A stretch of 64,000 nt of DNA from Sinomonas sp. R1AF57 (lineage in GTDB: Bacteria; Actinomycetota; Actinomycetes; Actinomycetales; Micrococcaceae): positions 1,584,817-1,648,816 of the forward strand of contig NZ_CP022463.1 in assembly GCF_002224485.1 (NCBI RefSeq). The letters are read 5' to 3'. The notes under the pieces were generated by a model. It searched no databases. It was not told the origin of the DNA and was given only the letters and a program-made list of their open reading frames with translations. Position numbers and translations under genes: made by a program. Shown in pieces: positions 1 through 64,000 of this stretch (position 1 is its first letter; each line of letters begins with the position of its first letter).

Positions 1-2
1 AC

Positions 3-2438
3 CAGCTGCTCGAGATGCCGGACGGCACGCGCTTCCAGCTGCTCGCGCCGGTCGTGCGCGGGCGCAAGGGCGAGTTCGTGGACCTGTTCAAGGAGCTCGC
101 AGCGAAGGGCTACTCCCGTGCGCGCGTGGACGGCGACCTCATCCAGCTCGCGGAGCCGCCCAAGCTCGGCAAGCAGTTCAAGCACACCATCGAGGTCGTC
201 GTCGACCGCCTGGTGGTGAAGGAGGGCATTCGCCAGCGCCTCGCCGACTCGGTCGAGACCGCGCTGGGCCTCGCCGAGGGACGCGTGCTCGCCGACTTCG
301 TCGACGTCGCAGCGGACGACGACGCACGCGTCCGTGCGTTCTCGGAGAACCTGGCGTGCCCCAACGAGCATCCCCTCGCGATCGACGAGATCGAGCCGAG
401 GTCGTTCTCGTTCAACAACCCCTTCGGCGCGTGCCCGGCCTGCACCGGCATCGGCACGAAGCTGGAGGTCGACGAGGATCTCGTCGTCCCGGACGCGGCC
501 CTCAGCCTCTCCGAGGGCGCGATTGCCCCGTGGTCCCTCGGCACGGCCACCCAGGAGTACTGGACCCGGCTCCTCCAGGGGCTCTCCGACGAGCTGGGCT
601 TCTCCATGACCACGCCGTGGCACAGCCTGCCGCAGTATGCGCGGGATGCTGTCCTGTACGGCAAGGACCACAAGGTGGTGGTCCAGTACCGCAACCGGTT
701 CGGCCGCGAGCGCAAGTACAGCACCGGCTTCGAGGGCGCCGTGCAGTACATCCAGCGCAAGCACCTCGAGACGGAGTCGGACTCCGCGCGTGACCGCTAC
801 GAGGAGTACATGCGCGAGATCCCGTGCCCGGAGTGCGGTGGTGCCAGGCTCAACCCGGCGTCCCTCTCGGTGCTCGTGGGGGGACGCTCCATCGCGGAGG
901 CATGCCGCCTGCCGCTGCGCGACACGCGCGAGTTCCTCAGCACGCTGGACCTGACGCGCCGGGAGGAGCAGATCGCCGCGCAGGTCCTGAAGGAGATCGA
1001 CGCCCGCCTCACCTTCCTCCTCGACGTGGGCCTCGAGTACCTGAACCTCGAACGCGCGGCGGGAACGCTCTCGGGCGGCGAGGCGCAGCGCATCCGCCTC
1101 GCCACGCAGATCGGCTCCGGGCTCGTGGGGGTGCTGTACGTCCTGGACGAGCCGAGCATCGGGCTCCACCAGCGCGACAACCGGCGCCTCATCGAGACGC
1201 TCACGCGGCTGCGCGACCTGGGGAACACCCTGATCGTCGTCGAGCACGACGAGGACACGATCCACGAGGCCGACTGGATCGTGGACATCGGCCCCGGCGC
1301 GGGCGAGCACGGAGGCGAGGTGGTGCATTCCGGGACCCTTGCGGAGCTCAAGGAGAACCGGGCGTCCCTCACCGGCGACTACCTCGCCGGCCGGCGCTCT
1401 ATCCCCATCCCGGCGAAGCGCCGGCCGATCGACCGCAAGCGCCAGCTGAAGGTCGTGGGAGCGCGCGAGCACAATCTCCAGGGCGTCGACATCGCGTTCC
1501 CGCTCGGCGTCCTCACCGCGGTGACGGGCGTCTCCGGCTCGGGGAAGTCGACCCTGGTCAACGACATCCTGTACAAGGTGCTGGCGAACCGCCTGAACGG
1601 CGCGAAGCAGGTCGCCGGGCGCCACACCCGCATCGAGGGTCTTGAGCACCTCGACAAGGTCATCCACGTCGACCAGAGCCCGATCGGGCGCACCCCGCGG
1701 TCGAACCCGGCTACATACACCGGCGTGTTCGACCACATCCGGAAGCTGTTCGCCGAGACCAACGAGGCCAAGGTCCGCGGCTACCAGCCGGGGCGTTTCT
1801 CGTTCAACGTCAAGGGCGGGCGCTGCGAGGCGTGCAGCGGCGACGGGACGCTCAAGATCGAGATGAACTTCCTCCCCGACGTCTACGTGCCCTGCGAGGT
1901 ATGCCATGGGGCGAGGTACAACCGCGAGACCCTCGAGGTGCACTACAAGGGCAAGACGATCGCTGATGTGCTCAACATGCCGATCGACGAGGCCGCCGAC
2001 TTCTTCGCCGCGTTCACCCCGATCGCCCGGCACCTCCGCACACTCGTCGACGTGGGGCTCGGCTACGTCCGCCTCGGGCAGCCTGCCACGACGCTCTCGG
2101 GAGGCGAGGCGCAGCGGGTGAAGCTGGCCGCCGAGCTGCAGAAGCGCTCGAACGGCCGCAGCGCCTACGTGCTCGACGAACCGACCACCGGGCTCCACTT
2201 CGAGGACATCCGCAAGCTGCTCCTCGTGCTGCAGTCGCTCGTCGACAAGGGCAACACGGTCATCACCATCGAGCACAACCTCGACGTGATCAAGAGCGCA
2301 GACTGGATCATCGACCTGGGTCCGAGCGGCGGCTCGGGCGGAGGCCGGGTCGTGGCGACCGGGACACCCGAGCAGGTTGCCCGGGCGGAGGGGAGCTTCA
2401 CCGGCCAGTTCCTGGCGGAGATCCTCGGGGCGAGCTGA
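3..2438 (+). CDS. uvrA: UvrABC excinuclease subunit A, 5'-truncated by window edge
   Basis: This is the damage-recognition ATPase of nucleotide excision repair, which loads UvrB on lesions in the cytoplasm. About 811 residues are present; full-length UvrA is about 950, so the N-terminal ABC Walker A lies before the window. The frame is open from base 3. Visible are a zinc module beginning [11 protein letters not shown], the first ABC signature [14 protein letters not shown], the second Walker [10 protein letters not shown], the second zinc module (CEAC...CEVCHG), the signature [12 protein letters not shown] and a C-terminal Walker B ([10 protein letters not shown]). Together these identify UvrA securely. 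uvrC lies 1.45 kb downstream, but a HAD and a PlsC gene intervene, so the two are probably not one transcript. Confidence 0.97.
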
Positions 2439-2484
2439 CGGCGCAGATTTCGGGCACCGTTTCCCGGTATGGGAGACTGTCCCG

Positions 2485-3198
2485 GTGACTGAAAGCCCCG
2501 CACTCGTGATCTTCGATCTGGACGGAACCCTCGTAGACCCAGCGGGCAGCATCACATCAGGCATCGCCTTCGCGCTCGAGTCGCACGGGCTCCCCGTGCC
2601 GGACGCCACGACCCTCGGAAGCATGGTCGGGCCGCCCCTCCTCGAGTCGCTCCGCCGGCTGGCGGACGTGCCCGAGGAGGCGCTCCCCGCCGTCGTGCAT
2701 GCCTACCGCCGGCGGTACATCTCGCACGGCATGGCGGCGAGCCGGCCCTACCCGGGGATCCCCGAGCTCCTCGCGCAGCTCCGCGAGGAGGGCCTGCACC
2801 TCGCGGTCGCAACCCAGAAGCCCCAGTCGCTCGCTGAGAAGCTCCTGACGCTTCACGGCCTGGACCGGCACTTCCACAGCATCCACGGCGCGCCCGACGA
2901 CGAGACGCTCCCGCCGGCGCCGGACGGCAAAGCAGGGATCGTGCGCGCCGCACTCACCACCAACCACACCGACGCCTCCCGGGCCGTCATGGTGGGCGAC
3001 CGTCGCCACGACGCCCACGGAGCCGCCGCCAACGGGATCCCCTGCATCGGGGTCCGGTGGGGCTTCGCCCCGGCCGGCGAGCTTGAGGCGCTCGCACTCG
3101 TCGGCATCGTCGACGACGCCGCTGCCCTCCGCGTTGCGATCGCGGCCGTGCTGTCGCGCCAGACGGCCGGCACGGCCGCGGAGACTGCCGCATGCTGA
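2485..3198 (+). CDS. HAD-superfamily phosphatase, phosphoglycolate phosphatase-like
   Basis: This 237-residue protein is a HAD hydrolase with the Gph/PGMB-type cap. Motif I is FDLDGT (Asp11 nucleophile, Asp13 acid/base) near the N-terminus, a Lys-containing segment (ATQKPQSLAEK) fits motif II/III, and VGDRRHDAHGA fits the Mg-binding motif IV. I chose the GTG at 2485 because the DLDGT strand then begins about eight residues in; an upstream in-frame ATG at 2377 lies inside uvrA and adds 36 unconserved residues. The gene ends 7 nt inside the following acyltransferase gene, so the two are probably co-translated. The substrate cannot be told from sequence; phosphoglycolate or another small sugar phosphate is plausible from family membership. 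Confidence 0.85.
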   Translation: MTESPALVIFDLDGTLVDPAGSITSGIAFALESHGLPVPDATTLGSMVGPPLLESLRRLADVPEEALPAVVHAYRRRYISHGMAASRPYPGIPELLAQLREEGLHLAVATQKPQSLAEKLLTLHGLDRHFHSIHGAPDDETLPPAPDGKAGIVRAALTTNHTDASRAVMVGDRRHDAHGAAANGIPCIGVRWGFAPAGELEALALVGIVDDAAALRVAIAAVLSRQTAGTAAETAAC

Positions 3199-3857
3199 TC
3201 TACACCCTCACCCGCCAGAGCATCCGCGGGCTCATCGCCGGCCTGTGCCGCCCCACGGTCACTGGGCTCGAGAACGTCCCCACGACCGGGCCGTTCATCG
3301 TGGCCTCGAACCACCTCTCCTTCCTCGACTCGGTGATCATCCAAGCCCTCATGCCGCGCGGCGTGGCGTTCTTCGCGAAGGCCGAGTACTTCACGGGCAA
3401 GGGCGTCAAGGGCAGGCTCATGAAGTCGTTCTTCGAGGGCGTCGGGTCGATCCCGGTGGAGCGCGGCGAGCAGGCAGCAAGCGTGGCGGCCCTCAAGACG
3501 CTGCTCGACATCCTCGGCGAGGGCCGCGGCATCGGGATCTACCCCGAAGGCACCCGTTCACGGGACGGCCTCCTCTACCGCGGGCGGACAGGGGTCGGGT
3601 GGCTGGCCCTCACGACCGGCGCGCCCGTCGTCCCCGTGGGCCTGCGGGGGACCGAGAAGCTCCAGCCGGCGGACACGAACGGGATCAAGCCGCAGCACTT
3701 CGAGATGATCGTCGGGAAGCCGCTCTCCTTCGACAAGACCGGGCCGGACCACTCCCTTCCCGCGCGGCGCGAGGCGACGGACCGGATCATGGATGCCATC
3801 GCGGCGCTGAGCGGGCAGGAGCGCGCGGCCGGCTACAACAAGCCGCCCGCGCAGTAG
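3192..3857 (+). CDS. plsC: 1-acyl-sn-glycerol-3-phosphate acyltransferase family (PlsC)
   Basis: This 221-residue lysophosphatidic acid acyltransferase-family protein would acylate 1-acyl-glycerol-3-phosphate to phosphatidic acid at the inner face of the membrane. The catalytic HX4D motif is NHLSFLDS (His41, Asp46). The glycerol-phosphate binding motif is YPEGTRSRDG at about residue 117, followed by a VVPVGLRG strand. The start ATG overlaps the end of the HAD gene by 7 nt, which suggests translational coupling. It could equally be an acyltransferase acting on another polar head, since actinobacteria carry several PlsC paralogues. Confidence 0.9.
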   Translation: MLIYTLTRQSIRGLIAGLCRPTVTGLENVPTTGPFIVASNHLSFLDSVIIQALMPRGVAFFAKAEYFTGKGVKGRLMKSFFEGVGSIPVERGEQAASVAALKTLLDILGEGRGIGIYPEGTRSRDGLLYRGRTGVGWLALTTGAPVVPVGLRGTEKLQPADTNGIKPQHFEMIVGKPLSFDKTGPDHSLPARREATDRIMDAIAALSGQERAAGYNKPPAQ

Positions 3858-3874
3858 CAGCCCCTCCGGCTCAC

Positions 3875-3880
3875 TAGACT
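3875..3880 (+). promoter_or_regulatory. -10 box of uvrC (leaderless type)
   Basis: TAGACT lies 6 nt before the GTG start of uvrC, and no Shine-Dalgarno lies between them. A transcript starting about 6-7 nt after the box would begin at the start codon. No convincing -35 is visible. Confidence 0.6.
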
Positions 3881-3886
3881 GGACCA

Positions 3887-5818
3887 GTGGCAGATCCAGC
3901 GAGCTACCGGCCCAGGACAGGAGAGATCCCGACCGATCCCGGCGTCTACAGGTTCCGCGACCCGCACGGGCGCGTCATCTACGTCGGCAAGGCCAAGAAC
4001 CTGCGGCAGCGGCTCACGTCGTACTTCGCGAACCCCGCAACCCTCCTGCCCAAGACCTACGCGATGGTCCACGCGGCGGCGAGCGTCGAGTGGACCGTGG
4101 TCGGCAGCGAGCTCGAGGCGCTCCAGCTCGAGTACACGTGGATCAAGGAGTTCCGGCCCCGGTACAACCTGGCCTTCCGCGACGACAAGACGTACCCGTA
4201 CCTGGCGGTCACGATGGGCGAGAAGTTCCCGCGGGTCCAGGTGATGCGCGGGGAGCGGCGCAAGGGGACCCGCTACTTCGGGCCGTACACGGCCGGTGCC
4301 ATCCGGGAGACCATGGACACCCTCCTGCGGGTCTTCCCGGTCCGGTCCTGCAGCGCCGGCGTCTTCCGCCGGGCGGAGCAGAGCGGCCGGCCGTGCCTGC
4401 TCGGCTACATCGACAAGTGCTCGGCCCCGTGCGTCGGCCGCATCTCCGAGGAGGACCACCGCGCCCTGGCCGAGGACTTCTGCGCCTTCATGGGCGGGGA
4501 GGCGAGGCGCTTCATCGTGCAGCTCGAGCGGAGGATGGCGGACGCCGTCGCCGATCTCGACTACGAGGCCGCTGCGCGCCTGCGCGACGACATCATCGCG
4601 ATGAAGAAGGTCTTCGAGCGCAACGCCGTGGTCCTGTCCGAGGAGACCGACGCGGACGTCTTCGCCGTCGAGGAGGACGAGCTCGAGGCCGCCGTCCAGG
4701 TCTTCCACGTCCGCGGCGGCCGCATCCGCGGCCAGCGGGGGTGGGTCGTCGAGAAGGTCGAGGAGGCCACGCCGCAGGAGTTCGTCGGCCACCTGCTGAC
4801 CCAGGTGTACGGCGAGCAGTCCGAGACGGACGGGCGGCTGCCGCGCGAGGTCCTCGTCCCCGCGATGCCGGAGGACGCCGACGAGCTCACCGCATGGCTC
4901 AGCGGCCTGCGGGGGGCGAAGGTGGAACTCCGCGTCCCGCAGCGCGGGGACAAGGCGGCGCTGATGAAGACGGTGCACGAGAACGCAGTGCAGGCGCTGC
5001 GCCTGCACAAGAGCCGCAGGGCCGGGGACATCACCACGCGGTCCCTCGCCCTCCAGGAGCTCCAGGAGGCCCTCGAGCTGCCGGAACCGCCCCTGCGGAT
5101 CGAGTCCTTCGACATCTCGCACGTCCAGGGGACGAACGTCGTCGCCTCCATGGTCGTCGTCGAGGACGGCCTCACCAAGAAGAGCGAGTACCGCAGGTTC
5201 TCCATCACGGGCGACGCCGCGCGGGACGACACCGCCGCCATGCACGACGTCCTGACCCGCCGGTTCCGCAACTACCTGGCCGAACGGGAGAAGCCGGTCG
5301 AGGAGCGCGACCGCGGCGGCAAGTTCGCGTATCCGCCGAACCTCGTCGTGGTCGACGGCGGCCAGCCCCAGGTCACGGCGGCCGTCAGGGCTCTGGCCGA
5401 GCTCGGCATCGGGGACGAGATCCGCGTCGTCGGGCTCGCCAAGCGCCTCGAGGAAGTGTGGCTCCCCGAAGGCGACTTCCCCGTCATCCTGCCGCGGGCC
5501 TCCCAGGGCCTCTACCTGCTCCAGCGGATCCGCGACGAGGCGCACCGCTTCGCCATCACGTTCCACCGCCAGAAGCGCGGCAAGAGCATGACGGCGTCGC
5601 TCCTGGACGAGGTGCCGGGTCTCGGCCCCGCACGGAAGAAGGCCCTCTTGACCCACTTCGGATCGCTCAAGCGGCTCAAGGCGGCCGGACTGGGCGAGCT
5701 CACCGAGGTCCAGGGGGTCGGTCCGGCCCTCGCCGCGGCAGTCCACGCCCGCCTGAACGGCCTCGGCGACGCCGCGCCTGCCGTGAACTATGCGACCGGC
5801 GAGATCATCGAGTCCTAG
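3887..5818 (+). CDS. uvrC: UvrABC excinuclease subunit C
   Basis: This 643-residue endonuclease makes the 3' and 5' incisions around DNA lesions after UvrAB recognition. In order it has an N-terminal GIY-YIG nuclease domain (GVYRFRD...[13 protein letters not shown]), a Cys-rich linker, a UVR motif at about 200-235, the UvrC RNase H-like endonuclease domain ([25 protein letters not shown]) and a C-terminal helix-hairpin-helix region ([13 protein letters not shown]). Length is normal for the family. It begins with GTG right behind a TAGACT -10 box. It heads the uvrC-rapZ-yvcK-whiA block found in most actinobacteria. Confidence 0.98.
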
Positions 5819-5836
5819 TTGGCCGCCGGTCTTGGA

Positions 5837-5842
5837 TAGGCT
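5837..5842 (+). promoter_or_regulatory. -10 box of rapZ (leaderless type)
   Basis: TAGGCT lies 7 nt before the rapZ ATG, with GGGGACC between them. The GGGG is too close to the start to be a good ribosome binding site, so an internal promoter giving leaderless mRNA is likely. Confidence 0.55.
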
Positions 5843-5849
5843 GGGGACC

Positions 5850-6773
5850 ATGAGGGAGACGAGCGCCGCCGAGGCGGACCACGACACAGGACTCACCCCG
5901 GTCAAGCCCGCCGCCTCCGAACTGCTCATCGTCACGGGCATGTCGGGCGCGGGCCGGAGCACGGCCGCGAATGCGCTCGAGGACCACGGCTGGTACGTCG
6001 TGGAGAACCTCCCGCCGCAGCTGCTCGGCACGCTCTCGGAGCTGGTCGGCCACGCGTCGGCGAAGATCCCCAAGCTCGCGGTCGTGATGGATGTGCGCAG
6101 CAAGGCGCTCTTCGCGGACATCCGCGAGGCGCTCGCGCAGCTGGGCGCGCGCGGCACCGAGTACCGCGTCCTCTTCCTCGATGCGCGGGACGACGTGCTG
6201 ATCCGCCGCTTCGAGCAGGGCCGGCGCCCCCACCCGCTTCAGGGCGGCGGCCGGATCTCGGACGGGATCGCCGCGGAGCGCGCCATCCTCGCGGAGCTCA
6301 GGGAGCACGCGACCCTCGTCCTCGACACCTCGGACTTCAACGTCCACGGGCTCGCCACTGCGATCACCGAGCTCTTCTCGGAGAAGGGCCCCGTGACCCT
6401 CCGGCTCAACGTGATGAGCTTCGGCTTCAAGTACGGGCTCCCCGCCGACGCGAACTACGTCGCCGACGTCCGGTTCCTCCCGAATCCCCACTGGGTGCCC
6501 CAGCTGCGCCCCCACACGGGACTCGACCCCGATGTCCGGGACTACGTCCTCGTCGCGAACGGGGCCCAGGAGTTCGTGGACCGCTACGTGCTGGCCCTCG
6601 AGCCCGTCCTCGCCGGCTACCGCAAGGAGAACAAGCACTACGCGACGATCGCCGTGGGCTGCACCGGCGGCAAGCACCGCTCCGTGGCGATCGCCGAGGA
6701 GCTCAGCAAGCGCCTCGCGCAGCAGCCTCGCGTGACCGTCACGACGTCCCACCGCGACCTCGGGAGGGAGTGA
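5850..6773 (+). CDS. rapZ: RapZ-family nucleotide-binding protein (YvcJ-like)
   Basis: This is a 307-residue P-loop protein of the RapZ/YvcJ family. In E. coli RapZ adapts the small RNA GlmZ for cleavage; in Gram-positives YvcJ hydrolyses nucleotides and its role is less clear. The P-loop is [12 protein letters not shown] at about residues 29-40, with Arg36 in place of the usual Lys. The C-terminal domain has the conserved [11 protein letters not shown] and CTGGKHRSV motifs. I chose the ATG at 5850 behind a -10 box. Its stop overlaps the yvcK start by 4 nt, so the two are translationally coupled. Confidence 0.93.
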
Positions 6774-7816
6774 ACGCGGTGTTCACCGGTCAGCTGCCCC
6801 TCATCCCCCCAGGCACGGGGACAACGGGCGGGACGCCCAAGGGCCCGTCCGTCGTCGCCCTCGGCGGAGGGCACGGCCTCTCGGGGTCACTGTCAGCGCT
6901 CCGCCTCCTCACCACCGACCTCACCGCCGTGGTCACGGTCGCGGACGACGGCGGGTCCTCCGGCCGCCTGCGGAAGGACTTCGGCGTCGTCCCCCCGGGC
7001 GACCTCCGGATGGCCCTCGCCGCGCTGTGCGACGACACGGACTGGGGGAGGACGTGGCGTGACGTCATGCAGCACCGCTTCCGGTCCCCGACCGGCACGA
7101 GCGGACTGGAGAACCACGCGCTGGGGAACCTCCTCATCGTCACGCTCTGGGAGCTGCTGGGCGACGTCGTCGACGGCCTGCGCTGGGCCGGCGCGCTGCT
7201 CGGCGCGCGCGGGGAGGTGCTTCCGATGTCCCGGACGCCCCTCATGATCGAGGGCGACGTCGAAGTCGCCGCGGGCGGCGCCCACGGAGGCGCCTCCCGC
7301 CGGGAGACGATCCGCGGACAGGCGGCGTGCGCCGTCGCCGGCCGCCTCGAGGAGGTCCGCCTGGTCCCGGACGATGCGCCGGCCTGCCCTGAGGCACTGT
7401 CGGCGATCGAGCTCGCGGACTGGGTCGTGCTCGGTCCGGGCTCGTGGTACACGTCCGTCCTCCCGCACCTCCTGCTGCCCCAGATGCGCGAGGCGCTCTG
7501 CGCGACCCCCGCCCGCAGGTGCATCACGATGAACCTCACGATGGACACGAAGGAGACCACGGGGATGAGCGCGGCGGACCATCTGCGCGCCCTCCAGCGG
7601 GTCGCCCCCGGCTTCACGGCAGACGCCGTGATCGCCGACGAGGCGTCGGTGGCGGACCGGGCGGAGTTCGAGCGCGTCGCGGCCGAACTCGGCGCCGAGG
7701 TCCACTTCGATAGAGTGAGGTCTTCCGGCCACAGGCCGATCCACGACCCGCTCCGGCTCGCCGGGGCGTACCACGAGGTCTTCACGGGGGGCGGCGCTCC
7801 CCAGGGCGGCCGATGA
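6770..7816 (+). CDS. yvcK: YvcK/CofD-family gluconeogenesis factor
   Basis: This 348-residue protein belongs to the YvcK (CofD-like) family, which binds UDP-sugars and supports cell-wall precursor supply and growth on gluconeogenic carbon in Bacillus and mycobacteria (called CuvA there). The glycine-rich N-terminus [17 protein letters not shown] and the segment [16 protein letters not shown] are diagnostic, as is [17 protein letters not shown] in the middle. The start GTG overlaps rapZ by 4 nt (GTGA). whiA follows 43 nt later, so rapZ-yvcK-whiA is one unit. Confidence 0.94.
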
Positions 7817-7859
7817 GCGTCGCTCCGCAGGGCCAGCCGCGGGAGCAGGAGGGGACACC

Positions 7860-8840
7860 ATGGCATTGACCCAGAGCGTCAAGGACGAGCTCTCGAGGCT
7901 GACCGTCAAGAAGTCCTCCGAGCGGAAGGCCGAGGTCTCCGCGATCCTGCGCTTCGCCGGCGGGCTCCACATCATCTCGGGGCGCATCGTGATCGAGGCG
8001 GAGGTGGACCTCGCCTCGACCGCCCGCAGGCTGCGCGCCGCCATCGCCGAGGTGTACGGCCATCCGAGCGAGATCATCGTGGTCTCGGGCGGTGGGCTGC
8101 GCCGCGGCAACCGCTACGTGGTCCGGGTGGTGCGCGAGGGCGAGGCGCTCGCGCGCCAGACGGGCCTCCTCGACAATCGCGGACGGCCCGTGCGCGGGCT
8201 GCCGTCCGTCGTCGTCAACGGGTCCGCGGCCGACGCCGAGGCAGTGTGGCGCGGTGCATTCCTCGCCCACGGCTCCCTCACCGAGCCGGGGCGCTCCAGC
8301 GCGCTCGAGGTCACGTGCCCCGGGCCGGAGGCGGCCCTCGCGCTCGTCGGTGCGGCCCGGCGTCTGGGCATTGCGGCGAAGGCGCGCGAAGTGCGCGGGG
8401 TGGATCGCGTCGTCGTGCGCGACGGCGACGCGATCGCCGCGCTCCTGACGCGAATGGGCGCCCACGACGCGCTGATGGCGTGGGAGGAGCGGCGCATGCG
8501 CAAGGAAGTGCGGGCCACCGCGAACCGCCTCGCGAACTTCGACGACGCCAACCTGCGCCGCTCCGCCCAGGCTGCCGTCGCCGCGGGCGCCAGGGTCGAG
8601 CGCGCCCTCGAGATCCTCGGCGACGACGTCCCCGAGCACCTGCGCTACGCGGGAGAGCTTCGGGTCGCCCACAAGCAGGCGAGCCTCGACGAGCTCGGCC
8701 GGCTCGCGGACCCGCCACTGACCAAGGACGCGATCGCCGGCCGGATCCGCCGTCTGCTCGCCATGGCGGACAAGAAGGCGGCGGAGTCGGGCATTCCGGG
8801 AACCGAGGCCAGCGTGACCCCGGACATGCTGGACGGCTGA
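7860..8840 (+). CDS. whiA: Sporulation/cell-division regulator WhiA
   Basis: This 326-residue DNA-binding protein couples a degenerate LAGLIDADG homing-endonuclease-like N-terminal domain to a C-terminal helix-turn-helix. In Streptomyces WhiA works with WhiB to switch on sporulation division genes; non-sporulating relatives keep it as a cell-division or chromosome regulator. The start [14 protein letters not shown] and the C-terminal HTH region ([14 protein letters not shown]... [22 protein letters not shown]) are characteristic. GCAGGAGGGG upstream of the ATG is a good ribosome binding site. Confidence 0.96.
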
Positions 8841-8889
8841 TCCCGGCGCCTGTGACACGACGTTTCGGTATCCCGTCCGGGCACCTGCT

Positions 8890-8895
8890 TAGGAT
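8890..8895 (+). promoter_or_regulatory. Candidate -10 box of sodA
   Basis: TAGGAT lies about 64 nt before the sodA start, which would give a 5' leader of roughly 57 nt containing the Shine-Dalgarno GGAGG. No clear -35 is seen. Confidence 0.4.
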
Positions 8896-8958
8896 GGAGC
8901 CGTCACCAGCCCGCACATCACGGCCAGTGGTGCGGGAAGCCAACCGATGGAGGATGTT

Positions 8959-9579
8959 GTGACCTACACACTGCCCGAGCTCCCGTACGACTACGCGGCA
9001 CTCGAGCCGCACATCTCGGCGCGGATCATGGAGCTCCACCACGACAAGCACCACGCGGCGTACGTGACCGGTGCCAACACGGCCCTCGAGAAGATGGCCG
9101 AGGCCCGCTCCAACGGCGACGGCGCTGCTGCGGCCAAGCTGTCCAAGGACCTCCAGTTCAACCTGGGCGGCCACATCAACCACTCGATCTTCTGGAACAA
9201 CCTCTCCCCGGAGGGCGGCGACAAGCCCGAGGGCGAGCTCGCTGCCGCGATCGATGAGTACTTCGGCTCGTTCGACGCGTTCCGCGGCCAGTTCACCGCC
9301 GCCGCCACGACCATCCAGGGCTCCGGCTGGGCGATCCTCGCGTACGAGCCCATCGGCGGCAACCTCGTCATCGAGCAGATGTACGACCAGCAGAACGGTG
9401 TGCCGGTCGCGACCACGCCGATCCTCCAGCTCGACATGTGGGAGCACGCCTTCTACCTCGACTACCAGAACGTCAAGGCGGACTACGTCAAGGCGTTCTG
9501 GAACATTGTGAACTGGGCGGACGTCGCCAAGCGCTTCGACGCGGCCCGCAAGGGCGCCGCCGGGCTCGTCATCGTCTGA
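8959..9579 (+). CDS. sodA: Superoxide dismutase, Fe/Mn family
   Basis: This 206-residue cytoplasmic enzyme dismutates superoxide. The metal ligands fit the family: His in the first helical pair ([13 protein letters not shown]), His in [10 protein letters not shown], and Asp and His in [14 protein letters not shown] prefer the GTG at 8959 to the in-frame ATG at 8947, because GGAGG at 8949-8953 then sits 5 nt before the start and the protein begins at the usual [11 protein letters not shown]. Mn is more likely than Fe from overall similarity, but sequence alone does not settle it. Confidence 0.96.
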
Positions 9580-9611
9580 GAGGTCCGTCACATTTTGTGA
9601 CTTTCGGTGCG

Positions 9612-9643
9612 AAAGGGTCCGTCTGTTCCGAGACGGGCCCTTT
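9612..9643 (+). terminator. Terminator hairpin after sodA
   Basis: A 13-bp stem (AAAGGGTCCGTCT pairing with AGACGGGCCCTTT, one G-T wobble) with loop GTTCCG lies 32 nt after the sodA stop. The arms carry A and T at their ends, as in a rho-independent terminator. Confidence 0.7.
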
Positions 9644-9661
9644 CCCCGTAGGATGGGGGGC

Positions 9662-9721
9662 GGAAAGGCCCCGGCGGCCTTTTGGCCATGGACAATGGAG
9701 ACTCAGGCTGTCGGCCTTTCC
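9662..9721 (+). promoter_or_regulatory. Possible alternative-hairpin leader before gap
   Basis: In the 235-nt sodA-gap gap, GGAAAGGCC (9662-9670) can pair either with GGCCTTT just downstream (loop CCGGC, followed by TTTT at 9680-9683, terminator-like) or perfectly with GGCCTTTCC at 9713-9721. The two foldings are mutually exclusive, which is the shape of an attenuator. No known riboswitch is recognised. Confidence 0.35.
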
Positions 9722-9793
9722 TTGTGCAAATCTCTGCCCAACGATGTGCGGGACCGTCTAACAGTTCGAGCAGTCATCCGGGTGCTCGACTGA

Positions 9794-10822
<1,029 letters not shown>

Positions 10823-10851
10823 CCCGGTCCGTAACGTTCGGGGAACTCGGA

Positions 10852-10857
10852 TAGCCT
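10852..10857 (+). promoter_or_regulatory. -10 box of pgk (leaderless type)
   Basis: TAGCCT lies exactly 6 nt (GAGTCC) before the pgk ATG in the short gap-pgk spacer. It predicts an internal leaderless promoter in addition to read-through from gap. Confidence 0.55.
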
Positions 10858-10863
10858 GAGTCC

Positions 10864-12108
10864 ATGACTGCACACACTCTCGACGAGCTGCTCGCCGATG
10901 GTGTCCGCGGGCGGCGCGTTCTGGTCCGGTCGGACCTGAACGTGCCGCTCGACGGGTCCACCGTCACTGACGACGGCCGCGTCCGCGCCTCCCTGCCGGT
11001 GATCCAGAAGCTCGCCCAGGCGGGCGCGCGGGTCCTCGTGATGGCCCACCTCGGCCGCCCCAAGGGAGCGCCGGATCCCAAGTACTCGATCAAGCCGGCC
11101 GCTGACCGCCTGGCCGAGCTCGCCGAACCCCTCGGGATCACGGTGCAGCGCGCCGAGGACACCGTGGGGGAGAGCGCGCAGGCGCTCGCTGCCGCCCTCG
11201 AGGACGGTCAGGTGCTGGTCCTCGAGAACGTCCGCTTCGACGCCCGCGAGACGAGCAAGGACGACGCCGAGCGCGCCGCGTTCGCCCGCGAACTCGCGGC
11301 GCTGACCGGCGAGGGCGGGGCGTACGTCGACGACGCCTTCGGTGCGGTGCACCGCAAGCATGCGTCGGTGTTCGACATCGCCCAGATCCTCCCCGCGTAC
11401 CTCGGCGAGCTCGTCCGCACCGAGGTGGAGGTGCTGCGGCGCCTCACCGACGGGGCCGAGCGCCCGTACGTCGTGGTCCTGGGCGGCTCGAAGGTGTCGG
11501 ACAAGCTGGCCGTGATCGACAATCTCATCGGCAAGGCGGACAAGCTCCTCGTGGGCGGGGGCATGCTCTTCACCTTCCTCGCGGCCAAGGGGCACAAAGT
11601 CGGCTCGAGCCTGCTCGAGCAGGACCAGATCCCGACGGTGCAGGAGTACCTCTCCCGGGCTGCGTCGGCGGGCACCGAGTTCGTGCTGCCGACCGACGTC
11701 GTCGTGGCCTCGAAGTTCGCCGCGGACGCGGAGCACGAGGTCGCCGCGGCCGACACCATCGAGTCCACGGGCTTCGGCGAGGCCGGAATCGGGCTCGACA
11801 TCGGGCCGGACACCGCTTCGGCGTTCGCCAAGGAGATCACTGCAGCCAAGACGGTGTTCTGGAACGGGCCCATGGGCGTGTTCGAGTTCCCGGCCTTCGC
11901 GGCCGGCACCAAGGCTGTCGCCCAGGCCCTCGCCGACGCGACAGCAGCGGGTGCCCTGACCGTCGTCGGCGGCGGCGACTCCGCTGCCGCGGTCCGCACG
12001 CTCGGTTTCGAGGACGGCCAGTTCGGCCACATCTCGACCGGCGGAGGCGCGAGCCTCGAATACCTCGAGGGCAAGGAGCTGCCCGGGCTCACGGCCCTCG
12101 GCGCCTGA
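10864..12108 (+). CDS. pgk: Phosphoglycerate kinase
   Basis: This 414-residue enzyme transfers phosphate from 1,3-bisphosphoglycerate to ADP. Visible motifs are [14 protein letters not shown] near the N-terminus, MAHLGRPKG (substrate loop), the hinge region [18 protein letters not shown], the nucleotide strand [14 protein letters not shown] and the C-terminal [10 protein letters not shown] with [13 protein letters not shown]. Length matches bacterial monomeric Pgk. It lies between gap and tpiA. Confidence 0.98.
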
Positions 12109-12114
12109 CCCCAC

Positions 12115-12145
12115 GCGCGCCGCGCCCCCGAGGGGCGCGGCGCGC
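12115..12145 (+). terminator. Very stable hairpin in the pgk-tpiA gap
   Basis: A perfect 14-bp all-GC stem (GCGCGCCGCGCCCC and its complement) with loop CGA follows the pgk stop by 6 nt and is trailed by TCTCTTCC. It lies inside the gap-pgk-tpiA-secG run, so it may stop part of the transcripts or protect the pgk mRNA 3' end. Confidence 0.6.
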
Positions 12146-12200
12146 TCTCTTCCCCGCGTCGGCCTGTCCGGCGCCCAGCAGGACCCTCCAAGGAGACACT

Positions 12201-13013
12201 GTGACCACCTCTGCCAACGGCTCGTTCGAACGCACCCCGCTGATCGCCGGGAACTGGAAGATGAACATGGACCATCTCCAGGCCATCACGCTGACCCAGA
12301 AGCTCGCGTGGACGCTCGACGACGCCAAGCACGACTTCGCGCGCGTCGAGGTGGCCGTCTTCCCGCCGTTCACGGACCTGCGCGGCGTGCAGACCCTCGT
12401 GGCGGGCGACGACCTTCCGCTCGCCTACGGCGGGCAGGACCTCTCACAGTTCGACTCCGGGGCGTACACGGGCGACATCAGCGGCGCTTTCCTCGCCAAG
12501 CTCGGCTGCCGGTACGTCCTCGTGGGCCACTCGGAGCGGCGGACCGTGCACGGCGAGACCGACGAGGTGCTGGCGGCGAAGGTCAAGGCCTCGTTCCGTC
12601 ATGGCCTCGTCCCCGTGCTGTGCGTGGGCGAGGGCCTGGAGGTCCGGCAGGCAGGCACGCACGTGGAGCACACGCTCGGACAGCTGAGGGCCGATGTCGA
12701 GGGACTCACCGCCGAACAGGCCGCCGCCCTCGTCGTCGCGTACGAGCCGGTCTGGGCCATCGGGACGGGCGAGGTTGCCGGCCCCGGCGACGCGCAGGAG
12801 ATGTGCGCCGCCATCCGCTCCGAGCTCGCCGAGCTGTTCGGCGCGGACGCGGCCAACGCCACGCGGCTCCTGTACGGGGGCTCGGTCAAGGCGAACAACG
12901 CGGCCGCCATCCTCGCCGAGAAGGACGTCGACGGTGTGCTCGTGGGCGGCGCAAGCCTCGACGCCGCCGAGTTTGCTAGCATTGTCAGGTTCGAGAGCCA
13001 CACGGCGGCCTAG
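12201..13013 (+). CDS. tpiA: Triose-phosphate isomerase
   Basis: This 270-residue TIM-barrel enzyme interconverts dihydroxyacetone phosphate and glyceraldehyde 3-phosphate. Key motifs are AGNWKMN (Asn and Lys of the active site), VGHSERR (catalytic His), [11 protein letters not shown] (catalytic Glu and the flexible loop) and YGGSVKANN (phosphate loop). It starts with GTG behind AAGGAG. It follows pgk across a strong hairpin. Confidence 0.98.
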
Positions 13014-13084
13014 CCGCCTGCCTTGACCAAGCAGCCTGCGCAGAGCAGGCACGAGACCGCCGCGAGAAAGGCCGGAGCTCCCAC

Positions 13085-13342
13085 GTGGAAGTCCTGACGA
13101 TCATCCTGCAGATCCTGCTCGGCATCACGAGCCTCCTGCTCACGCTGCTCATCCTCATGCACAAGGGCCGCGGAGGCGGCCTCTCCGACATGTTCGGCGG
13201 CGGCATGTCGTCTGGGCTCTCGTCGTCAGGCGTCGCGGAGCGAAACCTCAACCGCTTCACGATCATCCTGGGGGTCACGTGGGCGGTCGTCATCATCGCC
13301 CTCGGCCTCATCATGCGCATCACGAGCGTGGGCGACTCCTGA
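13085..13342 (+). CDS. secG: Preprotein translocase subunit SecG
   Basis: This 85-residue inner-membrane protein is the small subunit of the SecYEG channel. It has two membrane segments, at about residues 2-22 (LTIILQILLGITSLLLTLLI) and 57-77 (FTIILGVTWAVVIIALGLIM), joined by a Gly/Ser-rich cytoplasmic loop with GRGGGLSDMFGGG, the family hallmark. The start is GTG. Its place right after tpiA is conserved in actinobacteria. Confidence 0.95.
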   Translation: MEVLTIILQILLGITSLLLTLLILMHKGRGGGLSDMFGGGMSSGLSSSGVAERNLNRFTIILGVTWAVVIIALGLIMRITSVGDS

Positions 13343-13375
13343 CAGAGCCTCGGCATCGCTGACACCGGCGAGACA

Positions 13376-13417
13376 CGGAAGGGGCGGGAGCAGCAACTGC
13401 TGCTCCCGCCCCTTCCG
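13376..13417. terminator. Bidirectional terminator between secG and pgl
   Basis: A perfect 19-bp stem (CGGAAGGGGCGGGAGCAGC and its complement, loop AACT) lies between the convergent secG and pgl genes. It is followed on the plus strand by CGTTGCCGTTTTC. Being symmetrical, it can serve both transcripts. Confidence 0.8.
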
Positions 13418-13449
13418 CGTTGCCGTTTTCGTCTCGGCTCCTCACGGCA

Positions 13450-14268
13450 TCAGGCCGAGGCGGGCTCCTTGCGGACCAGTTCCACCGGGACCTTCGCGGC
13501 CGCTGCGGCGTCGATGAGCCACAGGGTGCGCGAGCGCCCCCGGGCGCCGGCTGCCGGCACCTGGACAGGTCCGGCGCCCGCTAGGGCGAGCCCGACGGCG
13601 CCGGCCTTGTCCTCGCCCGCCACGACCATCCACACTTCCTCCGCGGAGCGGATCGCGGGCAGGGTGAGGGAGATGCGCGACGGCGGCGGCTTGGGGGAGT
13701 TCTCGACCCCCACCACGAGCTTCTCGGTCTCGCGCACGGCCGCCATCTCCGGGAAGAGGGACGCGATGTGGGCGTCCGGGCCGACCCCCAGGAGGAGGAC
13801 GTCGAAGCGGGGGAGGGGACCGGGCTCGTCGGGGCGGCGATCCGAGTAGTCCGCCGCGTGCTCCCGCGCGGCGGCTTCGGCGAGGCGGCGCGCGTAGTCC
13901 GCGGCGGCGTCGTCCGCGGTCGCGAACTCGCCCGCCGCGCCGGGCACGTGGACCCGCTCGGGATCGAGCGGGAGCTCGTCCAGCAGTGCCTTGGCGGCCT
14001 GACGGCTGTTCCGCTCGTCGGAGTCCGCCTCCACGAAGCGCTCGTCGCCCCACCAGACGTTGACCTTGGACCAGTTGACCGCGCCGCAGGCCGGAGACTG
14101 CCGGACCGCCTGGAGCGTGCCGATGCCGGTCGATCCGCCGGTGAGGACGACTGTTGCCTCCCCAAATCGGTCCTGGGTGTCCACGAGCTTCGTGATGAGC
14201 CGCGCCGCGATGGCGGCCAACAGCACCGACGAATCAGGATGGACACTCACACGGGGATCAGCGCTCAC
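13450..14268 (-). CDS. pgl: 6-phosphogluconolactonase (DevB type)
   Basis: This 272-residue enzyme hydrolyses 6-phosphogluconolactone in the oxidative pentose-phosphate pathway. It is of the NagB-like fold, with VVLTGGSTGIGTLQAV near the N-terminus, NVWWGDERFVEADSDERNS in the middle and LLLGVGPDAHIASLFPE. I chose the GTG at 14268: GAGGAG lies 11 nt upstream and the gene then overlaps opcA by 11 nt. An in-frame GTG at 14280 is possible but has no room for a ribosome binding site. It is the last gene of the tkt-tal-pgi-zwf-opcA-pgl operon. Confidence 0.93.
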   Translation of the reverse strand: MSADPRVSVHPDSSVLLAAIAARLITKLVDTQDRFGEATVVLTGGSTGIGTLQAVRQSPACGAVNWSKVNVWWGDERFVEADSDERNSRQAAKALLDELPLDPERVHVPGAAGEFATADDAAADYARRLAEAAAREHAADYSDRRPDEPGPLPRFDVLLLGVGPDAHIASLFPEMAAVRETEKLVVGVENSPKPPPSRISLTLPAIRSAEEVWMVVAGEDKAGAVGLALAGAGPVQVPAAGARGRSRTLWLIDAAAAAKVPVELVRKEPASA

Positions 14269-15199
14269 TCGGCTGCACACTCCTCAGGTTGGTGCGCGGC
14301 AGCCCCGAGGAGAGGACTTCGCCGAAGACCTCGTCCGGGTCGAGCCTGCGCAGTTCTTCGGACAGGCAGTCTTGCAGATTCCGCCGGGCGAGGGCAATGC
14401 GCTGCGGGGGCTGGCCGGGCTGGGTCAGCTCGGCGACGGTGAGGCCCGGTCGGTAGAGCTGGACGTCCCCGGTGCCGCGGTGCAGGCGCACCCGGCGGAT
14501 CCCTGTCCCGGCGGGGTCGGCGACGATGGTCACTGGCGCGTCGAGCGCGAGCGTGAGCCAGGCCGCGAGCAGCGCCGTGCTCGGCGAGTCCGAGGCGCCC
14601 TCGACGGTCACACCCGTGACCGGGCTGTCGTCGACCTGGTCCAAGGCCGCGGCCAGCTGGATGCGCCAGTTGGTGAGCCGGGTCCAGGCCAGGTCCGTGT
14701 CGCCCGCGGTGTACGTCTCGCGGAGGCGGTACAGCGCCGCCGTCGGGTCCGGCTCGTTGCCGGAGTCGGTGATGCGGCGGTGGGCGATCCGCCCGATCGA
14801 GGTCTTCCCGGCGTTCGCGGGCGCGCCGTGAGGCCACCAGGCGACGATTGGGGCGTCGGGCAGGAGCAGGGCCGCCACGAGGGACTCGCTCTCCTCGGCC
14901 AGCATGCCGTAGCCGCGCAGGACGATGACCTCCGAGGCCCCCGCGTCCCCGCCCACCCGGATCTGCCCGTCGATGCGGTTCGCCGAGTCGCGGCCCGAGT
15001 CGACGAGGACGATGATCCGGCAGGGATGCTCCCGGCTCGCCTGGTTGGCCGCCTCGATGGCCTCTTCCTCGAACCCGTGCTTGGTGATGACCACGAGCGT
15101 GAGGACCCGGCCCAGGGCCACGACGCCGCCGCGGTGCCTGAGGTTGGTGATCTCCTTGGAGATCTTGGAGGTGGTGGTGTTGGGCAGGTCGATGATCAT
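14258..15199 (-). CDS. opcA: Glucose-6-phosphate dehydrogenase assembly protein OpcA
   Basis: This 313-residue protein is the allosteric/assembly partner of glucose-6-phosphate dehydrogenase, known from cyanobacteria and corynebacteria. The N-terminus (MIIDLPNTTTSKISKEI) and the segment APIVAWWPHGAPANAGKTS, followed by RRITDSGNEPDPTAALYRL, are typical of actinobacterial OpcA. Its ATG overlaps the zwf stop by 4 nt, and its own end overlaps pgl, so zwf, opcA and pgl are translated as a coupled set. Confidence 0.95.
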   Translation of the reverse strand: MIIDLPNTTTSKISKEITNLRHRGGVVALGRVLTLVVITKHGFEEEAIEAANQASREHPCRIIVLVDSGRDSANRIDGQIRVGGDAGASEVIVLRGYGMLAEESESLVAALLLPDAPIVAWWPHGAPANAGKTSIGRIAHRRITDSGNEPDPTAALYRLRETYTAGDTDLAWTRLTNWRIQLAAALDQVDDSPVTGVTVEGASDSPSTALLAAWLTLALDAPVTIVADPAGTGIRRVRLHRGTGDVQLYRPGLTVAELTQPGQPPQRIALARRNLQDCLSEELRRLDPDEVFGEVLSSGLPRTNLRSVQPSER

Positions 15200-16749
15200 G
15201 GCCGCCTCCAGGAACGTCCGTCACGGGCCAGGAGCTCGTCCGCGGACGAGGGCCCCCAGCTGCCGGGTGCGTAGGGCTCGGGCTGCTCGCCCGTGCTGGC
15301 CCAGTACTCCTCGAACGGGTCCAGGATCTTCCAGGACAGCTCGACCTCTTCGTGCCGCGGGAACAGCGGCGGCTCCCCGAGCAGCACGTCCAGGATGAGC
15401 CGCTCGTAGGCCTCAGGCGAGGACTCGGTGAAGGAGTGCCCGTAGCCGAAGTCCATGCTCACGTCGCGGACCTCCATCTGGGTGCCCGGGACCTTGGAGC
15501 CGAAGCGGATCGTCGCGCCTTCGTCCGGCTGGACGCGGATCACCACCGCGTTCTGGCCGAACTCGGCCTCGGCCTGGTCCTGGAAGAGGAGGTTCGGTGC
15601 CTTCTTGAACACGACGGCGATCTCGGTCACCCGCCGCCCGAGCCGCTTGCCGGCGCGCAGGTAGAAGGGGACCCCGGCCCAGCGGCGGGTGTTGATGTCC
15701 AGGCGCACCGCCGCGTACGTCTCCGTGGTCGAGTCCGCGGGGATGCCCTCCTCCTCGAGGTAGCCCTTGACGAGCTCCCCGCCCTGCCACCCGCCGGAGA
15801 ACTGGCCCCGGGCGGAGTGTGTCGAGAGGTCCTCGGGCAGCTTCACGGCTGCGAGGACCTTCTCCTTCTCGGCCCGCAGGTGCTCGGCGTTGAATGAGAT
15901 CGGCTCCTCCATGGCAGTGAGCGCCAGGAGCTGCAGCAGGTGGTTCTGGATCACGTCGCGGGCCGCGCCGACGCCGTCGTAGTAGCCCGCGCGGCCGCCG
16001 GTGCCGATGTCCTCGGCCATGGTGATCTGGACGTGGTCCACGTAGTTGGCGTTCCAGATCGGCTCGAACAGCTGGTTTGCGAAGCGCAGCGCCAGGATGT
16101 TCTGGACGGTCTCCTTGCCGAGGTAGTGGTCGATGCGGAACACCGCGTCGGCTGGGAAGACGTCCTCGACGATCTCGTTCAGCGCCCGCGCCGAGGCCAG
16201 ATCGTGCCCGAAAGGCTTCTCGATCACCACCCGGCGCCACTTGCCCTCTTCCGGCTGGGCGAGACCGTGCTTGGACAGCTGCCGGCACACCTGCTCGAAG
16301 GCCTTCGGCGGGATGGACAGGTAGAACGCGTGGTTACCCCGCGTCCCGCGCTGCTCGTCGAGTTCCTTGATCGTGTCCCGGAGGCGGACGAACGCGTCGT
16401 CGTCGTCGAACGTTCCCTGGACGAAGCGGATGCCCTGGCTCAGCTGCGCCCACACCGTCTCGTCGAACGGAGTCCTCGCGTGGGCCTTGACCGACGCCTT
16501 GACCTCCTCCGCGAAGTCCTCGCGCTCCCACTCCCGCCGGGCGAAGCCCACGAGGGCAAAGCTCGGCGGGAGCAGGCCGCGATTGGCCAGATCGTACACG
16601 GCGGGCATGAGCTTCTTGCGGGCGAGGTCGCCCGTCACCCCGAAGAGGACGAGCGACGACGGGCCGGCAATGCGGTTCAGCCGACGGTCCCGCGGGTCGC
16701 GCAGGGGATTGGCGGGCCGCCGGGCTCCGCCCTTGTCGTTCTCTGGCAT
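15196..16749 (-). CDS. zwf: Glucose-6-phosphate 1-dehydrogenase
   Basis: This 517-residue enzyme catalyses the first NADPH-forming step of the pentose-phosphate pathway. It has the dinucleotide fold VLFGVTGDLARKKLMPA, the EKPFG substrate loop and the active-site signature RIDHYLGKE at about residues 200-210. Length is normal. The gene starts 19 nt after pgi and is coupled to opcA. Confidence 0.98.
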   Translation of the reverse strand: MPENDKGGARRPANPLRDPRDRRLNRIAGPSSLVLFGVTGDLARKKLMPAVYDLANRGLLPPSFALVGFARREWEREDFAEEVKASVKAHARTPFDETVWAQLSQGIRFVQGTFDDDDAFVRLRDTIKELDEQRGTRGNHAFYLSIPPKAFEQVCRQLSKHGLAQPEEGKWRRVVIEKPFGHDLASARALNEIVEDVFPADAVFRIDHYLGKETVQNILALRFANQLFEPIWNANYVDHVQITMAEDIGTGGRAGYYDGVGAARDVIQNHLLQLLALTAMEEPISFNAEHLRAEKEKVLAAVKLPEDLSTHSARGQFSGGWQGGELVKGYLEEEGIPADSTTETYAAVRLDINTRRWAGVPFYLRAGKRLGRRVTEIAVVFKKAPNLLFQDQAEAEFGQNAVVIRVQPDEGATIRFGSKVPGTQMEVRDVSMDFGYGHSFTESSPEAYERLILDVLLGEPPLFPRHEEVELSWKILDPFEEYWASTGEQPEPYAPGSWGPSSADELLARDGRSWRRP

Positions 16750-16768
16750 AGCTGCTTTCTTCTTGTGG

Positions 16769-18379
16769 CTACCGGCCGAGCGTCGAGACGAGCTCGATCA
16801 GCGCTGCGACACCGGCACGGCGATCGGTCAGGTGGAGGCGGAGCACGGGACGGCCATGCTCCGCGAGCACTTGGGCGTCGCCGGCTGCCTGCGCCGCAAT
16901 CAGCTGGCCGAACGTGAAGGGCCGGTCCGGGATGGAGACGTCCTGCGCGGCATCGGCCGTGATCTGCAGGAACACGCCGACGGCGGGACCGCCCTTGTGG
17001 TACTGCCCGGTGGAGTGCAGGAAGCGCGGGCCCCACCCGAACGTCGTTGGCCGTCCGGTCGCCGCGGCGAACCGGTCGCGGACCGATTCGAGCTCAGGGA
17101 ACGCGAGTCGGTCGAGGTACGCCTGGACGCTCAGGTAGCCGTCCGGGCCGAGCTGGGCCAGGAGTGCCTTCACAGCTTCCTCGGCCGTCGACGCACCCCC
17201 GAGCCAGTCGCCGCCGCGCACCTCGATCGGGCCGTCGGTGAAGGCAGCCCGGGTCGGCTCGGGGCGGGCATCCAGGAGTCCGCGCGCAGCGACCTTGGCG
17301 GCCTCGACGTCGGGCTGGTCGAACGGGTTGATGCCGAGGAGCCGACCGGCGACCGCGGTGGCGAACTCCCACACGAACATCTGCGTCGCGAGGGTTCCGC
17401 CCACGGCGGCCTCGTCCGCGCCCAAGGAGGGCTCGGCGTCGGCCGAGACGAGCCGCACGACCAGCACATCGTCCGCGCCGGCGGAGACCTCGGGCGAGTC
17501 CACGGTCGCGACGACAGGGAGGACGCCGCGGCCGTTCTTGCCCGTCGATTCCGCGATGAGCTGTTCCGCCCAGTCGGCGAAGCCCGCGATCCCGGATCCG
17601 TCTTCGACGATCACGATCTTGTCCCGCAGGGGCGAGGTGCCGCCGAGCACGGCGCCGAGCTGGAGGCCGATGTTGTCCTCGGAGTCGTCGCGCAGGAGCT
17701 CGGCGGCCTCCTCGGCCTCATCGAGGAGCGTTTCGATGTCCACGCCCGCGAGCCCCGACGGCACAAGGCCGAACGCCGTGAGCGCCGAATACCGGCCTCC
17801 CACCGTGGGGTCGGCGTTGAAGACGGCGCGGTAGCCGGCCTCGCGGCTCGCCGAGTCCAGCGGCGAGCCGGGGTCCGTGACGACGACGATCCGGCGCGCC
17901 GCGTCGATGCCGGCTCCCGTGAAGGCCGCCTCGAACGCCCGCCGCTGTGAATCCGTCTCCGCCGTGGAACCCGACTTGGACGAGACGACGATGGCGGTGT
18001 TCTCGAGGCGTTCGGAGAGGGCCGCGGCGACCTGCTCGGGGTCGGTCGAGTCGAGGACGACGAGCGGCACGCCCGCCGTGGCGGCGATGACCTCGGGGGC
18101 GAGCGACGAGCCGCCCATGCCGCAGAGCACGATCCGGTCCACGCCCTCGGCGCGGAACTCGTCGCGCAGGGCGAGGATGTCCGCGACGAGCGGGCGGGAG
18201 ACGGACGCTGCCTCGACCCAACCGAGTCGCTTCGCGGACTCCTCCTCGGCGTCCGGGCCCCACAGGGTGTGGTCCTTTGCGAAGATCCGGCTCGCGACGT
18301 TGTCTGCCGCGAGGGCGGGGGTGTGCGCTTCGACCGCCTCGCGGGCGGAGCCCGTCGCGTCGAAGGTGAGGGCGCTCAT
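16769..18379 (-). CDS. pgi: Glucose-6-phosphate isomerase
   Basis: This 536-residue enzyme interconverts glucose 6-phosphate and fructose 6-phosphate. It has two SIS-type halves: an N-terminal sugar-phosphate site (IVLCGMGGSSLAPEV, then IVVSSKSGSTAETDSQRRAF) and a C-terminal half with GRPTTFGWGPRFLHSTGQYHKGG (written here in overlapping parts: WGPRFLHSTGQYHKGG). It resembles the mycobacterial-type bifunctional annotation group rather than E. coli Pgi. It lies between tal and zwf, joining glycolysis to the pentose-phosphate operon. Confidence 0.95.
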   Translation of the reverse strand: MSALTFDATGSAREAVEAHTPALAADNVASRIFAKDHTLWGPDAEEESAKRLGWVEAASVSRPLVADILALRDEFRAEGVDRIVLCGMGGSSLAPEVIAATAGVPLVVLDSTDPEQVAAALSERLENTAIVVSSKSGSTAETDSQRRAFEAAFTGAGIDAARRIVVVTDPGSPLDSASREAGYRAVFNADPTVGGRYSALTAFGLVPSGLAGVDIETLLDEAEEAAELLRDDSEDNIGLQLGAVLGGTSPLRDKIVIVEDGSGIAGFADWAEQLIAESTGKNGRGVLPVVATVDSPEVSAGADDVLVVRLVSADAEPSLGADEAAVGGTLATQMFVWEFATAVAGRLLGINPFDQPDVEAAKVAARGLLDARPEPTRAAFTDGPIEVRGGDWLGGASTAEEAVKALLAQLGPDGYLSVQAYLDRLAFPELESVRDRFAAATGRPTTFGWGPRFLHSTGQYHKGGPAVGVFLQITADAAQDVSIPDRPFTFGQLIAAQAAGDAQVLAEHGRPVLRLHLTDRRAGVAALIELVSTLGR

Positions 18380-18381
18380 AC

Positions 18382-19509
18382 TCAGGCCCCCTTCGCGTCG
18401 GCGGTCTTGGCGGAGGCGAGGGCGCCCTCGATGTCGGCCAGGAGCTCGTTCCAGGACGCGACGAACTTGTCCAGTCCCTCGGACTCCAGGACGGCGACGA
18501 CGTCGTTGTAGTCGACGCCGAGGCCGGCCAGGGCATCGAGGTGCGCGTTCGCGTCAGCGTAGGTTCCGGTGACGGTGTCGCCCGTGACCTCGCCGTGGTC
18601 GAAGGTAGCCTCGAGCGTCTTCTCCGGCATGGTGTTCACGACGCCCGGGGCGACGAGGCCCGTGACGTAGAGGGTGTCCGGAAGGCTCGGGTCCTTGACG
18701 CCTGTGGAGGCCCACAGCGGACGCTGCGGCCGCGCGCCGGCATCGGCGAGGAGCTTGAAGCGCTCGGAGGAGAACTCCTCCTCGTAGACCTGGTAGGCGA
18801 GGCGGGCATTGGCCAGGCCGGCCTTGCCCTTGAGGGCCTTGGCCTCGTCCGTGCCGATCTTCTCGAGGCGCTTGTCGATCTCGGTGTCCACGCGGGAGAC
18901 GAAGAACGAGGCGACCGAGTGGATCTGGGACAGGTCGTGTCCGTTGGCCTTGGCCTTCTCGAGCCCGGTCATGAAGGCATTGATGACCTGGCGGTACCGC
19001 TCGAGGGAGAAGATCAGGGTGACGTTGACGCTGATCCCGGACGCAAGGGTCTCGGAGATCGCCTCCAGGCCTTCAACCGTGGCCGGGATCTTGATGTGCA
19101 CGTTGGACTTGGCGACCTTGGCGTGGAGCTTCTTGGCCTCGGCGATGGTCGCAGCGGTGTCCCAGGCCAGGCGCGGGTCGACCTCGATCGAGACGCGGCC
19201 GTCGACTCCGCCCGTGGCCTCGGCAACGGGGGCGAAGAGGTCGCATGCGTCCGCGACGTCCGCGGTCGTGAGCTCGAAGACGGCGCGCTCGACGTCGGCG
19301 CCCTCTGCCGCGAGGGAGGCGAGGGTCGCGTCGTAGCCGTGGCCCTTCGTGATCGCCAGGTGGAAGATGGTCGGGTTCGTGGTCACACCGACCACGTTCT
19401 TCTCCTCGATGAGGGCCTTGAGGGAGCCGTCGGTGAGGCGGGCACGGGAGAGGTCGTCGAGCCAGATCGAGACGCCGGCGTCGGAGAGGGCCTGAGTCGG
19501 GGTGGTCAT
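18382..19509 (-). CDS. tal: Transaldolase
   Basis: This 375-residue enzyme moves a dihydroxyacetone unit between sugar phosphates in the non-oxidative pentose-phosphate branch. It belongs to the longer actinobacterial/cyanobacterial group. The N-terminal [11 protein letters not shown] and GVTTNPTIF are signature stretches, and NVHIKIPAT holds the Schiff-base lysine. CAGGAGGACACC precedes the ATG. The stop is 2 nt from the pgi start, and tkt ends 18 nt upstream. Confidence 0.97.
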
Positions 19510-19527
19510 GGTGTCCTCCTGGTGGGG

Positions 19528-21660
19528 TCAGGCCGCGGTGGCGGCGAGGGAGTCCTTGGCGGCGGCGGTCACGGCCTCCGCGGTGATGCCGAACTCGCGG
19601 AACAGGGTCTTGTAGTCGGCGGACGCGCCGTAGTGCTCGAGGGAGACGGTGCGGCCGGCGTCGCCGACGAACTCACGCCAGCCAAGCGCCAGGCCGGCCT
19701 CGACCGAGACGCGGGCCTTCACGGCGGCGGGGAGCACGGAGTCCTGGTAGGTGGGGTCCTGGGCCTTGAACCACTCCACGCACGGCATGGACACCACGCG
19801 GGCGGCAATGCCATCGGCGGCGAGGGCCTCACGGGCCTGGACGGCGAGCTGGACCTCGGAGCCCGTGGCGATGAGGATCACCTCGGGGTCCACGTCCTTT
19901 CCGTCGCGCTGGGCCTCGGCGAGCACATAGCCGCCGCGGGCGGTGCCTGCGGCATCGGCGAAGCCGCCCTCAGCGCGGTCCCAGACGGGCAGGTTCTGGC
20001 GGGTGAGGACGATCCCGGCGGGGTGGTCCGTGTTCTCCAGGATGGCCTTCCACGCCTGGGCGACCTCGTTCGCGTCGGCGGGGCGCACGACGTCGAGCCC
20101 CGGGATGGCGCGCAGCGACGCGAGCTGCTCCACGGGCTGGTGGGTCGGGCCGTCCTCGCCGAGGCCGATCGAGTCGTGCGTCCACACGTACGTGGACGGG
20201 ATGCCCATCAGGGCCGAGAGGCGGATTGCGGGGCGCTGGTAGTCGGAGAAGATCAGGAACGTGCCGGAGAAGGCACGGGTCTTCCCGCCGAGCGTGATGC
20301 CGTTGACGATGGCGGCGGCGGCGTGCTCGCGGATGCCGAAGTGCAGCACCCGGCCGTACTCGTTGCCCTTCCACGCCCCGGTGGAGCGGGAGGAGGGGAT
20401 GAACGAGGGGGATCCCTCGATCGTGGTGTTGTTCGACTCGGCCAGGTCGGCGGACCCGCCCCAGAGCTCGGGCAGGACCGGGCCGATCGCGTTCAGGACC
20501 TTGCCCGAGGCGGCGCGGGTGGAGACCTCCTTGCCTGCGGGGAACACCGGCAGGGACTTCTCCCAGCCGGCGGGGAGCTGGCGGGCTTCGATCCGCTCCT
20601 GCAGCTTCGCGGCCTCGGGGTTCGCCGCCTTCCAGGCGTCGAAGGACTCCTGCCAGGCGGCCTTGGCGGCCTCGCCGCGCTCGATGGCCCCGCGGGTGTG
20701 CGCCAGGACCTCGGGGTCGACCTCGAAGGACTTCTCCGGGTCGAAGCCCAGGATCTCCTTGAGCGCAGCGACCTCGTCCGCCCCGAGGGCCGAGCCGTGG
20801 ATCTTGCCCGTGTTCTGCTTGGTCGGAGACGGCCAGCCGATGATGGTCCGCAGCGAGATGATCGAGGGGCGCCCGGTCTCGGCCTTGGCCGCCACGAGCG
20901 CGTCCCACAGGCCCTGCACGTCTTCCTTGTACTCGCCCGAGGCGGTCCAGTCGACGCGCTGGGTGTGCCAGCCGTAGGCCTCGTAGCGCTTCAGGACGTC
21001 CTCGGTGAAGGCCACGTCGGTGTCGTCCTCGATGGAGATGTGGTTCTCGTCGTAGATCACCACGAGGTTGCCCAGCTCCTGGTGCCCGGCGAGGGAGGAG
21101 GCCTCCGAGGTCACGCCCTCCTGCAGGTCGCCGTCGGAGGCGATGACCCACACCGTGTGGTCGAACGGCGACTCGCCGGTCGGCGCCTGCGGGTCGTAGA
21201 GGCCCCGCTCGCGGCGCTGCGAGTACGCGAAGCCCACCGAGGAGGCAAGGCCCTGCCCGAGCGGGCCGGTGGTGATCTCCACGCCCTTGGTGTGCCCGTA
21301 CTCCGGGTGGCCCGGGGTGAGCGAGCCCCACGTGCGAAGCGACTCGAGGTCTTCCAGCTCCAGGCCGTACCCGGCCAGGAACAGCTGGATGTACAGCGTG
21401 AGGGAGGAGTGCCCGGGGGAGAGGATGAACCGGTCCCGGCCGATCCACGTGGGATCGGCGGGGTCGTGCCGCATGAGCTTCTGGAACAGCAGGTACGCCG
21501 CGGGGGCGAGGCTCATCGCCGTGCCCGGGTGCCCGTTGCCCACCTTCTGCACCGCGTCCGCAGCCAGCACACGCACTGTGTCCACAGCCTTGCGGTCCAG
21601 ATCCGTCCAGACCAGTTCTTGTACATCCACAGCAGGCACTAAGACCGAGCCCCTCTCCAT
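19528..21660 (-). CDS. tkt: Transketolase
   Basis: This thiamine-diphosphate enzyme (710 residues from this start) transfers two-carbon ketol units. Motifs include [19 protein letters not shown] near the N-terminus, the ThDP signature starting [29 protein letters not shown] and, in the C-terminal domain, [15 protein letters not shown] chose the ATG at 21660; the GTG at 21639 is a real alternative because GAGAGGGG lies 10 nt before it. It is the first gene of the six-gene pentose-phosphate operon and is divergent from ctaB. Confidence 0.96.
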
Positions 21661-22059
21661 TGCTGACGGCAAGCAGCCTCCGGCGAGCCCGCGAAAAATG
21701 GTGGGCCTGCGACGCACTGCCAGCCGTTCACCATCGAAACGTTGTCTGCGGACGTCCACGTCCTGGCGGGGGCCGGCAGGACACATGGCATGTAAGGGAC
21801 GTCCAGCTCACATACTAGCCACGAGCTGGGGTCCGACGAGAGGGTGTTCCCGAAATTTGCCGCGATATTCCGCAGTGTGAATCACGCGACCTGCGTGCCG
21901 GCGTGATGCCGCGGAAATCCGCCGGACATGCGGGGCCGGCGCGGAATCGGGGCCAGCACGGCCGCCGGGTATCATGGAGGCGGCCACGTGCGCCTTCGAG
22001 GCCGCGTCACGGCCCGCACCTCAACTGAGTGATACCGAGTAGAACAGAGTCGCGCACCC
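21661..22059. other. Divergent tkt-ctaB intergenic region
   Basis: This 399-nt stretch holds no gene that I can support. It carries a possible tkt -10 box, TAGTAT on the minus strand at 21812-21817, and a possible ctaB -10 box, TATCAT at 21970-21975. A motif ATATTCCGCAG at 21865-21875 is the exact reverse complement of a sequence beside the sufR start. Confidence 0.5.
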
Positions 22060-23004
22060 GTGAGTACAGCAGACGCACCCGTTGCCCAGTCCGGATCAGC
22101 CAAGCTCGGTCTGCGCCGCAAGGTCAAGGCGTACGTCGCCCTCACGAAACCTCGCGTCATCGAGCTCCTCCTCGTCAGCACCCTGCCCACGATGATCTAC
22201 GCCGAGCGGGGGTTCCCGTCGTTCGGCCTCATCCTCGCAACCATGGTGGGCGGCGCGTTCGCGGCGGGCAGCGCTGGCGCCTTCAACTGCTACATCGACC
22301 GCGACATCGACCGGCTCATGCGCCGCACCGTGAACCGGCCGCTCGTCACGGGCGAGGTGACGCCCCGGGAAGCACTGGCGTTCGCGTGGATCCTCGGCAT
22401 CGCCTCACTCGCCATCCTGTGGTTCGGGGCGAATCCGCTCTCCTCGGTGCTCGGGGCCGCTGCGATCTTCTTCTATGTGGTCATCTACTCGCTCGTGCTC
22501 AAGCGCCGCACCGCGCAGAACATCGTCTGGGGCGGTGCCGCGGGCTGCTTCCCCGTGCTCATCGCCTGGGCCGCCGTCACGAACACGGTCGAGTGGCCGG
22601 CGATCATCCTCTTCATGGTCATCTTCCTCTGGACGCCGCCGCACTACTGGCCGCTGTCCATGCGCTACGGCGATGACTACCGCAACGCGAATGTCCCCAT
22701 GCTCGGGGCCATCGCCGGAGCGAAGATCGTGGCCGTCCAGGTGGTCCTCTACGCCTGGGCCATGGTGATCTGCTCGCTGCTGCTGATCCCGCTCGGCCGC
22801 GCCGGCTGGGTGTACACGGTGGCCGCGGTCGCGAGCGGGATCTGGTTCCTGTACGTCTCGCACGCCCTCTACACGCGCACGCAGCGGGAGGAGATCGAGG
22901 ACAAGAAGGCCATGAAGGTCTTCCACGGCTCGATCAGCTACCTCACCGTCCTGTTCCTCGCCCTCGCGGTGGACCCGTTCGTGGGGGCACCGCTCGTCGG
23001 CTGA
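22060..23004 (+). CDS. ctaB: Protohaem IX farnesyltransferase (haem O synthase)
   Basis: This 314-residue polytopic membrane enzyme farnesylates haem B to haem O for the aa3 oxidase. It is a UbiA-family prenyltransferase with the Asp-rich motif [12 protein letters not shown] and the second conserved loop [17 protein letters not shown], then [18 protein letters not shown]. About eight to nine membrane segments can be picked out. It begins with GTG. ctaA, the next step in haem A synthesis, lies opposite it across a shared terminator. Confidence 0.97.
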
Positions 23005-23026
23005 CGCCCAACGCGCCAGACGCACC

Positions 23027-23057
23027 AAGGGCCACACCGGATTCCGGTGTGGCCCTT
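23027..23057. terminator. Bidirectional terminator between ctaB and ctaA
   Basis: A perfect 14-bp stem (AAGGGCCACACCGG and its complement) with loop ATT lies between the convergent ctaB and ctaA stops. Confidence 0.8.
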
Positions 23058-23095
23058 CGCGTCTGTGCGCATCCTCGGAACGCGGGCTGCCGATC

Positions 23096-24034
23096 CTAGG
23101 CGCGTGGGCTGTGCTTTGCGATGTCCGCGGTGTTCACTGCCGCTGCGACGAGCAGCGCGGCCACGACCATGTGGGTCCCCACCAGCAGCGGCGGGATGCC
23201 GGTGTAGTACTGCGTGATGCCGAGGACCGTCTGCGCCACGGTGAGCGCCAGCAGCGCGGCGACGCCGTTGCGGTACGCGCCTCGCGCTCGGTACCGGACG
23301 GCCACCCAGATCCCGAACAGCGCGCCGAAGGCCACGAGATAGGCGGGGACCGCGTGGATGTGGGAGAAAAGGTCCCAGTCGAGCCCGTTGCGGGGAGCAT
23401 CGGCGTCGCCCGCGTGGGGGCCCGCACCGGTCACCGCCACACCGAGCACGACGGCGGCGCCCGCTGCCACCGCTGTGGCCGCGGCCGCGGGGAATGCCGA
23501 GCTCGGAAGCGCGGGGTAGGAGCGGTCCATGAAGCGTCCCGTGCGCCCGAACGCGCGGTTCACGAGCAGCATCGCCAGGACGACGAGCGCCATGGAGACG
23601 AGGAAGTGCAGCCCCACGACCCACGGGTTGAGCTGGGTGAGCACGGTGATGCCGCCGATGATCGCCTGCGCGGGGACGCTCGCGAGCAAGCCCACGGCCA
23701 GCCAGAACAGGTCGCGGCGCTCCTTCCGCAGGTTCCAGAGCATGACGAGCATCGCGAGGGCCACCGCTGTGAGGGCGAACGTCAGCAGGCGGTTGCCGAA
23801 CTCGATGACCCCGTGCAGGCCCATCTCGGCGGTCGTGGTGAGCGATTCCGCCGTGCATCGAGGCCACGTGGGGCAGCCCAGGCCGGACGAGGTCAGGCGC
23901 ACGGCGCCGCCGGTGCCGATGAGGACGATCTGCCCGACGAGGGATGCAATCGACAGGGCGCGGATGCGGCGGTCCACCTCGCGCGGAAGCCGCGCCGCGA
24001 AGCGCTTGAGGACGGTCGGGCCAGTGGTGGTCAT
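23096..24034 (-). CDS. ctaA: Haem A synthase (COX15/CtaA family)
   Basis: This 312-residue polytopic membrane protein oxidises the C8 methyl of haem O to make haem A. It has the conserved GGAVRLTSSGLGCPTWPRC segment after the first membrane helix, EFGNRLLTF with a haem-ligand-type His/Arg neighbourhood, and a second half that repeats the four-helix unit (FSHIHAVPAYLVAFG, HMVVAALLVAAAV). The ATG at 24034 is 4 nt after the ABC permease stop, so it is the last gene of the ABC-permease-ctaA unit. Confidence 0.93.
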   Translation of the reverse strand: MTTTGPTVLKRFAARLPREVDRRIRALSIASLVGQIVLIGTGGAVRLTSSGLGCPTWPRCTAESLTTTAEMGLHGVIEFGNRLLTFALTAVALAMLVMLWNLRKERRDLFWLAVGLLASVPAQAIIGGITVLTQLNPWVVGLHFLVSMALVVLAMLLVNRAFGRTGRFMDRSYPALPSSAFPAAAATAVAAGAAVVLGVAVTGAGPHAGDADAPRNGLDWDLFSHIHAVPAYLVAFGALFGIWVAVRYRARGAYRNGVAALLALTVAQTVLGITQYYTGIPPLLVGTHMVVAALLVAAAVNTADIAKHSPRA

Positions 24035-24038
24035 GAGA

Positions 24039-24779
24039 TCAGCTCCATCGGAACCAGCGGGTGGCGGCCGTGCCGACGAGCACGGCCCACAGGGCGAGGA
24101 CCCCGGCGGCGCCGAGGTCGAGGGTGCCGTCGAGGAACGCGCTCCGCAGCGCGTTTCCGAGGGCGCCCGAGGGCAGGAATCCGACAACGGGGGCGAGCGC
24201 GGCCGGGAGACGGGTGGCGGGGAGCACGATCCCGCCGAAGAGGCCGAGGAGGATCCAGACGAGGTTTGTCACGGCGAGGGTCGCCTCGGGACGCGCGGTG
24301 CCGGCGATGAGCAGGCCGAGGGCCGTGAAGGCCGCCGCCCCGAGAGCGAGGAGCGGGACGCCCAGGACGATGCCGGCGGCCGCCGGCTTCCAACCCAGAG
24401 CGAGGGCAGTGCCGCCGATGACGACGGTCTGGACGGCGAGGACCACGAGCACCGCGAGGACCTTGCCCGCGATGAGGCCCCCGCGCCCGAGGGGGGTCGT
24501 GGACAGGAACCTGAGGACTCCGTACCGGCGGTCGAACCCGGTCGCGATGCCCTGCCCGGTGAAGCCGACGCTCATGGTGCACAGCGCGAGCACGCCTGGC
24601 GCCGCGACGTCGACCCGGCTCGGCCCGAGCCCGTCGAGGAAGGGCGTGACGCTCAGGCCGATGAGGGCGATGAGCGGGAGGACGATCATGAGGATGAGCT
24701 GCTCGCCATTGCGCAGCATCGCGACGGTCTCGTAGCGTCCCTGCTGCCAGATCCGGCGGGGGAGGGTCGCGGCCTTCAT
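24039..24779 (-). CDS. ABC-2 type exporter, membrane subunit
   Basis: This 246-residue protein has six predicted membrane helices (for example LILMIVLPLIALIGLSV, VLAVLVVLAVQTVVIGGTALA, LVWILLGLFGGIVLPATRLP) and is the permease for the ATPase encoded just upstream, whose stop it overlaps by 4 nt. Together they form an ABC-2 drug/lipid-type exporter. Its place before ctaA, as in mycobacteria, suggests a link with cytochrome oxidase assembly or haem handling, but the substrate is not known. Confidence 0.88.
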   Translation of the reverse strand: MKAATLPRRIWQQGRYETVAMLRNGEQLILMIVLPLIALIGLSVTPFLDGLGPSRVDVAAPGVLALCTMSVGFTGQGIATGFDRRYGVLRFLSTTPLGRGGLIAGKVLAVLVVLAVQTVVIGGTALALGWKPAAAGIVLGVPLLALGAAAFTALGLLIAGTARPEATLAVTNLVWILLGLFGGIVLPATRLPAALAPVVGFLPSGALGNALRSAFLDGTLDLGAAGVLALWAVLVGTAATRWFRWS

Positions 24780-25768
24780 GCGGCCTCACCCGCGCGCCCG
24801 GCGGCCGCCGCCTCCGACTCGGACTCGGCGGCGATCGCGAGGAACACGTCCTCGAGATTCTGCGCTCCCAGCTCGAGGCTGCGCGGCATGATCCCGCGCC
24901 TCTCCAGCCACGCTGCGAGCGCGAGGAGATCCGCCGGTGCGAGCTCGCCGTCGACCGTGTACTGCCCGGGCGAGCGCTCGGTGACCTCCAGGCCGGGGCG
25001 GCTGCCGAAGGCGTCGGCGAGCGGGAGCGCGGGATCCGAGGCGAGGCTCAGGCGGCGCTGGGCCGGGCCGCGGTGGGCGGCGAGCTCCGCAACGGTGCCG
25101 CTCGCCACGACACGGCCCCGGTCCAGGATGTGGACGACGTCGGCCAGTCGCTCGGCGTCGTCGAGGAGGTGCGTCGTGAGGACCACGCCGAGCCCGTCCC
25201 GGCGCAGCCCGTCGATGAGGTCGACCACCAGCTGCCGGGACTGCGGGTCGAGGCCCGCACTGGGCTCGTCGAGGAAGACCACCTCCGGACGGCCGACCAG
25301 CGCGCAGGCGAGGGCCACGCGCTGCTTCTGGCCGCCGGAGAGACGGCGGATGGTGGTCGAGGCGAAGTCGTCGATGCCGAGGCGTCCGGCGAGCTGGTCA
25401 ACGTCGAGCGGGTCGGTGTACATCCCGGCGACATGGCGCAGGAGCGCCACGGGGCGGGCCGAGGGTGGGAGACCGCCCTCCTGGAGCATGATGCCGACAC
25501 GCGCGCGCAGTTCGGCGCTCGCCGTTTCTGGGTCCTCCCCGAGCAGCCTGACCATTCCGTCCGTGCGGCGCTGGAGGCCCTGGGCGCATTCGAGGGTCGT
25601 GGTCTTCCCCGCGCCGTTGACACCGAGGATCACGGTGATCTCGCCCGCATTCGCTGTGAGGTCGACGCCGGCCAGGACCCTCTTCATCCGCCCGTCGAGG
25701 GATGGGAGTGGGCCGACGTCCTTGACCAGGCCTTCGATCTCGAGGCAGGGGGTACCGGTTCTGAGCAC
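24776..25768 (-). CDS. ABC-2 type exporter, ATP-binding subunit
   Basis: This 330-residue ATPase has Walker A GVNGAGKTTT, the signature LSGGQKQRVALA, Walker B VVFLDEPSAGLD and the switch His in TTHLLDDAERL. A C-terminal extension of about 100 residues, of the type seen in daunorubicin-resistance-like exporters, follows the ATPase domain. The start GTG lies 6 nt after a TAGAAT -10 box with no Shine-Dalgarno. It is the first gene of the ABC-permease-ctaA unit and is divergent from sufR. Confidence 0.9.
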   Translation of the reverse strand: MLRTGTPCLEIEGLVKDVGPLPSLDGRMKRVLAGVDLTANAGEITVILGVNGAGKTTTLECAQGLQRRTDGMVRLLGEDPETASAELRARVGIMLQEGGLPPSARPVALLRHVAGMYTDPLDVDQLAGRLGIDDFASTTIRRLSGGQKQRVALACALVGRPEVVFLDEPSAGLDPQSRQLVVDLIDGLRRDGLGVVLTTHLLDDAERLADVVHILDRGRVVASGTVAELAAHRGPAQRRLSLASDPALPLADAFGSRPGLEVTERSPGQYTVDGELAPADLLALAAWLERRGIMPRSLELGAQNLEDVFLAIAAESESEAAAAGRAGEAA

Positions 25769-25774
25769 CCGTAC

Positions 25775-25780
25775 ATTCTA
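25775..25780 (-). promoter_or_regulatory. -10 box of the ABC exporter operon (leaderless type)
   Basis: TAGAAT on the minus strand is separated by exactly 6 nt (GTACGG) from the GTG start of the ATPase gene. Confidence 0.65.
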
Positions 25781-25879
25781 CGCGGGGTAGTAGGATCGGC
25801 CGGGCGGGCGGTTCCGGGACCAAAGTCCCCTTCCGCGGTTCGCTACCGGCGTGATAAGCCTCTCCTTACTGGAGACCTG

Positions 25880-25914
25880 CGGAATATTAGGCAATGATTG
25901 TGTTGTGTATTCCG
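25880..25914. promoter_or_regulatory. Candidate SufR operator
   Basis: An inverted repeat CGGAATA-N21-TATTCCG spans the region just before and over the sufR start codons. The tract is AT-rich against a GC-rich background. Its position over the presumed transcription start fits autorepression by the sufR product, but the sequence does not match the ACACT-N5-TGTGA element I recall for mycobacterial SufR. Confidence 0.4.
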
Positions 25915-26687
25915 TGACGACGCCGAAGCCTGCGCAGCACGCCGCCGGGCGCCCAGCACCGCGTCCGGCCGATTCCGAGGACCGCACGCGAGACCGCGTC
26001 CTGAGTGCCGTGCTCGAGCACGGCCCTGTCAGCGCCGCCGAGCTCGGCGACATGCTGAACGTGACTCCCGCGGCCGTGCGCCGCCACCTCGACGCGCTCA
26101 CGGAGGCCGGCGTCGTCGAAGTCAAGCGCGTCGCGACCTCAGGGACGGGCGCAGGCCGGCCGGCACGTCGCTACGTCCTTACCTCCCGAGGCCAGTCCAC
26201 CATCGGGGACGACTACCTCGACATTGCCCGCAAGGCCCTCGAACGCCTGGCAGAGGTCGGCGGGCGCAGCGCCGTTGAGGACTTCGCCCACGAGCGGTTC
26301 GCGGCGATGGAGCGGCGCTACCAGCCGCTCGTCGACGCCGCGGGCGACGACGTCGAAGCCCGGTCACGGGCCCTCGCCGAGGCGCTCACTGCCGACGGCT
26401 TCGTGGCTTCGGCCGCGTCGGTCCAGGGGAAGGCGCCCCTGCCCGCGCACCTCGCAAGCGTCCAGCTCTGCCAGGGACACTGTCCCGTCCAGCAGCTGGC
26501 GGCCGAGTTCCCCGTGTTCTGCGACAGCGAGACCGCGGCGTTCTCCCGCCTCCTCGGCGTGGACGTCCGCAGGCTGTCAACGCTCGCCCAAGGCGGGCAC
26601 GTGTGCACCACCCACATACCCACCGGGAGGGCCAAGCTGACGCCGGCCGACCCGGAGACCGCAACCAAGCAGCACGAGAGGCCGTGA
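25905..26687 (+). CDS. sufR: SufR-type Fe-S-sensing transcriptional repressor
   Basis: This 260-residue regulator has an N-terminal winged helix-turn-helix ([43 protein letters not shown], read in parts) and a C-terminal Cys-rich segment with LCQGHCP, FCD and GGHVC that should hold a [4Fe-4S] cluster. Family knowledge is that the holo form represses suf. Two GTG starts are possible, 25905 and 25914; neither has a Shine-Dalgarno, so the mRNA may be leaderless. The stop overlaps the sufB ATG by one base, so regulator and machinery are co-expressed. Confidence 0.9.
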
Positions 26688-28174
26688 TGACGGATCAATT
26701 AGCTGACAACGCCACCGCACGGGCCGTGGGCGCCGACGGCGCCGAGACCACGGTGATCACCGAGATCCTGGAGAAGAACCCGGAGCTCCACGGGATCGGC
26801 ACCTACGAGTACGGCTGGGCCGACAAGACCGACGCCGGCGCCAACGCCAGGCGCGGCCTCGACGAGGACGTGGTCCGCGATATCTCGGCCAAGAAGGACG
26901 AGCCCGAGTGGATGCTCGACCTGCGCCTCAAGGGCCTGAAGTACTTCGACCGGAAGCCGATGCCGCTGTGGGGAGCCGACCTCTCGGGCATCGACTTCGA
27001 CAACATCAAGTACTTCGTGCGCTCCACCGAGAAGCAGGCGCAGTCGTGGGAGGACCTCCCCGAGGACATCCGCACCACGTACGAGAAGCTCGGCATCCCG
27101 GAGGCCGAGCGCGCGCGGCTCGTGGCCGGCGTCGCCGCCCAGTACGAGTCCGAGGTGGTGTACCACCAGATCCGCGAGGACCTCGAGGCCCAGGGCGTGA
27201 TCTTCCTCGACACCGACACCGCGCTCAAGGAGCACCCCGAGTTCTTCCAGGAGTACTTCGGCACGGTCATCCCGGTGGGCGACAACAAGTTCGCCTCGCT
27301 CAACACCGCCGTGTGGTCCGGCGGCTCCTTCGTGTACGTGCCCAAGGGCGTGCACGTCGAGATCCCGCTCCAGGCCTACTTCCGCATCAACACGGAGAAC
27401 ATGGGCCAGTTCGAGCGGACGCTGATCATCGCGGACGAGGACTCCTACGTCCACTACATCGAGGGCTGCACGGCCCCGATCTACACGTCCGACTCGCTGC
27501 ACTCCGCGGTCGTCGAGATCATCGTCAAGAAGGGCGCCCGCGTCCGCTACACGACGATCCAGAACTGGTCGAACAACGTGTACAACCTCGTGACCAAGCG
27601 CGCGATCTGCCACGAGGGCGCCACCATGGAGTGGATCGACGGCAACATCGGCTCCAAGGTCACCATGAAGTACCCGGCCGTCTACCTCGTGGGCGAGCAC
27701 GCCAAGGGCGAGACCCTCTCGATCGCCTTCGCCGGCGAGGGCCAGCACCAGGACACGGGCTCGAAGATGGTGCACATTGCGCCGAACACGAAGTCCTCGA
27801 TCGTGTCCAAGTCCGTGGCCCGTGGCGGCGGGCGCGCGGCGTACCGCGGCCTCGTCCAGGTCCGCGAGGGCGCCAAGCACTCGGCCAACACGGTGCGCTG
27901 CGACGCGCTGCTCGTGGACACCGTCTCGCGCTCCGACACGTACCCGTACATCGACATCCGCGAGGACGACGTCGTGCTCGGCCACGAGGCGACCGTGTCC
28001 CGCGTGTCCGAGGAGCAGCTCTTCTACCTCATGTCCCGCGGCCTGCCGGAGGACGAGGCCATGGCGATGATCGTGCGCGGCTTCATCGAGCCGATCGCGC
28101 GCGAGCTCCCCATGGAGTACGCCCTCGAGCTGAACCGTTTGATCGAACTGCAGATGGAAGGGTCCGTCGGCTGA
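26687..28174 (+). CDS. sufB: Fe-S cluster assembly protein SufB
   Basis: This 495-residue subunit of the SufBCD scaffold builds nascent Fe-S clusters in the cytoplasm. The right-handed beta-helix core is recognisable, with the segment [39 protein letters not shown] and ending [13 protein letters not shown]. The ATG at 26687 directly overlaps the sufR stop (TGATG); the purine tract GAGAGGCCG lies before it. No intein is present, unlike the M. tuberculosis SufB. Confidence 0.97.
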
Positions 28175-28175
28175 T

Positions 28176-29468
28176 ATGGCTGAACTTACCGAAGTGACGA
28201 CCGAAGAGAAGCTCGACGAGAAGGCCCGCATCGGCGCGCCGTCCATCCCCGGGCTGACCGAGGAGGGCGAGACGCTCGCCCCGGCGCAGACCACCGCCTC
28301 GCCTCTGGGCGGCGCCGCCGCCAAGAGCCACTCCCACGGCGGCGGCTACGGCATCCCGGACAGCTCGCGCGCCGGCCGCCTGACGTCGTACCGGCTCGAG
28401 GACTTCCCGGCCATCAAGGGCACCGAGGAGGAGTGGCGCTTCACGCCGCTCAAGCGCCTCGGCGGCCTCCACACGGCGGCGCTCGACGGCGCGGCCCCGG
28501 CAGTCGACGTCACGGGGCCCGAGGCGGTCCGGGTCGAGACGGTCGGCCGCGACGACGCCCGCATCGGCACCGCCGGCATCCCGGAGGACCGCGTCTCCGC
28601 GAACGCGTGGGCCCACTTCTCCGACGCCACCGTCGTGACCGTCCCCGCAGGGGCCGAGCTCGACGAGCACGTCCTCGTCACCGTGACCGGTGCCGGCGCC
28701 GCGGCAGCAGCCCTGCACCTGGTGATCGTCGCCGAGAAGGGTGCCCGCGCCGTCGTCGTGCTCAACCACGTCGGCGAGGCGGTCGTGTCCGAGAACGTCG
28801 AGATCGTCCTCGATGAGGGCGCAGACCTCACCGTGGTGACCCTGCAGGAGTGGACCGACGTCTCGGTCCACGCCTCGAGCCAGCAGGTCAAGGTCGGCCG
28901 CGATGCCCACCTGAAGCACATCAGCGTCAGCCTCGGCGGGTCCGTGGTCCGCGTGACCCCGACGGCGCGCTTCGCCGCTCCGGGCGGCGAGGCCGAGCTC
29001 TTCGGCCTCTACTTCGCCGACGCCGGGCAGCACCTCGAGCACCGCACCTTCGTGGACCACGCCCAGCCCAACTGCGTCTCCAACGTCCTCTACAAGGGTG
29101 CCCTCCAGGGCAAGGACGCGCGCACGGTGTGGGTTGGCGACGTGCTGATCCAGAAGCAGGCCGAGGGCACGGACAGCTACGAGAAGAACCAGAACCTCGT
29201 CCTGACCGACGGCTGCCGCGCAGACTCGGTGCCGAACCTCGAGATCGAGACCGGACTTATCGAAGGGGCAGGCCACGCGAGTGCGACCGGCCGCTTCGAC
29301 GACGAGCACCTCTTCTACCTGATGGCACGTGGCATCCCCGAGGATGTGGCCCGGCGGCTGGTCGTGCGCGGCTTCCTGAACGAGGTCATCCAGAAGATCG
29401 GCGTCCCGTCCATCGAAGAGCACCTCACCGAGGCGGTCGAGCGCGAGCTCGAAGCCAGCGAGTACTGA
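28176..29468 (+). CDS. sufD: Fe-S cluster assembly protein SufD
   Basis: This 430-residue SufB paralogue completes the SufBC2D complex and helps with iron entry. The N-terminal 90 residues are variable; the beta-helix core follows with VDHAQPNCVSNVLYKGALQG and the C-terminal DDEHLFYLMARGIPEDVARRL. It starts one base after sufB ends. SufC follows after 52 nt. Confidence 0.96.
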   Translation: MAELTEVTTEEKLDEKARIGAPSIPGLTEEGETLAPAQTTASPLGGAAAKSHSHGGGYGIPDSSRAGRLTSYRLEDFPAIKGTEEEWRFTPLKRLGGLHTAALDGAAPAVDVTGPEAVRVETVGRDDARIGTAGIPEDRVSANAWAHFSDATVVTVPAGAELDEHVLVTVTGAGAAAAALHLVIVAEKGARAVVVLNHVGEAVVSENVEIVLDEGADLTVVTLQEWTDVSVHASSQQVKVGRDAHLKHISVSLGGSVVRVTPTARFAAPGGEAELFGLYFADAGQHLEHRTFVDHAQPNCVSNVLYKGALQGKDARTVWVGDVLIQKQAEGTDSYEKNQNLVLTDGCRADSVPNLEIETGLIEGAGHASATGRFDDEHLFYLMARGIPEDVARRLVVRGFLNEVIQKIGVPSIEEHLTEAVERELEASEY

Positions 29469-29520
29469 CCCTCACCTTTTCGGCTAGCCCGGGCCGACCG
29501 GGCACAAGGAGAACACACAT

Positions 29521-30294
29521 ATGTCCACTCTGGAGATCAAGGACCTGCACGTCTCGATCGAGACCGAGCAGGGCGTCAAGGAGATCCTCAAGGGCGTCAC
29601 CCTCACCGTGAAGACGGGCGAGACACACGCCATCATGGGTCCCAACGGCTCCGGCAAGTCCACGCTCGCCTCGACGATCGCGGGGCACCCGCGCTACACC
29701 GTCACCTCGGGCTCCATCACGCTCGACGGCGAGGACGTCCTCGCGATGAGCGTCGACGAGCGCGCCCGCGCCGGCCTGTTCCTCGCCATGCAGTACCCGG
29801 TCGAGATCCCCGGCGTCACCATGACGAACTTCCTCCGCACTGCGAAGACCGCGATCGACGGCCAGGCCCCGGCGCTGCGCACGTGGACCAAGGACGTCAA
29901 GGCGGCCATGGACCAGCTCCGCATCGACGCCGACTTCGCCCAGCGCAACGTCAACGAGGGCTTCTCCGGCGGCGAGAAGAAGCGCGTGGAGATCCTCCAG
30001 CTCGAGCTGTTCAAGCCGAAGTTCGCGGTCCTCGACGAGACCGACTCGGGCCTCGACGTCGACGCGCTCAAGGTCGTCTCGGAGGGCGTCAACCGCGCGC
30101 AGGCCGAGGGCAGCATGGGCACCCTCCTCATCACCCACTACACTCGAATCCTCCGCTACATCAAGCCGGAGTTCGTGCACGTCTTCGTCGACGGCCGCAT
30201 CGCCGAGCAGGGCGGTCCGGAGCTCGCCGACCGCCTCGAGGACGAGGGCTACGACCGCTACGTGGCCGGCGCCGGCTCGGCAGTGACGGCCTGA
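29521..30294 (+). CDS. sufC: Fe-S assembly ATPase SufC
   Basis: This 257-residue ABC-type ATPase powers the SufBCD scaffold in the cytoplasm. Walker A is GPNGSGKSTLA, the signature is FSGGEKKRVEILQ and Walker B is FAVLDETDSGLD, all in the SufC-specific form. AAGGAG lies before the ATG. It is followed after 17 nt by the sufT-like gene. Confidence 0.97.
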   Translation: MSTLEIKDLHVSIETEQGVKEILKGVTLTVKTGETHAIMGPNGSGKSTLASTIAGHPRYTVTSGSITLDGEDVLAMSVDERARAGLFLAMQYPVEIPGVTMTNFLRTAKTAIDGQAPALRTWTKDVKAAMDQLRIDADFAQRNVNEGFSGGEKKRVEILQLELFKPKFAVLDETDSGLDVDALKVVSEGVNRAQAEGSMGTLLITHYTRILRYIKPEFVHVFVDGRIAEQGGPELADRLEDEGYDRYVAGAGSAVTA

Positions 30295-30311
30295 TCAACC
30301 GGAAGGCAGCA

Positions 30312-30641
30312 ATGACTGAGATCCAGCCCGCACAGACCTCGCTCGAGGACGTCGAAGAACGCCTCAAGGATGTCATCGACCCCGAGCTCGGCGTCAACGT
30401 CGTGGACCTGGGGCTCGTCTACGGCCTCGAGTACGGCGAGGACGGCGCCCTGCTCATCAGCATGACGCTCACCACGGCCGCGTGCCCGCTCACCGACATC
30501 CTCGAAGAGCAGGTCGGCCAGGCGCTCGACGGCGTGGTGGACGAGTGGCGCCTCAACTGGGTGTGGATGCCCCCGTGGGGTCCCGAGCGGATCACCGAGG
30601 ACGGCCGCGACCAGATGAGGGCCCTCGGCTTCAACATCTGA
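30312..30641 (+). CDS. sufT: SufT/DUF59 Fe-S maturation factor
   Basis: This 109-residue MIP18-type protein assists Fe-S cluster delivery. It has the family stretch DVIDPELGVNVVDLGLVYG near the N-terminus and the conserved Cys in LTTAACPLTD. I started it at the ATG 30312, which follows GGAAGG. It closes the operon; the cysteine desulfurase SufS and the sulfur carrier SufU, which lie between sufC and sufT in mycobacteria, are absent here. Confidence 0.92.
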   Translation: MTEIQPAQTSLEDVEERLKDVIDPELGVNVVDLGLVYGLEYGEDGALLISMTLTTAACPLTDILEEQVGQALDGVVDEWRLNWVWMPPWGPERITEDGRDQMRALGFNI

Positions 30642-30668
30642 CAGCCGGCCTCCTCACCAGCACCGAGT

Positions 30669-30718
30669 ACGACGACGGGCGGTCACCTTCCCCGCGGAAG
30701 GTGACCGCCCGTCGTCGT
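30669..30718. terminator. Bidirectional terminator between suf operon and metallopeptidase
   Basis: A perfect 23-bp stem with loop CCGC lies 27 nt after the sufT stop and ends 3 nt before the stop codon of the convergent metallopeptidase gene. Confidence 0.8.
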
Positions 30719-30721
30719 CCG

Positions 30722-31603
30722 TCAGATGGCTCCCGAGAACGTGTTGCACTGGTCGAGGTCGCCGCTCTGGAGACCCCGCATGAACCAGGTCTGGCGCTGC
30801 TGGCTCGACCCGTGGGTCCAGCCCTCAGGGTTGACGCGGCCGGTCGCGGACTTCTGGATGCGGTCGTCGCCCACGGCGGAGGCAGCCGAGAGAGCATCCT
30901 GGACGTCCTTCTGCGTCAGCGGCTCCAGGAACGGCTGGCCTGAGCCCTTGTCGGACGCGTAGTGCGCCCAGATCCCGGCGAAGCAGTCGGCCTGGAGTTC
31001 GACGCGAACCGAGCCTGACTGGGGTCCCTGCGGGTCCTTCTGCGCGTAGTCGAGGGTGCCGATGAGGCTCTGGACGTGGTGGCCGAACTCGTGCGCCACC
31101 ACGTACTCCTGCGCGAGGGGCCCCCCGGAAGACCCGAACCGGGTCTCGAGGACCTGGAAGAACCCGGGGTCGAAGTAGGCGGTCGTGTCCCCGGGGCAGT
31201 AGAACGGCCCCACCTCGCTCGTGGCGGATCCGCAGGCCGTGCTCGTCGCCTGGCTGAAGATGACTGCCTGCGGCCGCGGGTACTTCACGCCCCGCTGGGG
31301 GAGGTAGCTGCCCCAGAACGCGTTGAGGCTGTTCACCGTGCCGACGATGCGGCAGTCGAGCCGCTCGTCGGCGTTCGCCCCGGTGCGGCACTCGGCGAGG
31401 CTGCTCGGATTGGCCTGCTGCGTCTGGGGCGCCTGGTTCGTGAGGTCCCCGAGGATCTGCGGGTTCACCCCGAGGAGCACCAGGATGAGCGCGACGATGC
31501 CCCCGCCGATTCCGCCGCCGATCACCCCGCCGCGCCCGAGGCCGCCGCCGCGCCGGTCCTGGACCTGCGACGGGTCCAGCTGTGCACCGTCATTGAAGCT
31601 CAT
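30722..31603 (-). CDS. Membrane-anchored neutral zinc metallopeptidase (YpfJ family)
   Basis: This 293-residue protein has a Gly-rich N-terminus, one membrane segment at about residues 27-44 (GGGIGGGIVALILVLLGV) and an extracytoplasmic zinc peptidase domain. The zinc site is VVAHEFGHHVQ (HEXXH) with a downstream acidic ligand in VELQADCFAGIWA. Paired cysteines (AECR...LDCR) suggest a disulfide outside the cell. The substrate is not known. The ATG at 31603 lies 7 nt after a -10 box on its strand; the gene is divergent from the acyl-CoA ligase gene with only 40 nt between starts. Confidence 0.88.
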   Translation of the reverse strand: MSFNDGAQLDPSQVQDRRGGGLGRGGVIGGGIGGGIVALILVLLGVNPQILGDLTNQAPQTQQANPSSLAECRTGANADERLDCRIVGTVNSLNAFWGSYLPQRGVKYPRPQAVIFSQATSTACGSATSEVGPFYCPGDTTAYFDPGFFQVLETRFGSSGGPLAQEYVVAHEFGHHVQSLIGTLDYAQKDPQGPQSGSVRVELQADCFAGIWAHYASDKGSGQPFLEPLTQKDVQDALSAASAVGDDRIQKSATGRVNPEGWTHGSSQQRQTWFMRGLQSGDLDQCNTFSGAI

Positions 31604-31610
31604 GTACCCC

Positions 31611-31616
31611 AGAGTA
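31611..31616 (-). promoter_or_regulatory. -10 box of the metallopeptidase gene
   Basis: TACTCT on the minus strand lies 7 nt before the ATG at 31603. It sits where the -35 of the opposite promoter would be expected. Confidence 0.55.
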
Positions 31617-31631
31617 GCGGGGCGGCCGCCG

Positions 31632-31637
31632 TAGAAT
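31632..31637 (+). promoter_or_regulatory. -10 box of the acyl-CoA ligase gene
   Basis: TAGAAT lies 6 nt before the ATG at 31644 with no Shine-Dalgarno. It faces the metallopeptidase -10 box 15 nt away, so the two promoters overlap. Confidence 0.6.
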
Positions 31638-31643
31638 GCTGTG

Positions 31644-33044
31644 ATGCCTTTCCTTGACCAGCTGCGCCGCTGGGCGGCGCAGAAGCCGCACGAGCCCGCG
31701 GTGGTGTGCGGGCGCGAGCGGCTCACGTGGTCCGAGCTGCACGACGCCGCGGCAGCCCTCGCGCGGTCAGGCGAGCCCACAGGCATCCTCCGGCAGGGCA
31801 ACGGCGTCGACTTCGCCGTCCGATGGGCCGCGGGCGTGGCGGGGGAGCGCGAGTGCGCCGTCCTGGACCCGCTGTGGCCAGAGCAGCTCGCCTCCGACGT
31901 CGAGGCCCGCCTCGCCGAGCGCTGGCGCACGGTGGAGCCGGTCCCGGCGGAACTGGCCGACGGCGATCCCGACTCCTCCTTCCTCGTCGGCCTCACCTCG
32001 GGCACGACCTCGCTGCCGAAGGGCTTCTCGCGCGCGCGGGGCTCGTGGCGGCGGTCCTTCGACGCCTCGATCGAGTGCTTCGCGCTCAAGCCCGAGGACA
32101 GGGTCCTGGCGCCGGGGCCGCTCTCGGCGAGCCTGAACCTGTACGCACTCTCGGAGTGCCTGTACGCCGGGGCCACATTCCACACCCTCCCGCACTTCGA
32201 TGTCGGCGACGCCCACGCGGAGATCACCTCGCGGGGCATCACCAGGCTCGTCCTGGTCCCGACGATGCTGAGGGTCCTCGCCGAGCGCGGCCTCACCGGG
32301 GACGTCGACGCGAGCGGCGTCACCGCCGTCGTGTGCTCGGGGCAGAAGCTCGACCTCCGCACGCTCGAAGCGGTCCGGCGGTGGGCGCCTCAGGCCGCGG
32401 TGTGGGAGTACTACGGCGCCTCCGAGCTCTCGTTCGTCGCGGCGCGCCTCCACGAGCCTGGAGCCGTCGGCGCCGAGGTCGGGACCGGCGTCGGGCGCGC
32501 GTTCCCCGGCGTCCGCCTGGCCATCCTCGACGACGCGGGCAAGCCGCTGCCCGACGGCGGGGTGGGCAACATCTGCGTGAAGAGCGCCCTCGTCTCTGCA
32601 GGCTACGTGTGGGGCGACGACGGCGAGGCGTTCACCAGGCTCAGCGGCTGGGCCACGGTGCGGGACCAGGGGTTCCTCGACGGCGACGTCCTCCACGTCC
32701 TCGGCCGCAGGGCCGACATGATCAACACGGGCGGCGCCAACGTGTACCCGCACGAGGTCGAGGCGGCGCTGGCGATGCTTCCCGGCGTGGCGGAGGTCGT
32801 CGTCGCCGGCGTTCCCGACGACGTGCGCGGGCAGCGGATCGTGGCCGGGATCGTGCCCTCGCACGCGGGGCTCGGGCAGCTCGCCCTGCGCGCGGGCCTC
32901 GAGGGCTCGCTCCCGCCGGTCAAGCGGCCGCTGGCGTACCTCGAGCTGGCCGAGCTCCCCACCACAGAGCGGGGCAAGCTCAGCCGGGCCGAGTTCCAGC
33001 GCTGGGTCCTCGAGGGCGACGCCCGTGCGCGGCCCCTTCCCTGA
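31644..33044 (+). CDS. AMP-forming acyl-CoA ligase (ANL superfamily)
   Basis: This 466-residue enzyme should adenylate a carboxylic acid and pass it to CoA. The phosphate-binding loop is LTSGTTSLPKGFS, the A5 motif is EYYGASELS, and the C-terminal hinge and lid read VLGRRADMINTGGANVYP and ELPTTERGKLSR with the catalytic Lys. It is shorter than long-chain acyl-CoA synthetases and resembles O-succinylbenzoate- or benzoate-type ligases. An in-frame GTG at 31641 is possible. The 3' end overlaps the thiolase gene by 20 nt, so its product may feed the thiolase. The acid substrate cannot be told. Confidence 0.85.
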   Translation: MPFLDQLRRWAAQKPHEPAVVCGRERLTWSELHDAAAALARSGEPTGILRQGNGVDFAVRWAAGVAGERECAVLDPLWPEQLASDVEARLAERWRTVEPVPAELADGDPDSSFLVGLTSGTTSLPKGFSRARGSWRRSFDASIECFALKPEDRVLAPGPLSASLNLYALSECLYAGATFHTLPHFDVGDAHAEITSRGITRLVLVPTMLRVLAERGLTGDVDASGVTAVVCSGQKLDLRTLEAVRRWAPQAAVWEYYGASELSFVAARLHEPGAVGAEVGTGVGRAFPGVRLAILDDAGKPLPDGGVGNICVKSALVSAGYVWGDDGEAFTRLSGWATVRDQGFLDGDVLHVLGRRADMINTGGANVYPHEVEAALAMLPGVAEVVVAGVPDDVRGQRIVAGIVPSHAGLGQLALRAGLEGSLPPVKRPLAYLELAELPTTERGKLSRAEFQRWVLEGDARARPLP

Positions 33045-34266
33045 GCCCGGCGCCGGCCGGCGACTCGCGCCGGACGGTGCGCCCCTCGTCGTCGCCGGCC
33101 AGCGCACTCCGCTCGCGCGCGCCGGCACCCTGCTCGCCGGCGTCCCCGCCCATCGGCTGCTCGCCCCCGTCCTGGAGGCTCTGACCGCGGCGCCCGGCCT
33201 CGACCCCGGGCGGCTCGCCGACGTCGTCGTCGGGAACGCCGCAGGGGGAGGCGGCAACCTCGCCCGCCTCGCCGCCCTCGACGCCGGACTGCCCGAGCGC
33301 CTCCCAGGCATCACGGTGGACCGGCAGTGCGGGTCGGGGCTCGACGCCGTGGTCCTCGCCTGCAGGCTCGCCCAGGCGGGCGCCGGCGATGCGTTCCTCG
33401 CCGGCGGCACGGAGTCGATCAGCACCGCACCGGTGCGCGGGAGACGGCTGCCAGACGGCGGCGTCGACTTCTACCACCGCGCCCAGCACGCCCCGACTCG
33501 CGACGGCGAGGCGGAGCCCGGCGACCCCGACATGGGCTTCGCTGCCGAGACGGTGGCGCGCGAGGCCGGCGTGGCCCGTGATCGCCAGGACTCGTTCGCG
33601 CTGCGCAGCCACCGTCTGGCCCTCGCCGCGGCGTCCTCGGGGGCGTTCGACGCCGAGCTCGTGCCTGTGCGCGGAGGTGGCGGGTGGGTGCGCGCGGACA
33701 ACGGACCCCGCGCACGGCTTGACGCCAGGCTCCTCGCCCGCTTCCCGGCGGCGTTCGCTGCCGGGGGGACCGTCACGGCCGGGAACTCGTGCTTCGACGC
33801 CGACGGCGCGGCAGCCGTGCTCGTGGTGGCCCGCGATGCCGCGACGGGCTGCGAGGGGGCCGGCGGACGCGCGTCGCTGGCCTTCGTGGGCGCGACGACC
33901 GTGGGGGTCGACCCTCGGCGGCTCGGCCTCGGGGCGGCAGCGGCGGCTGGGTCGCTGCTGTCGGATCTCGGGCTGGACATCCAGGACGTCGCCGCCATCG
34001 AGTTCAATGAAGCCTTCGCGGGCCAGGTCCTCGCGTGCACCGACCGGCTCGGCCTCGGGCGCGCGCAGCTGGAGGCCGTGCTCAACACGGGCGGCGGTGC
34101 GCTCGCCCTCGGGCACGCGTACGGTGCCTCTGGGGCGGTCTCGGTGGTCCGGCTGCTCGCCCGGGCACAATCGCTCCCCGACGGCGCGCTGTGCCTCGCG
34201 CTCATCAGCTCCGCGGGGGGCCTTGGCACAGCGGCCCTCTTCGAGACCAGGAGGCCGCGCGGCTGA
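33025..34266 (+). CDS. Thiolase-family protein lacking the second catalytic Cys
   Basis: This 413-residue thiolase-fold protein has the acylated nucleophile in DRQCGSGLDAV (Cys102), NEAFAGQVL and the histidine motif GHAYGASGAVSVV. The usual C-terminal CXG motif is replaced: the aligned stretch reads ISSAGGLGTA, with Ser where the proton-shuttling Cys should be. That suggests altered chemistry or a non-thiolase role such as an acyl-acceptor. It starts with GTG inside the ligase gene, so both are probably translated together. Confidence 0.8.
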   Translation: MRGPFPEPGAGRRLAPDGAPLVVAGQRTPLARAGTLLAGVPAHRLLAPVLEALTAAPGLDPGRLADVVVGNAAGGGGNLARLAALDAGLPERLPGITVDRQCGSGLDAVVLACRLAQAGAGDAFLAGGTESISTAPVRGRRLPDGGVDFYHRAQHAPTRDGEAEPGDPDMGFAAETVAREAGVARDRQDSFALRSHRLALAAASSGAFDAELVPVRGGGGWVRADNGPRARLDARLLARFPAAFAAGGTVTAGNSCFDADGAAAVLVVARDAATGCEGAGGRASLAFVGATTVGVDPRRLGLGAAAAAGSLLSDLGLDIQDVAAIEFNEAFAGQVLACTDRLGLGRAQLEAVLNTGGGALALGHAYGASGAVSVVRLLARAQSLPDGALCLALISSAGGLGTAALFETRRPRG

Positions 34267-34320
34267 GGGGACGCCGCACACGGGCCCCGCGGGGTTCTTC
34301 GCTTGCGGTGTGATGTGGGA

Positions 34321-34326
34321 TATGCT
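34321..34326 (+). promoter_or_regulatory. -10 box of the formate dehydrogenase operon
   Basis: TATGCT lies 7 nt before the fdhA ATG at 34334. No Shine-Dalgarno is present in between. Confidence 0.5.
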
Positions 34327-34333
34327 CCCGGAC

Positions 34334-37300
34334 ATGGCACGGCGAAGCTTCCTTGAGTGGCCAGTGGTTCGGCAGGTGACCACGGGCGACCTGTTCGGCC
34401 GCGGACCATCGGTCACGTCGCCCAAGACGCAGGCGATCGCCCCGCGGACGTCGACAGCCGACCGCGTCGTGCAGAGCGTCTGCCCGTACTGTGCTGTGGG
34501 ATGTGGACAACGTGTCTACGTCAAGGACGAGAAGGTCGTCCAGATCGAAGGCGATCCGGACTCGCCCATCTCGCGCGGCCGGCTCTGCCCCAAAGGTTCC
34601 GCGAGCGAGCAGCTCGTCAATTCGCCGGGCCGGCAGACCCGAGTGCTGTACCGCGCCCCCCGCTCCACCGAATGGCAGCATCTGGACCTGGAGAAGGCCA
34701 TCGACATGGTGGCGGACCGGTTCATCGAGACGCGCCGCAGGACCTGGCAGCAGGAGGACCAGCACGGACGGCTGCTCCGACGCACGATGGGGATCGCGTC
34801 GCTGGGCGGCGCCACCCTCGACAACGAAGAGAACTACCTCATCAAGAAGCTCTTCACGGCTGCCGGGGCGGTGCAGACCGAGAACCAGGCGCGCATTTGA
34901 CACTCCGCCACGGTTCCCAGTCTGGGAGCCTCGTTTGGACGCGGTGGTGCGACGCAATCACTGCAGGACATGGCCAATGCCGACTGCATCGTCATCCAGG
35001 GCTCGAACATGGCCGAGTGCCACCCTGTGGGATACCAGTGGGTGGCGGAGGCGAAGGCCCGCGGCGCAAAGGTCATCCATGTAGACCCCAGATTCACGCG
35101 CACCTCCGCGGTCGCTGACAGGCACATCCCGATCCGTGCCGGCTCGGACGTTGTCCTCCTGGGCGCGCTCATCAACTACGTCATCACCAATGACCTCTGG
35201 TTCACGGAGTACGTGAAGGCGTACACCAATGCGGCAACGCTGGTGCACGACGACTACCGCGACGCCGAGGATCTCGGCGGACTGTTCTCCGGCTTCGATC
35301 CGGAGAAGCGGGCGTACGACACGTCGTCATGGTCGTACGCGGAAGAGGGCGGCGACCGCGTCGAGGAGCCCGGGGCCGCCTCGGAACACGGCGTCCATGC
35401 TTCGGCCCGCGCCGCTGGCGACGTCTTCGGCAGTGGCGGGCCCGCCTTGGAGCATGCCCAGGTGCAGCGCGATGACACGCTGCAGGACCCGCGGACCGTC
35501 TTCCAGATCGTCAAGCGCCACTACTCCCGCTACACCCCCGAGGTGGTCCGGGACATGTGCGGCATCGACATCGCCGACTTCGAGTATCTGGCGCGCACCA
35601 TCGCGGAGAACTCGGGGCGCGAGCGGACGACGTGCTTTGCCTACGCCGTGGGCTGGACCCAGCACACACTGGGGGCGCAGTTCATCCGCGCCGCCGCGAT
35701 CCTGCAGCTTCTGCTCGGAAACGTGGGCCGCCCCGGCGGCGGCATCATGGCTCTGCGCGGCCATGCAAGCATCCAGGGCTCCACGGACATCCCGACGCTC
35801 TTCAACCTGCTCCCTGGGTACCTTCCCATGCCCAGCGCAGGCCGCCACGACACCCTCAGCGACTATCTGGACGCCGTCGCGTCGAAGAAGCAGAAGGGAT
35901 TCTGGGCCGACGCGGACGCCTACACCATCAGCCTGCTGAAGGCCTGGTGGGGCGATGCCGCGACGGCGGAGAACGACTGGGCGTACGACTACCTTCCCCG
36001 GCTGACCGGAGCGCACGGCACGTACGAGACGGTGATGGGCATGCTCGACGACGAGGTGGAGGGCTACTTCCTCCTCGGACAGAATCCGGCCGTCGGGTCA
36101 GCCCACGGCCGCATGCAGCGGCTGGGGATGTCCCACCTGAAATGGCTGGTGGTGCGGGACCTGAATCTCATCGAGTCGGCCACGTGGTGGAAGGACGGCC
36201 CGGAAATCGAGTCCGGGGAGCTGCACACCGAGGACATCGAGACCGAGGTGTTCTTCCTGCCTGCCGCCACCCATGTGGAGAAGGCGGGGTCGTTCACCCA
36301 GACCCAGAGACTGCTGCAGTGGCGGCACCAAGCGGTCACACCCCCTGGAGACTGCCAGAGCGAACTGCAGTTCTTCTTCGAGCTGGGCCAGCGGATCCGC
36401 CAGAAGCTGGCCGGGTCCGACGACGAGCGCGACCGCCCGCTGCTCGACCTCACCTGGGACTATCCCACGGACGAGCACGGCGATCCCGACCCCGAGTCGG
36501 TGCTCGCCGAGATCAATGGCCGTCATCTCGAGGGGCCGGACGCAGGCAGGCCCCTCTCGGCGTACACCGAGCTGCGTGCCGACGGTTCGACCTCGGGCGG
36601 CTGCTGGATCTACACCGGCGTGTACGCGGACGGCATCAACCACGCCGCCAACCGGAAGCCCGGCCACGAGCAGGGGCCCGCGGCTCCGGAATGGGGATGG
36701 GCCTGGCCCGCCAACCGCAGGATCCTGTACAACCGGGCATCTGCCGACCCGGCCGGCAAGCCGTGGAGCGAGCGGAAGAAGTACATCTGGTGGGACGAGG
36801 AACAGCAGCGATGGGTGGGCGATGACGTTCCCGACTTCCCGCCTGACAGGGCCCCGGGGAGCAAGCCCGACCCCGCGCTCGGCGGTCCCGCCGCGCTCAG
36901 TGGAGATGATCCGTTCATCATGCAGTCCGACGGCAAGGGCTGGCTGTTCGCTCCCAAGGGCCTCGTGGACGGACCCCTTCCCACCCATTACGAGGCTCAG
37001 GAATCGCCGGTGGCCAACGTGCTGTACCCGCAGCAGCAGAGCCCAGCGCGGCTCGTCTTCCCCCGAGCCGACAACCTGAGTGCGCCAAGCGCCGGCATCA
37101 GCGGTGCTGACGTCTATCCCTACGTCTTCACCACCTACCGGCTCACGGAGCACCACACTGCGGGAGGCATGAGCCGCTGGCTCCCGTACCTCTCGGAACT
37201 GCAGCCGGAGATGTTCTGCGAGGTTTCGCCCGAGCTGGCCGCCGAGCGAGGGCTCGAGCCCTACGGGTGGGCAACGATCATCTCGCCGCGCTCGGCCATC

Positions 37301-37678
37301 GAGGCGAAGGTGATCGTCACCGAACGGGTGAAGCCGCTGACCGTGGGCAACCATACGGTGCACCAGATCGGCCTGCCGTACCACTGGGGCGTCGGGGAGA
37401 ACGCGGTCGTCAGCGGCGATGCGGCCAACGACCTCCTGGGCGTGACACTGGACCCGAATGTCCAGATCCAGGAGTCGAAGGTCGCCTCCTGCGATATCCG
37501 GCCTGGCCGCCGGCCCCGAGGGGCGGACCTGCTCGCCCTCGTGGCGGAGTACCAGCAGCGGGCGGCCACGACGCCTGAGACCGGGAACAGCGCGGTCACC
37601 GATCCCGCTGCCGAAGGCTTCGCTCCCGGACCCGGCCAGAGCGGCGAGGCGGGCACCGACTCGAGGGTGGAGGACTAG
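34334..37678 (+). CDS. fdhA: Formate dehydrogenase alpha subunit, selenocysteine-containing (UGA read-through)
   Basis: This molybdenum/tungsten bis-MGD enzyme oxidises formate to CO2. The frame is continuous from 34334 to 37678 except for one TGA at 34898-34900. The residues around it, NQARI-U-HSATVPSLGA, match the family position of the metal-ligating selenocysteine followed by the catalytic His, so TGA encodes Sec189 in a 1114-residue protein. The N-terminus binds one [4Fe-4S] cluster through Cys50, Cys53, Cys57 and Cys85; the C-terminal domain is the MGD-binding domain (VKPLTVGNHTVHQIGLPYHW read in part). The N-terminal ARRSFLE looks like a Tat motif but no hydrophobic stretch follows, so a cytoplasmic site is more likely. 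Automatic callers would split this gene in two. It starts the fdhA-fdhB-nrfD operon. Confidence 0.95.
34898..34900 (+). other. In-frame UGA selenocysteine codon (Sec189)
   Basis: TGA interrupts an otherwise open frame precisely at the metal-ligand position of the formate dehydrogenase active site. The complete selA, selB, selD and tRNA-Sec set lies within 10 kb. Confidence 0.95.
34912..34930 (+). promoter_or_regulatory. SECIS-like hairpin in fdhA mRNA
   Basis: GGTTCCC pairs with GGGAGCC (one G-U) around the loop AGTCT. The loop lies 19-23 nt after the UGA, the same spacing as the AGGUCU loop of the E. coli fdhF SECIS, and CGGTT before it matches fdhF as well. It would bind the C-terminal domain of the SelB encoded downstream. 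Confidence 0.75.
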
Positions 37679-38689
37679 ATGGGCCAGCTGTCCGGACCGA
37701 CCGATCCCACTGCCGATGCTCACTGGGAGAACGCCCAGTCCCGGAAGGGGTTCTTCACCGACACCTCTATCTGCATCGGCTGCAAGGCCTGTGAGGTTGC
37801 GTGCAAGGAGTGGAACCACAATCCCCAGGACGGGAACCTCGAGCTGCTCGAATCCTCGTACGACAACACCGGGGCACTGGGGGCGAGCACGTGGCGCCAC
37901 GTCGCCTTCGTCGAGCAGGGCAGGGAACGGATCGTCGAAGCCCGCGAGTCCGGACGTGCGCTCGTCAATCTGGGGATGCCCCGGGTCGGCCCTCCAGCGG
38001 CTGCCGCGGAGATGACGGCGAACCTCGCGGAGGCAGATACGACGCCGCCGGACACCGCCGACTTCCGGTGGCTGATGTCCTCCGACGTCTGCAAGCACTG
38101 CACCCACGCCGGATGCCTCGACGTCTGTCCCACCGGAGCGCTCTTCCGCACCGAGTTCGGCACCGTCGTTGTGCAGGACGACGTGTGCAACGGCTGCGGG
38201 ACCTGCGTGGCAGGCTGCCCCTTCGGAGTGATCGAACGCCGCCGCGACGGGACTGTCGCGGTGGCTGCCGAGCGGGAGGACCGGCACGCCGAGCACCCCG
38301 CGGTCCCCAACGTGGGCATCGCCCAGAAGTGCACGCTGTGCTATGACCGCCTGGTGGCCGACGAGACGCCGTCGTGCGCCAAAGCCTGCCCGACGACGTC
38401 CATCAAGTTCGGCGACCACGACGACATGGTGGAGACGGCGAGGGAGCGGGTCGCCGCCCTGCACGAGCAGGGCCTGACGGAGGCGAGGCTCTACGGCGCG
38501 AACGAGCTCGACGGCGTCGGCGGAACCGGCTCAGTCTTCCTGCTGCTCGACGAGCCCGAGGTCTACGGGCTTCCGCCGGACCCGAAGGTTCCCACGGCTG
38601 ATCTGCCCCGGATGTACCGGCGTGCGGGCAGCGCCGTGGCCGGAATGGTGGCCGCGGCCGCGTTGGCTTTCGTGAGAGGACGTGCGTGA
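37679..38689 (+). CDS. fdhB: Formate dehydrogenase iron-sulfur (beta) subunit
   Basis: This 336-residue ferredoxin-like protein carries electrons from FdhA to the membrane. Four cysteine clusters are visible: Cys32-X2-Cys35-X2-Cys38-X3-Cys42 (CIGCKACEVACKEW), CKHCTHAGCLDVCP, CNGCGTCVAGCPFG and CTLCYDRL...CAKACP, enough for four [4Fe-4S] clusters. A hydrophobic stretch at the C-terminus (GSAVAGMVAAAALAFV) may anchor it. The ATG abuts the fdhA stop and the end overlaps nrfD by 4 nt. Confidence 0.94.
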   Translation: MGQLSGPTDPTADAHWENAQSRKGFFTDTSICIGCKACEVACKEWNHNPQDGNLELLESSYDNTGALGASTWRHVAFVEQGRERIVEARESGRALVNLGMPRVGPPAAAAEMTANLAEADTTPPDTADFRWLMSSDVCKHCTHAGCLDVCPTGALFRTEFGTVVVQDDVCNGCGTCVAGCPFGVIERRRDGTVAVAAEREDRHAEHPAVPNVGIAQKCTLCYDRLVADETPSCAKACPTTSIKFGDHDDMVETARERVAALHEQGLTEARLYGANELDGVGGTGSVFLLLDEPEVYGLPPDPKVPTADLPRMYRRAGSAVAGMVAAAALAFVRGRA

Positions 38690-39777
38690 CCCACTCGGAT
38701 TTTGACAGTTTCCGGCCACCGGCGCCTCCCCGCCGCGGTTTCCGGGGCGGCCCCAAGCGTGGTGTACGCCGTCGCGACGGTGGCGACGGATCTCGGGAAA
38801 TGCCGATGGTGCCGGAGCCCGAGTTCACCTCCTACTACGGCCGTCCTGTGGTCAAGCCCGCGCCGTGGGGCGACGACGTTGCCGCCTACCTGTTCCTTGG
38901 CGGCGTCGCGGGAGGGTCCGCGCTGCTCGGCTTGGGCGGCCAGCTGACCGGACGCGAGACGCTGCGCCGGAACGCGCGGCTGAGTGCCCTCGCAGCGGTC
39001 AGCCTCGGCGCGGCTGCACTTGTGAAGGACCTCGGCCGGCCGGAACGCTTCCTGCATATGCTCCGCACCTTCAAGCTGACCTCGCCGATGAGTGTCGGCT
39101 CCTGGATCCTCAGCGCGTTCAGTGCCGGCGCAGGCGTGGCGGCGGTCGCGGAGATCGACCGCATGAGTGGCAGGCGGCTGCCGCTGGGCCCGCTGCGGCC
39201 GGTACTGCAGGCTGTCGAGGGGCCGGCCGGATTCGAGGCGGCGCTGTTCGCCGGTCCGCTGGCGGCATACACAGCGGTCCTGCTCGGCGACACTGCCACG
39301 CCGACCTGGAACGCAGCCCATGAGGAGCTGCCCTTCGTCTTCGTGAGTTCGGCGTCGCTCGCCTCAGCCGGGCTCGCCATGATCACGACTCCAATCCACG
39401 AGGCCGGTCCGGCCCGGACGCTCGGCGCGATCGGCGTCGTCGGCGATCTCGTGGCGACGCGGGTCATGGAGCACCGGATGGACCCGGTGGAAGCCGAGCC
39501 CCTGCACGAGGGCAAGCCCGGTGCCATGCTGAAATGGAGCGAGCGGTTGGCGATCGCCGGCGGGGTGGGGACACTGCTGGCTGGCCGCAGCCGCGCTGTA
39601 GCCGCAGCCTCGGGGCTCGCATTGCTGGCCGCTTCCGCCCTCACCAGGTTCGGCCTCTTCGAAGCAGGCCTTGCTTCGGCCAAGGACCCGCGCTACACGA
39701 TCGAACCGCAGAAGAAGCGGCTCGCGGCCCGCCGCGCGGCCGGCGTCACGAACGATTCGATCACCACGGCGCGCTGA
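38686..39777 (+). CDS. nrfD: NrfD/PsrC-type membrane subunit
   Basis: This 363-residue membrane protein is the likely quinone-reducing anchor of the formate dehydrogenase. After a 45-residue charged, Arg-rich N-terminus, about eight hydrophobic helices follow, beginning DVAAYLFLGGVAGGSALLGL, with VKDLGRPERFLHMLRTFK between helices 2 and 3, the NrfD-family hallmark. No haem-ligand histidine pattern of a FdnI-type cytochrome b is evident. The GTG start overlaps fdhB by 4 nt (GTGA). Confidence 0.9.
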   Translation: MTHSDFDSFRPPAPPRRGFRGGPKRGVRRRDGGDGSREMPMVPEPEFTSYYGRPVVKPAPWGDDVAAYLFLGGVAGGSALLGLGGQLTGRETLRRNARLSALAAVSLGAAALVKDLGRPERFLHMLRTFKLTSPMSVGSWILSAFSAGAGVAAVAEIDRMSGRRLPLGPLRPVLQAVEGPAGFEAALFAGPLAAYTAVLLGDTATPTWNAAHEELPFVFVSSASLASAGLAMITTPIHEAGPARTLGAIGVVGDLVATRVMEHRMDPVEAEPLHEGKPGAMLKWSERLAIAGGVGTLLAGRSRAVAAASGLALLAASALTRFGLFEAGLASAKDPRYTIEPQKKRLAARRAAGVTNDSITTAR

Positions 39778-39791
39778 TACGCCAGCTCCGT

Positions 39792-40817
39792 CTAGCGGAC
39801 CTCGATGCCCCCGCCCACCACGGTGTGGCCGACCACGGGATGCCCGGGCACTTCTCCGACCACGAGCAGGCCGCCCGAGGTCTGCGCGTCGGCAAGGAGG
39901 AGCAGATCGTCGTCCGTGACCCCGGAACCGAACCCCAGATGTGGCCGCACCCAGTCGAGGTTGCGCCGGGTCCCGCCGGAGACGAAGCCTTCCCGAAGCG
40001 ACTCCCGGGCCCCCTCGACCACGGGCACTGACGCCAGGTCGATCACCGCGCCAACTCCGGAGGCGCGGCACATCTTGTACAGGTGTCCCAGCAGGCCGAA
40101 CCCGGTCACATCCGTCGCCGCACGGACCCCCGCCGCCACCGCTGCCTCGGCTGCGTCGCGATTCAGTGCCGTCATCGTCGCCACCGCCTCAGGGAACACT
40201 TCGCCGGTCCGCTTGTGCCGGTTGTTGAGGAGTCCGACGCCGAGCGGCTTGGTGAGCGTGATCGGCAGACCGGGCTGCGCCGCATCATTGCGCAGCAGCC
40301 GGTCGGGATGGGCGACGCCGGTCACCGCCATGCCGTACTTGGGCTCCGGATCGTCGATCGAATGGCCGCCGATCACCGGACAGCCCGCCTCTGCGGCGAT
40401 GCTCAGACCGCCGCGGAGCACCTCGGTCATCAGCTCCGTGGGGAGCACCTCGCGGGGCCACCCCACGAGGTTGACCGCCATGATGGGGGTGCCTCCCATC
40501 GCGTAGATGTCGGAGAGCGCGTTGGCGGCGGCGACCCGGCCCCAGTCATAGGCGTCGTCGACGACCGGAGTGAAGAAGTCCGCGGTGGAGAGCACGGCCA
40601 GGTCCTCGCGCACGAGCACCGCGGCGGCGTCGTCGCCGCTGTCGAGGCCCACGAGTACGTCGGCAGCCGGCTGGCCCATCAGACCCCGAACCGCGTCTTC
40701 GAGCTCGCCGGGAGGGATCTTGCAGGCGCAACCGCCGCCGTGGGCATAGCCGGTCAGCCGGAGCGCGCCGACCGCGTCGTCGTCGAGCTGGGTCAGTGAC
40801 GTACGAGCCTCATTCAC
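39792..40817 (-). CDS. selD: Selenide, water dikinase (selenophosphate synthetase)
   Basis: This 341-residue enzyme makes selenophosphate from selenide and ATP, the selenium donor for SelA. The N-terminal catalytic motif is HGGGCACKIPP with Cys30 and Lys33, equal to E. coli Cys17 and Lys20; here SelD itself is a Cys form and not a selenoprotein. Other AIR-synthase-like features are VGLDSGDDAAAV, STADFFTPVVDD and GGHSIDDPEPKYG. The GTG at 40817 lies 6 nt after a TAGGCT box. It is convergent with nrfD and divergent from the tRNA-Sec gene. Confidence 0.96.
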   Translation of the reverse strand: MNEARTSLTQLDDDAVGALRLTGYAHGGGCACKIPPGELEDAVRGLMGQPAADVLVGLDSGDDAAAVLVREDLAVLSTADFFTPVVDDAYDWGRVAAANALSDIYAMGGTPIMAVNLVGWPREVLPTELMTEVLRGGLSIAAEAGCPVIGGHSIDDPEPKYGMAVTGVAHPDRLLRNDAAQPGLPITLTKPLGVGLLNNRHKRTGEVFPEAVATMTALNRDAAEAAVAAGVRAATDVTGFGLLGHLYKMCRASGVGAVIDLASVPVVEGARESLREGFVSGGTRRNLDWVRPHLGFGSGVTDDDLLLLADAQTSGGLLVVGEVPGHPVVGHTVVGGGIEVR

Positions 40818-40823
40818 CCGCCC

Positions 40824-40829
40824 AGCCTA
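40824..40829 (-). promoter_or_regulatory. -10 box of selD (leaderless type)
   Basis: TAGGCT on the minus strand lies 6 nt (GGGCGG) before the selD GTG. It falls where the -35 of the opposite tRNA-Sec promoter would be. Confidence 0.6.
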
Positions 40830-40845
40830 CCCTCCAGCCACCTGC

Positions 40846-40851
40846 TACATT
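40846..40851 (+). promoter_or_regulatory. -10 box of the tRNA-Sec gene
   Basis: TACATT lies 7 nt before the first base of the tRNA, the usual distance to a transcription start. Confidence 0.5.
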
Positions 40852-40858
40852 GGGCTCC

Positions 40859-40953
40859 GGTGGCGTCCGGGTCCTGGTGGGCCCCCCGGTCTTCAAAACC
40901 GGTGAGACCGAGCATCTCGGTCTGGCGGGTTCGATTCCCGTCCGCCACCGCCA
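40859..40953 (+). tRNA. selC: tRNA-Sec (anticodon UCA)
   Basis: The 95-nt gene includes an encoded CCA. It has the special Sec layout: a 6-bp D stem (GGGTCC/GGGCCC, loop TGGT), anticodon stem CCGGT/ACCGG with loop CTTCAAA and anticodon TCA at 40893-40895, an 8-bp long variable arm (AGACCGAG-CAT-CTCGGTCT), and T arm GCGGG-TTCGATT-CCCGT. The acceptor strands GGTGGCGT and CCGCCACC form seven pairs; the eighth position is a T-C mismatch, where E. coli has a pair. Discriminator G precedes CCA. It reads UGA codons when bound by SelB. Confidence 0.95.
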
Positions 40954-40989
40954 ACCATCGGCAGGTGCTGCCGGCACTGAGGAGGGCAT

Positions 40990-42321
40990 GTGGACGACGT
41001 CGACCCTCGCCGCCTCATCCCCCGCACGAATGACCTACTGGCCCTGCCGGCTGTCCATCAGGCCCGAAGCCGACTGAACGAGCGCGTCATCCGGGACACC
41101 GTCCGGCAGGTTCAGGAGCGGGCACGGCGCGGCGAGCTCCCGCCCAGCGATGTGGAGGCGGCCTTGGTCGGCGCTCTGACTGCGCGCAGTGCGGCATCCC
41201 TCCGCCCGGTGCTGAACGCGACGGGCGTCATCGTCCACACCAACCTCGGCCGCGCCCCTCTCTCCGCTCGTGCGGTTGAAGCCCTCGTGGCAGCCAGCGG
41301 CTACGTCGACGTGGAGCTGGACCTCGCAGACGGCACCCGCTCACGCCGCGGCGCGAGCGCCCGCGCCGCTCTGCTCGCCGCCTGCCCGGCTGCCGAGGAC
41401 GCACTGGCAGTCAACAATGGGGCCGCGGCCCTGGTCCTGGCGACCACAGCTCTCGCCGCCGGCCGGGAGGTGGTGGTGAGCCGCGGGGAACTCGTCGAGA
41501 TCGGAGCAGGCTTCCGCCTGCCCGACCTGATCGAGTCGACCGGCGCAGTGCTCCGCGAGGTGGGGGCGACCAACCGGACGCACCTGCGCGACTACGCCAG
41601 CGCCGTCGGCCCCGAGACGGGCTGCGTGCTCAAGGTCCACCCGAGCAACTTCCGGGTGGACGGCTTCACCTCCGCCGTCGGGCTGGGGGAGTTGAGTGCT
41701 CTGGCGGCCGGGCACGGGATACCGCTCGTGGCTGATCTTGGGAGCGGGCTGCTGGCACCCGACCCGTACCTGCCGGACGAGCCCGATGCTGCGACCGCGC
41801 TGGGCGACGGTGCCGACGTCGTCATCGCCAGCGGCGACAAGCTGCTCGGCGGCCCCCAGGCGGGCCTGCTGTTGGGCGGCAGGGAGATCATCGAGCGGCT
41901 GGCGCGCCACCCGCTCGCGCGGGCCGTCCGGGCGGACAAGCTCGCCCTCGCCGCCCTCGAGGCGACGGTTGCGGGGGACCCGCCGCCGGTGGTTCGGGCG
42001 CTGCATGCCGACGCGGGGGAGCTGCGGCGCCGAACGGACACGCTCGCCCGCGCCCTCGGCGTACTTGTCGTGCCGCACGACGGTCGGGTTGGCGGCGGCG
42101 GTGCCCCCGGTGTTCCCCTGCCTGGATGGGCGCTTCAACTCCCCGAGGGGATCGCGGCCCTCCTGCGCACCGGCGAGCCCGCCGTGCTGCCGCGCGTCCA
42201 CGACGGCTCGTGCCTCGTGGACCTGCGCTGCGTGCCCGAAGACGACGACCACCGGGTCCTCGCCGCAGTGCGACGGGCGCTGGCGGCCCTCGACGGCGCG
42301 GGTGCGGGCAGGGCGGGCTGA
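40990..42321 (+). CDS. selA: L-seryl-tRNA(Sec) selenium transferase
   Basis: This 443-residue PLP enzyme converts Ser-tRNA(Sec) to Sec-tRNA(Sec). The PLP lysine lies in ASGDKLLGGPQAG (Lys284), and upstream are NATGVIVHTNLGRAPLS and VHPSNFRVDGF, all typical. The start is GTG at 40990, behind GAGGAGG; an ATG two bases upstream is in another frame. The gene lies 36 nt after tRNA-Sec and 3 nt before selB, so selC-selA-selB may be one transcript. Confidence 0.96.
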   Translation: MDDVDPRRLIPRTNDLLALPAVHQARSRLNERVIRDTVRQVQERARRGELPPSDVEAALVGALTARSAASLRPVLNATGVIVHTNLGRAPLSARAVEALVAASGYVDVELDLADGTRSRRGASARAALLAACPAAEDALAVNNGAAALVLATTALAAGREVVVSRGELVEIGAGFRLPDLIESTGAVLREVGATNRTHLRDYASAVGPETGCVLKVHPSNFRVDGFTSAVGLGELSALAAGHGIPLVADLGSGLLAPDPYLPDEPDAATALGDGADVVIASGDKLLGGPQAGLLLGGREIIERLARHPLARAVRADKLALAALEATVAGDPPPVVRALHADAGELRRRTDTLARALGVLVVPHDGRVGGGGAPGVPLPGWALQLPEGIAALLRTGEPAVLPRVHDGSCLVDLRCVPEDDDHRVLAAVRRALAALDGAGAGRAG

Positions 42322-42324
42322 GCG

Positions 42325-44121
42325 ATGCACGTCGTGGCCACCGCCGGACACGTCGATTCCGGCAAGAGCACCCTGGTCCGCGCCCTCACGGGCATGGAGC
42401 CGGACCGCTGGGAGGAAGAACGGCGCCGCGGGCTGACCATCGATCTGGGCTATGCCTGGACCACTCTGGCGTCGGGACGGGAGGTCGCCTTCGTCGACGT
42501 CCCCGGGCATGAGCGCTTCCTCGGCAACATGCTTGCCGGGATCGGTCCCGCGCCCGTCGTCTGCTTCGTCGTTGCCGCCGACGAGGGCTGGCAGGCGCAG
42601 TCCGGCGACCACCGCGACGCCGTCGCGGCGCTGGGCATCGAGCACGGCGTCGTGGTCCTGAGCCGCGCCGACCGGGCGTCCGCGCGCGAGATCGGCGACG
42701 TCCTCGCACAGGCCCGCAGAGAGCTGGCCGGGACAGGCCTGCGGGACGCCCCCGCCGTCGCGGTGTCGGCGACCGAAGGCACGGGCCTGGATGAGTTCCG
42801 CGACGCGCTCGACGGCGTCCTCGCCGGCGTGCCGTCCCCCGCGCCCACCGGCCGGGTCCGGCTGTGGGTGGACCGTTCCTTCGCCATCACCGGCTCCGGA
42901 ACGGTGGTGACCGGGACATTGGGCGCGGGAACCATCGTCCAGGGCGACCAGCTCCAGCTGCTCGGCCACGGGGATCCCCGGCCGGCAGTGGTCCGGGCCT
43001 TGGAGAGCCGGGACGCCTCGTGTGCCTCCGTCGGGCCGGTCAGCCGCGTGGCCGTGAACCTCCGCGACGTGGCCGCCGAGGAGGTCCGCCGCGGCGACGC
43101 ACTCGTCACTCCCGATGCGTGGCCCTCCACGCGTGTCCTGGGCGTCCGCAGGACGACGGGCGCGCCCTACACCGAGGCGCCGGAGCAGCTCATGGTCCAC
43201 GTGGGCACCGCCTCCGTACCGGCCCGGCTGCGTCCCTTCGGGGCCGACCATGCCAGGCTCGTCCTTGACCGGCACCTGCCGCTCGTCCTCGGCGACCGCC
43301 TGGTGCTGCGTGACCCGGGGAGCCGCTCGGTCCTCGGCGGCGCACGCGTCCTCGATGCCGATCCGCCGGAACTGCGCCGGCGCGGGGACAGCACCCGATG
43401 GGCGGAGCGCCTCGCGGGCATGGACCCGGCAGGTGACGTGCTGGGCGAAGTGGCAGCGCGGGGCGCGGTCCAGGAACAGCATCTCCGCCGGCTCGGGCTG
43501 CTCTCGGAGGACCCTGGGGCAGCGCCCCCCGGGGTTCGCGTCCTGCGCGAGTGGTGGGTGCATGCCCCTGTCTTCGAGGCGTGGCAGCAACGGCTGCGCA
43601 CCGCGCTTGAGGCGCTTCAGGAGAGCGACCCCCTGACCCCGGGCCTGTCCATGGGTGCAGCCCGTGACCTGCTCACGCTGCCCGACGAGAGGCTCCTTGC
43701 GCACATCGTCCGGGAGGCCGGCCTCGAACAGGAGGGCGGCCGCGTCCGGCTGCCCGGCGGCCACGGCAGCCTCGGTGCTGCGGAGTCGGCGGTTGCCGAC
43801 CTGGAGCGACGGCTCACCGCAGACCCGTTCCGCGCCCCGGAGGCCGACGAGCTGGCCGCCCTCAAGCTCGGGGCCCGGGAGCTGGCCGCGGCCGAGCGGA
43901 TGGGGCGTGTGCTGCGGCTGCGCGATGGGGTGATTCTCCTCCCGACGGCGCCAGCCCTCGCGATGCGCGTCCTCGCCCGCCTCGAGCAGCCCTTCACCAC
44001 GAGCCAGGCGCGCCAGGCGCTCGGCACCACGCGGCGGATTGCCGTTCCGCTGCTGGAGCATCTCGACTCGCGCGGCTGGACCCGGCGTCTGGACGCGGGC
44101 CACCGCGCGGTGGTCCGCTAG
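42325..44121 (+). CDS. selB: Selenocysteine-specific elongation factor SelB
   Basis: This 598-residue GTPase delivers Sec-tRNA(Sec) to the ribosome at UGA codons that carry a SECIS. The G1 loop is GHVDSGKST at residues 8-16; a DVPGHERF motif (G3) and a VVLSRADR stretch (G4-like) follow. After the EF-Tu-like domains 2 and 3, the C-terminal third is a run of winged-helix units (for example VAARGAVQEQHLRRLGLL and QPFTTSQARQALGTTRRIAVPLLEHL in parts) that bind the SECIS hairpin. Length is normal. It starts 3 nt after selA. Confidence 0.96.
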   Translation: MHVVATAGHVDSGKSTLVRALTGMEPDRWEEERRRGLTIDLGYAWTTLASGREVAFVDVPGHERFLGNMLAGIGPAPVVCFVVAADEGWQAQSGDHRDAVAALGIEHGVVVLSRADRASAREIGDVLAQARRELAGTGLRDAPAVAVSATEGTGLDEFRDALDGVLAGVPSPAPTGRVRLWVDRSFAITGSGTVVTGTLGAGTIVQGDQLQLLGHGDPRPAVVRALESRDASCASVGPVSRVAVNLRDVAAEEVRRGDALVTPDAWPSTRVLGVRRTTGAPYTEAPEQLMVHVGTASVPARLRPFGADHARLVLDRHLPLVLGDRLVLRDPGSRSVLGGARVLDADPPELRRRGDSTRWAERLAGMDPAGDVLGEVAARGAVQEQHLRRLGLLSEDPGAAPPGVRVLREWWVHAPVFEAWQQRLRTALEALQESDPLTPGLSMGAARDLLTLPDERLLAHIVREAGLEQEGGRVRLPGGHGSLGAAESAVADLERRLTADPFRAPEADELAALKLGARELAAAERMGRVLRLRDGVILLPTAPALAMRVLARLEQPFTTSQARQALGTTRRIAVPLLEHLDSRGWTRRLDAGHRAVVR

Positions 44122-44173
44122 CCCCGAGGCTTCGAAGACCCTGGGCAGGGCCACCGCGCCGAGGGCGGCGGCG

Positions 44174-44797
44174 TCAGTCGTCCCCGAGGCCCCTGGCGGC
44201 GAGGGCGTCGCCGGTCCGCCGCGCGTAGGCCACCGCCGAGAGCACCACAGGAACAGTCCGGGCCCGCACGCTGTGCTCGAGCCCGCGCGCACGGGCAGCA
44301 TCGCCCACTTCCGCGAACGCGCCAGCGAGCACCGGGATGCTCCGCAGCATGATCGCGATCGCGAGGGCGAACCGCTCGGGGTCCGCTCCGAAGCGCTGGA
44401 GGGGCCGAGCGAGCGACGCGACGGCGTCGAGGAGCCGCTCGAGCGGCACCGTGGCCGTGAGGAGTCCCGCTGCCACGAAGCAGAGCAGCAGATTGGCCAC
44501 GATCCGCGTCGCCGTCTCCGGCCCCTGCTGCCAAGACTGGAACGCGAAGAGGACGACGGCGAACGGCAGCACCAGCTTCCACGACGCCGCCAGGCGGCGG
44601 ACTCCGAGCCCCGCCGAGAGCCAGGCTGCGACTGCCAGCCCCAGGACCCCCACGGAGACACGCCAGTCCAGGAGCACGAAGCTCGCCGCACCTGCCGCGA
44701 CCACGCCGAGGAACTTGGCCCACAGCGGCGCCCGATGAAGCCACGAGTCGCCCGGGACGTATCCGGCGAGCAGGCCGCCGGCCGAGCGGGCGCGCAT
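44174..44797 (-). CDS. ecfT: ECF transporter T component (EcfT/CbiQ family)
   Basis: This 207-residue membrane protein is the energy-coupling transmembrane subunit of a vitamin/metal uptake ECF transporter. It has about five hydrophobic helices and near the C-terminus the coupling motif with the Ala-Arg-Gly core, GDAARARGLEH, plus a second AARGLGDD at the end. Its ATG overlaps the stop of the ATPase gene by one base. No substrate-binding S component (such as BioY) is nearby in the window. Confidence 0.85.
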   Translation of the reverse strand: MRARSAGGLLAGYVPGDSWLHRAPLWAKFLGVVAAGAASFVLLDWRVSVGVLGLAVAAWLSAGLGVRRLAASWKLVLPFAVVLFAFQSWQQGPETATRIVANLLLCFVAAGLLTATVPLERLLDAVASLARPLQRFGADPERFALAIAIMLRSIPVLAGAFAEVGDAARARGLEHSVRARTVPVVLSAVAYARRTGDALAARGLGDD

Positions 44798-45558
44798 CAG
44801 CTGCCCTCCGCCGTCGTGCGCGGACCGCCGATCCCGGCAGGCGCGGCGCAGAGCTCACGGTAGAAGCCCACGGCGGCGGCGGGCTTGCCGTCGTAGGCGA
44901 TCCGGCCGCCCTCGACGACGAGGACCCGGTCGGCGTCCAGGGCGAGTTCGAGGTCGTGGGTGGAGAGGATCACCTGCTGGCTCAGTCCGGCCAGTGTGCG
45001 GCGCAGGAGTTCGCGGTTGCGCAGGTCGAGGAGAGTGGACGGCTCGTCGAGGATGAGGACCTCGGGGTCGACGGCGAGCACGGCGGCGAGTGCCATGAGC
45101 TGCCGTTCGCCGCCTGAGAGCTCGTACACGCTCTGGTCGGCGAGCGCCCCGAGCCCGAACCTGTCGAGGACGGCCTGCGCCGCCGCGGCCCGCTCCGCGC
45201 GGTTGCGGTGACTCCGGCGCAGGGAGAGCTCGACGTCTTCGCGCCCCGTGGGCATGACGAGCTGGGAGAGCGGGTCCGTGAACACGAACCCCACGCGCTG
45301 GCGGACCGCGCGCCCGTCGCGGACGGTGTCCAGGCTGTCGATGCGCACACTCCCCGAGGTCGGCTCGACGAGCCCGTTGAACAGCCGGAGGAGTGTGGAC
45401 TTGCCGGACCCGTTGGCACCCAGGACGGCGATGCGCGGCTCCGTGAGCGTGACGCCGACGCCGTCGAGCAGCACTTTCGAGGCGGCGTCGGAGGGCGCGC
45501 CCGTCGGCCCGTCGATGGGGACGGCGACGGAGACGCCGTCGATCTCGATGCAGGCCAT
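44797..45558 (-). CDS. ecfA: ECF transporter ATP-binding component
   Basis: This 253-residue ATPase has Walker A LGANGSGKSTLLR, the signature ELSGGERQLMALA, Walker B VLILDEPSTLLD and the switch His in STHDLELALD, arranged as in CbiO/EcfA. I start it at the ATG 45558, which follows GGAGGA; a longer frame upstream encodes only low-complexity residues. It partners the EcfT encoded next. Biotin (BioM/BioN-like) is a plausible cargo because such two-gene modules exist for it, but nothing here proves it. Confidence 0.87.
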   Translation of the reverse strand: MACIEIDGVSVAVPIDGPTGAPSDAASKVLLDGVGVTLTEPRIAVLGANGSGKSTLLRLFNGLVEPTSGSVRIDSLDTVRDGRAVRQRVGFVFTDPLSQLVMPTGREDVELSLRRSHRNRAERAAAAQAVLDRFGLGALADQSVYELSGGERQLMALAAVLAVDPEVLILDEPSTLLDLRNRELLRRTLAGLSQQVILSTHDLELALDADRVLVVEGGRIAYDGKPAAAVGFYRELCAAPAGIGGPRTTAEGS

Positions 45559-45694
45559 GGTTCCTCCTGTGCTGCCGCCGGACGCGGCCCTCTGCCTCAG
45601 AAGGCTACGCACCGCGGCGACGCTCCGTTTTGTGGGCGGCCCACGACGCCGCCGGGCTGGCTTTGGCGGGGGCCGACAACCGGGTGGGCCTGGC

Positions 45695-45724
45695 GTCGTT
45701 TCCGCTGCCGTCGTTTCCGCTGCC
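45695..45724 (+). repeat. 15-nt tandem duplication upstream of recQ
   Basis: GTCGTTTCCGCTGCC occurs twice in direct tandem within the ecfA-recQ divergent gap. It ends 25 nt before the recQ ATG, so it may change promoter spacing. Confidence 0.7.
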
Positions 45725-45749
45725 GCCGCGACGGGTAGGCGCATCCACG

Positions 45750-47411
45750 ATGACAGCGAACCAGCCTCCGACCGATGACGAGCTCCGCCGGACCGCCGCA
45801 GGGCGCTTCGGATTCGACGAGTGGCGGGAGGGCCAGTTCGAGGCGGTCCAGGCCGCCGCAGGCGGCCGCGACGTGCTCGCGGTGATGCCCACGGGGCACG
45901 GAAAGTCGGCGGTGTACCAGGTCCCCGCGGCGGCGCTGGACGCGGTGACCGTGGTCGTCAGCCCGCTCATCGCCCTCCAGCGCGACCAGGTGGACGCCCT
46001 CAACGAGACCCTGGGCGCCGGGCGCGCTGTCGCCCTCAACTCGACTCTGGGGGTGCGGGCCGAGCGCCGCACGTGGGAGGCGCTCGAGGACGGGGAGGCC
46101 AGATTCGTGTTCCTGGCTCCGGAGCAGCTTGCGCGCGAGGACACCCTCGCGCGGCTCGCGGGCCTCCGTCCGGCCCTCTTCGTCGTGGACGAGGCCCACT
46201 GCATCTCAGCGTGGGGCCACGACTTCCGTCCCGACTACCTCACCCTCGGGGGAGCGGTGGAACGGCTCGGCCATCCGACGACCGTGGCCCTCACCGCCAC
46301 CGCGTCACCGCAGACGCGCGCGGAGATCGTCGCCAGGCTCGGCCTCGTGGACCCGCTCGTACTGGTGCAGAGCTTCGACCGGCCCAATCTCGCCCTCCGC
46401 GTCACCCGGCACGCGACCGATGCCGAGAAGCGGGCCGCAGTGCTCGACGAGGTCGCCGAGCTCGGTGGCCCCGGGCTGGTGTACGCCGCCACCCGCCGTG
46501 CCTCCGAGGACTACGCGGCTGCCCTGGCCGAGCGCGGGCTGCGCGCCGAGGCCTACCATTCCGGGCGACGTGCGGCAGACCGTGCGTCCGTCCACGCGCG
46601 CTTCCTCGGCAACGAGCTCGACGTCGTCGTGGCCACCACCGCCTTCGGCATGGGCATCGACAAGCCCGACGTGCGGTTCGTCGTCCACGCTCACATCCCC
46701 GACTCCCTCGACAGCTACTACCAGGAGATCGGCCGCGCCGGCCGGGACGGCGACCCGGCGCTCGCGGTCCTCCACTATCGGTCCGAGGATCTCGGCCTCC
46801 AGCGCTTCTTCGCGGGGGGATCAGTCGCAGAGGATCACCTCGCGGCGGTGTTCGACGCCGTGCGCCGGGCTGGTCCTGCGCGGCCGGCGGCCCTCCGGGC
46901 CGAGACGGGACTGAGCACCCGCGCCCAGTCCCGCGCCCTCGCCCTCCTCGAGGGGAGCGGGGCCATCCGTGGTGGCCGGCGCGGCTTCCAGACGGTCGAC
47001 GGCGTAGGGCGGGCCGACGCCGTCGAGCGCGCCGTGGCAGAGGAGGACGCACGACGGCGCGTGGACACCTCGCGCGTGGAGATGGCCCGCGGGTACGCGG
47101 AGACCGACCTGTGCCGCCGGCAGTGGCTCCTGAACTACTTCGGCGAGGAGGCCCCCGCCTGGTGCGGCAACTGCGACCGCTGCGAGGAGGCGGGCAGCCG
47201 AGAGCAGGCCCAGGAGCGGGAGGAAGCGACGCCGGGCGGGTGGTCGATGCAGGACCCGGTCCGCCACCGGGACTGGGGCTCGGGGCTCGTCATGGGGGTG
47301 GAACCGGACCGGATCACTGTCCTCTTCGACTCCGTGGGCTACCGCGAGCTCGCCCTGTCCGCGATCGAGGACAACGAGGGCCTGCTCGTCAGGGAGCCCG
47401 CGTCGGATTGA
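45750..47411 (+). CDS. recQ: RecQ-family ATP-dependent DNA helicase
   Basis: This 553-residue superfamily-2 helicase unwinds DNA during recombination repair. Motif 0 lies in FGFDEWREGQFEAV, motif I is MPTGHGKSA, motif II is VDEAHCISAWGHDFRP (DEAH), motif V is TTAFGMGIDKPDVRFV and motif VI is QEIGRAGRDG. The zinc module (LCRRQWLLNYFGE...CGNCDRCEE) follows. No HRDC domain is present; instead about 75 C-terminal residues form a small domain (DPVRHRDWGSGLVMG...). The ATG at 45750 gives the usual N-terminus. Confidence 0.93.
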   Translation: MTANQPPTDDELRRTAAGRFGFDEWREGQFEAVQAAAGGRDVLAVMPTGHGKSAVYQVPAAALDAVTVVVSPLIALQRDQVDALNETLGAGRAVALNSTLGVRAERRTWEALEDGEARFVFLAPEQLAREDTLARLAGLRPALFVVDEAHCISAWGHDFRPDYLTLGGAVERLGHPTTVALTATASPQTRAEIVARLGLVDPLVLVQSFDRPNLALRVTRHATDAEKRAAVLDEVAELGGPGLVYAATRRASEDYAAALAERGLRAEAYHSGRRAADRASVHARFLGNELDVVVATTAFGMGIDKPDVRFVVHAHIPDSLDSYYQEIGRAGRDGDPALAVLHYRSEDLGLQRFFAGGSVAEDHLAAVFDAVRRAGPARPAALRAETGLSTRAQSRALALLEGSGAIRGGRRGFQTVDGVGRADAVERAVAEEDARRRVDTSRVEMARGYAETDLCRRQWLLNYFGEEAPAWCGNCDRCEEAGSREQAQEREEATPGGWSMQDPVRHRDWGSGLVMGVEPDRITVLFDSVGYRELALSAIEDNEGLLVREPASD

Positions 47412-47442
47412 CGCCGGGTCAGGAGGCCCCCGTCAGGGCCGA

Positions 47443-47448
47443 TACCAT
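47443..47448 (+). promoter_or_regulatory. Candidate -10 box of the ABC-F gene
   Basis: TACCAT lies 50 nt before the ABC-F start, giving a leader of about 43 nt that includes GAAAGG. Confidence 0.35.
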
Positions 47449-47498
47449 GGGATGAGGCCCAGGTCCGGGCCGCATCCCCCGAAAGGCACCCGACTGAC

Positions 47499-49100
47499 GT
47501 GATCACTGTCTCCAACCTCGAACTGCGCGCCGGCGCCCGCCTGCTCATGGACGAGGTGAACTTCCGGATCGACAAGGGAGACAAGATCGGCCTCGTGGGC
47601 CGCAACGGGGCGGGCAAGACCACGCTCACCCGTGTGCTCGCGGGGGAGGGGCTCCCGGCGGCGGGCACTGTCACGCGCTCCGGCGAGATCGGCTACCTTC
47701 CGCAGGACCCGCGGACGCCCGACATGGAGCAGCTCGCGCGGGACCGCATCCTGTCCGCACGGGGGCTCGACGTCGTCGTGCGCAAGCTGCGCGAGGCCCA
47801 GGCGGACATGTCCAGCGAGGACGCCGAGGTCCAGCGCAAGGCGATGGGGCGCTACGACCGGCTCGAGGCCGAGTTCCTCGCGGGCGGCGGGTACGCCGCC
47901 GAGGCCGAGGCGGCGGCGATCTCGGCGAACCTCGCCCTCCCGGACCGCATCCTCAACCAGCCGCTGCGCACCCTCTCGGGCGGCCAGCGCCGCCGCGTCG
48001 AGCTGGCCCGCATCCTGTACTCGAGCGCCGACACGCTCCTCCTCGACGAGCCGACCAACCACCTCGACGCCGACTCGATCGCGTGGCTGCGGGACTTCCT
48101 CAAGTCGCACCAGGGCGGCCTCATCGTCATCTCCCACGACGTCGAGCTCCTCGAGGCGACCGTGAACAAGGTGTTCCACCTCGACGCGAACCGGGCCGTG
48201 ATCGACATCTACAACATGGGCTGGAAGCGCTATCTCACCCAGCGCGAGACGGACGAGCGCGCACGACGGCGCGAACGCGCCAACGCCGAGAAGAAGGCCC
48301 AGGTCCTGATGGACCAGGCGAACAAGATGCGCGCGAAGGCGACCAAGGCCGTCGCCGCGCAGAACATGGCCAAGCGCGCCGAGCGGCTCCTCGCGGGGGT
48401 CGCGGAGGAGCGCGTCTCGGACCGCGTGGCCGCGCTGCGCTTCCCGGAGCCCGCTCCCTGCGGCAAGACCCCCCTGACGGCCGAGGGCCTGTCCAAGTCC
48501 TACGGCTCCCTCGAGATCTTCACGGACGTGGACCTCGCGGTCGACCGGGGGTCCCGCGTGGTGATCCTGGGCCTAAACGGCGCGGGCAAGACGACCCTCC
48601 TGCGCATGCTCGCGGGCGTCGACTCGCCGGACACCGGAGAGGTCGTGGCGGGCCACGGCCTGAAGATCGGCTACTACGCCCAGGAGCACGAGACCCTCGA
48701 CACGGACCGGACGGTCCTCGAGAACATGCGCAGCGCCGCCCCCGACCACCTCGGCGACGCCGACGTGCGGGGGATCCTGGGCTCGTTCCTCTTCACGGGC
48801 GACGACGTCGACAAGCCCGCCGGCGTCCTCTCCGGCGGCGAGAAGACCCGCCTCGCCCTCGCGACCATCGTGGCCTCGAGCGCGAACGTCCTGCTCCTGG
48901 ACGAGCCAACCAACAACCTTGATCCCGCGAGCCGCCGGGAGATCCTCGGGGCCCTGAAGACCTACAAGGGCGCCGTCGTCATGGTCAGCCACGACGAGGG
49001 CGCCGTCGAGGCGCTCAACCCCGAGCGCGTCGTGCTGCTGCCGGATGGCGTGGAGGACCTGTGGAGCGCCGACTACCTCGACCTCATCACGCTCGCCTAG
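47499..49100 (+). CDS. ABC-F family ATPase (ribosome-associated type)
   Basis: This 533-residue protein has two ABC domains and no membrane segments, as in translation factors of the ABC-F class such as EttA or antibiotic-protection proteins. Walker A motifs are GRNGAGKTTL and GLNGAGKTTLL; signatures are LSGGQRRRVELARIL and LSGGEKTRLALATIV. Between them is a charged linker (RARRRERANAEKKAQVLM in part) that would reach the ribosomal E site. The start is GTG. The mycobacterial gene Rv1473 is a comparable ABC-F at a comparable map place. A role in resistance cannot be told from one in housekeeping. Confidence 0.9.
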   Translation: MITVSNLELRAGARLLMDEVNFRIDKGDKIGLVGRNGAGKTTLTRVLAGEGLPAAGTVTRSGEIGYLPQDPRTPDMEQLARDRILSARGLDVVVRKLREAQADMSSEDAEVQRKAMGRYDRLEAEFLAGGGYAAEAEAAAISANLALPDRILNQPLRTLSGGQRRRVELARILYSSADTLLLDEPTNHLDADSIAWLRDFLKSHQGGLIVISHDVELLEATVNKVFHLDANRAVIDIYNMGWKRYLTQRETDERARRRERANAEKKAQVLMDQANKMRAKATKAVAAQNMAKRAERLLAGVAEERVSDRVAALRFPEPAPCGKTPLTAEGLSKSYGSLEIFTDVDLAVDRGSRVVILGLNGAGKTTLLRMLAGVDSPDTGEVVAGHGLKIGYYAQEHETLDTDRTVLENMRSAAPDHLGDADVRGILGSFLFTGDDVDKPAGVLSGGEKTRLALATIVASSANVLLLDEPTNNLDPASRREILGALKTYKGAVVMVSHDEGAVEALNPERVVLLPDGVEDLWSADYLDLITLA

Positions 49101-49108
49101 CGCCGGCG

Positions 49109-49215
49109 CCTGAGCGGAGGCAATCCGGCGGTTGAGCGGAGGAAATCCGGCGCCTGAGCGGAGGCAATCCGGCGGTTGAGCGGAGGCAATCCGGCGGTTG
49201 AGCGGAGTCGAAACC
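49109..49215. repeat. 22-nt tandem repeat array (4 units plus a partial)
   Basis: Units of 22 nt with consensus GTTGAGCGGAGGCAATCCGGCG follow one another without spacers at 49109, 49131, 49153 and 49175, and a fifth diverges after GTTGAGCGGA into GTCGAAACC at 49206-49215. Two units begin CC instead of GT and one has GGAAAT for GGCAAT. The array fills the whole gap between the convergent ABC-F and ybaK genes. Confidence 0.9.
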
Positions 49216-49693
49216 TACCGCACCGCGAGCTCCTCGGCTCCGGTGACCCGGGCGAGGTCCGCGTAGCTGATCGACAGCATCGAGAGGTGGTCCCCGGCGC
49301 CCGCCCACAGGAGCGGGTGGGCCGCGAGGTGGACGTCGAGGAGCGTGCGGAGGCGTTCGGGATGCCCGACCGGCGCCACCCCGCCCACGCGCTGGCCCGT
49401 GTGCTCGAGCACGAACTCGGGCGCAGCGCGGCGCACCTTCCCGCCCAGCCGGCGCGAGAGCAGCTTCGTGTCCACGCGCGCGGCACCGGAGGCGAGGATG
49501 AGGAGCGGCGCGCCGTCGACCTCGAACACGAGGCTGTTCGCGATCGCGCCGACTTCGCACCCGAGCACGCCGGCGGCGGCCACCGCGGTGGGGACGGCGT
49601 CGTCGAACGTGACGACCGTGTCCGCGAGCCCCGCCGCCGTCAGGGCGGCCCGGACCCGCGCAACGGCGGAGGGGTCGCTGTGCGGGGCGTCGC

Positions 49694-49697
<4 letters not shown>
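49215..49697 (-). CDS. ybaK: YbaK/EbsC-type aminoacyl-tRNA editing domain protein
   Basis: This 160-residue free-standing editing domain should hydrolyse mischarged tRNA such as Cys- or Ala-tRNA(Pro). The conserved lysine-bearing segments CEVGAIANSLVFE (Lys position is Ala-Ile here, so weaker) and the glycine loop RVGGVAPVGHP are present, as is KLLSRRLGGKVRRA. The usual GCEVGQIVKSLVF-like Lys is replaced by Asn in this copy (AIANSLVF). The start GTG overlaps the SURF1 stop by 4 nt, and the stop abuts the 22-nt repeats. Confidence 0.85.
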
Positions 49698-52118
<2,421 letters not shown>

Positions 52119-52174
52119 CGGCCAGCCCGTCGGCGAATCAGACACAGACGAACTCAGACACAAAGGGAACGCGC

Positions 52175-52918
52175 ATGGGACTTCTGGACAACAAGACGGC
52201 GATCGTGACGGGGTCGTCGAGGGGGATCGGGGCCGCCACGGCGAAGATCCTCGCGGGCGAGGGCGCCGCCGTCGTCGTGAACTACCGGCAGAAGGCGCCG
52301 CGCGCCAACAAGGTCGTGGCCGAGATCGAGGCGGCCGGCGGCCGCGCGACCGCCGTCGGCGGCGACCTTACCAACCCGTCGGATGTCGACGCGCTCGCGC
52401 AGGCCGCTGTGGACACCTTCGGCTCCCTCGACGTCCTCGTGCTCAACGCCTCTGGCGGCATGGAGTCGGGCCTCGGCGAGGACTACGCGCTCAAGCTCAA
52501 CCGCGACGCCCAGGTCTCGATGCTCAAGGCCGCTGCCGAGCGCATGGAGCCCGGCTCGCGCGTGGTGTTCGTCACGAGCCACCAGGCGCACTTCATCGAC
52601 TCCGTGGACACGATGGACGCGTACGAGCCCGTGGCCCGGTCCAAGCGCGCCGGCGAGACCGCCCTGCGCGAGCTGGTCCCGTGGCTCGAGGAGAAGGGCA
52701 TCACGTTCGTCGTCGTCTCGGGGGACATGATCGAGGGCACCATCACGGCGACGCTCCTCGAGCGCGCGGCGCCGGGCGCCATCGCCTCCCGCCGCGAGGC
52801 CGCAGGGAAGCTCTACTCGGTCGAGGAGTTCGCTGCCGAGGTCGCCAAGATGGTGACGGCCGACGTCCCGACCGGCCATACCGAGTACGTCGGCGGGGCC
52901 GAGCACTTCCAGGCCTGA
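52175..52918 (+). CDS. SDR oxidoreductase with Tyr-X6-Lys, candidate FabL-like enoyl-ACP reductase
   Basis: This 247-residue protein has a classical NAD(P) loop, TGSSRGIGAA at residues 12-21, but its catalytic pair is Tyr150-X6-Lys157 (DAYEPVARSKRAG), not Tyr-X3-Lys. Tyr-X6-Lys is the mark of enoyl-ACP reductases (FabI, InhA), and its combination with a GXXXGIG loop is known from Bacillus FabL. It follows fabG with AAAGGGAACGCGC before the ATG, where mycobacteria have inhA. Enoyl reductase activity is therefore an inference from motif and place; a generic SDR is the alternative. Confidence 0.75.
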   Translation: MGLLDNKTAIVTGSSRGIGAATAKILAGEGAAVVVNYRQKAPRANKVVAEIEAAGGRATAVGGDLTNPSDVDALAQAAVDTFGSLDVLVLNASGGMESGLGEDYALKLNRDAQVSMLKAAAERMEPGSRVVFVTSHQAHFIDSVDTMDAYEPVARSKRAGETALRELVPWLEEKGITFVVVSGDMIEGTITATLLERAAPGAIASRREAAGKLYSVEEFAAEVAKMVTADVPTGHTEYVGGAEHFQA

Positions 52919-52919
52919 T

Positions 52920-53003
52920 CAGGGACCCCGCAAGAATGCGGCAGAGACCCCGCAACCATGAGCATGGTTGCGGGGTCTCTGCCGTTCGGTTGCGGGGTCC
53001 CTG
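52920..53003. terminator. Long nested inverted repeat between the SDR gene and serB
   Basis: The inner arms 52940-52960 and 52963-52983 are perfect complements of 21 nt, and outer arms 52920-52933 and 52990-53003 (CAGGGACCCCGCAA and its complement) pair as well. GACCCCGCAA occurs twice in each direction. It can act as a terminator for both convergent genes, but it is larger than needed. Confidence 0.75.
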
Positions 53004-53019
53004 GCATCCCCTCGCGGGG

Positions 53020-53895
53020 TCACACCCCCGCGAGGTGGCGCACCACGTCGAGGTAGGGGATGTCGACGGCGGCGTCGGCCGCTGCCCGGACCTTCGGCTT
53101 GGCGTTGTACGCGACCCCGAGGCCGGCCGCGCCGAGCATGTCGAGGTCGTTGGCGCCGTCGCCCACCGCGATGCAGTGCTCGAGCGGGATGGCGTGCTCG
53201 GCGGCCCACGTGCGCAGCATCCGTTCCTTCACGGCGCGGTCCACGATCTCCCCGAGGACCCGGCCCGTGAGCTTCCCGTCCACGACCTCGAGGTCGTTGG
53301 CCCGGGCATGGTCGAGCCCGAGCGCCTCCGCGAGCGGATCGAGGATCTGGGTGAACCCCCCGGAGACCACGCACACCACATGCCCGGCGGCGTGGAAGGC
53401 CCTGATGAGCTCGTCCGCTCCGAGGGAGAGCGCGACGGCGCCGCGCACCTTGTCGATGACCTCCGCCGGCAGCCCCGCGAGGGTCTCGACACGGGCCACG
53501 AGGCTCTGGGCGAAGTCCAGCTCGCCGCGCATCGCGGCCTCGGTGACGGCGGTGACCTCCTCGCGCTTGCCGGCGTAGTCGGCCAGGAGCTCGATGACCT
53601 CCTGCTGGATGAGGGTCGAGTCGACGTCCATGATGAGCAGCTTCCGCTCCGCGGAGAGCAGGCTGGCCGGGATCAGGCCGGCGCCGGCGCGCAGGCCCGC
53701 CAGCGCCTCGCGCGCCTCGGTGAGCCGGGCGTCGTCGAGCTCCACCGGGGCCGTCATGATCTCGTAGCGGCCGTCGCCGGAGGCCTCGAAAGGCCCGACG
53801 GCGGCGCCGGCGCCTTCGAGGGCCCGGGTCGCCGCGTCGGCGTCCTCGGGGGAGAGCGAGAGGGCATGCAGTACGGCGGCGAAGGAGGAAGGCAT
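53020..53895 (-). CDS. serB: Phosphoserine phosphatase
   Basis: This 291-residue HAD enzyme makes the last step of serine synthesis. Motif I is LIMDVDSTLI at about residue 87-96, motif II is VVSGGFTQIL and motif III/IV is VGDGANDLDML. About 80 N-terminal residues form an ACT-like regulatory region. The ATG lies 8 nt after TAGAAT. The 3' end contains another hairpin, CCTCGCGGGG with its complement, close to the stop. Confidence 0.95.
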   Translation of the reverse strand: MPSSFAAVLHALSLSPEDADAATRALEGAGAAVGPFEASGDGRYEIMTAPVELDDARLTEAREALAGLRAGAGLIPASLLSAERKLLIMDVDSTLIQQEVIELLADYAGKREEVTAVTEAAMRGELDFAQSLVARVETLAGLPAEVIDKVRGAVALSLGADELIRAFHAAGHVVCVVSGGFTQILDPLAEALGLDHARANDLEVVDGKLTGRVLGEIVDRAVKERMLRTWAAEHAIPLEHCIAVGDGANDLDMLGAAGLGVAYNAKPKVRAAADAAVDIPYLDVVRHLAGV

Positions 53896-53903
53896 AGTTC
53901 AGG

Positions 53904-53909
53904 ATTCTA
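53904..53909 (-). promoter_or_regulatory. -10 box of serB (leaderless type)
   Basis: TAGAAT on the minus strand lies 8 nt before the serB ATG without a Shine-Dalgarno. Confidence 0.5.
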
Positions 53910-53950
53910 GCCAGCGGGGCGATGGTTCGCGGCGGGCGAACTTTCTGCAC

Positions 53951-53956
53951 TAGGGT
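53951..53956 (+). promoter_or_regulatory. -10 box of the ABC ATPase-tauE-trmH run
   Basis: TAGGGT lies 8 nt before the ATG at 53965; CAGAAG follows it and is a poor ribosome binding site. Confidence 0.45.
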
Positions 53957-53964
53957 CAGAAGTC

Positions 53965-54780
53965 ATGAGCAATGTACTCCAGCTGTCCGGGGTCAGCGTC
54001 GTCCGGGGGCGGAAGACGCTGCTGGGCGGCATCGACTGGCAGGTGCGCGAAGGGGAGCGCTGGGTTGTCCTGGGACCGAACGGGGCGGGGAAGACCACGC
54101 TCCTCCAGCTGGCCGCGGCGCGCATGCATCCCACGCGCGGAACCGTCGGCATCCTGGACGAGACCCTCGGCAAGGTCGACGTCTTCGAGCTCCGGCCCCG
54201 CATCGGCCTGGCCTCCGCAGCCCTGGCCAACCAGATCCCCGAGGACGAGAAGGTCCTCAACGTCGTCGTGACCGCTGCCTACGGCGTGACCGGCCGCTGG
54301 AACGAGGAGTACGAGAAGGACGACGAGCGCCGCGCCTTCCGCCTCCTGAACGAGTGGGGCATGGGCCCGCTCTTGGGCCGCGTGTTCGCGTCGCTGTCCG
54401 AGGGCGAGCGCAAGCGCGTGCAGATCGCCCGGGCGCTCATGACGGACCCCGAGCTCCTCCTCCTCGACGAGCCCGGCGCCGGCCTCGACCTCGCGGGGCG
54501 CGAAGAGCTCGTGCAGCGGCTCTCGGAGCTCGCGTCCGACGACGACGCTCCCGCCCTCGTGCTCGTCACGCACCACCTCGAGGAGGTGCCGCCGGGCTTC
54601 ACTCACGCGCTCCTGCTGCGCGACGGTGGCGTGGTCGCCTCAGGCCCGATCACCTCGACCCTGACCGAGGCGAACCTGAGCGAGACCTTCGGCATGCCCC
54701 TGAACGTCGTCTCACGGGACGGCCGCTACACGGCCACCGCGAAGGACGGCGCGATCTCGGCCGCCGCCTCGGCGTCCTGA
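53965..54780 (+). CDS. ABC transporter ATP-binding protein
   Basis: This 271-residue ATPase has Walker A GPNGAGKTTLLQ, signature SLSEGERKRVQIARAL (Ser-Glu-Gly in place of SGG), Walker B LLLLDEPGAGLD and switch His VTHHLEEVP. It resembles the YlmA/ModF-like ATPases that occur without a cognate permease. The next gene is a TauE-family permease 1 nt away, which is not an ABC partner, so the transported substrate is unclear. Confidence 0.85.
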   Translation: MSNVLQLSGVSVVRGRKTLLGGIDWQVREGERWVVLGPNGAGKTTLLQLAAARMHPTRGTVGILDETLGKVDVFELRPRIGLASAALANQIPEDEKVLNVVVTAAYGVTGRWNEEYEKDDERRAFRLLNEWGMGPLLGRVFASLSEGERKRVQIARALMTDPELLLLDEPGAGLDLAGREELVQRLSELASDDDAPALVLVTHHLEEVPPGFTHALLLRDGGVVASGPITSTLTEANLSETFGMPLNVVSRDGRYTATAKDGAISAAASAS

Positions 54781-54781
54781 C

Positions 54782-55579
54782 GTGGAGTTCTGGCGCGAAG
54801 CGCTCGTCTTCCTCGGGGGCCTGTGGGCCGGGACGATCAACACGATCGTCGGTTCCGGCTCCCTCGTGACGTTCCCCATCCTCGTGGCCCTCGGCTACAG
54901 CCCCGTGAACTCGATCATCTCGAATGCGATGGGTCTGGTGGCCGGGGGCTTCTCGGGGGCGTACGGGTACCGGCGCGAGGCGGTGAGCGCGAAGCGGACG
55001 CTGCTGCGGCTCCTCCCGGCCTCGCTCGTGGGCGGCCTCGTGGGCGCGTTCCTGCTCCTGCACCTGCCCGAGACGGTCTTCGGCATCGTGGCCCCGATCC
55101 TGATCGTGATCGCGATCTTCCTGGTCATCTTCCAGCCCCGCCTGTCGGCGTGGGCGAAGGCGAGGCAGTCGCTCGAGCACATCACGCCGGAGGAGGCGGA
55201 CCACCAGAAGGTCCCGATGATCCTCTACGTGCTGACGTTCCTCATCGGCGTGTACGGGGGCTACTTCACGGCCGCGCAGGGCGTCCTCCTCATGGGCGTC
55301 CTCGGGATCTTCTTCCACGGCACCCTCCAGCAGTCGAACGCGATCAAGGTCGTCCTGAGCCTCGTCGTGAACCTGGTCGCGGCGGTCGCCTACCTGCTGT
55401 TCGCGTTCGACCGGATCAACTGGCTCGTCGTGCTGCTGATCGCGGTCGGCTCCACGATCGGCGGCTTCCTCGGCGCTGGAATCGGCCGGCGCATGAAGCC
55501 CGGGGTGCTGCGGGTCGTCATCGTGCTCCTCGGCGTGATGGCGCTGATCAACATGGTCAGCAAGCTGGTCAACGGCTGA
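54782..55579 (+). CDS. TauE/SafE-family sulfite/organosulfonate permease
   Basis: This 265-residue protein has about eight membrane helices in two repeats; each repeat starts with the family glycine-rich stretch (GLWAGTINTIVGSGSLVTFP in part, and GVYGGYFTAAQGVLLMG). TauE-type proteins export small organic or sulfur anions; the substrate here is not known. It begins with GTG one base after the ATPase stop and is probably co-transcribed with it. Confidence 0.88.
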   Translation: MEFWREALVFLGGLWAGTINTIVGSGSLVTFPILVALGYSPVNSIISNAMGLVAGGFSGAYGYRREAVSAKRTLLRLLPASLVGGLVGAFLLLHLPETVFGIVAPILIVIAIFLVIFQPRLSAWAKARQSLEHITPEEADHQKVPMILYVLTFLIGVYGGYFTAAQGVLLMGVLGIFFHGTLQQSNAIKVVLSLVVNLVAAVAYLLFAFDRINWLVVLLIAVGSTIGGFLGAGIGRRMKPGVLRVVIVLLGVMALINMVSKLVNG

Positions 55580-55602
55580 GCGCCGTCACGGTCCGAGCAT
55601 CC

Positions 55603-56475
55603 ATGGCAGAGTCTTCGCAGATCGTCCGGCTGGCCTCCGCGGACGACCCGCGCGTGGCCGACTACACCCAGCTCACCGACGTGCACCTGCGCAAGGTGCG
55701 CGAGCCCGCGGAGGGCCTCTACATCGCCGAATCGTCGCGGGTGCTGCGGAGGGCGCTCGCGGCGGGCCACCGGCCACGCTCGTTCTTCCTCGCCGAGAAA
55801 TGGCTCGAGGGCCTCGCCGACGTCCTCGCGGAGCACCCGGACGTTCCCGCGTTCGTCGGCCCGCCCGAGCTCCTCGAGGAGATCACCGGCTTCCACCTGC
55901 ACCGCGGCGCGATGGCCGCAATGCACCGGCCCGCCCCGGTGCCCGTCGCCGAGCTGCTCGCCGGAGCCCGTCGGGAACCGGGCGCCGATCCTGAGACAGG
56001 ACGTTCGAGGATCGCGGTGCTTGAGAACCTGACCGATCATACGAACGTGGGCGCGGTCTTCCGAAGCGCCGCAGCGATCGGCGTCGACGCGGTCCTGGTG
56101 ACGCCGCAGTGCGCCGATCCGCTCTACCGCCGCTCGATCCGCGTGTCGATGGGCACGGTGTTCCAGGTGCCGTGGACGCGGATCGAGTCGTGGCCCGAGG
56201 ACGTCGGGCTGCTGAAGGAGGCGGGGTACGTGGTGGCGGGGATGACGCTGGGGGAGGGGGCGATCACGCTCGACGAGCTGGTCGCCGAGGACCATGAGAA
56301 CCTCGCCCTGGTCTTCGGCACCGAGGGTGAAGGACTGACAACGGAGACGGACCGGGTGCTCGACCGGCGGGTCACCATCCCGATGATGAACGGCGTCGAC
56401 TCGCTCAACGTCGCGGCGTCGTCGGCTGTTGCCTTCTACGCGACGCGGTCAGGCCAGCCAGCGCCACCAGCGTGA
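55603..56475 (+). CDS. TrmH/SpoU-family rRNA or tRNA 2'-O-methyltransferase
   Basis: This 290-residue SPOUT methyltransferase has an N-terminal substrate-binding domain ([20 protein letters not shown]) and the knotted catalytic domain with [17 protein letters not shown] (motif 1), [11 protein letters not shown] (motif 2) and [19 protein letters not shown] (motif 3). I start it at the ATG 55603, 23 nt after tauE. Its 3' end overlaps the convergent AAA+ gene by 27 nt. The exact RNA target is not known. Confidence 0.92.
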
Positions 56476-57489
56476 CTGCTCCGGCTCCGGCGTCGGTTCC
56501 GGCTCCGGCTCCGGTTGCTCGCCCAAGGCAAGCGCGGCCTCGACGATGTCGTCCGCGGTGAGCGTCATGACAGCCTCGCGATCGAGCGCGTCGAGGCTCT
56601 GTCCCTCGTCGAGCGACAGCCGCAGCGCCTGACGGTTGAGCGCCTGCTCGAACAGCGTGCGTGCGAACCGGGCGTTGCCGGAGTCCTCGTCGGTATGGAG
56701 CCCGGCGAGGATGCGGCGCAGCATCTGGTCCGCGCCCGGCTCCAGCGTGTACTCGTGCTGCGCCAGCATCTGGTGGAAGATCGTCTGAAGTTCGTCGACC
56801 GAGTAGTCGGGGAAGGTGATCTCGCGGGCGAAGCGGGAGCGCAGTCCGGGGTTCGAGAGCAGGAAGGACTCCATCAGCCGCGGATACCCGGCCACAATCA
56901 CGACCAGACGGTGACGGTGGTCCTCCATCCGCTTGAGCAGGACTTCGATCGCCTCGGGGCCGAAGTCCGTGCGGCCGTCCTCCGGGGCCAGCGCGTAGGC
57001 CTCGTCGATGAACAGGACGCCGTCCAGCGCGCGCCGGATCACCCGGTCCGTCTTGATGGCCGTCGCGCCGACGTACTGCCCCACGAGGCCCGAGCGGTCA
57101 ACCTCGACCAGGTGGCCTTTCTGCAGCAGGCCGACCGCGCGGTACATCTCGGCCAGGAGTCGCGCTACGGTGGTCTTTCCCGTGCCGGGGTTTCCAAGGA
57201 ACACCAGATGCTGTGATGTGGCCACTTCCGGCAGGCCGTGCGCCTTGCGGCGGGCCTGGACCTGGAGCAGGGCGACGAGGGCCCGGACCTGTTCCTTCAC
57301 AGTCTCCAGTCCGACCAGCGCGTCGAGTTCGGCCTGCACCTCGGACAGCGGCCTGGCGGGCCCGGGCCTCGTACCGATGAGATCGCCGACCAGGTCGTCC
57401 ACGCGCTCCGAGCCGGGCAGCTTGAGCTGATCGGCCAGCCGGCCGATGGTTTCGCGCAGGTCGTCGAGCGGATGGCGGCTGGAAGCCAT
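56449..57489 (-). CDS. CbxX/CfxQ-type AAA+ ATPase
   Basis: This 346-residue AAA+ protein has Walker [19 protein letters not shown], pore-loop-like GQYVGATA, Walker [12 protein letters not shown] and a sensor-1 region VVIVAGYP, the pattern of the CbxX/EccA group. An N-terminal segment of about 75 residues precedes it and a Pro-Glu repeat tail ([12 protein letters not shown]) ends it. EccA relatives serve type VII secretion, but no ESX gene lies in the window. The ATG lies 6 nt after TACAGT. Confidence 0.88.
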
Positions 57490-57495
57490 GCATCC

Positions 57496-57501
57496 ACTGT
57501 A
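57496..57501 (-). promoter_or_regulatory. -10 box of the AAA+ gene (leaderless type)
   Basis: TACAGT on the minus strand is 6 nt (GGATGC) from the ATG at 57489. Confidence 0.6.
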
Positions 57502-57524
57502 GTACTCGAGGCCGGCGGAGCTGG

Positions 57525-57530
57525 TAGCAT
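57525..57530 (+). promoter_or_regulatory. -10 box of rpmE2
   Basis: TAGCAT lies 79 nt before the rpmE2 start and would place the transcript start just before the first leader hairpin. Confidence 0.45.
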
Positions 57531-57536
57531 TGACTG

Positions 57537-57609
57537 CTGGCCCTCCAATCGGGAGGGCGTTCACACCTGGCCTCTGGCAAAATCCAGGGGCATAAGCAAA
57601 GGGCCTATT
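57537..57609 (+). promoter_or_regulatory. Structured 5' leader of rpmE2
   Basis: The leader starts with a hairpin GCCCTCC-AATCG-GGAGGGC at 57540-57558 and has a second short stem CCTGG/CCAGG at 57566-57588. No strong Shine-Dalgarno is seen just before the GTG. L31 leaders that bind their own protein are known in several bacterial groups, so autoregulation is possible. Confidence 0.4.
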
Positions 57610-57867
57610 GTGAAGTCTGATATCCACCCGTCGTACGAGTACGTGGTCTTCAACGACCTCGCCTCCGGCAAGAAGTTCCTCACGCGCTCCACGGTCTCCT
57701 CGGACAAGACCATCGAGTGGGAGGACGGCAAGACCTACCCCGTCATCGACGTCGAGGTCTCCTCCGAGTCGCACCCGTTCTACACGGGCAAGCAGCGCAT
57801 CATGGACTCGGCTGGCCGTGTCGAGCGCTTCAACGCCCGCTTCAAGAACTTCGGCAAGAAGGCCTGA
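57610..57867 (+). CDS. rpmE2: 50S ribosomal protein L31, type B
   Basis: This 85-residue ribosomal protein lacks the CXXC zinc motif of type A L31, so it is the zinc-independent paralogue. The start [20 protein letters not shown] (GTG codon) and the end [15 protein letters not shown] are typical. Such genes are usually derepressed by zinc shortage through Zur; I looked for a Zur box and saw none, so control may differ here. Confidence 0.95.
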
Positions 57868-57885
57868 CCCAGGCCCTGCCGCTCG

Positions 57886-57916
57886 AAGGCGCTGTCCCGC
57901 ACCGGGGCGGCGCCTT
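57886..57916 (+). terminator. Terminator after rpmE2
   Basis: A 13-bp stem with two G-T wobbles (AAGGCGCTGTCCC with GGGGCGGCGCCTT, loop GCACC) starts 18 nt after the rpmE2 stop and ends in TTT. Confidence 0.65.
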
Positions 57917-57961
57917 TGCCGTCTGCGGACCAAGCGGCCCGGTCTGGGCAGTCGGCAGGTC

Positions 57962-57967
57962 TAGTCT
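57962..57967 (+). promoter_or_regulatory. -10 box of the lipoate-ligase-like gene
   Basis: TAGTCT lies 6 nt (TGAGCC) before the GTG at 57974. Confidence 0.6.
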
Positions 57968-57973
57968 TGAGCC

Positions 57974-59032
57974 GTGGCTGAACATCACGGCGAATACAAG
58001 GTGCCCGGGGGAAAGCTCGTGGTCGCGGACCTCATGACCGAGGACGGCGAGATCGCCGCGGCGAGCATCAACGGGGACTTCTTCCTCGAACCCGACGAGG
58101 CCCTCGCAGACATCAACGGCGCACTCGTCGGCCTGTCGGTGCTCGCCCCGAACACGGCGATCAGCGCCGCCGTGGCCGACGCCGTGGGCCCCACCACGGT
58201 GATGTTCGGGTTCGACGCCGATGCTGTCGCCGTCGCCGTGCGACGCGCCCTCGGCCATGCGACCACATGGGCCGACCACGACTGGGAGGTCATCCCTCCC
58301 AGCACCCTCTCCATCACCGAGAATGTCGCCCTCGACGAGGTGCTCACCCGGGAGGTCGGCGAGGGGCGGCGCAACCCGACGCTGCGGCTGTGGGACTGGG
58401 ACGAGCGCGCCGTGGTGATCGGCAGCTTCCAGTCCTACCGGAACGAGGTGGACCCGGAGGGCGTCGCGCGCCACGGCGTCACGGTGGTCCGGCGGATCTC
58501 CGGCGGCGGCGCGATGTTCATGGAGGCCGGGAACTGCATCACCTACTCCCTGTACCTCCCGGCGTCCCTCGTCGACGGGCTCTCCTTCGCCGACTCCTAC
58601 CCCTTCCTCGACGCGTGGGTCATGGAGGCCCTCGCGTCCGTGGGCGTCAAGGCGTTCTACAAGCCCCTGAACGACATCGCGACCGAGGCCGGCAAGATCG
58701 GCGGGGCCGCGCAGAAGCGGCTCGCCAACGGCGGCCTCCTCCACCACGTCACCATGAGCTATGACATCGACGCCGAGAAGATGACCGAGGTCCTGCGGAT
58801 CGGGCGCGAGAAGATCTCCGACAAGGGCATCGCGAGCGCCAAGAAGCGCGTGGACCCGCTCAAGCGCCAGACCGGCCTCGCGCGCGAGGACCTCTTCGAA
58901 GCCATGATGTCCACGTTCGAGGCGCGCTACGGCGCCCGGCGGGTGGCGCTGTCCCAGGAGTCGCTCGCCGACGCAAGGGCCCTCGCGGAGCGCAAGTTCG
59001 CCACCCGCGAGTGGCTCCACCGAGTGCCCTAG
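57974..59032 (+). CDS. Lipoate/biotin protein ligase family, accessory domain at the N-terminus
   Basis: This 352-residue protein joins an LplA accessory-type domain (HGEYKVPGGKLVVADL, residues about 1-90) to a catalytic LplA domain that holds VVRRISGGGAMFMEAGNCITYS (glycine-rich RRxSGGG loop) and the Lys of AGKIGGAAQKRL. It should attach lipoate or a related acyl group to 2-oxoacid dehydrogenase or glycine cleavage proteins. The domain order is the reverse of E. coli LplA. Substrate choice (lipoate, octanoate or other) is open. It lies downstream of the rpmE2 terminator and has its own promoter. Confidence 0.87.
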   Translation: MAEHHGEYKVPGGKLVVADLMTEDGEIAAASINGDFFLEPDEALADINGALVGLSVLAPNTAISAAVADAVGPTTVMFGFDADAVAVAVRRALGHATTWADHDWEVIPPSTLSITENVALDEVLTREVGEGRRNPTLRLWDWDERAVVIGSFQSYRNEVDPEGVARHGVTVVRRISGGGAMFMEAGNCITYSLYLPASLVDGLSFADSYPFLDAWVMEALASVGVKAFYKPLNDIATEAGKIGGAAQKRLANGGLLHHVTMSYDIDAEKMTEVLRIGREKISDKGIASAKKRVDPLKRQTGLAREDLFEAMMSTFEARYGARRVALSQESLADARALAERKFATREWLHRVP

Positions 59033-59081
59033 GCGTGTGAGGCGCCCAGCACCCTCAGCGTGGCCGACCTGCGGTTCCTCC

Positions 59082-61694
59082 TCAGCCGCGCCGCGAGCAA
59101 TACTGCGCGCTCAGTGACCGGTGCAGGTGGTCCCGCGCCTCGACGACGAGCCTGCGGAGCGCGGCCGGGGCGTGGGCGTTCTCGTCGAGCCACGCGTCGG
59201 TGCGCGTCAGCACCGGGTCCTCGTCGGGAAGCTGGTCCACCGCGAGCACCGCGTCGGCAGGGAAGAGGCCTCGCACGAGCCGGGTGGCGATCTCCTGCGA
59301 GCGGTCTGCCCACAGCCCGGTGAGGGAGGCGAAATAGCGCTCCGTGAAGTGCTGGCGGAGGGCCGCCGGTCCCGCCATGAAGCCCTCGACTGTGGCGCTC
59401 AGCAGCTCGTTGGTGAGGCCCTCGCCCTCGACCGCCGCCATCCAAGCCGCTTCCTTGACCTTCGGGTCCGGACGGGCCGCCATGGCGAGCGCATGGCCCA
59501 CGCGCCCTTTGGCCGTGCGGTCGCGGCTGAGCTCGGCGTCGAGCTCCGCGGCTCCTGCCTGGCTCTGCGCCGCGAGCGCCTGCCACAGCGGCCACCGAAG
59601 GTCCTGGTCGACGACGAGGCCCGGCACCTGCTCACCGCCGGTCAGGAGGCCGCGCACGAGGCCGAGCTGCCCGCCCCCGTACCGGCTCCCGGCCGCGAGC
59701 GCACGCGCCCACGCGAGCTGCTGGTCCGAGCCCGGCGCGGCCGCCCGGAGCTCGCAAGCCATCGCAGCGAGGTACTTCTCGCGGAGCTCGGGCCGGCCCT
59801 CGCCGTGCGTGTACCTCTCGATCGCGGTGCGGGCGTTGTCCAGCACCGTCAGCTGCACCCCCACGGTCGTCTCCGCGCCGGCAAAGCGCTCGACGGCGCG
59901 CACGTACTCGCGCGCGGGAGCCTCGGCGTCGCGGGCGGCGTGCCACAGGGCCGTCCAGCACAGGGCGCGGGCCAAGGGGTCGTCGAGGTCGCCCAGCGAC
60001 GCGCGCACCGTCTGCTCGGACGCAGGGTCCAGGCGAACCTTCGCGTAGGTGAGGTCCTCGTCATTGACCAGGACCAGCTCTGGGACCGGCTGGCCCACGA
60101 GCTCCGGCACCTCGGTGAGTGCGCCGGTGACCTCGACGTCGGCCGACGCCGTGCGCACGAGGCGGCCCGCGGCGTCGTGCGCGTAGAGCCCCACCCGGAG
60201 CCGGTGGGGGCGCAGCGCCTCGCGCCCGGTCACGGGGTCCACAGCGGTCTGCCGGACGACCACGCGGGCCAGCGTGTCGCCGTCGTGCTCCGCCACCGGC
60301 TCCAGGACACTCAGCCCGGACGTCTGCAGCCACCGCTCCGCCCACTCGCGCAGCGAGCGGCCCGAGGCCTCCTCGAGGGCCGCGAGCAGGTCCGTCAGGC
60401 TCGTGTTCCCGTAGGCGTGCGCCCGGAAGTACGAGCGCGCCGCGTCGAAGAAGACGTCCTCGCCCACGTAGGCGACGAGCTGCTTGAGGACCGAGGCCCC
60501 CTTCGCGTAGGTGATGCCGTCGAAGTTCTGCTCGGCGGCCTCGAGGTCCGGGATGTCGGCGACGATGGGATGCGTGGTGGGCAGCTGGTCCTGGACGTAC
60601 GCCCACGCCTTGCGCCGGTTCGCGAAGTTCACCCACGCCGTCCGCCAGTCGGTGGCCCGGTCCACGGCGAAGGTCCCCATGAAGTCCGCGAACGACTCCT
60701 TGAGCCAGAGGTCGTCCCACCAGCGCATCGTCACGAGGTCGCCGAACCACATGTGCGCCATCTCGTGCAGGAGCGTGTTCGCGCGGGCCTCGTACTGGGA
60801 ATCGGCGGCGCGGGAGGTGAAGACGTACTGCTCGGTGAAGGTCACGAGGCCGGGGTTCTCCATTGCCCCGAGGTTGTACTCGGGGACGAACGCCTGCTCG
60901 TACTTGCCCCAGGGGTATCCCGGCGTGAAGACGGAATGGTAGAAGTCGAGGCCGCGCTTGGTCAGGTCGAAGACGCGGTCCGCGTCGAAGGTGGCTGCGA
61001 GCGACGCGCGGCAGTAGGCCGCGAGCGGGATGGTGAGCCGCTCGCCGTCGCGCGTCGTGCCCGTCCATTCGTCGGTCGCGCGGTGGTAGGGACCGGCGAC
61101 GACGGCGGCGAGGTAGGTCGACATCCGCTCGGTGGGGGAGAAGTCCCAGCGCACGACGCCGGCGTCCCCGCCGGCCGCGCCGACTGCGGCGAGGGCGCCG
61201 TTCGCGCTCACGTGCCACCCCTCGGGGGCGAGGACCGTGAAGGCGATGGTCGCCTTGAGGTCGGGCTGCTCGAAGTTCACGAAGTACCTGCGGGCGTCGG
61301 CGGGCTCGCACTGGGTGTAGAGGTACGTCTTCCCGTCGGCGGGGTCGGTGAACCGGTGGAGGCCCTCGCCGGAGCGCGAGTAGCGGCCCAGCGCCGTCAC
61401 CTCGAGCCGGTTCTCGGCCTCCAGACCCGCCAGCCGGAGCCGCGCGCTGTCGTACACCATGGCCTCGTCGAGGAGGCGCCCGTTGAGCCGGACCTCGGTC
61501 ACCGCCTCGCCCAGGAAGTCCGCGAACGTCTCCGCCCCCGGTTCGGCGCTGAAGCGGATCACGCTCGTGGTGCCGAACGACGTCGCGGAGGGGTCCTCAG
61601 CATCGCTGACATCGAGCGTGACGTGGTACGAGTCGACCGAGATCACGCGGGCCCGGGCGGCGGCTTCCTCACGGCGCAGGTTCTGGGTGTGCAC
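59082..61694 (-). CDS. pepN: Aminopeptidase N (M1 family)
   Basis: This 870-residue zinc aminopeptidase removes N-terminal residues from peptides in the cytoplasm. It has the substrate motif LGAMENPGLV and the zinc site LLHEMAHMWFGD with a second Glu 19 residues on (WLKESFAD). A C-terminal ERAP-like helical domain follows. I start at the GTG 61694 (HTQNLRREEA follows); a TTG at 61706 is possible. It is convergent with the ligase gene and divergent from the ATP-grasp gene. Confidence 0.94.
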   Translation of the reverse strand: MHTQNLRREEAAARARVISVDSYHVTLDVSDAEDPSATSFGTTSVIRFSAEPGAETFADFLGEAVTEVRLNGRLLDEAMVYDSARLRLAGLEAENRLEVTALGRYSRSGEGLHRFTDPADGKTYLYTQCEPADARRYFVNFEQPDLKATIAFTVLAPEGWHVSANGALAAVGAAGGDAGVVRWDFSPTERMSTYLAAVVAGPYHRATDEWTGTTRDGERLTIPLAAYCRASLAATFDADRVFDLTKRGLDFYHSVFTPGYPWGKYEQAFVPEYNLGAMENPGLVTFTEQYVFTSRAADSQYEARANTLLHEMAHMWFGDLVTMRWWDDLWLKESFADFMGTFAVDRATDWRTAWVNFANRRKAWAYVQDQLPTTHPIVADIPDLEAAEQNFDGITYAKGASVLKQLVAYVGEDVFFDAARSYFRAHAYGNTSLTDLLAALEEASGRSLREWAERWLQTSGLSVLEPVAEHDGDTLARVVVRQTAVDPVTGREALRPHRLRVGLYAHDAAGRLVRTASADVEVTGALTEVPELVGQPVPELVLVNDEDLTYAKVRLDPASEQTVRASLGDLDDPLARALCWTALWHAARDAEAPAREYVRAVERFAGAETTVGVQLTVLDNARTAIERYTHGEGRPELREKYLAAMACELRAAAPGSDQQLAWARALAAGSRYGGGQLGLVRGLLTGGEQVPGLVVDQDLRWPLWQALAAQSQAGAAELDAELSRDRTAKGRVGHALAMAARPDPKVKEAAWMAAVEGEGLTNELLSATVEGFMAGPAALRQHFTERYFASLTGLWADRSQEIATRLVRGLFPADAVLAVDQLPDEDPVLTRTDAWLDENAHAPAALRRLVVEARDHLHRSLSAQYCSRRG

Positions 61695-61760
61695 GCGGCC
61701 ATTCAACCACGGTGCCCCGACACTCCACGGGCTCGGGGAGGGCCCCGTTATGCGTCAGCG

Positions 61761-61784
61761 GGGGATAGGTGAAAAGCTGTCCCC
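61761..61784 (+). promoter_or_regulatory. Inverted repeat at the ATP-grasp gene start
   Basis: GGGGATAG and CTGTCCCC (one G-T) flank 8 nt and end one base before the ATG at 61786. It could be an operator or an mRNA hairpin hiding the start. Confidence 0.4.
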
Positions 61785-61785
61785 T

Positions 61786-63345
61786 ATGTCGGATCTCTTC
61801 GAGGACTACTCCGTCGCCGCCGCCCGTACTGGCGCGTACGACGAGATGTTCGCCCCAGACCAGGTGGCGCGCCCCAGCTACCGCCAGCTCGCGGAGGCGC
61901 TGGACGGCCTGGACCTGACCGACGTGAGCTCCCGCGCCGACTCGATGGCGCGGACCTTCCTTGACCGGGGCGTCACGTTCGACTTCGCCGGGGAGGAGCG
62001 CCCGTTCCCCCTGGACATCGTGCCGCGGGTCATCTCCGCCGCGGAGTGGGCGGTGCTCGAGAAGGGGGTCGCGCAGCGGGTCAGGGCCCTCGAGGCGTTC
62101 CTCAACGACGTCTACTCCAAGATGGCCGTCGTGGCGGACGGCGTCGTGCCCCGCCGCCTCATCACCACGAGCCAGCACTTCCATCGCCAGGTCCACGGCT
62201 TCGAGCCGGCCGGCGGCGTGCGCGTGCACATCTCGGGCATCGACGTCGTGCGCGACGCCGCCGGGACGTTCCGCGTGCTCGAGGACAACGTGCGCGTGCC
62301 CTCCGGCGTGAGCTACGTCCTCGAGAACCGGCGCGCCATGGCGAAGGGCCTGCCCGAGGCGTTCAGCCAGCAGCCCATCCGCCCCGTCGAGGAGTACCCC
62401 CGCCGCCTCCTCTCGGCCCTCCGCAAGACCGCGCCCGCCGGCGTCGATGAGCCCACCGTCGTGGTGCTCACCCCGGGCGTCTTCAACTCGGCCTACTTCG
62501 AGCACACGCTCCTGGCCGGCCTCATGGGCGTCGAGCTGGTCGAGGGACGCGACCTCATCTGCCGCGGGAACCGGGTCTACATGCGCACGACGGCGGGCGA
62601 GCAGCGCGTCGACGTCATCTACAAGAGGATCGACGACGACTTCCTCGACCCCCTGCAGTTCCGCTCCGACTCCATGCTCGGCTGCCCCGGCCTGGTCAAC
62701 GCGGCGCGTGCGGGCGGGGTGACGATCGCCAACGCCGTGGGCAACGGCGTCGCGGACGACAAGCTGGTCTACTCGTACGTCCCCGACCTGATCCGGTACT
62801 ACCTCGGCGAGGATCCGATCGTGGCCAACGTGGACACGTACCGGCTCGAGGAGGACGAGGCGCGCGAGGAGGTCCTGGACCGGCTCGACGAGCTCGTGGT
62901 CAAGCCCGTCGACGGCTCCGGCGGCAAGGGCCTCGTGATCGGCCCCGACGCGACCCGCGAGGAGCTCGACACCCTCCGCCGCCGCGTCATCGCCGACCCG
63001 CGCGGCTGGATCGCCCAGCCGGTCCTGCAGCTCTCCACGGTTCCCACCCTGTCCGGGGACAAGTTCGGGCCCAGGCACGTGGACCTGCGCCCCTTCGCCC
63101 TCAACGACGGCGACGACGTGTGGGTCCTCCCCGGGGGCCTCACCCGGGTGGCGCTCAAGGAGGGCTCCCTCATCGTCAACTCGAGCCAGGGCGGCGGGTC
63201 CAAGGACACCTGGGTGCTCGCGCAGTCGGCCGACGTCCCGGTGGAGGCCGAGCCGCGCCATTCGATCAGCATCCGCGAGCGCACGAGCGTCTGGCCCGTC
63301 GAGAGCAATTGGCGCGACCGCCAGGCGGAGCAGCAGCAGCAGTGA
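61786..63345 (+). CDS. Circularly permuted ATP-grasp protein (type 2)
   Basis: This 519-residue protein belongs to the circularly permuted ATP-grasp family (DUF404/DUF407, COG2308). Recognisable parts are PLDIVPRVISAAEWAVLEKG (in part), the segment VLEDNVRVPSGVSYVLENR, and near the C-terminus the ATP-binding VKPVDGSGGKGLVIGPDA with WIAQPVLQLSTVP. The family is thought to make peptide-like amide bonds together with alpha-E and transglutaminase partners; the product is unknown. The next gene is an alpha-E protein. Confidence 0.92.
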   Translation: MSDLFEDYSVAAARTGAYDEMFAPDQVARPSYRQLAEALDGLDLTDVSSRADSMARTFLDRGVTFDFAGEERPFPLDIVPRVISAAEWAVLEKGVAQRVRALEAFLNDVYSKMAVVADGVVPRRLITTSQHFHRQVHGFEPAGGVRVHISGIDVVRDAAGTFRVLEDNVRVPSGVSYVLENRRAMAKGLPEAFSQQPIRPVEEYPRRLLSALRKTAPAGVDEPTVVVLTPGVFNSAYFEHTLLAGLMGVELVEGRDLICRGNRVYMRTTAGEQRVDVIYKRIDDDFLDPLQFRSDSMLGCPGLVNAARAGGVTIANAVGNGVADDKLVYSYVPDLIRYYLGEDPIVANVDTYRLEEDEAREEVLDRLDELVVKPVDGSGGKGLVIGPDATREELDTLRRRVIADPRGWIAQPVLQLSTVPTLSGDKFGPRHVDLRPFALNDGDDVWVLPGGLTRVALKEGSLIVNSSQGGGSKDTWVLAQSADVPVEAEPRHSISIRERTSVWPVESNWRDRQAEQQQQ

Positions 63346-63408
63346 GCGCGCCCGCCCAGGCGAGCCGTCGCCGTCGTCCGTCTGTCCCCCCAACGTCTGG
63401 AGGCCGAC

Positions 63409-64000
63409 TTGCTCAGCCGCATCGCTGAATCCCTGTTCTGGATCGGCCGCTACGTGGAGCGTGCCGACGGGACCGCCCGCATCCTCGACGTGCACCTCGA
63501 GCGGCTCAACCACCTGCCGCCCTCTGAGCAGCACAGCGTCGCCCAGGAGCTGCTCGGCGTCATGGGCGCGCGCCCCGACAAGGAGGACTTCGGGCTCACC
63601 GAGCTGCTGCACGCGCTCGCGTACGACCGCTCGAACGCGACGTCGATCGCCGGGTCCCTCGGCGCCGCGCGCGAGAACGCGCGCCGGGCCCGCGAGACCG
63701 TGTCATCGAGCCTGTGGGAGTGCCTCAACACGACCTACTACGGGCTGAGCCAGCACCGCAAGGATGTCGTGGGCACGTACAGGTTCTGCAACTGGGTCCT
63801 CGAGCGCACCGCCATGGTGCGCGGCCTCGCGGACACGACGATGAGCCACGATGAGGGCTGGCTGTTCATGCTTCTGGGACGCTCCCTCGAGCGGGCGGAC
63901 ATGACCGCGCGCATGCTCTCCACCCGCGAGGTGCACACGGCGGGCATGTCGTGGGTGAACATGCTCCGCTGCGCGGGCGCGTACGAGTCCTTCCTCCGCA
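63409..64000 (+). CDS. Alpha-E domain protein, cut by window end
   Basis: About 197 residues of an alpha-helical alpha-E (DUF403, COG2307) protein are present and the frame is open to the end of the window. It starts at TTG 63409 behind GGAGG with a 5-nt gap. The N-terminus LLSRIAESLFWIGRYVERAD and the later FMLLGRSLERADMTARML are the paired family motifs. It follows the permuted ATP-grasp gene by 63 nt; a transglutaminase gene is expected next. Confidence 0.93.
   Translation, partial: MLSRIAESLFWIGRYVERADGTARILDVHLERLNHLPPSEQHSVAQELLGVMGARPDKEDFGLTELLHALAYDRSNATSIAGSLGAARENARRARETVSSSLWECLNTTYYGLSQHRKDVVGTYRFCNWVLERTAMVRGLADTTMSHDEGWLFMLLGRSLERADMTARMLSTREVHTAGMSWVNMLRCAGAYESFLR

Follow-up and report, generated by a model that had tools for sequence, protein, structure and literature searches.

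A selenocysteine formate dehydrogenase and its complete decoding gene set form one cassette with signs of movement among Sinomonas genomes

Can the ability to use the 21st amino acid enter or leave a genome as a single piece of DNA, enzyme and decoding machinery together? The question is raised by a locus of Sinomonas sp. R1AF57, in which a three-subunit selenocysteine (Sec) formate dehydrogenase (FDH) and selD, selC, selA and selB are packed into one block at positions 34334–44121 (~9.8 kb) of the window, that is, of the whole 64,000-nucleotide stretch that was analysed. The best explanation overall is very probably that this block is a self-sufficient selenium trait that moves between genomes.

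The first-pass annotation had described a block made up of a Sec FDH, its partner subunits, a SECIS element and the four sel genes, and family matches and conservation bear this out (Table 1). FdhA comprises 1114 residues if the TGA is read as Sec, which is then residue 189. The portion after the TGA alone scores 1594 bits (cut-off 1400) against NCBIfam NF041513, a family that includes both Sec and Cys forms (one Cys paralogue scores 2001), and the Pfam Fe4S4 domain PF04879 lies upstream of the TGA. The best-scoring solved structure among its PDB relatives is 1kqf, the nitrate-inducible FDH of E. coli. FdhB passes the Pfam cut-offs for Fer4_7 and Fer4_11 and reaches 163.7 bits against TIGR01582, under the cut-off of 334.7; FdhC matches PF03916 (NrfD) with 56.2 bits (cut-off 25.8) and stays under the NCBIfam cut-offs. 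SelD is, by eye, the Cys form, with Cys within the motif GGGCACK, selC scores 79.1 bits against Rfam RF01852 (gathering score 47), and SelB has the C-terminal winged helix PF09107 (Pfam). The bacterial Sec-decoding gene set (selA, selB, selC, selD) is therefore complete within the block. The arrangement of its genes is a common one, shared in order and strands by 68 of 80 named loci; 11 do not have all parts inside the stretch compared, and one is rearranged.

Table 1. Features of the cassette and its immediate flanks (positions in the window)
Feature	Position	Strand	Remarks
thiolase, left flank	33025..34266	+	TIGR01930 over cut-off; insertion starts past thiolase stop
-10-like TATGCT	34321..34326	+	seven bases ahead of fdhA ATG
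fdhA	34334..37678	+	Sec formate dehydrogenase catalytic subunit
in-frame TGA, Sec codon	34898..34900	+	single in-frame TGA of fdhA
predicted SECIS hairpin	34912..34930	+	7-bp stem GGTTCCC/GGGAGCC, loop AGTCT
fdhB	37679..38689	+	4Fe-4S electron-transfer subunit, hydrophobic stretch at C-terminus
fdhC	38686..39777	+	NrfD-like membrane subunit
selD	39792..40817	-	selenophosphate synthetase; TIGR00476 390 bits, cut-off 125
selC	40859..40953	+	tRNA-Sec, anticodon TCA (ARAGORN)
selA	40990..42321	+	Sec synthase; TIGR00474 408.9 bits, cut-off 267.9
selB	42325..44121	+	Sec-specific elongation factor; TIGR00475 283.3 bits, cut-off 242.25
ecfT (CbiQ/ECF type) + ecfA ATPase, right flank	44174..45558	-	

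The start of fdhA is likely the ATG at 34334, not 34321/34322, because the homologue on the Arthrobacter plasmid pYA7-1a (see below) has its annotated start at this Met and because the -10-like element overlaps the earlier ATG. By eye, the Micrococcaceae copies have an element of this kind in the corresponding position despite their differing flanks, which suggests a putative promoter and a leaderless fdhA mRNA; also by eye, the similarity among cassette copies stops near this promoter-like element and the selB stop.

Upstream of the block lie genes for an acyl-CoA ligase and the thiolase, and downstream lie ecfT, ecfA and recQ. EcfT passes the Pfam cut-off for PF02361, whereas EcfA finds its best NCBIfam match in ECF_ATPase_1, yet under the cut-off of that family. 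An initial placement of the block after sufT and before ABC-F/fabG genes was roughly right, in that a sufT-like gene and abcF are present, but these stand further out than the directly adjacent genes just named. At this site the block occurs in two of 15 Sinomonas genomes, far from the near-universal presence that vertical inheritance could have left. In the other 13 the gap between thiolase and ecfT, the latter taken in the frame matching Pfam CbiQ, measures only 3–226 bases, so that the site is empty. A second empty site is seen for the cassette of genome G014: in G013, the DNA of its right flank and the gene of its left flank are separated by ~2.8 kb that lack the block. Altogether, eight Sinomonas cassette copies occupy five sites; empty sites in relatives combined with more than one insertion site are the marks of a mobile cassette. 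The two copies that share the window site have an FdhA identity of 92–93%, which is consistent with an earlier suggestion that any acquisition is old.

Phylogenies of the cassette and of rpoB (the latter built from tblastn-defined frames) are in conflict. In AU tests, the sister relationship of G007 and G014 in the rpoB tree is rejected by the cassette data (p = 0.00098), and rpoB rejects both the cassette group of G007 with G002–G004 (p = 0.00012) and the pair G000 + G009 (p = 0.011). The position of G007 depends on which half of the cassette, fdh or sel, is used, with a weak placement in the fdh tree. The thiolase, ecfT, ecfA and recQ trees join G000 + G009, and the ligase tree joins G000 + G008; at third codon positions, the thiolase gene of G000 is as close to those of G002 and G008 (60 and 59%) as to that of G009 (58%). 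The genes adjoining the block share its odd ancestry, an indication of homologous recombination in flanking DNA.

A check of composition, also proposed at the outset, gave a divided answer. The block and the rest do not differ in total GC, but all six cassette protein genes fall outside the codon-usage and GC3 range of 32 comparison genes of our own choice from the window, with GC3 values of 0.83–0.88 in the block versus 0.886–0.974 in those 32. The flanking ecfT, thiolase and recQ genes are among the lowest in GC3 of the comparison set.

These observations also bear on vertical inheritance, by which the Sinomonas ancestor would have had the block, clean losses would have emptied the sites and rearrangement would have relocated the survivors. 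Such a history would account for the grouping of all eight Sinomonas cassettes to the exclusion of 12 Arthrobacter-group copies (support 94/98, unstarred), and flanks common to many mycobacterial copies across species are in keeping with it. We nevertheless consider it unlikely, given the short thiolase–ecfT gaps at 13 sites, the mutual rejection of cassette and rpoB groupings, a mosaic ancestry that is confined to the genes adjoining the block, and the outlying codon usage of the block itself. Since the eight cassettes group together, the block may have entered Sinomonas just once, with later loss and shuffling.

How, then, might the block travel? Within the block, no transposase, integrase or relaxase of its own was found, and all of its genes are assigned to fdh or sel. 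A comparison of exact words between the two junctions gave a longest shared word of 10 bases within ±150 and 11 bases within ±300 of them, in line with the initial impression of no mobility gene or flanking repeat at this locus. A relative of the block is, however, carried by the conjugative plasmid pYA7-1a of Arthrobacter sp. YA7-1 (NZ_CP110115.1), where it is complete and unchanged in order, with 79–92% amino-acid identity to the block in the window; it differs in its plasmid location and in having a Tn3 transposase and a recombinase directly past selB. Together with the empty and multiple chromosomal sites, this plasmid copy supports the proposal, already made in the first-pass annotation, that the block would be transferred as one functional unit. 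A second candidate for plasmid carriage, Tsukamurella 'plasmid 17', was set aside as proof, being typed as non-mobilizable and holding, for example, a 2-isopropylmalate synthase gene.

The Tn3 neighbour on pYA7-1a raises the alternative that the block is itself a self-moving transposon or island, its mobility genes having been lost here or being lent by such an element, and a weak relative of the recombinase (37% identity) does lie ~1 kb past selB at locus L019. This is improbable, more so than vertical inheritance: nothing in the window or at the other compared loci matches the Tn3 transposase, none of the 25 inverted-repeat pairs inspected on the plasmid, out of 32, encloses the block, and the shared words at the window junctions are as short as described above. 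Under the preferred reading of a self-sufficient trait that does not carry mobility genes, the probable routes, perhaps also for the entry of the block into the present genome, would be plasmids between genera and homologous recombination in the flanking genes within Sinomonas.

Is fdhA read through its TGA? TGA occupies the Sec codon in all 74 loci that reach this codon, from 85 loci examined, and the corresponding position is TGC in 11 of 11 Cys paralogues. Across 50 sequences, 98.6% of 350 cells in the stem of the hairpin are paired and two pairs are changed on both sides, and synonymous entropy in fdhA has the minimum of its 883 windows at codons +1 to +9 past the TGA. Folding energy of the region is not exceptional relative to shuffles (z = -0.15, -0.75 and -0.93), and the pair-type count of the hairpin was equalled in 108 of 500 shuffles; folding energy alone was thus dropped as evidence for a SECIS, being indistinguishable from shuffles, and comparative tests were used. 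What these reveal is that a hairpin immediately after the UGA is conserved, as expected of a bacterial SECIS, and SelB is predicted to bind it. An open reading frame split by an in-frame TGA and followed by a hairpin of ordinary folding energy might suggest a broken gene, with the TGA a real stop or a sequencing error and the sel genes bystanders, but this is almost certainly wrong, considering that the TGA sits at the exact active-site codon in every locus that reaches it, that all 11 paralogues have Cys there, that the hairpin is kept through paired changes and that a tRNA-Sec gene lies beside fdhA in the block.

A genome-wide scan with a SECIS model, in which 150 of 6036 first-look candidates were scored, returned fdhA with E = 3e-14 and no other match under E = 0.3; within that scope, and by this model only, the claim that fdhA is the only Sec gene stands. 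The second-best match (E = 0.32) was rejected, its TGA being, by eye, out of frame in an xseA-like gene, and two more matches have E near 5. Searches of the same genome for SelB and SelD gave one true copy each, and one tRNA-Sec match exceeded the cut-off, leaving no additional selB, selD or selC elsewhere to set against a self-contained block.

As for function, FdhA would be a molybdopterin enzyme that oxidises formate at an active-site Sec, with electrons probably passing through the FeS subunit FdhB and the NrfD-like membrane subunit FdhC to quinone. The cytoplasmic side is the probable site of formate oxidation, because FdhA has no recognisable export signal: no hydrophobic stretch was found past RRSF, by eye and by hydropathy, and Tat export via this motif was rejected, relatives reading RFSP, PRSF and similar. 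E. coli FDH-N is a periplasmic enzyme with a cytochrome b membrane subunit, and carries its Sec at the same place as FdhA. Compared with that enzyme (FdnGHI, PDB 1kqf), FdhA is without a Tat signal and FdhC is NrfD-like (PF03916), not of the cytochrome b type. For decoding, by what is established for these families, SelD would provide selenophosphate, SelA would convert Ser-tRNA-Sec to Sec-tRNA-Sec, and SelB would bind the hairpin just past the UGA and deliver Sec-tRNA-Sec. Because the one client gene found, the decoding set and the promoter-like element form a single unit of ~9.8 kb, a single event could give a genome the 21st amino acid or take it away, as appears to have happened in Sinomonas.

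Sec-FDH/sel clusters as such have already been described; what is new here is the evidence of movement. In its accessible text, the 2010 genome paper on Corynebacterium aurimucosum ATCC 700975 reports a comparable cluster in another genus, with FDH genes beside selD, selA, selB and selC, an in-frame UGA and a 'highly conserved' order, and that text includes no comparison of mobility or sites (PMC2830990). The FDH1 cluster of Actinomycetospora chiangmaiensis DSM 45062 similarly encodes a membrane-bound three-subunit Sec-FDH with SelA and SelB, and measurements in Actinomycetospora showed formate removal to be selenium-dependent; as far as the available sections show, the cluster differs in that a permease carries the FDH1 label and SelD does not, and that the genome has three Sec-FDHs (PMC7176365). 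Joint transfer of the Sec genes with fdhA, the sole selenoprotein gene, has been reported (Zhang 2006, PMC1794560; Peng 2016, PMC5029168), and Table 2 of the latter lists two Arthrobacter recipients of the trait. The accessible parts of both papers (PMC1794560; PMC5029168) draw such transfers from trees and distribution and term them rare or very rare, whereas the present evidence comprises junctions, empty sites and a plasmid carrier. The titles and abstract openings listed in literature searches, mostly excluding subscription papers, mention no plasmid-borne Sec-FDH cassette and no Sec trait in Sinomonas.

A more specific reading, which we regard as evenly poised between right and wrong, is that the Sec trait of Micrococcaceae is a compact mobile module of ~10 kb, from promoter to selB stop, that moves back and forth between conjugative plasmids and a large number of chromosomal positions, and that Sinomonas lineages swap the block by flank recombination where relatives hold a Cys enzyme. 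If so, this family would acquire the 21st amino acid frequently and in one step, in contrast to the very rare transfer of selenium traits described in the available text of PMC5029168. The conjugative pYA7-1a, with its complete block, would also offer a means of transferring the trait experimentally.

SelB is present in 92 of 395 genomes of the family, and full-length SelB and SelD together with a tRNA-Sec over the cut-off occur in the same eight of 15 Sinomonas genomes. With this distribution, intact copies at five sites and vacant sites in close relatives, the genus would be a natural test bed for amino-acid gain and loss. It also permits comparison of Sec and Cys in one enzyme, since Sec only (two genomes), Cys only (five), both (six) and neither (two) are all found among the 15; the co-occurrence in six led us to reject mutual exclusion of the two forms. 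The Cys version, absent from the genome of the window, lies near the window-type locus in 11 of the 15.

Full-length SelB occurs in 8 of the 15 Sinomonas genomes compared, and SelD and a tRNA-Sec over the cut-off are found in the same eight; SelB matches elsewhere in the genus are weaker (27–34% identity) and read as EF-Tu or other GTPases. Only in the genome studied here (G000, a single 3.94-Mb contig with the window at positions 1,584,817–1,648,816) and in G009 does the block of formate dehydrogenase (FDH) and sel genes lie at the thiolase–ecfT junction: the two flanking stop codons are 9907 bases apart in G000, 9884 in G009 and 3 to 226 in the other 13 genomes. In G000, the start of fdhA is 67 bases past the thiolase stop, and the block ends 52 bases short of the ecfT stop.

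Features of the block and its flanking genes (window positions)
Feature	Position	Strand	Placement
thiolase	33025–34266	plus	left flank
block (fdhA to selB)	34334–44121		between thiolase and ecfT
fdhA, fdhB, fdhC		plus	first part of block
single in-frame TGA of fdhA	34898–34900	plus	within fdhA
selD		minus	between fdhC and selC
selC, selA, selB		plus	after selD, in that order
ecfT, ecfA	44174–45558	minus	right flank

The remaining six copies in the genus sit elsewhere. Those in G002, G003 and G004 share one site, and those in G006, G007 and G014 occupy separate sites with, at the threshold used, no flank gene in common with other Sinomonas copies. In G013, right-flank DNA of the G014 site and its left-flank gene (FUSC-like, by eye) lie ~2.8 kb apart with no block between them; in the stretches examined of G004, G006 and G007, just this left-flank gene was matched, with no block, besides one further 195-base match at 71% in G004. 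Altogether, 24 Arthrobacter-group and Sinomonas loci fall into 14 flank groups, and similarity between copies stops, by eye, near a promoter-like element upstream and at the selB stop downstream. Two ORFs resembling IS21 IstA/IstB by eye lie ~4 kb upstream of the G006 cassette (L117, 80–1746). The thiolase–ecfT spacers of G008, G011 and G010 (L128, L123 and L129), empty of the block, contain short repeated units in both orientations that look REP-like by eye.

Trees of the cassette and of rpoB disagree. With rpoB (45 rows), G007 and G014 are sisters (100/99) and G000 is not grouped with G009, whereas the cassette tree pairs G000 with G009 and G014 with G006. Trees of all cassette genes and of the sel genes group G007 with G002–G004; the fdh half gives G007 a different, weakly supported position (61/21). 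The pairing of G007 with G014 is rejected by the cassette data (AU p 0.00098), and rpoB rejects both G007 with G002–G004 (p 0.00012) and G000 with G009 (p 0.011), two groups chosen for testing after inspection of the cassette tree. Since the eight Sinomonas cassettes form one group (94/98), the best fit is that the block entered Sinomonas once and was later exchanged among its lineages.

The flanks form a mosaic. G000 and G009 are joined by the trees of thiolase (100/99), ecfT (100/99), ecfA (92/89) and recQ (100/100; matches in the stretch from 9 of 15 genomes), but not by those of abcF and rpoB, and the ligase tree places G000 with G008 (100/99). DNA identity between G000 and G009 in thiolase, ecfT, ecfA and recQ (81–86%) is the highest among G000 comparisons; it is not the highest in ligase, ypfJ, sufC, sufT, abcF or rpoB. 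When third codon positions are compared, G009 is again nearest to G000 for ecfT, ecfA and recQ; thiolase is the exception (58%, against 60% for G002 and 59% for G008). Passage of the block from one lineage to the other by homologous recombination in its flanks would be expected to leave such a pattern. The block separates ligase and thiolase from ecfT and ecfA (31641–34266 and 44174–45558), which together resemble a vitamin-uptake neighbourhood such as that for biotin; the best and second-best NCBIfam matches of ligase and thiolase, PRK07638 and PRK06690, are below cut-off.

Total GC is alike in the block (0.712) and in 32 other, hand-chosen window genes (0.710), but the two sets separate completely in GC3 (0.83–0.88 versus 0.886–0.974) and in codon log-odds (Mann–Whitney p 7e-7 for each). 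A possible type of carrier is seen among plasmids, where SelA was matched in 147 of 72,556 records, one at 80–90% identity and one at 60–80%. The former, pYA7-1a (129,773 bases), is conjugative according to MOB-suite (MOBP, MPF_T) and holds the whole block, including tRNA-Sec, TGA and hairpin. Immediately after it come a Tn3 transposase (NF033527, 1224 bits) and a recombinase; the Tn3 element is a candidate mobilizer. Because its cassette pairs in the cassette tree with the Arthrobacter sp. Soil763 locus and not with Sinomonas, the plasmid copy is a relative of the window block and not its donor. A fragment between selB and the transposase (L214, 21132–21357) resembles part of ThiC, going by a motif seen by eye, and looks as though chromosomal DNA adjoining thiC had been captured. 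In Arthrobacter sp. ES3-54 (L019, 14324–14875), a recombinase 37% identical to that of pYA7-1a lies ~1 kb after selB.

The gene block is of a known kind: an FDH/sel cluster of this type is described in Corynebacterium aurimucosum in the text available from PMC2830990, and the available portions of PMC1794560 and PMC5029168 report that Sec genes and fdhA are transferred together, term such events rare or very rare, and list two Arthrobacter recipients. What is added here is the junction evidence, the multiple sites within one genus, the flank mosaic and the conjugative plasmid carrier, and the evidence for movement is unusually clear.

The recoding signal is conserved. The TGA directly precedes the downstream part of fdhA in all 74 loci that reach the codon (85 examined); the site was located by tblastn with the part 3' of the codon, so this count does not presuppose a TGA. 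The matching codon is TGC in all 11 paralogues. A 7-bp hairpin, starting 11 bases downstream of the TGA, is conserved in 50 distinct sequences, where 98.6% of 350 cells are paired; two pairs carry changes at both positions, each in a single sequence. Pairing together with both-sided changes was matched by 7 of 500 shuffles, the number of pair types by 108 of 500, and pairing drops to about 70% when the register is shifted by one base. Synonymous entropy was scored for 891 codons in 75 sequences, chosen by a TGA-containing pattern; among 883 windows, the one spanning codons +1 to +9 past the TGA has the lowest value. This window contains GTT and AGT, each 1% of its own codon family in 21 window genes. 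Single-sequence folding energy of this region is not exceptional. A whole-genome search with a covariance model of this SECIS (150 of 6036 first-look candidates scored) found fdhA and no second match below E 0.3; a differently shaped SECIS would escape this model.

The best-placed start of fdhA is ATG 34334, because the pYA7-1a homologue is annotated from the same Met and an earlier in-frame ATG sits within a −10-like TATGCT. A similar element precedes other Micrococcaceae cassette copies (by eye), and its spacing from the ATG suggests a leaderless mRNA. FdhD, which serves in FDH maturation, has a match outside the block elsewhere in G000 and in all 15 genomes, FDH-less ones included. FdhA resembles E. 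coli FDH-N (PDB 1kqf), but no recognizable Tat signal was found on it and the membrane subunit is NrfD-like; for these reasons formate is probably oxidized on the cytoplasmic side, with electrons probably passing through FdhC to the quinone pool. For a related membrane FDH cluster in Actinomycetospora, the available text of PMC7176365 reports expression and selenite-dependent formate removal.

A second fdhABC with a Cys codon (TGC) is present in 11 of the 15 genomes (L122–L124, L126, L127 and L129–L134), with abcF on one side and recQ or ecfA on the other, a few kilobases away from where the block is inserted in G000. It is 63–65% identical to the Sec FdhA 3' of the Sec site, and the hairpin letters are not kept (by eye). 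G000 and G009 lack this twin, and the corresponding stretch of the window (45558–47499) contains no FDH. Two genomes carry the Sec type only, six both, five the Cys type only and two neither. One may conjecture that the proposed flank recombination introduced the Sec block and eliminated the Cys genes in the same event.

Across the family, 92 of 395 genomes, representing 14 of 32 genera, have SelB. Among the best 80 of 166 named loci found with SelA, 68 share gene order and strands, 59 of them in compact arrangement, and 11 do not show every part within the stretch examined. In the sole rearranged locus, L080 (Leekyejoonella), the fdh module is inverted and found at the opposite side of selB; the block's two halves are therefore open to rearrangement. 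Twelve loci (L030, L038–L040, L047, L055, L057, L058, L071, L074, L077 and L078), from Mycobacteriaceae, Gordonia and one unclassified organism, contain 1.2–4.4 kb of extra DNA at fdhC–selD or selD–selA.
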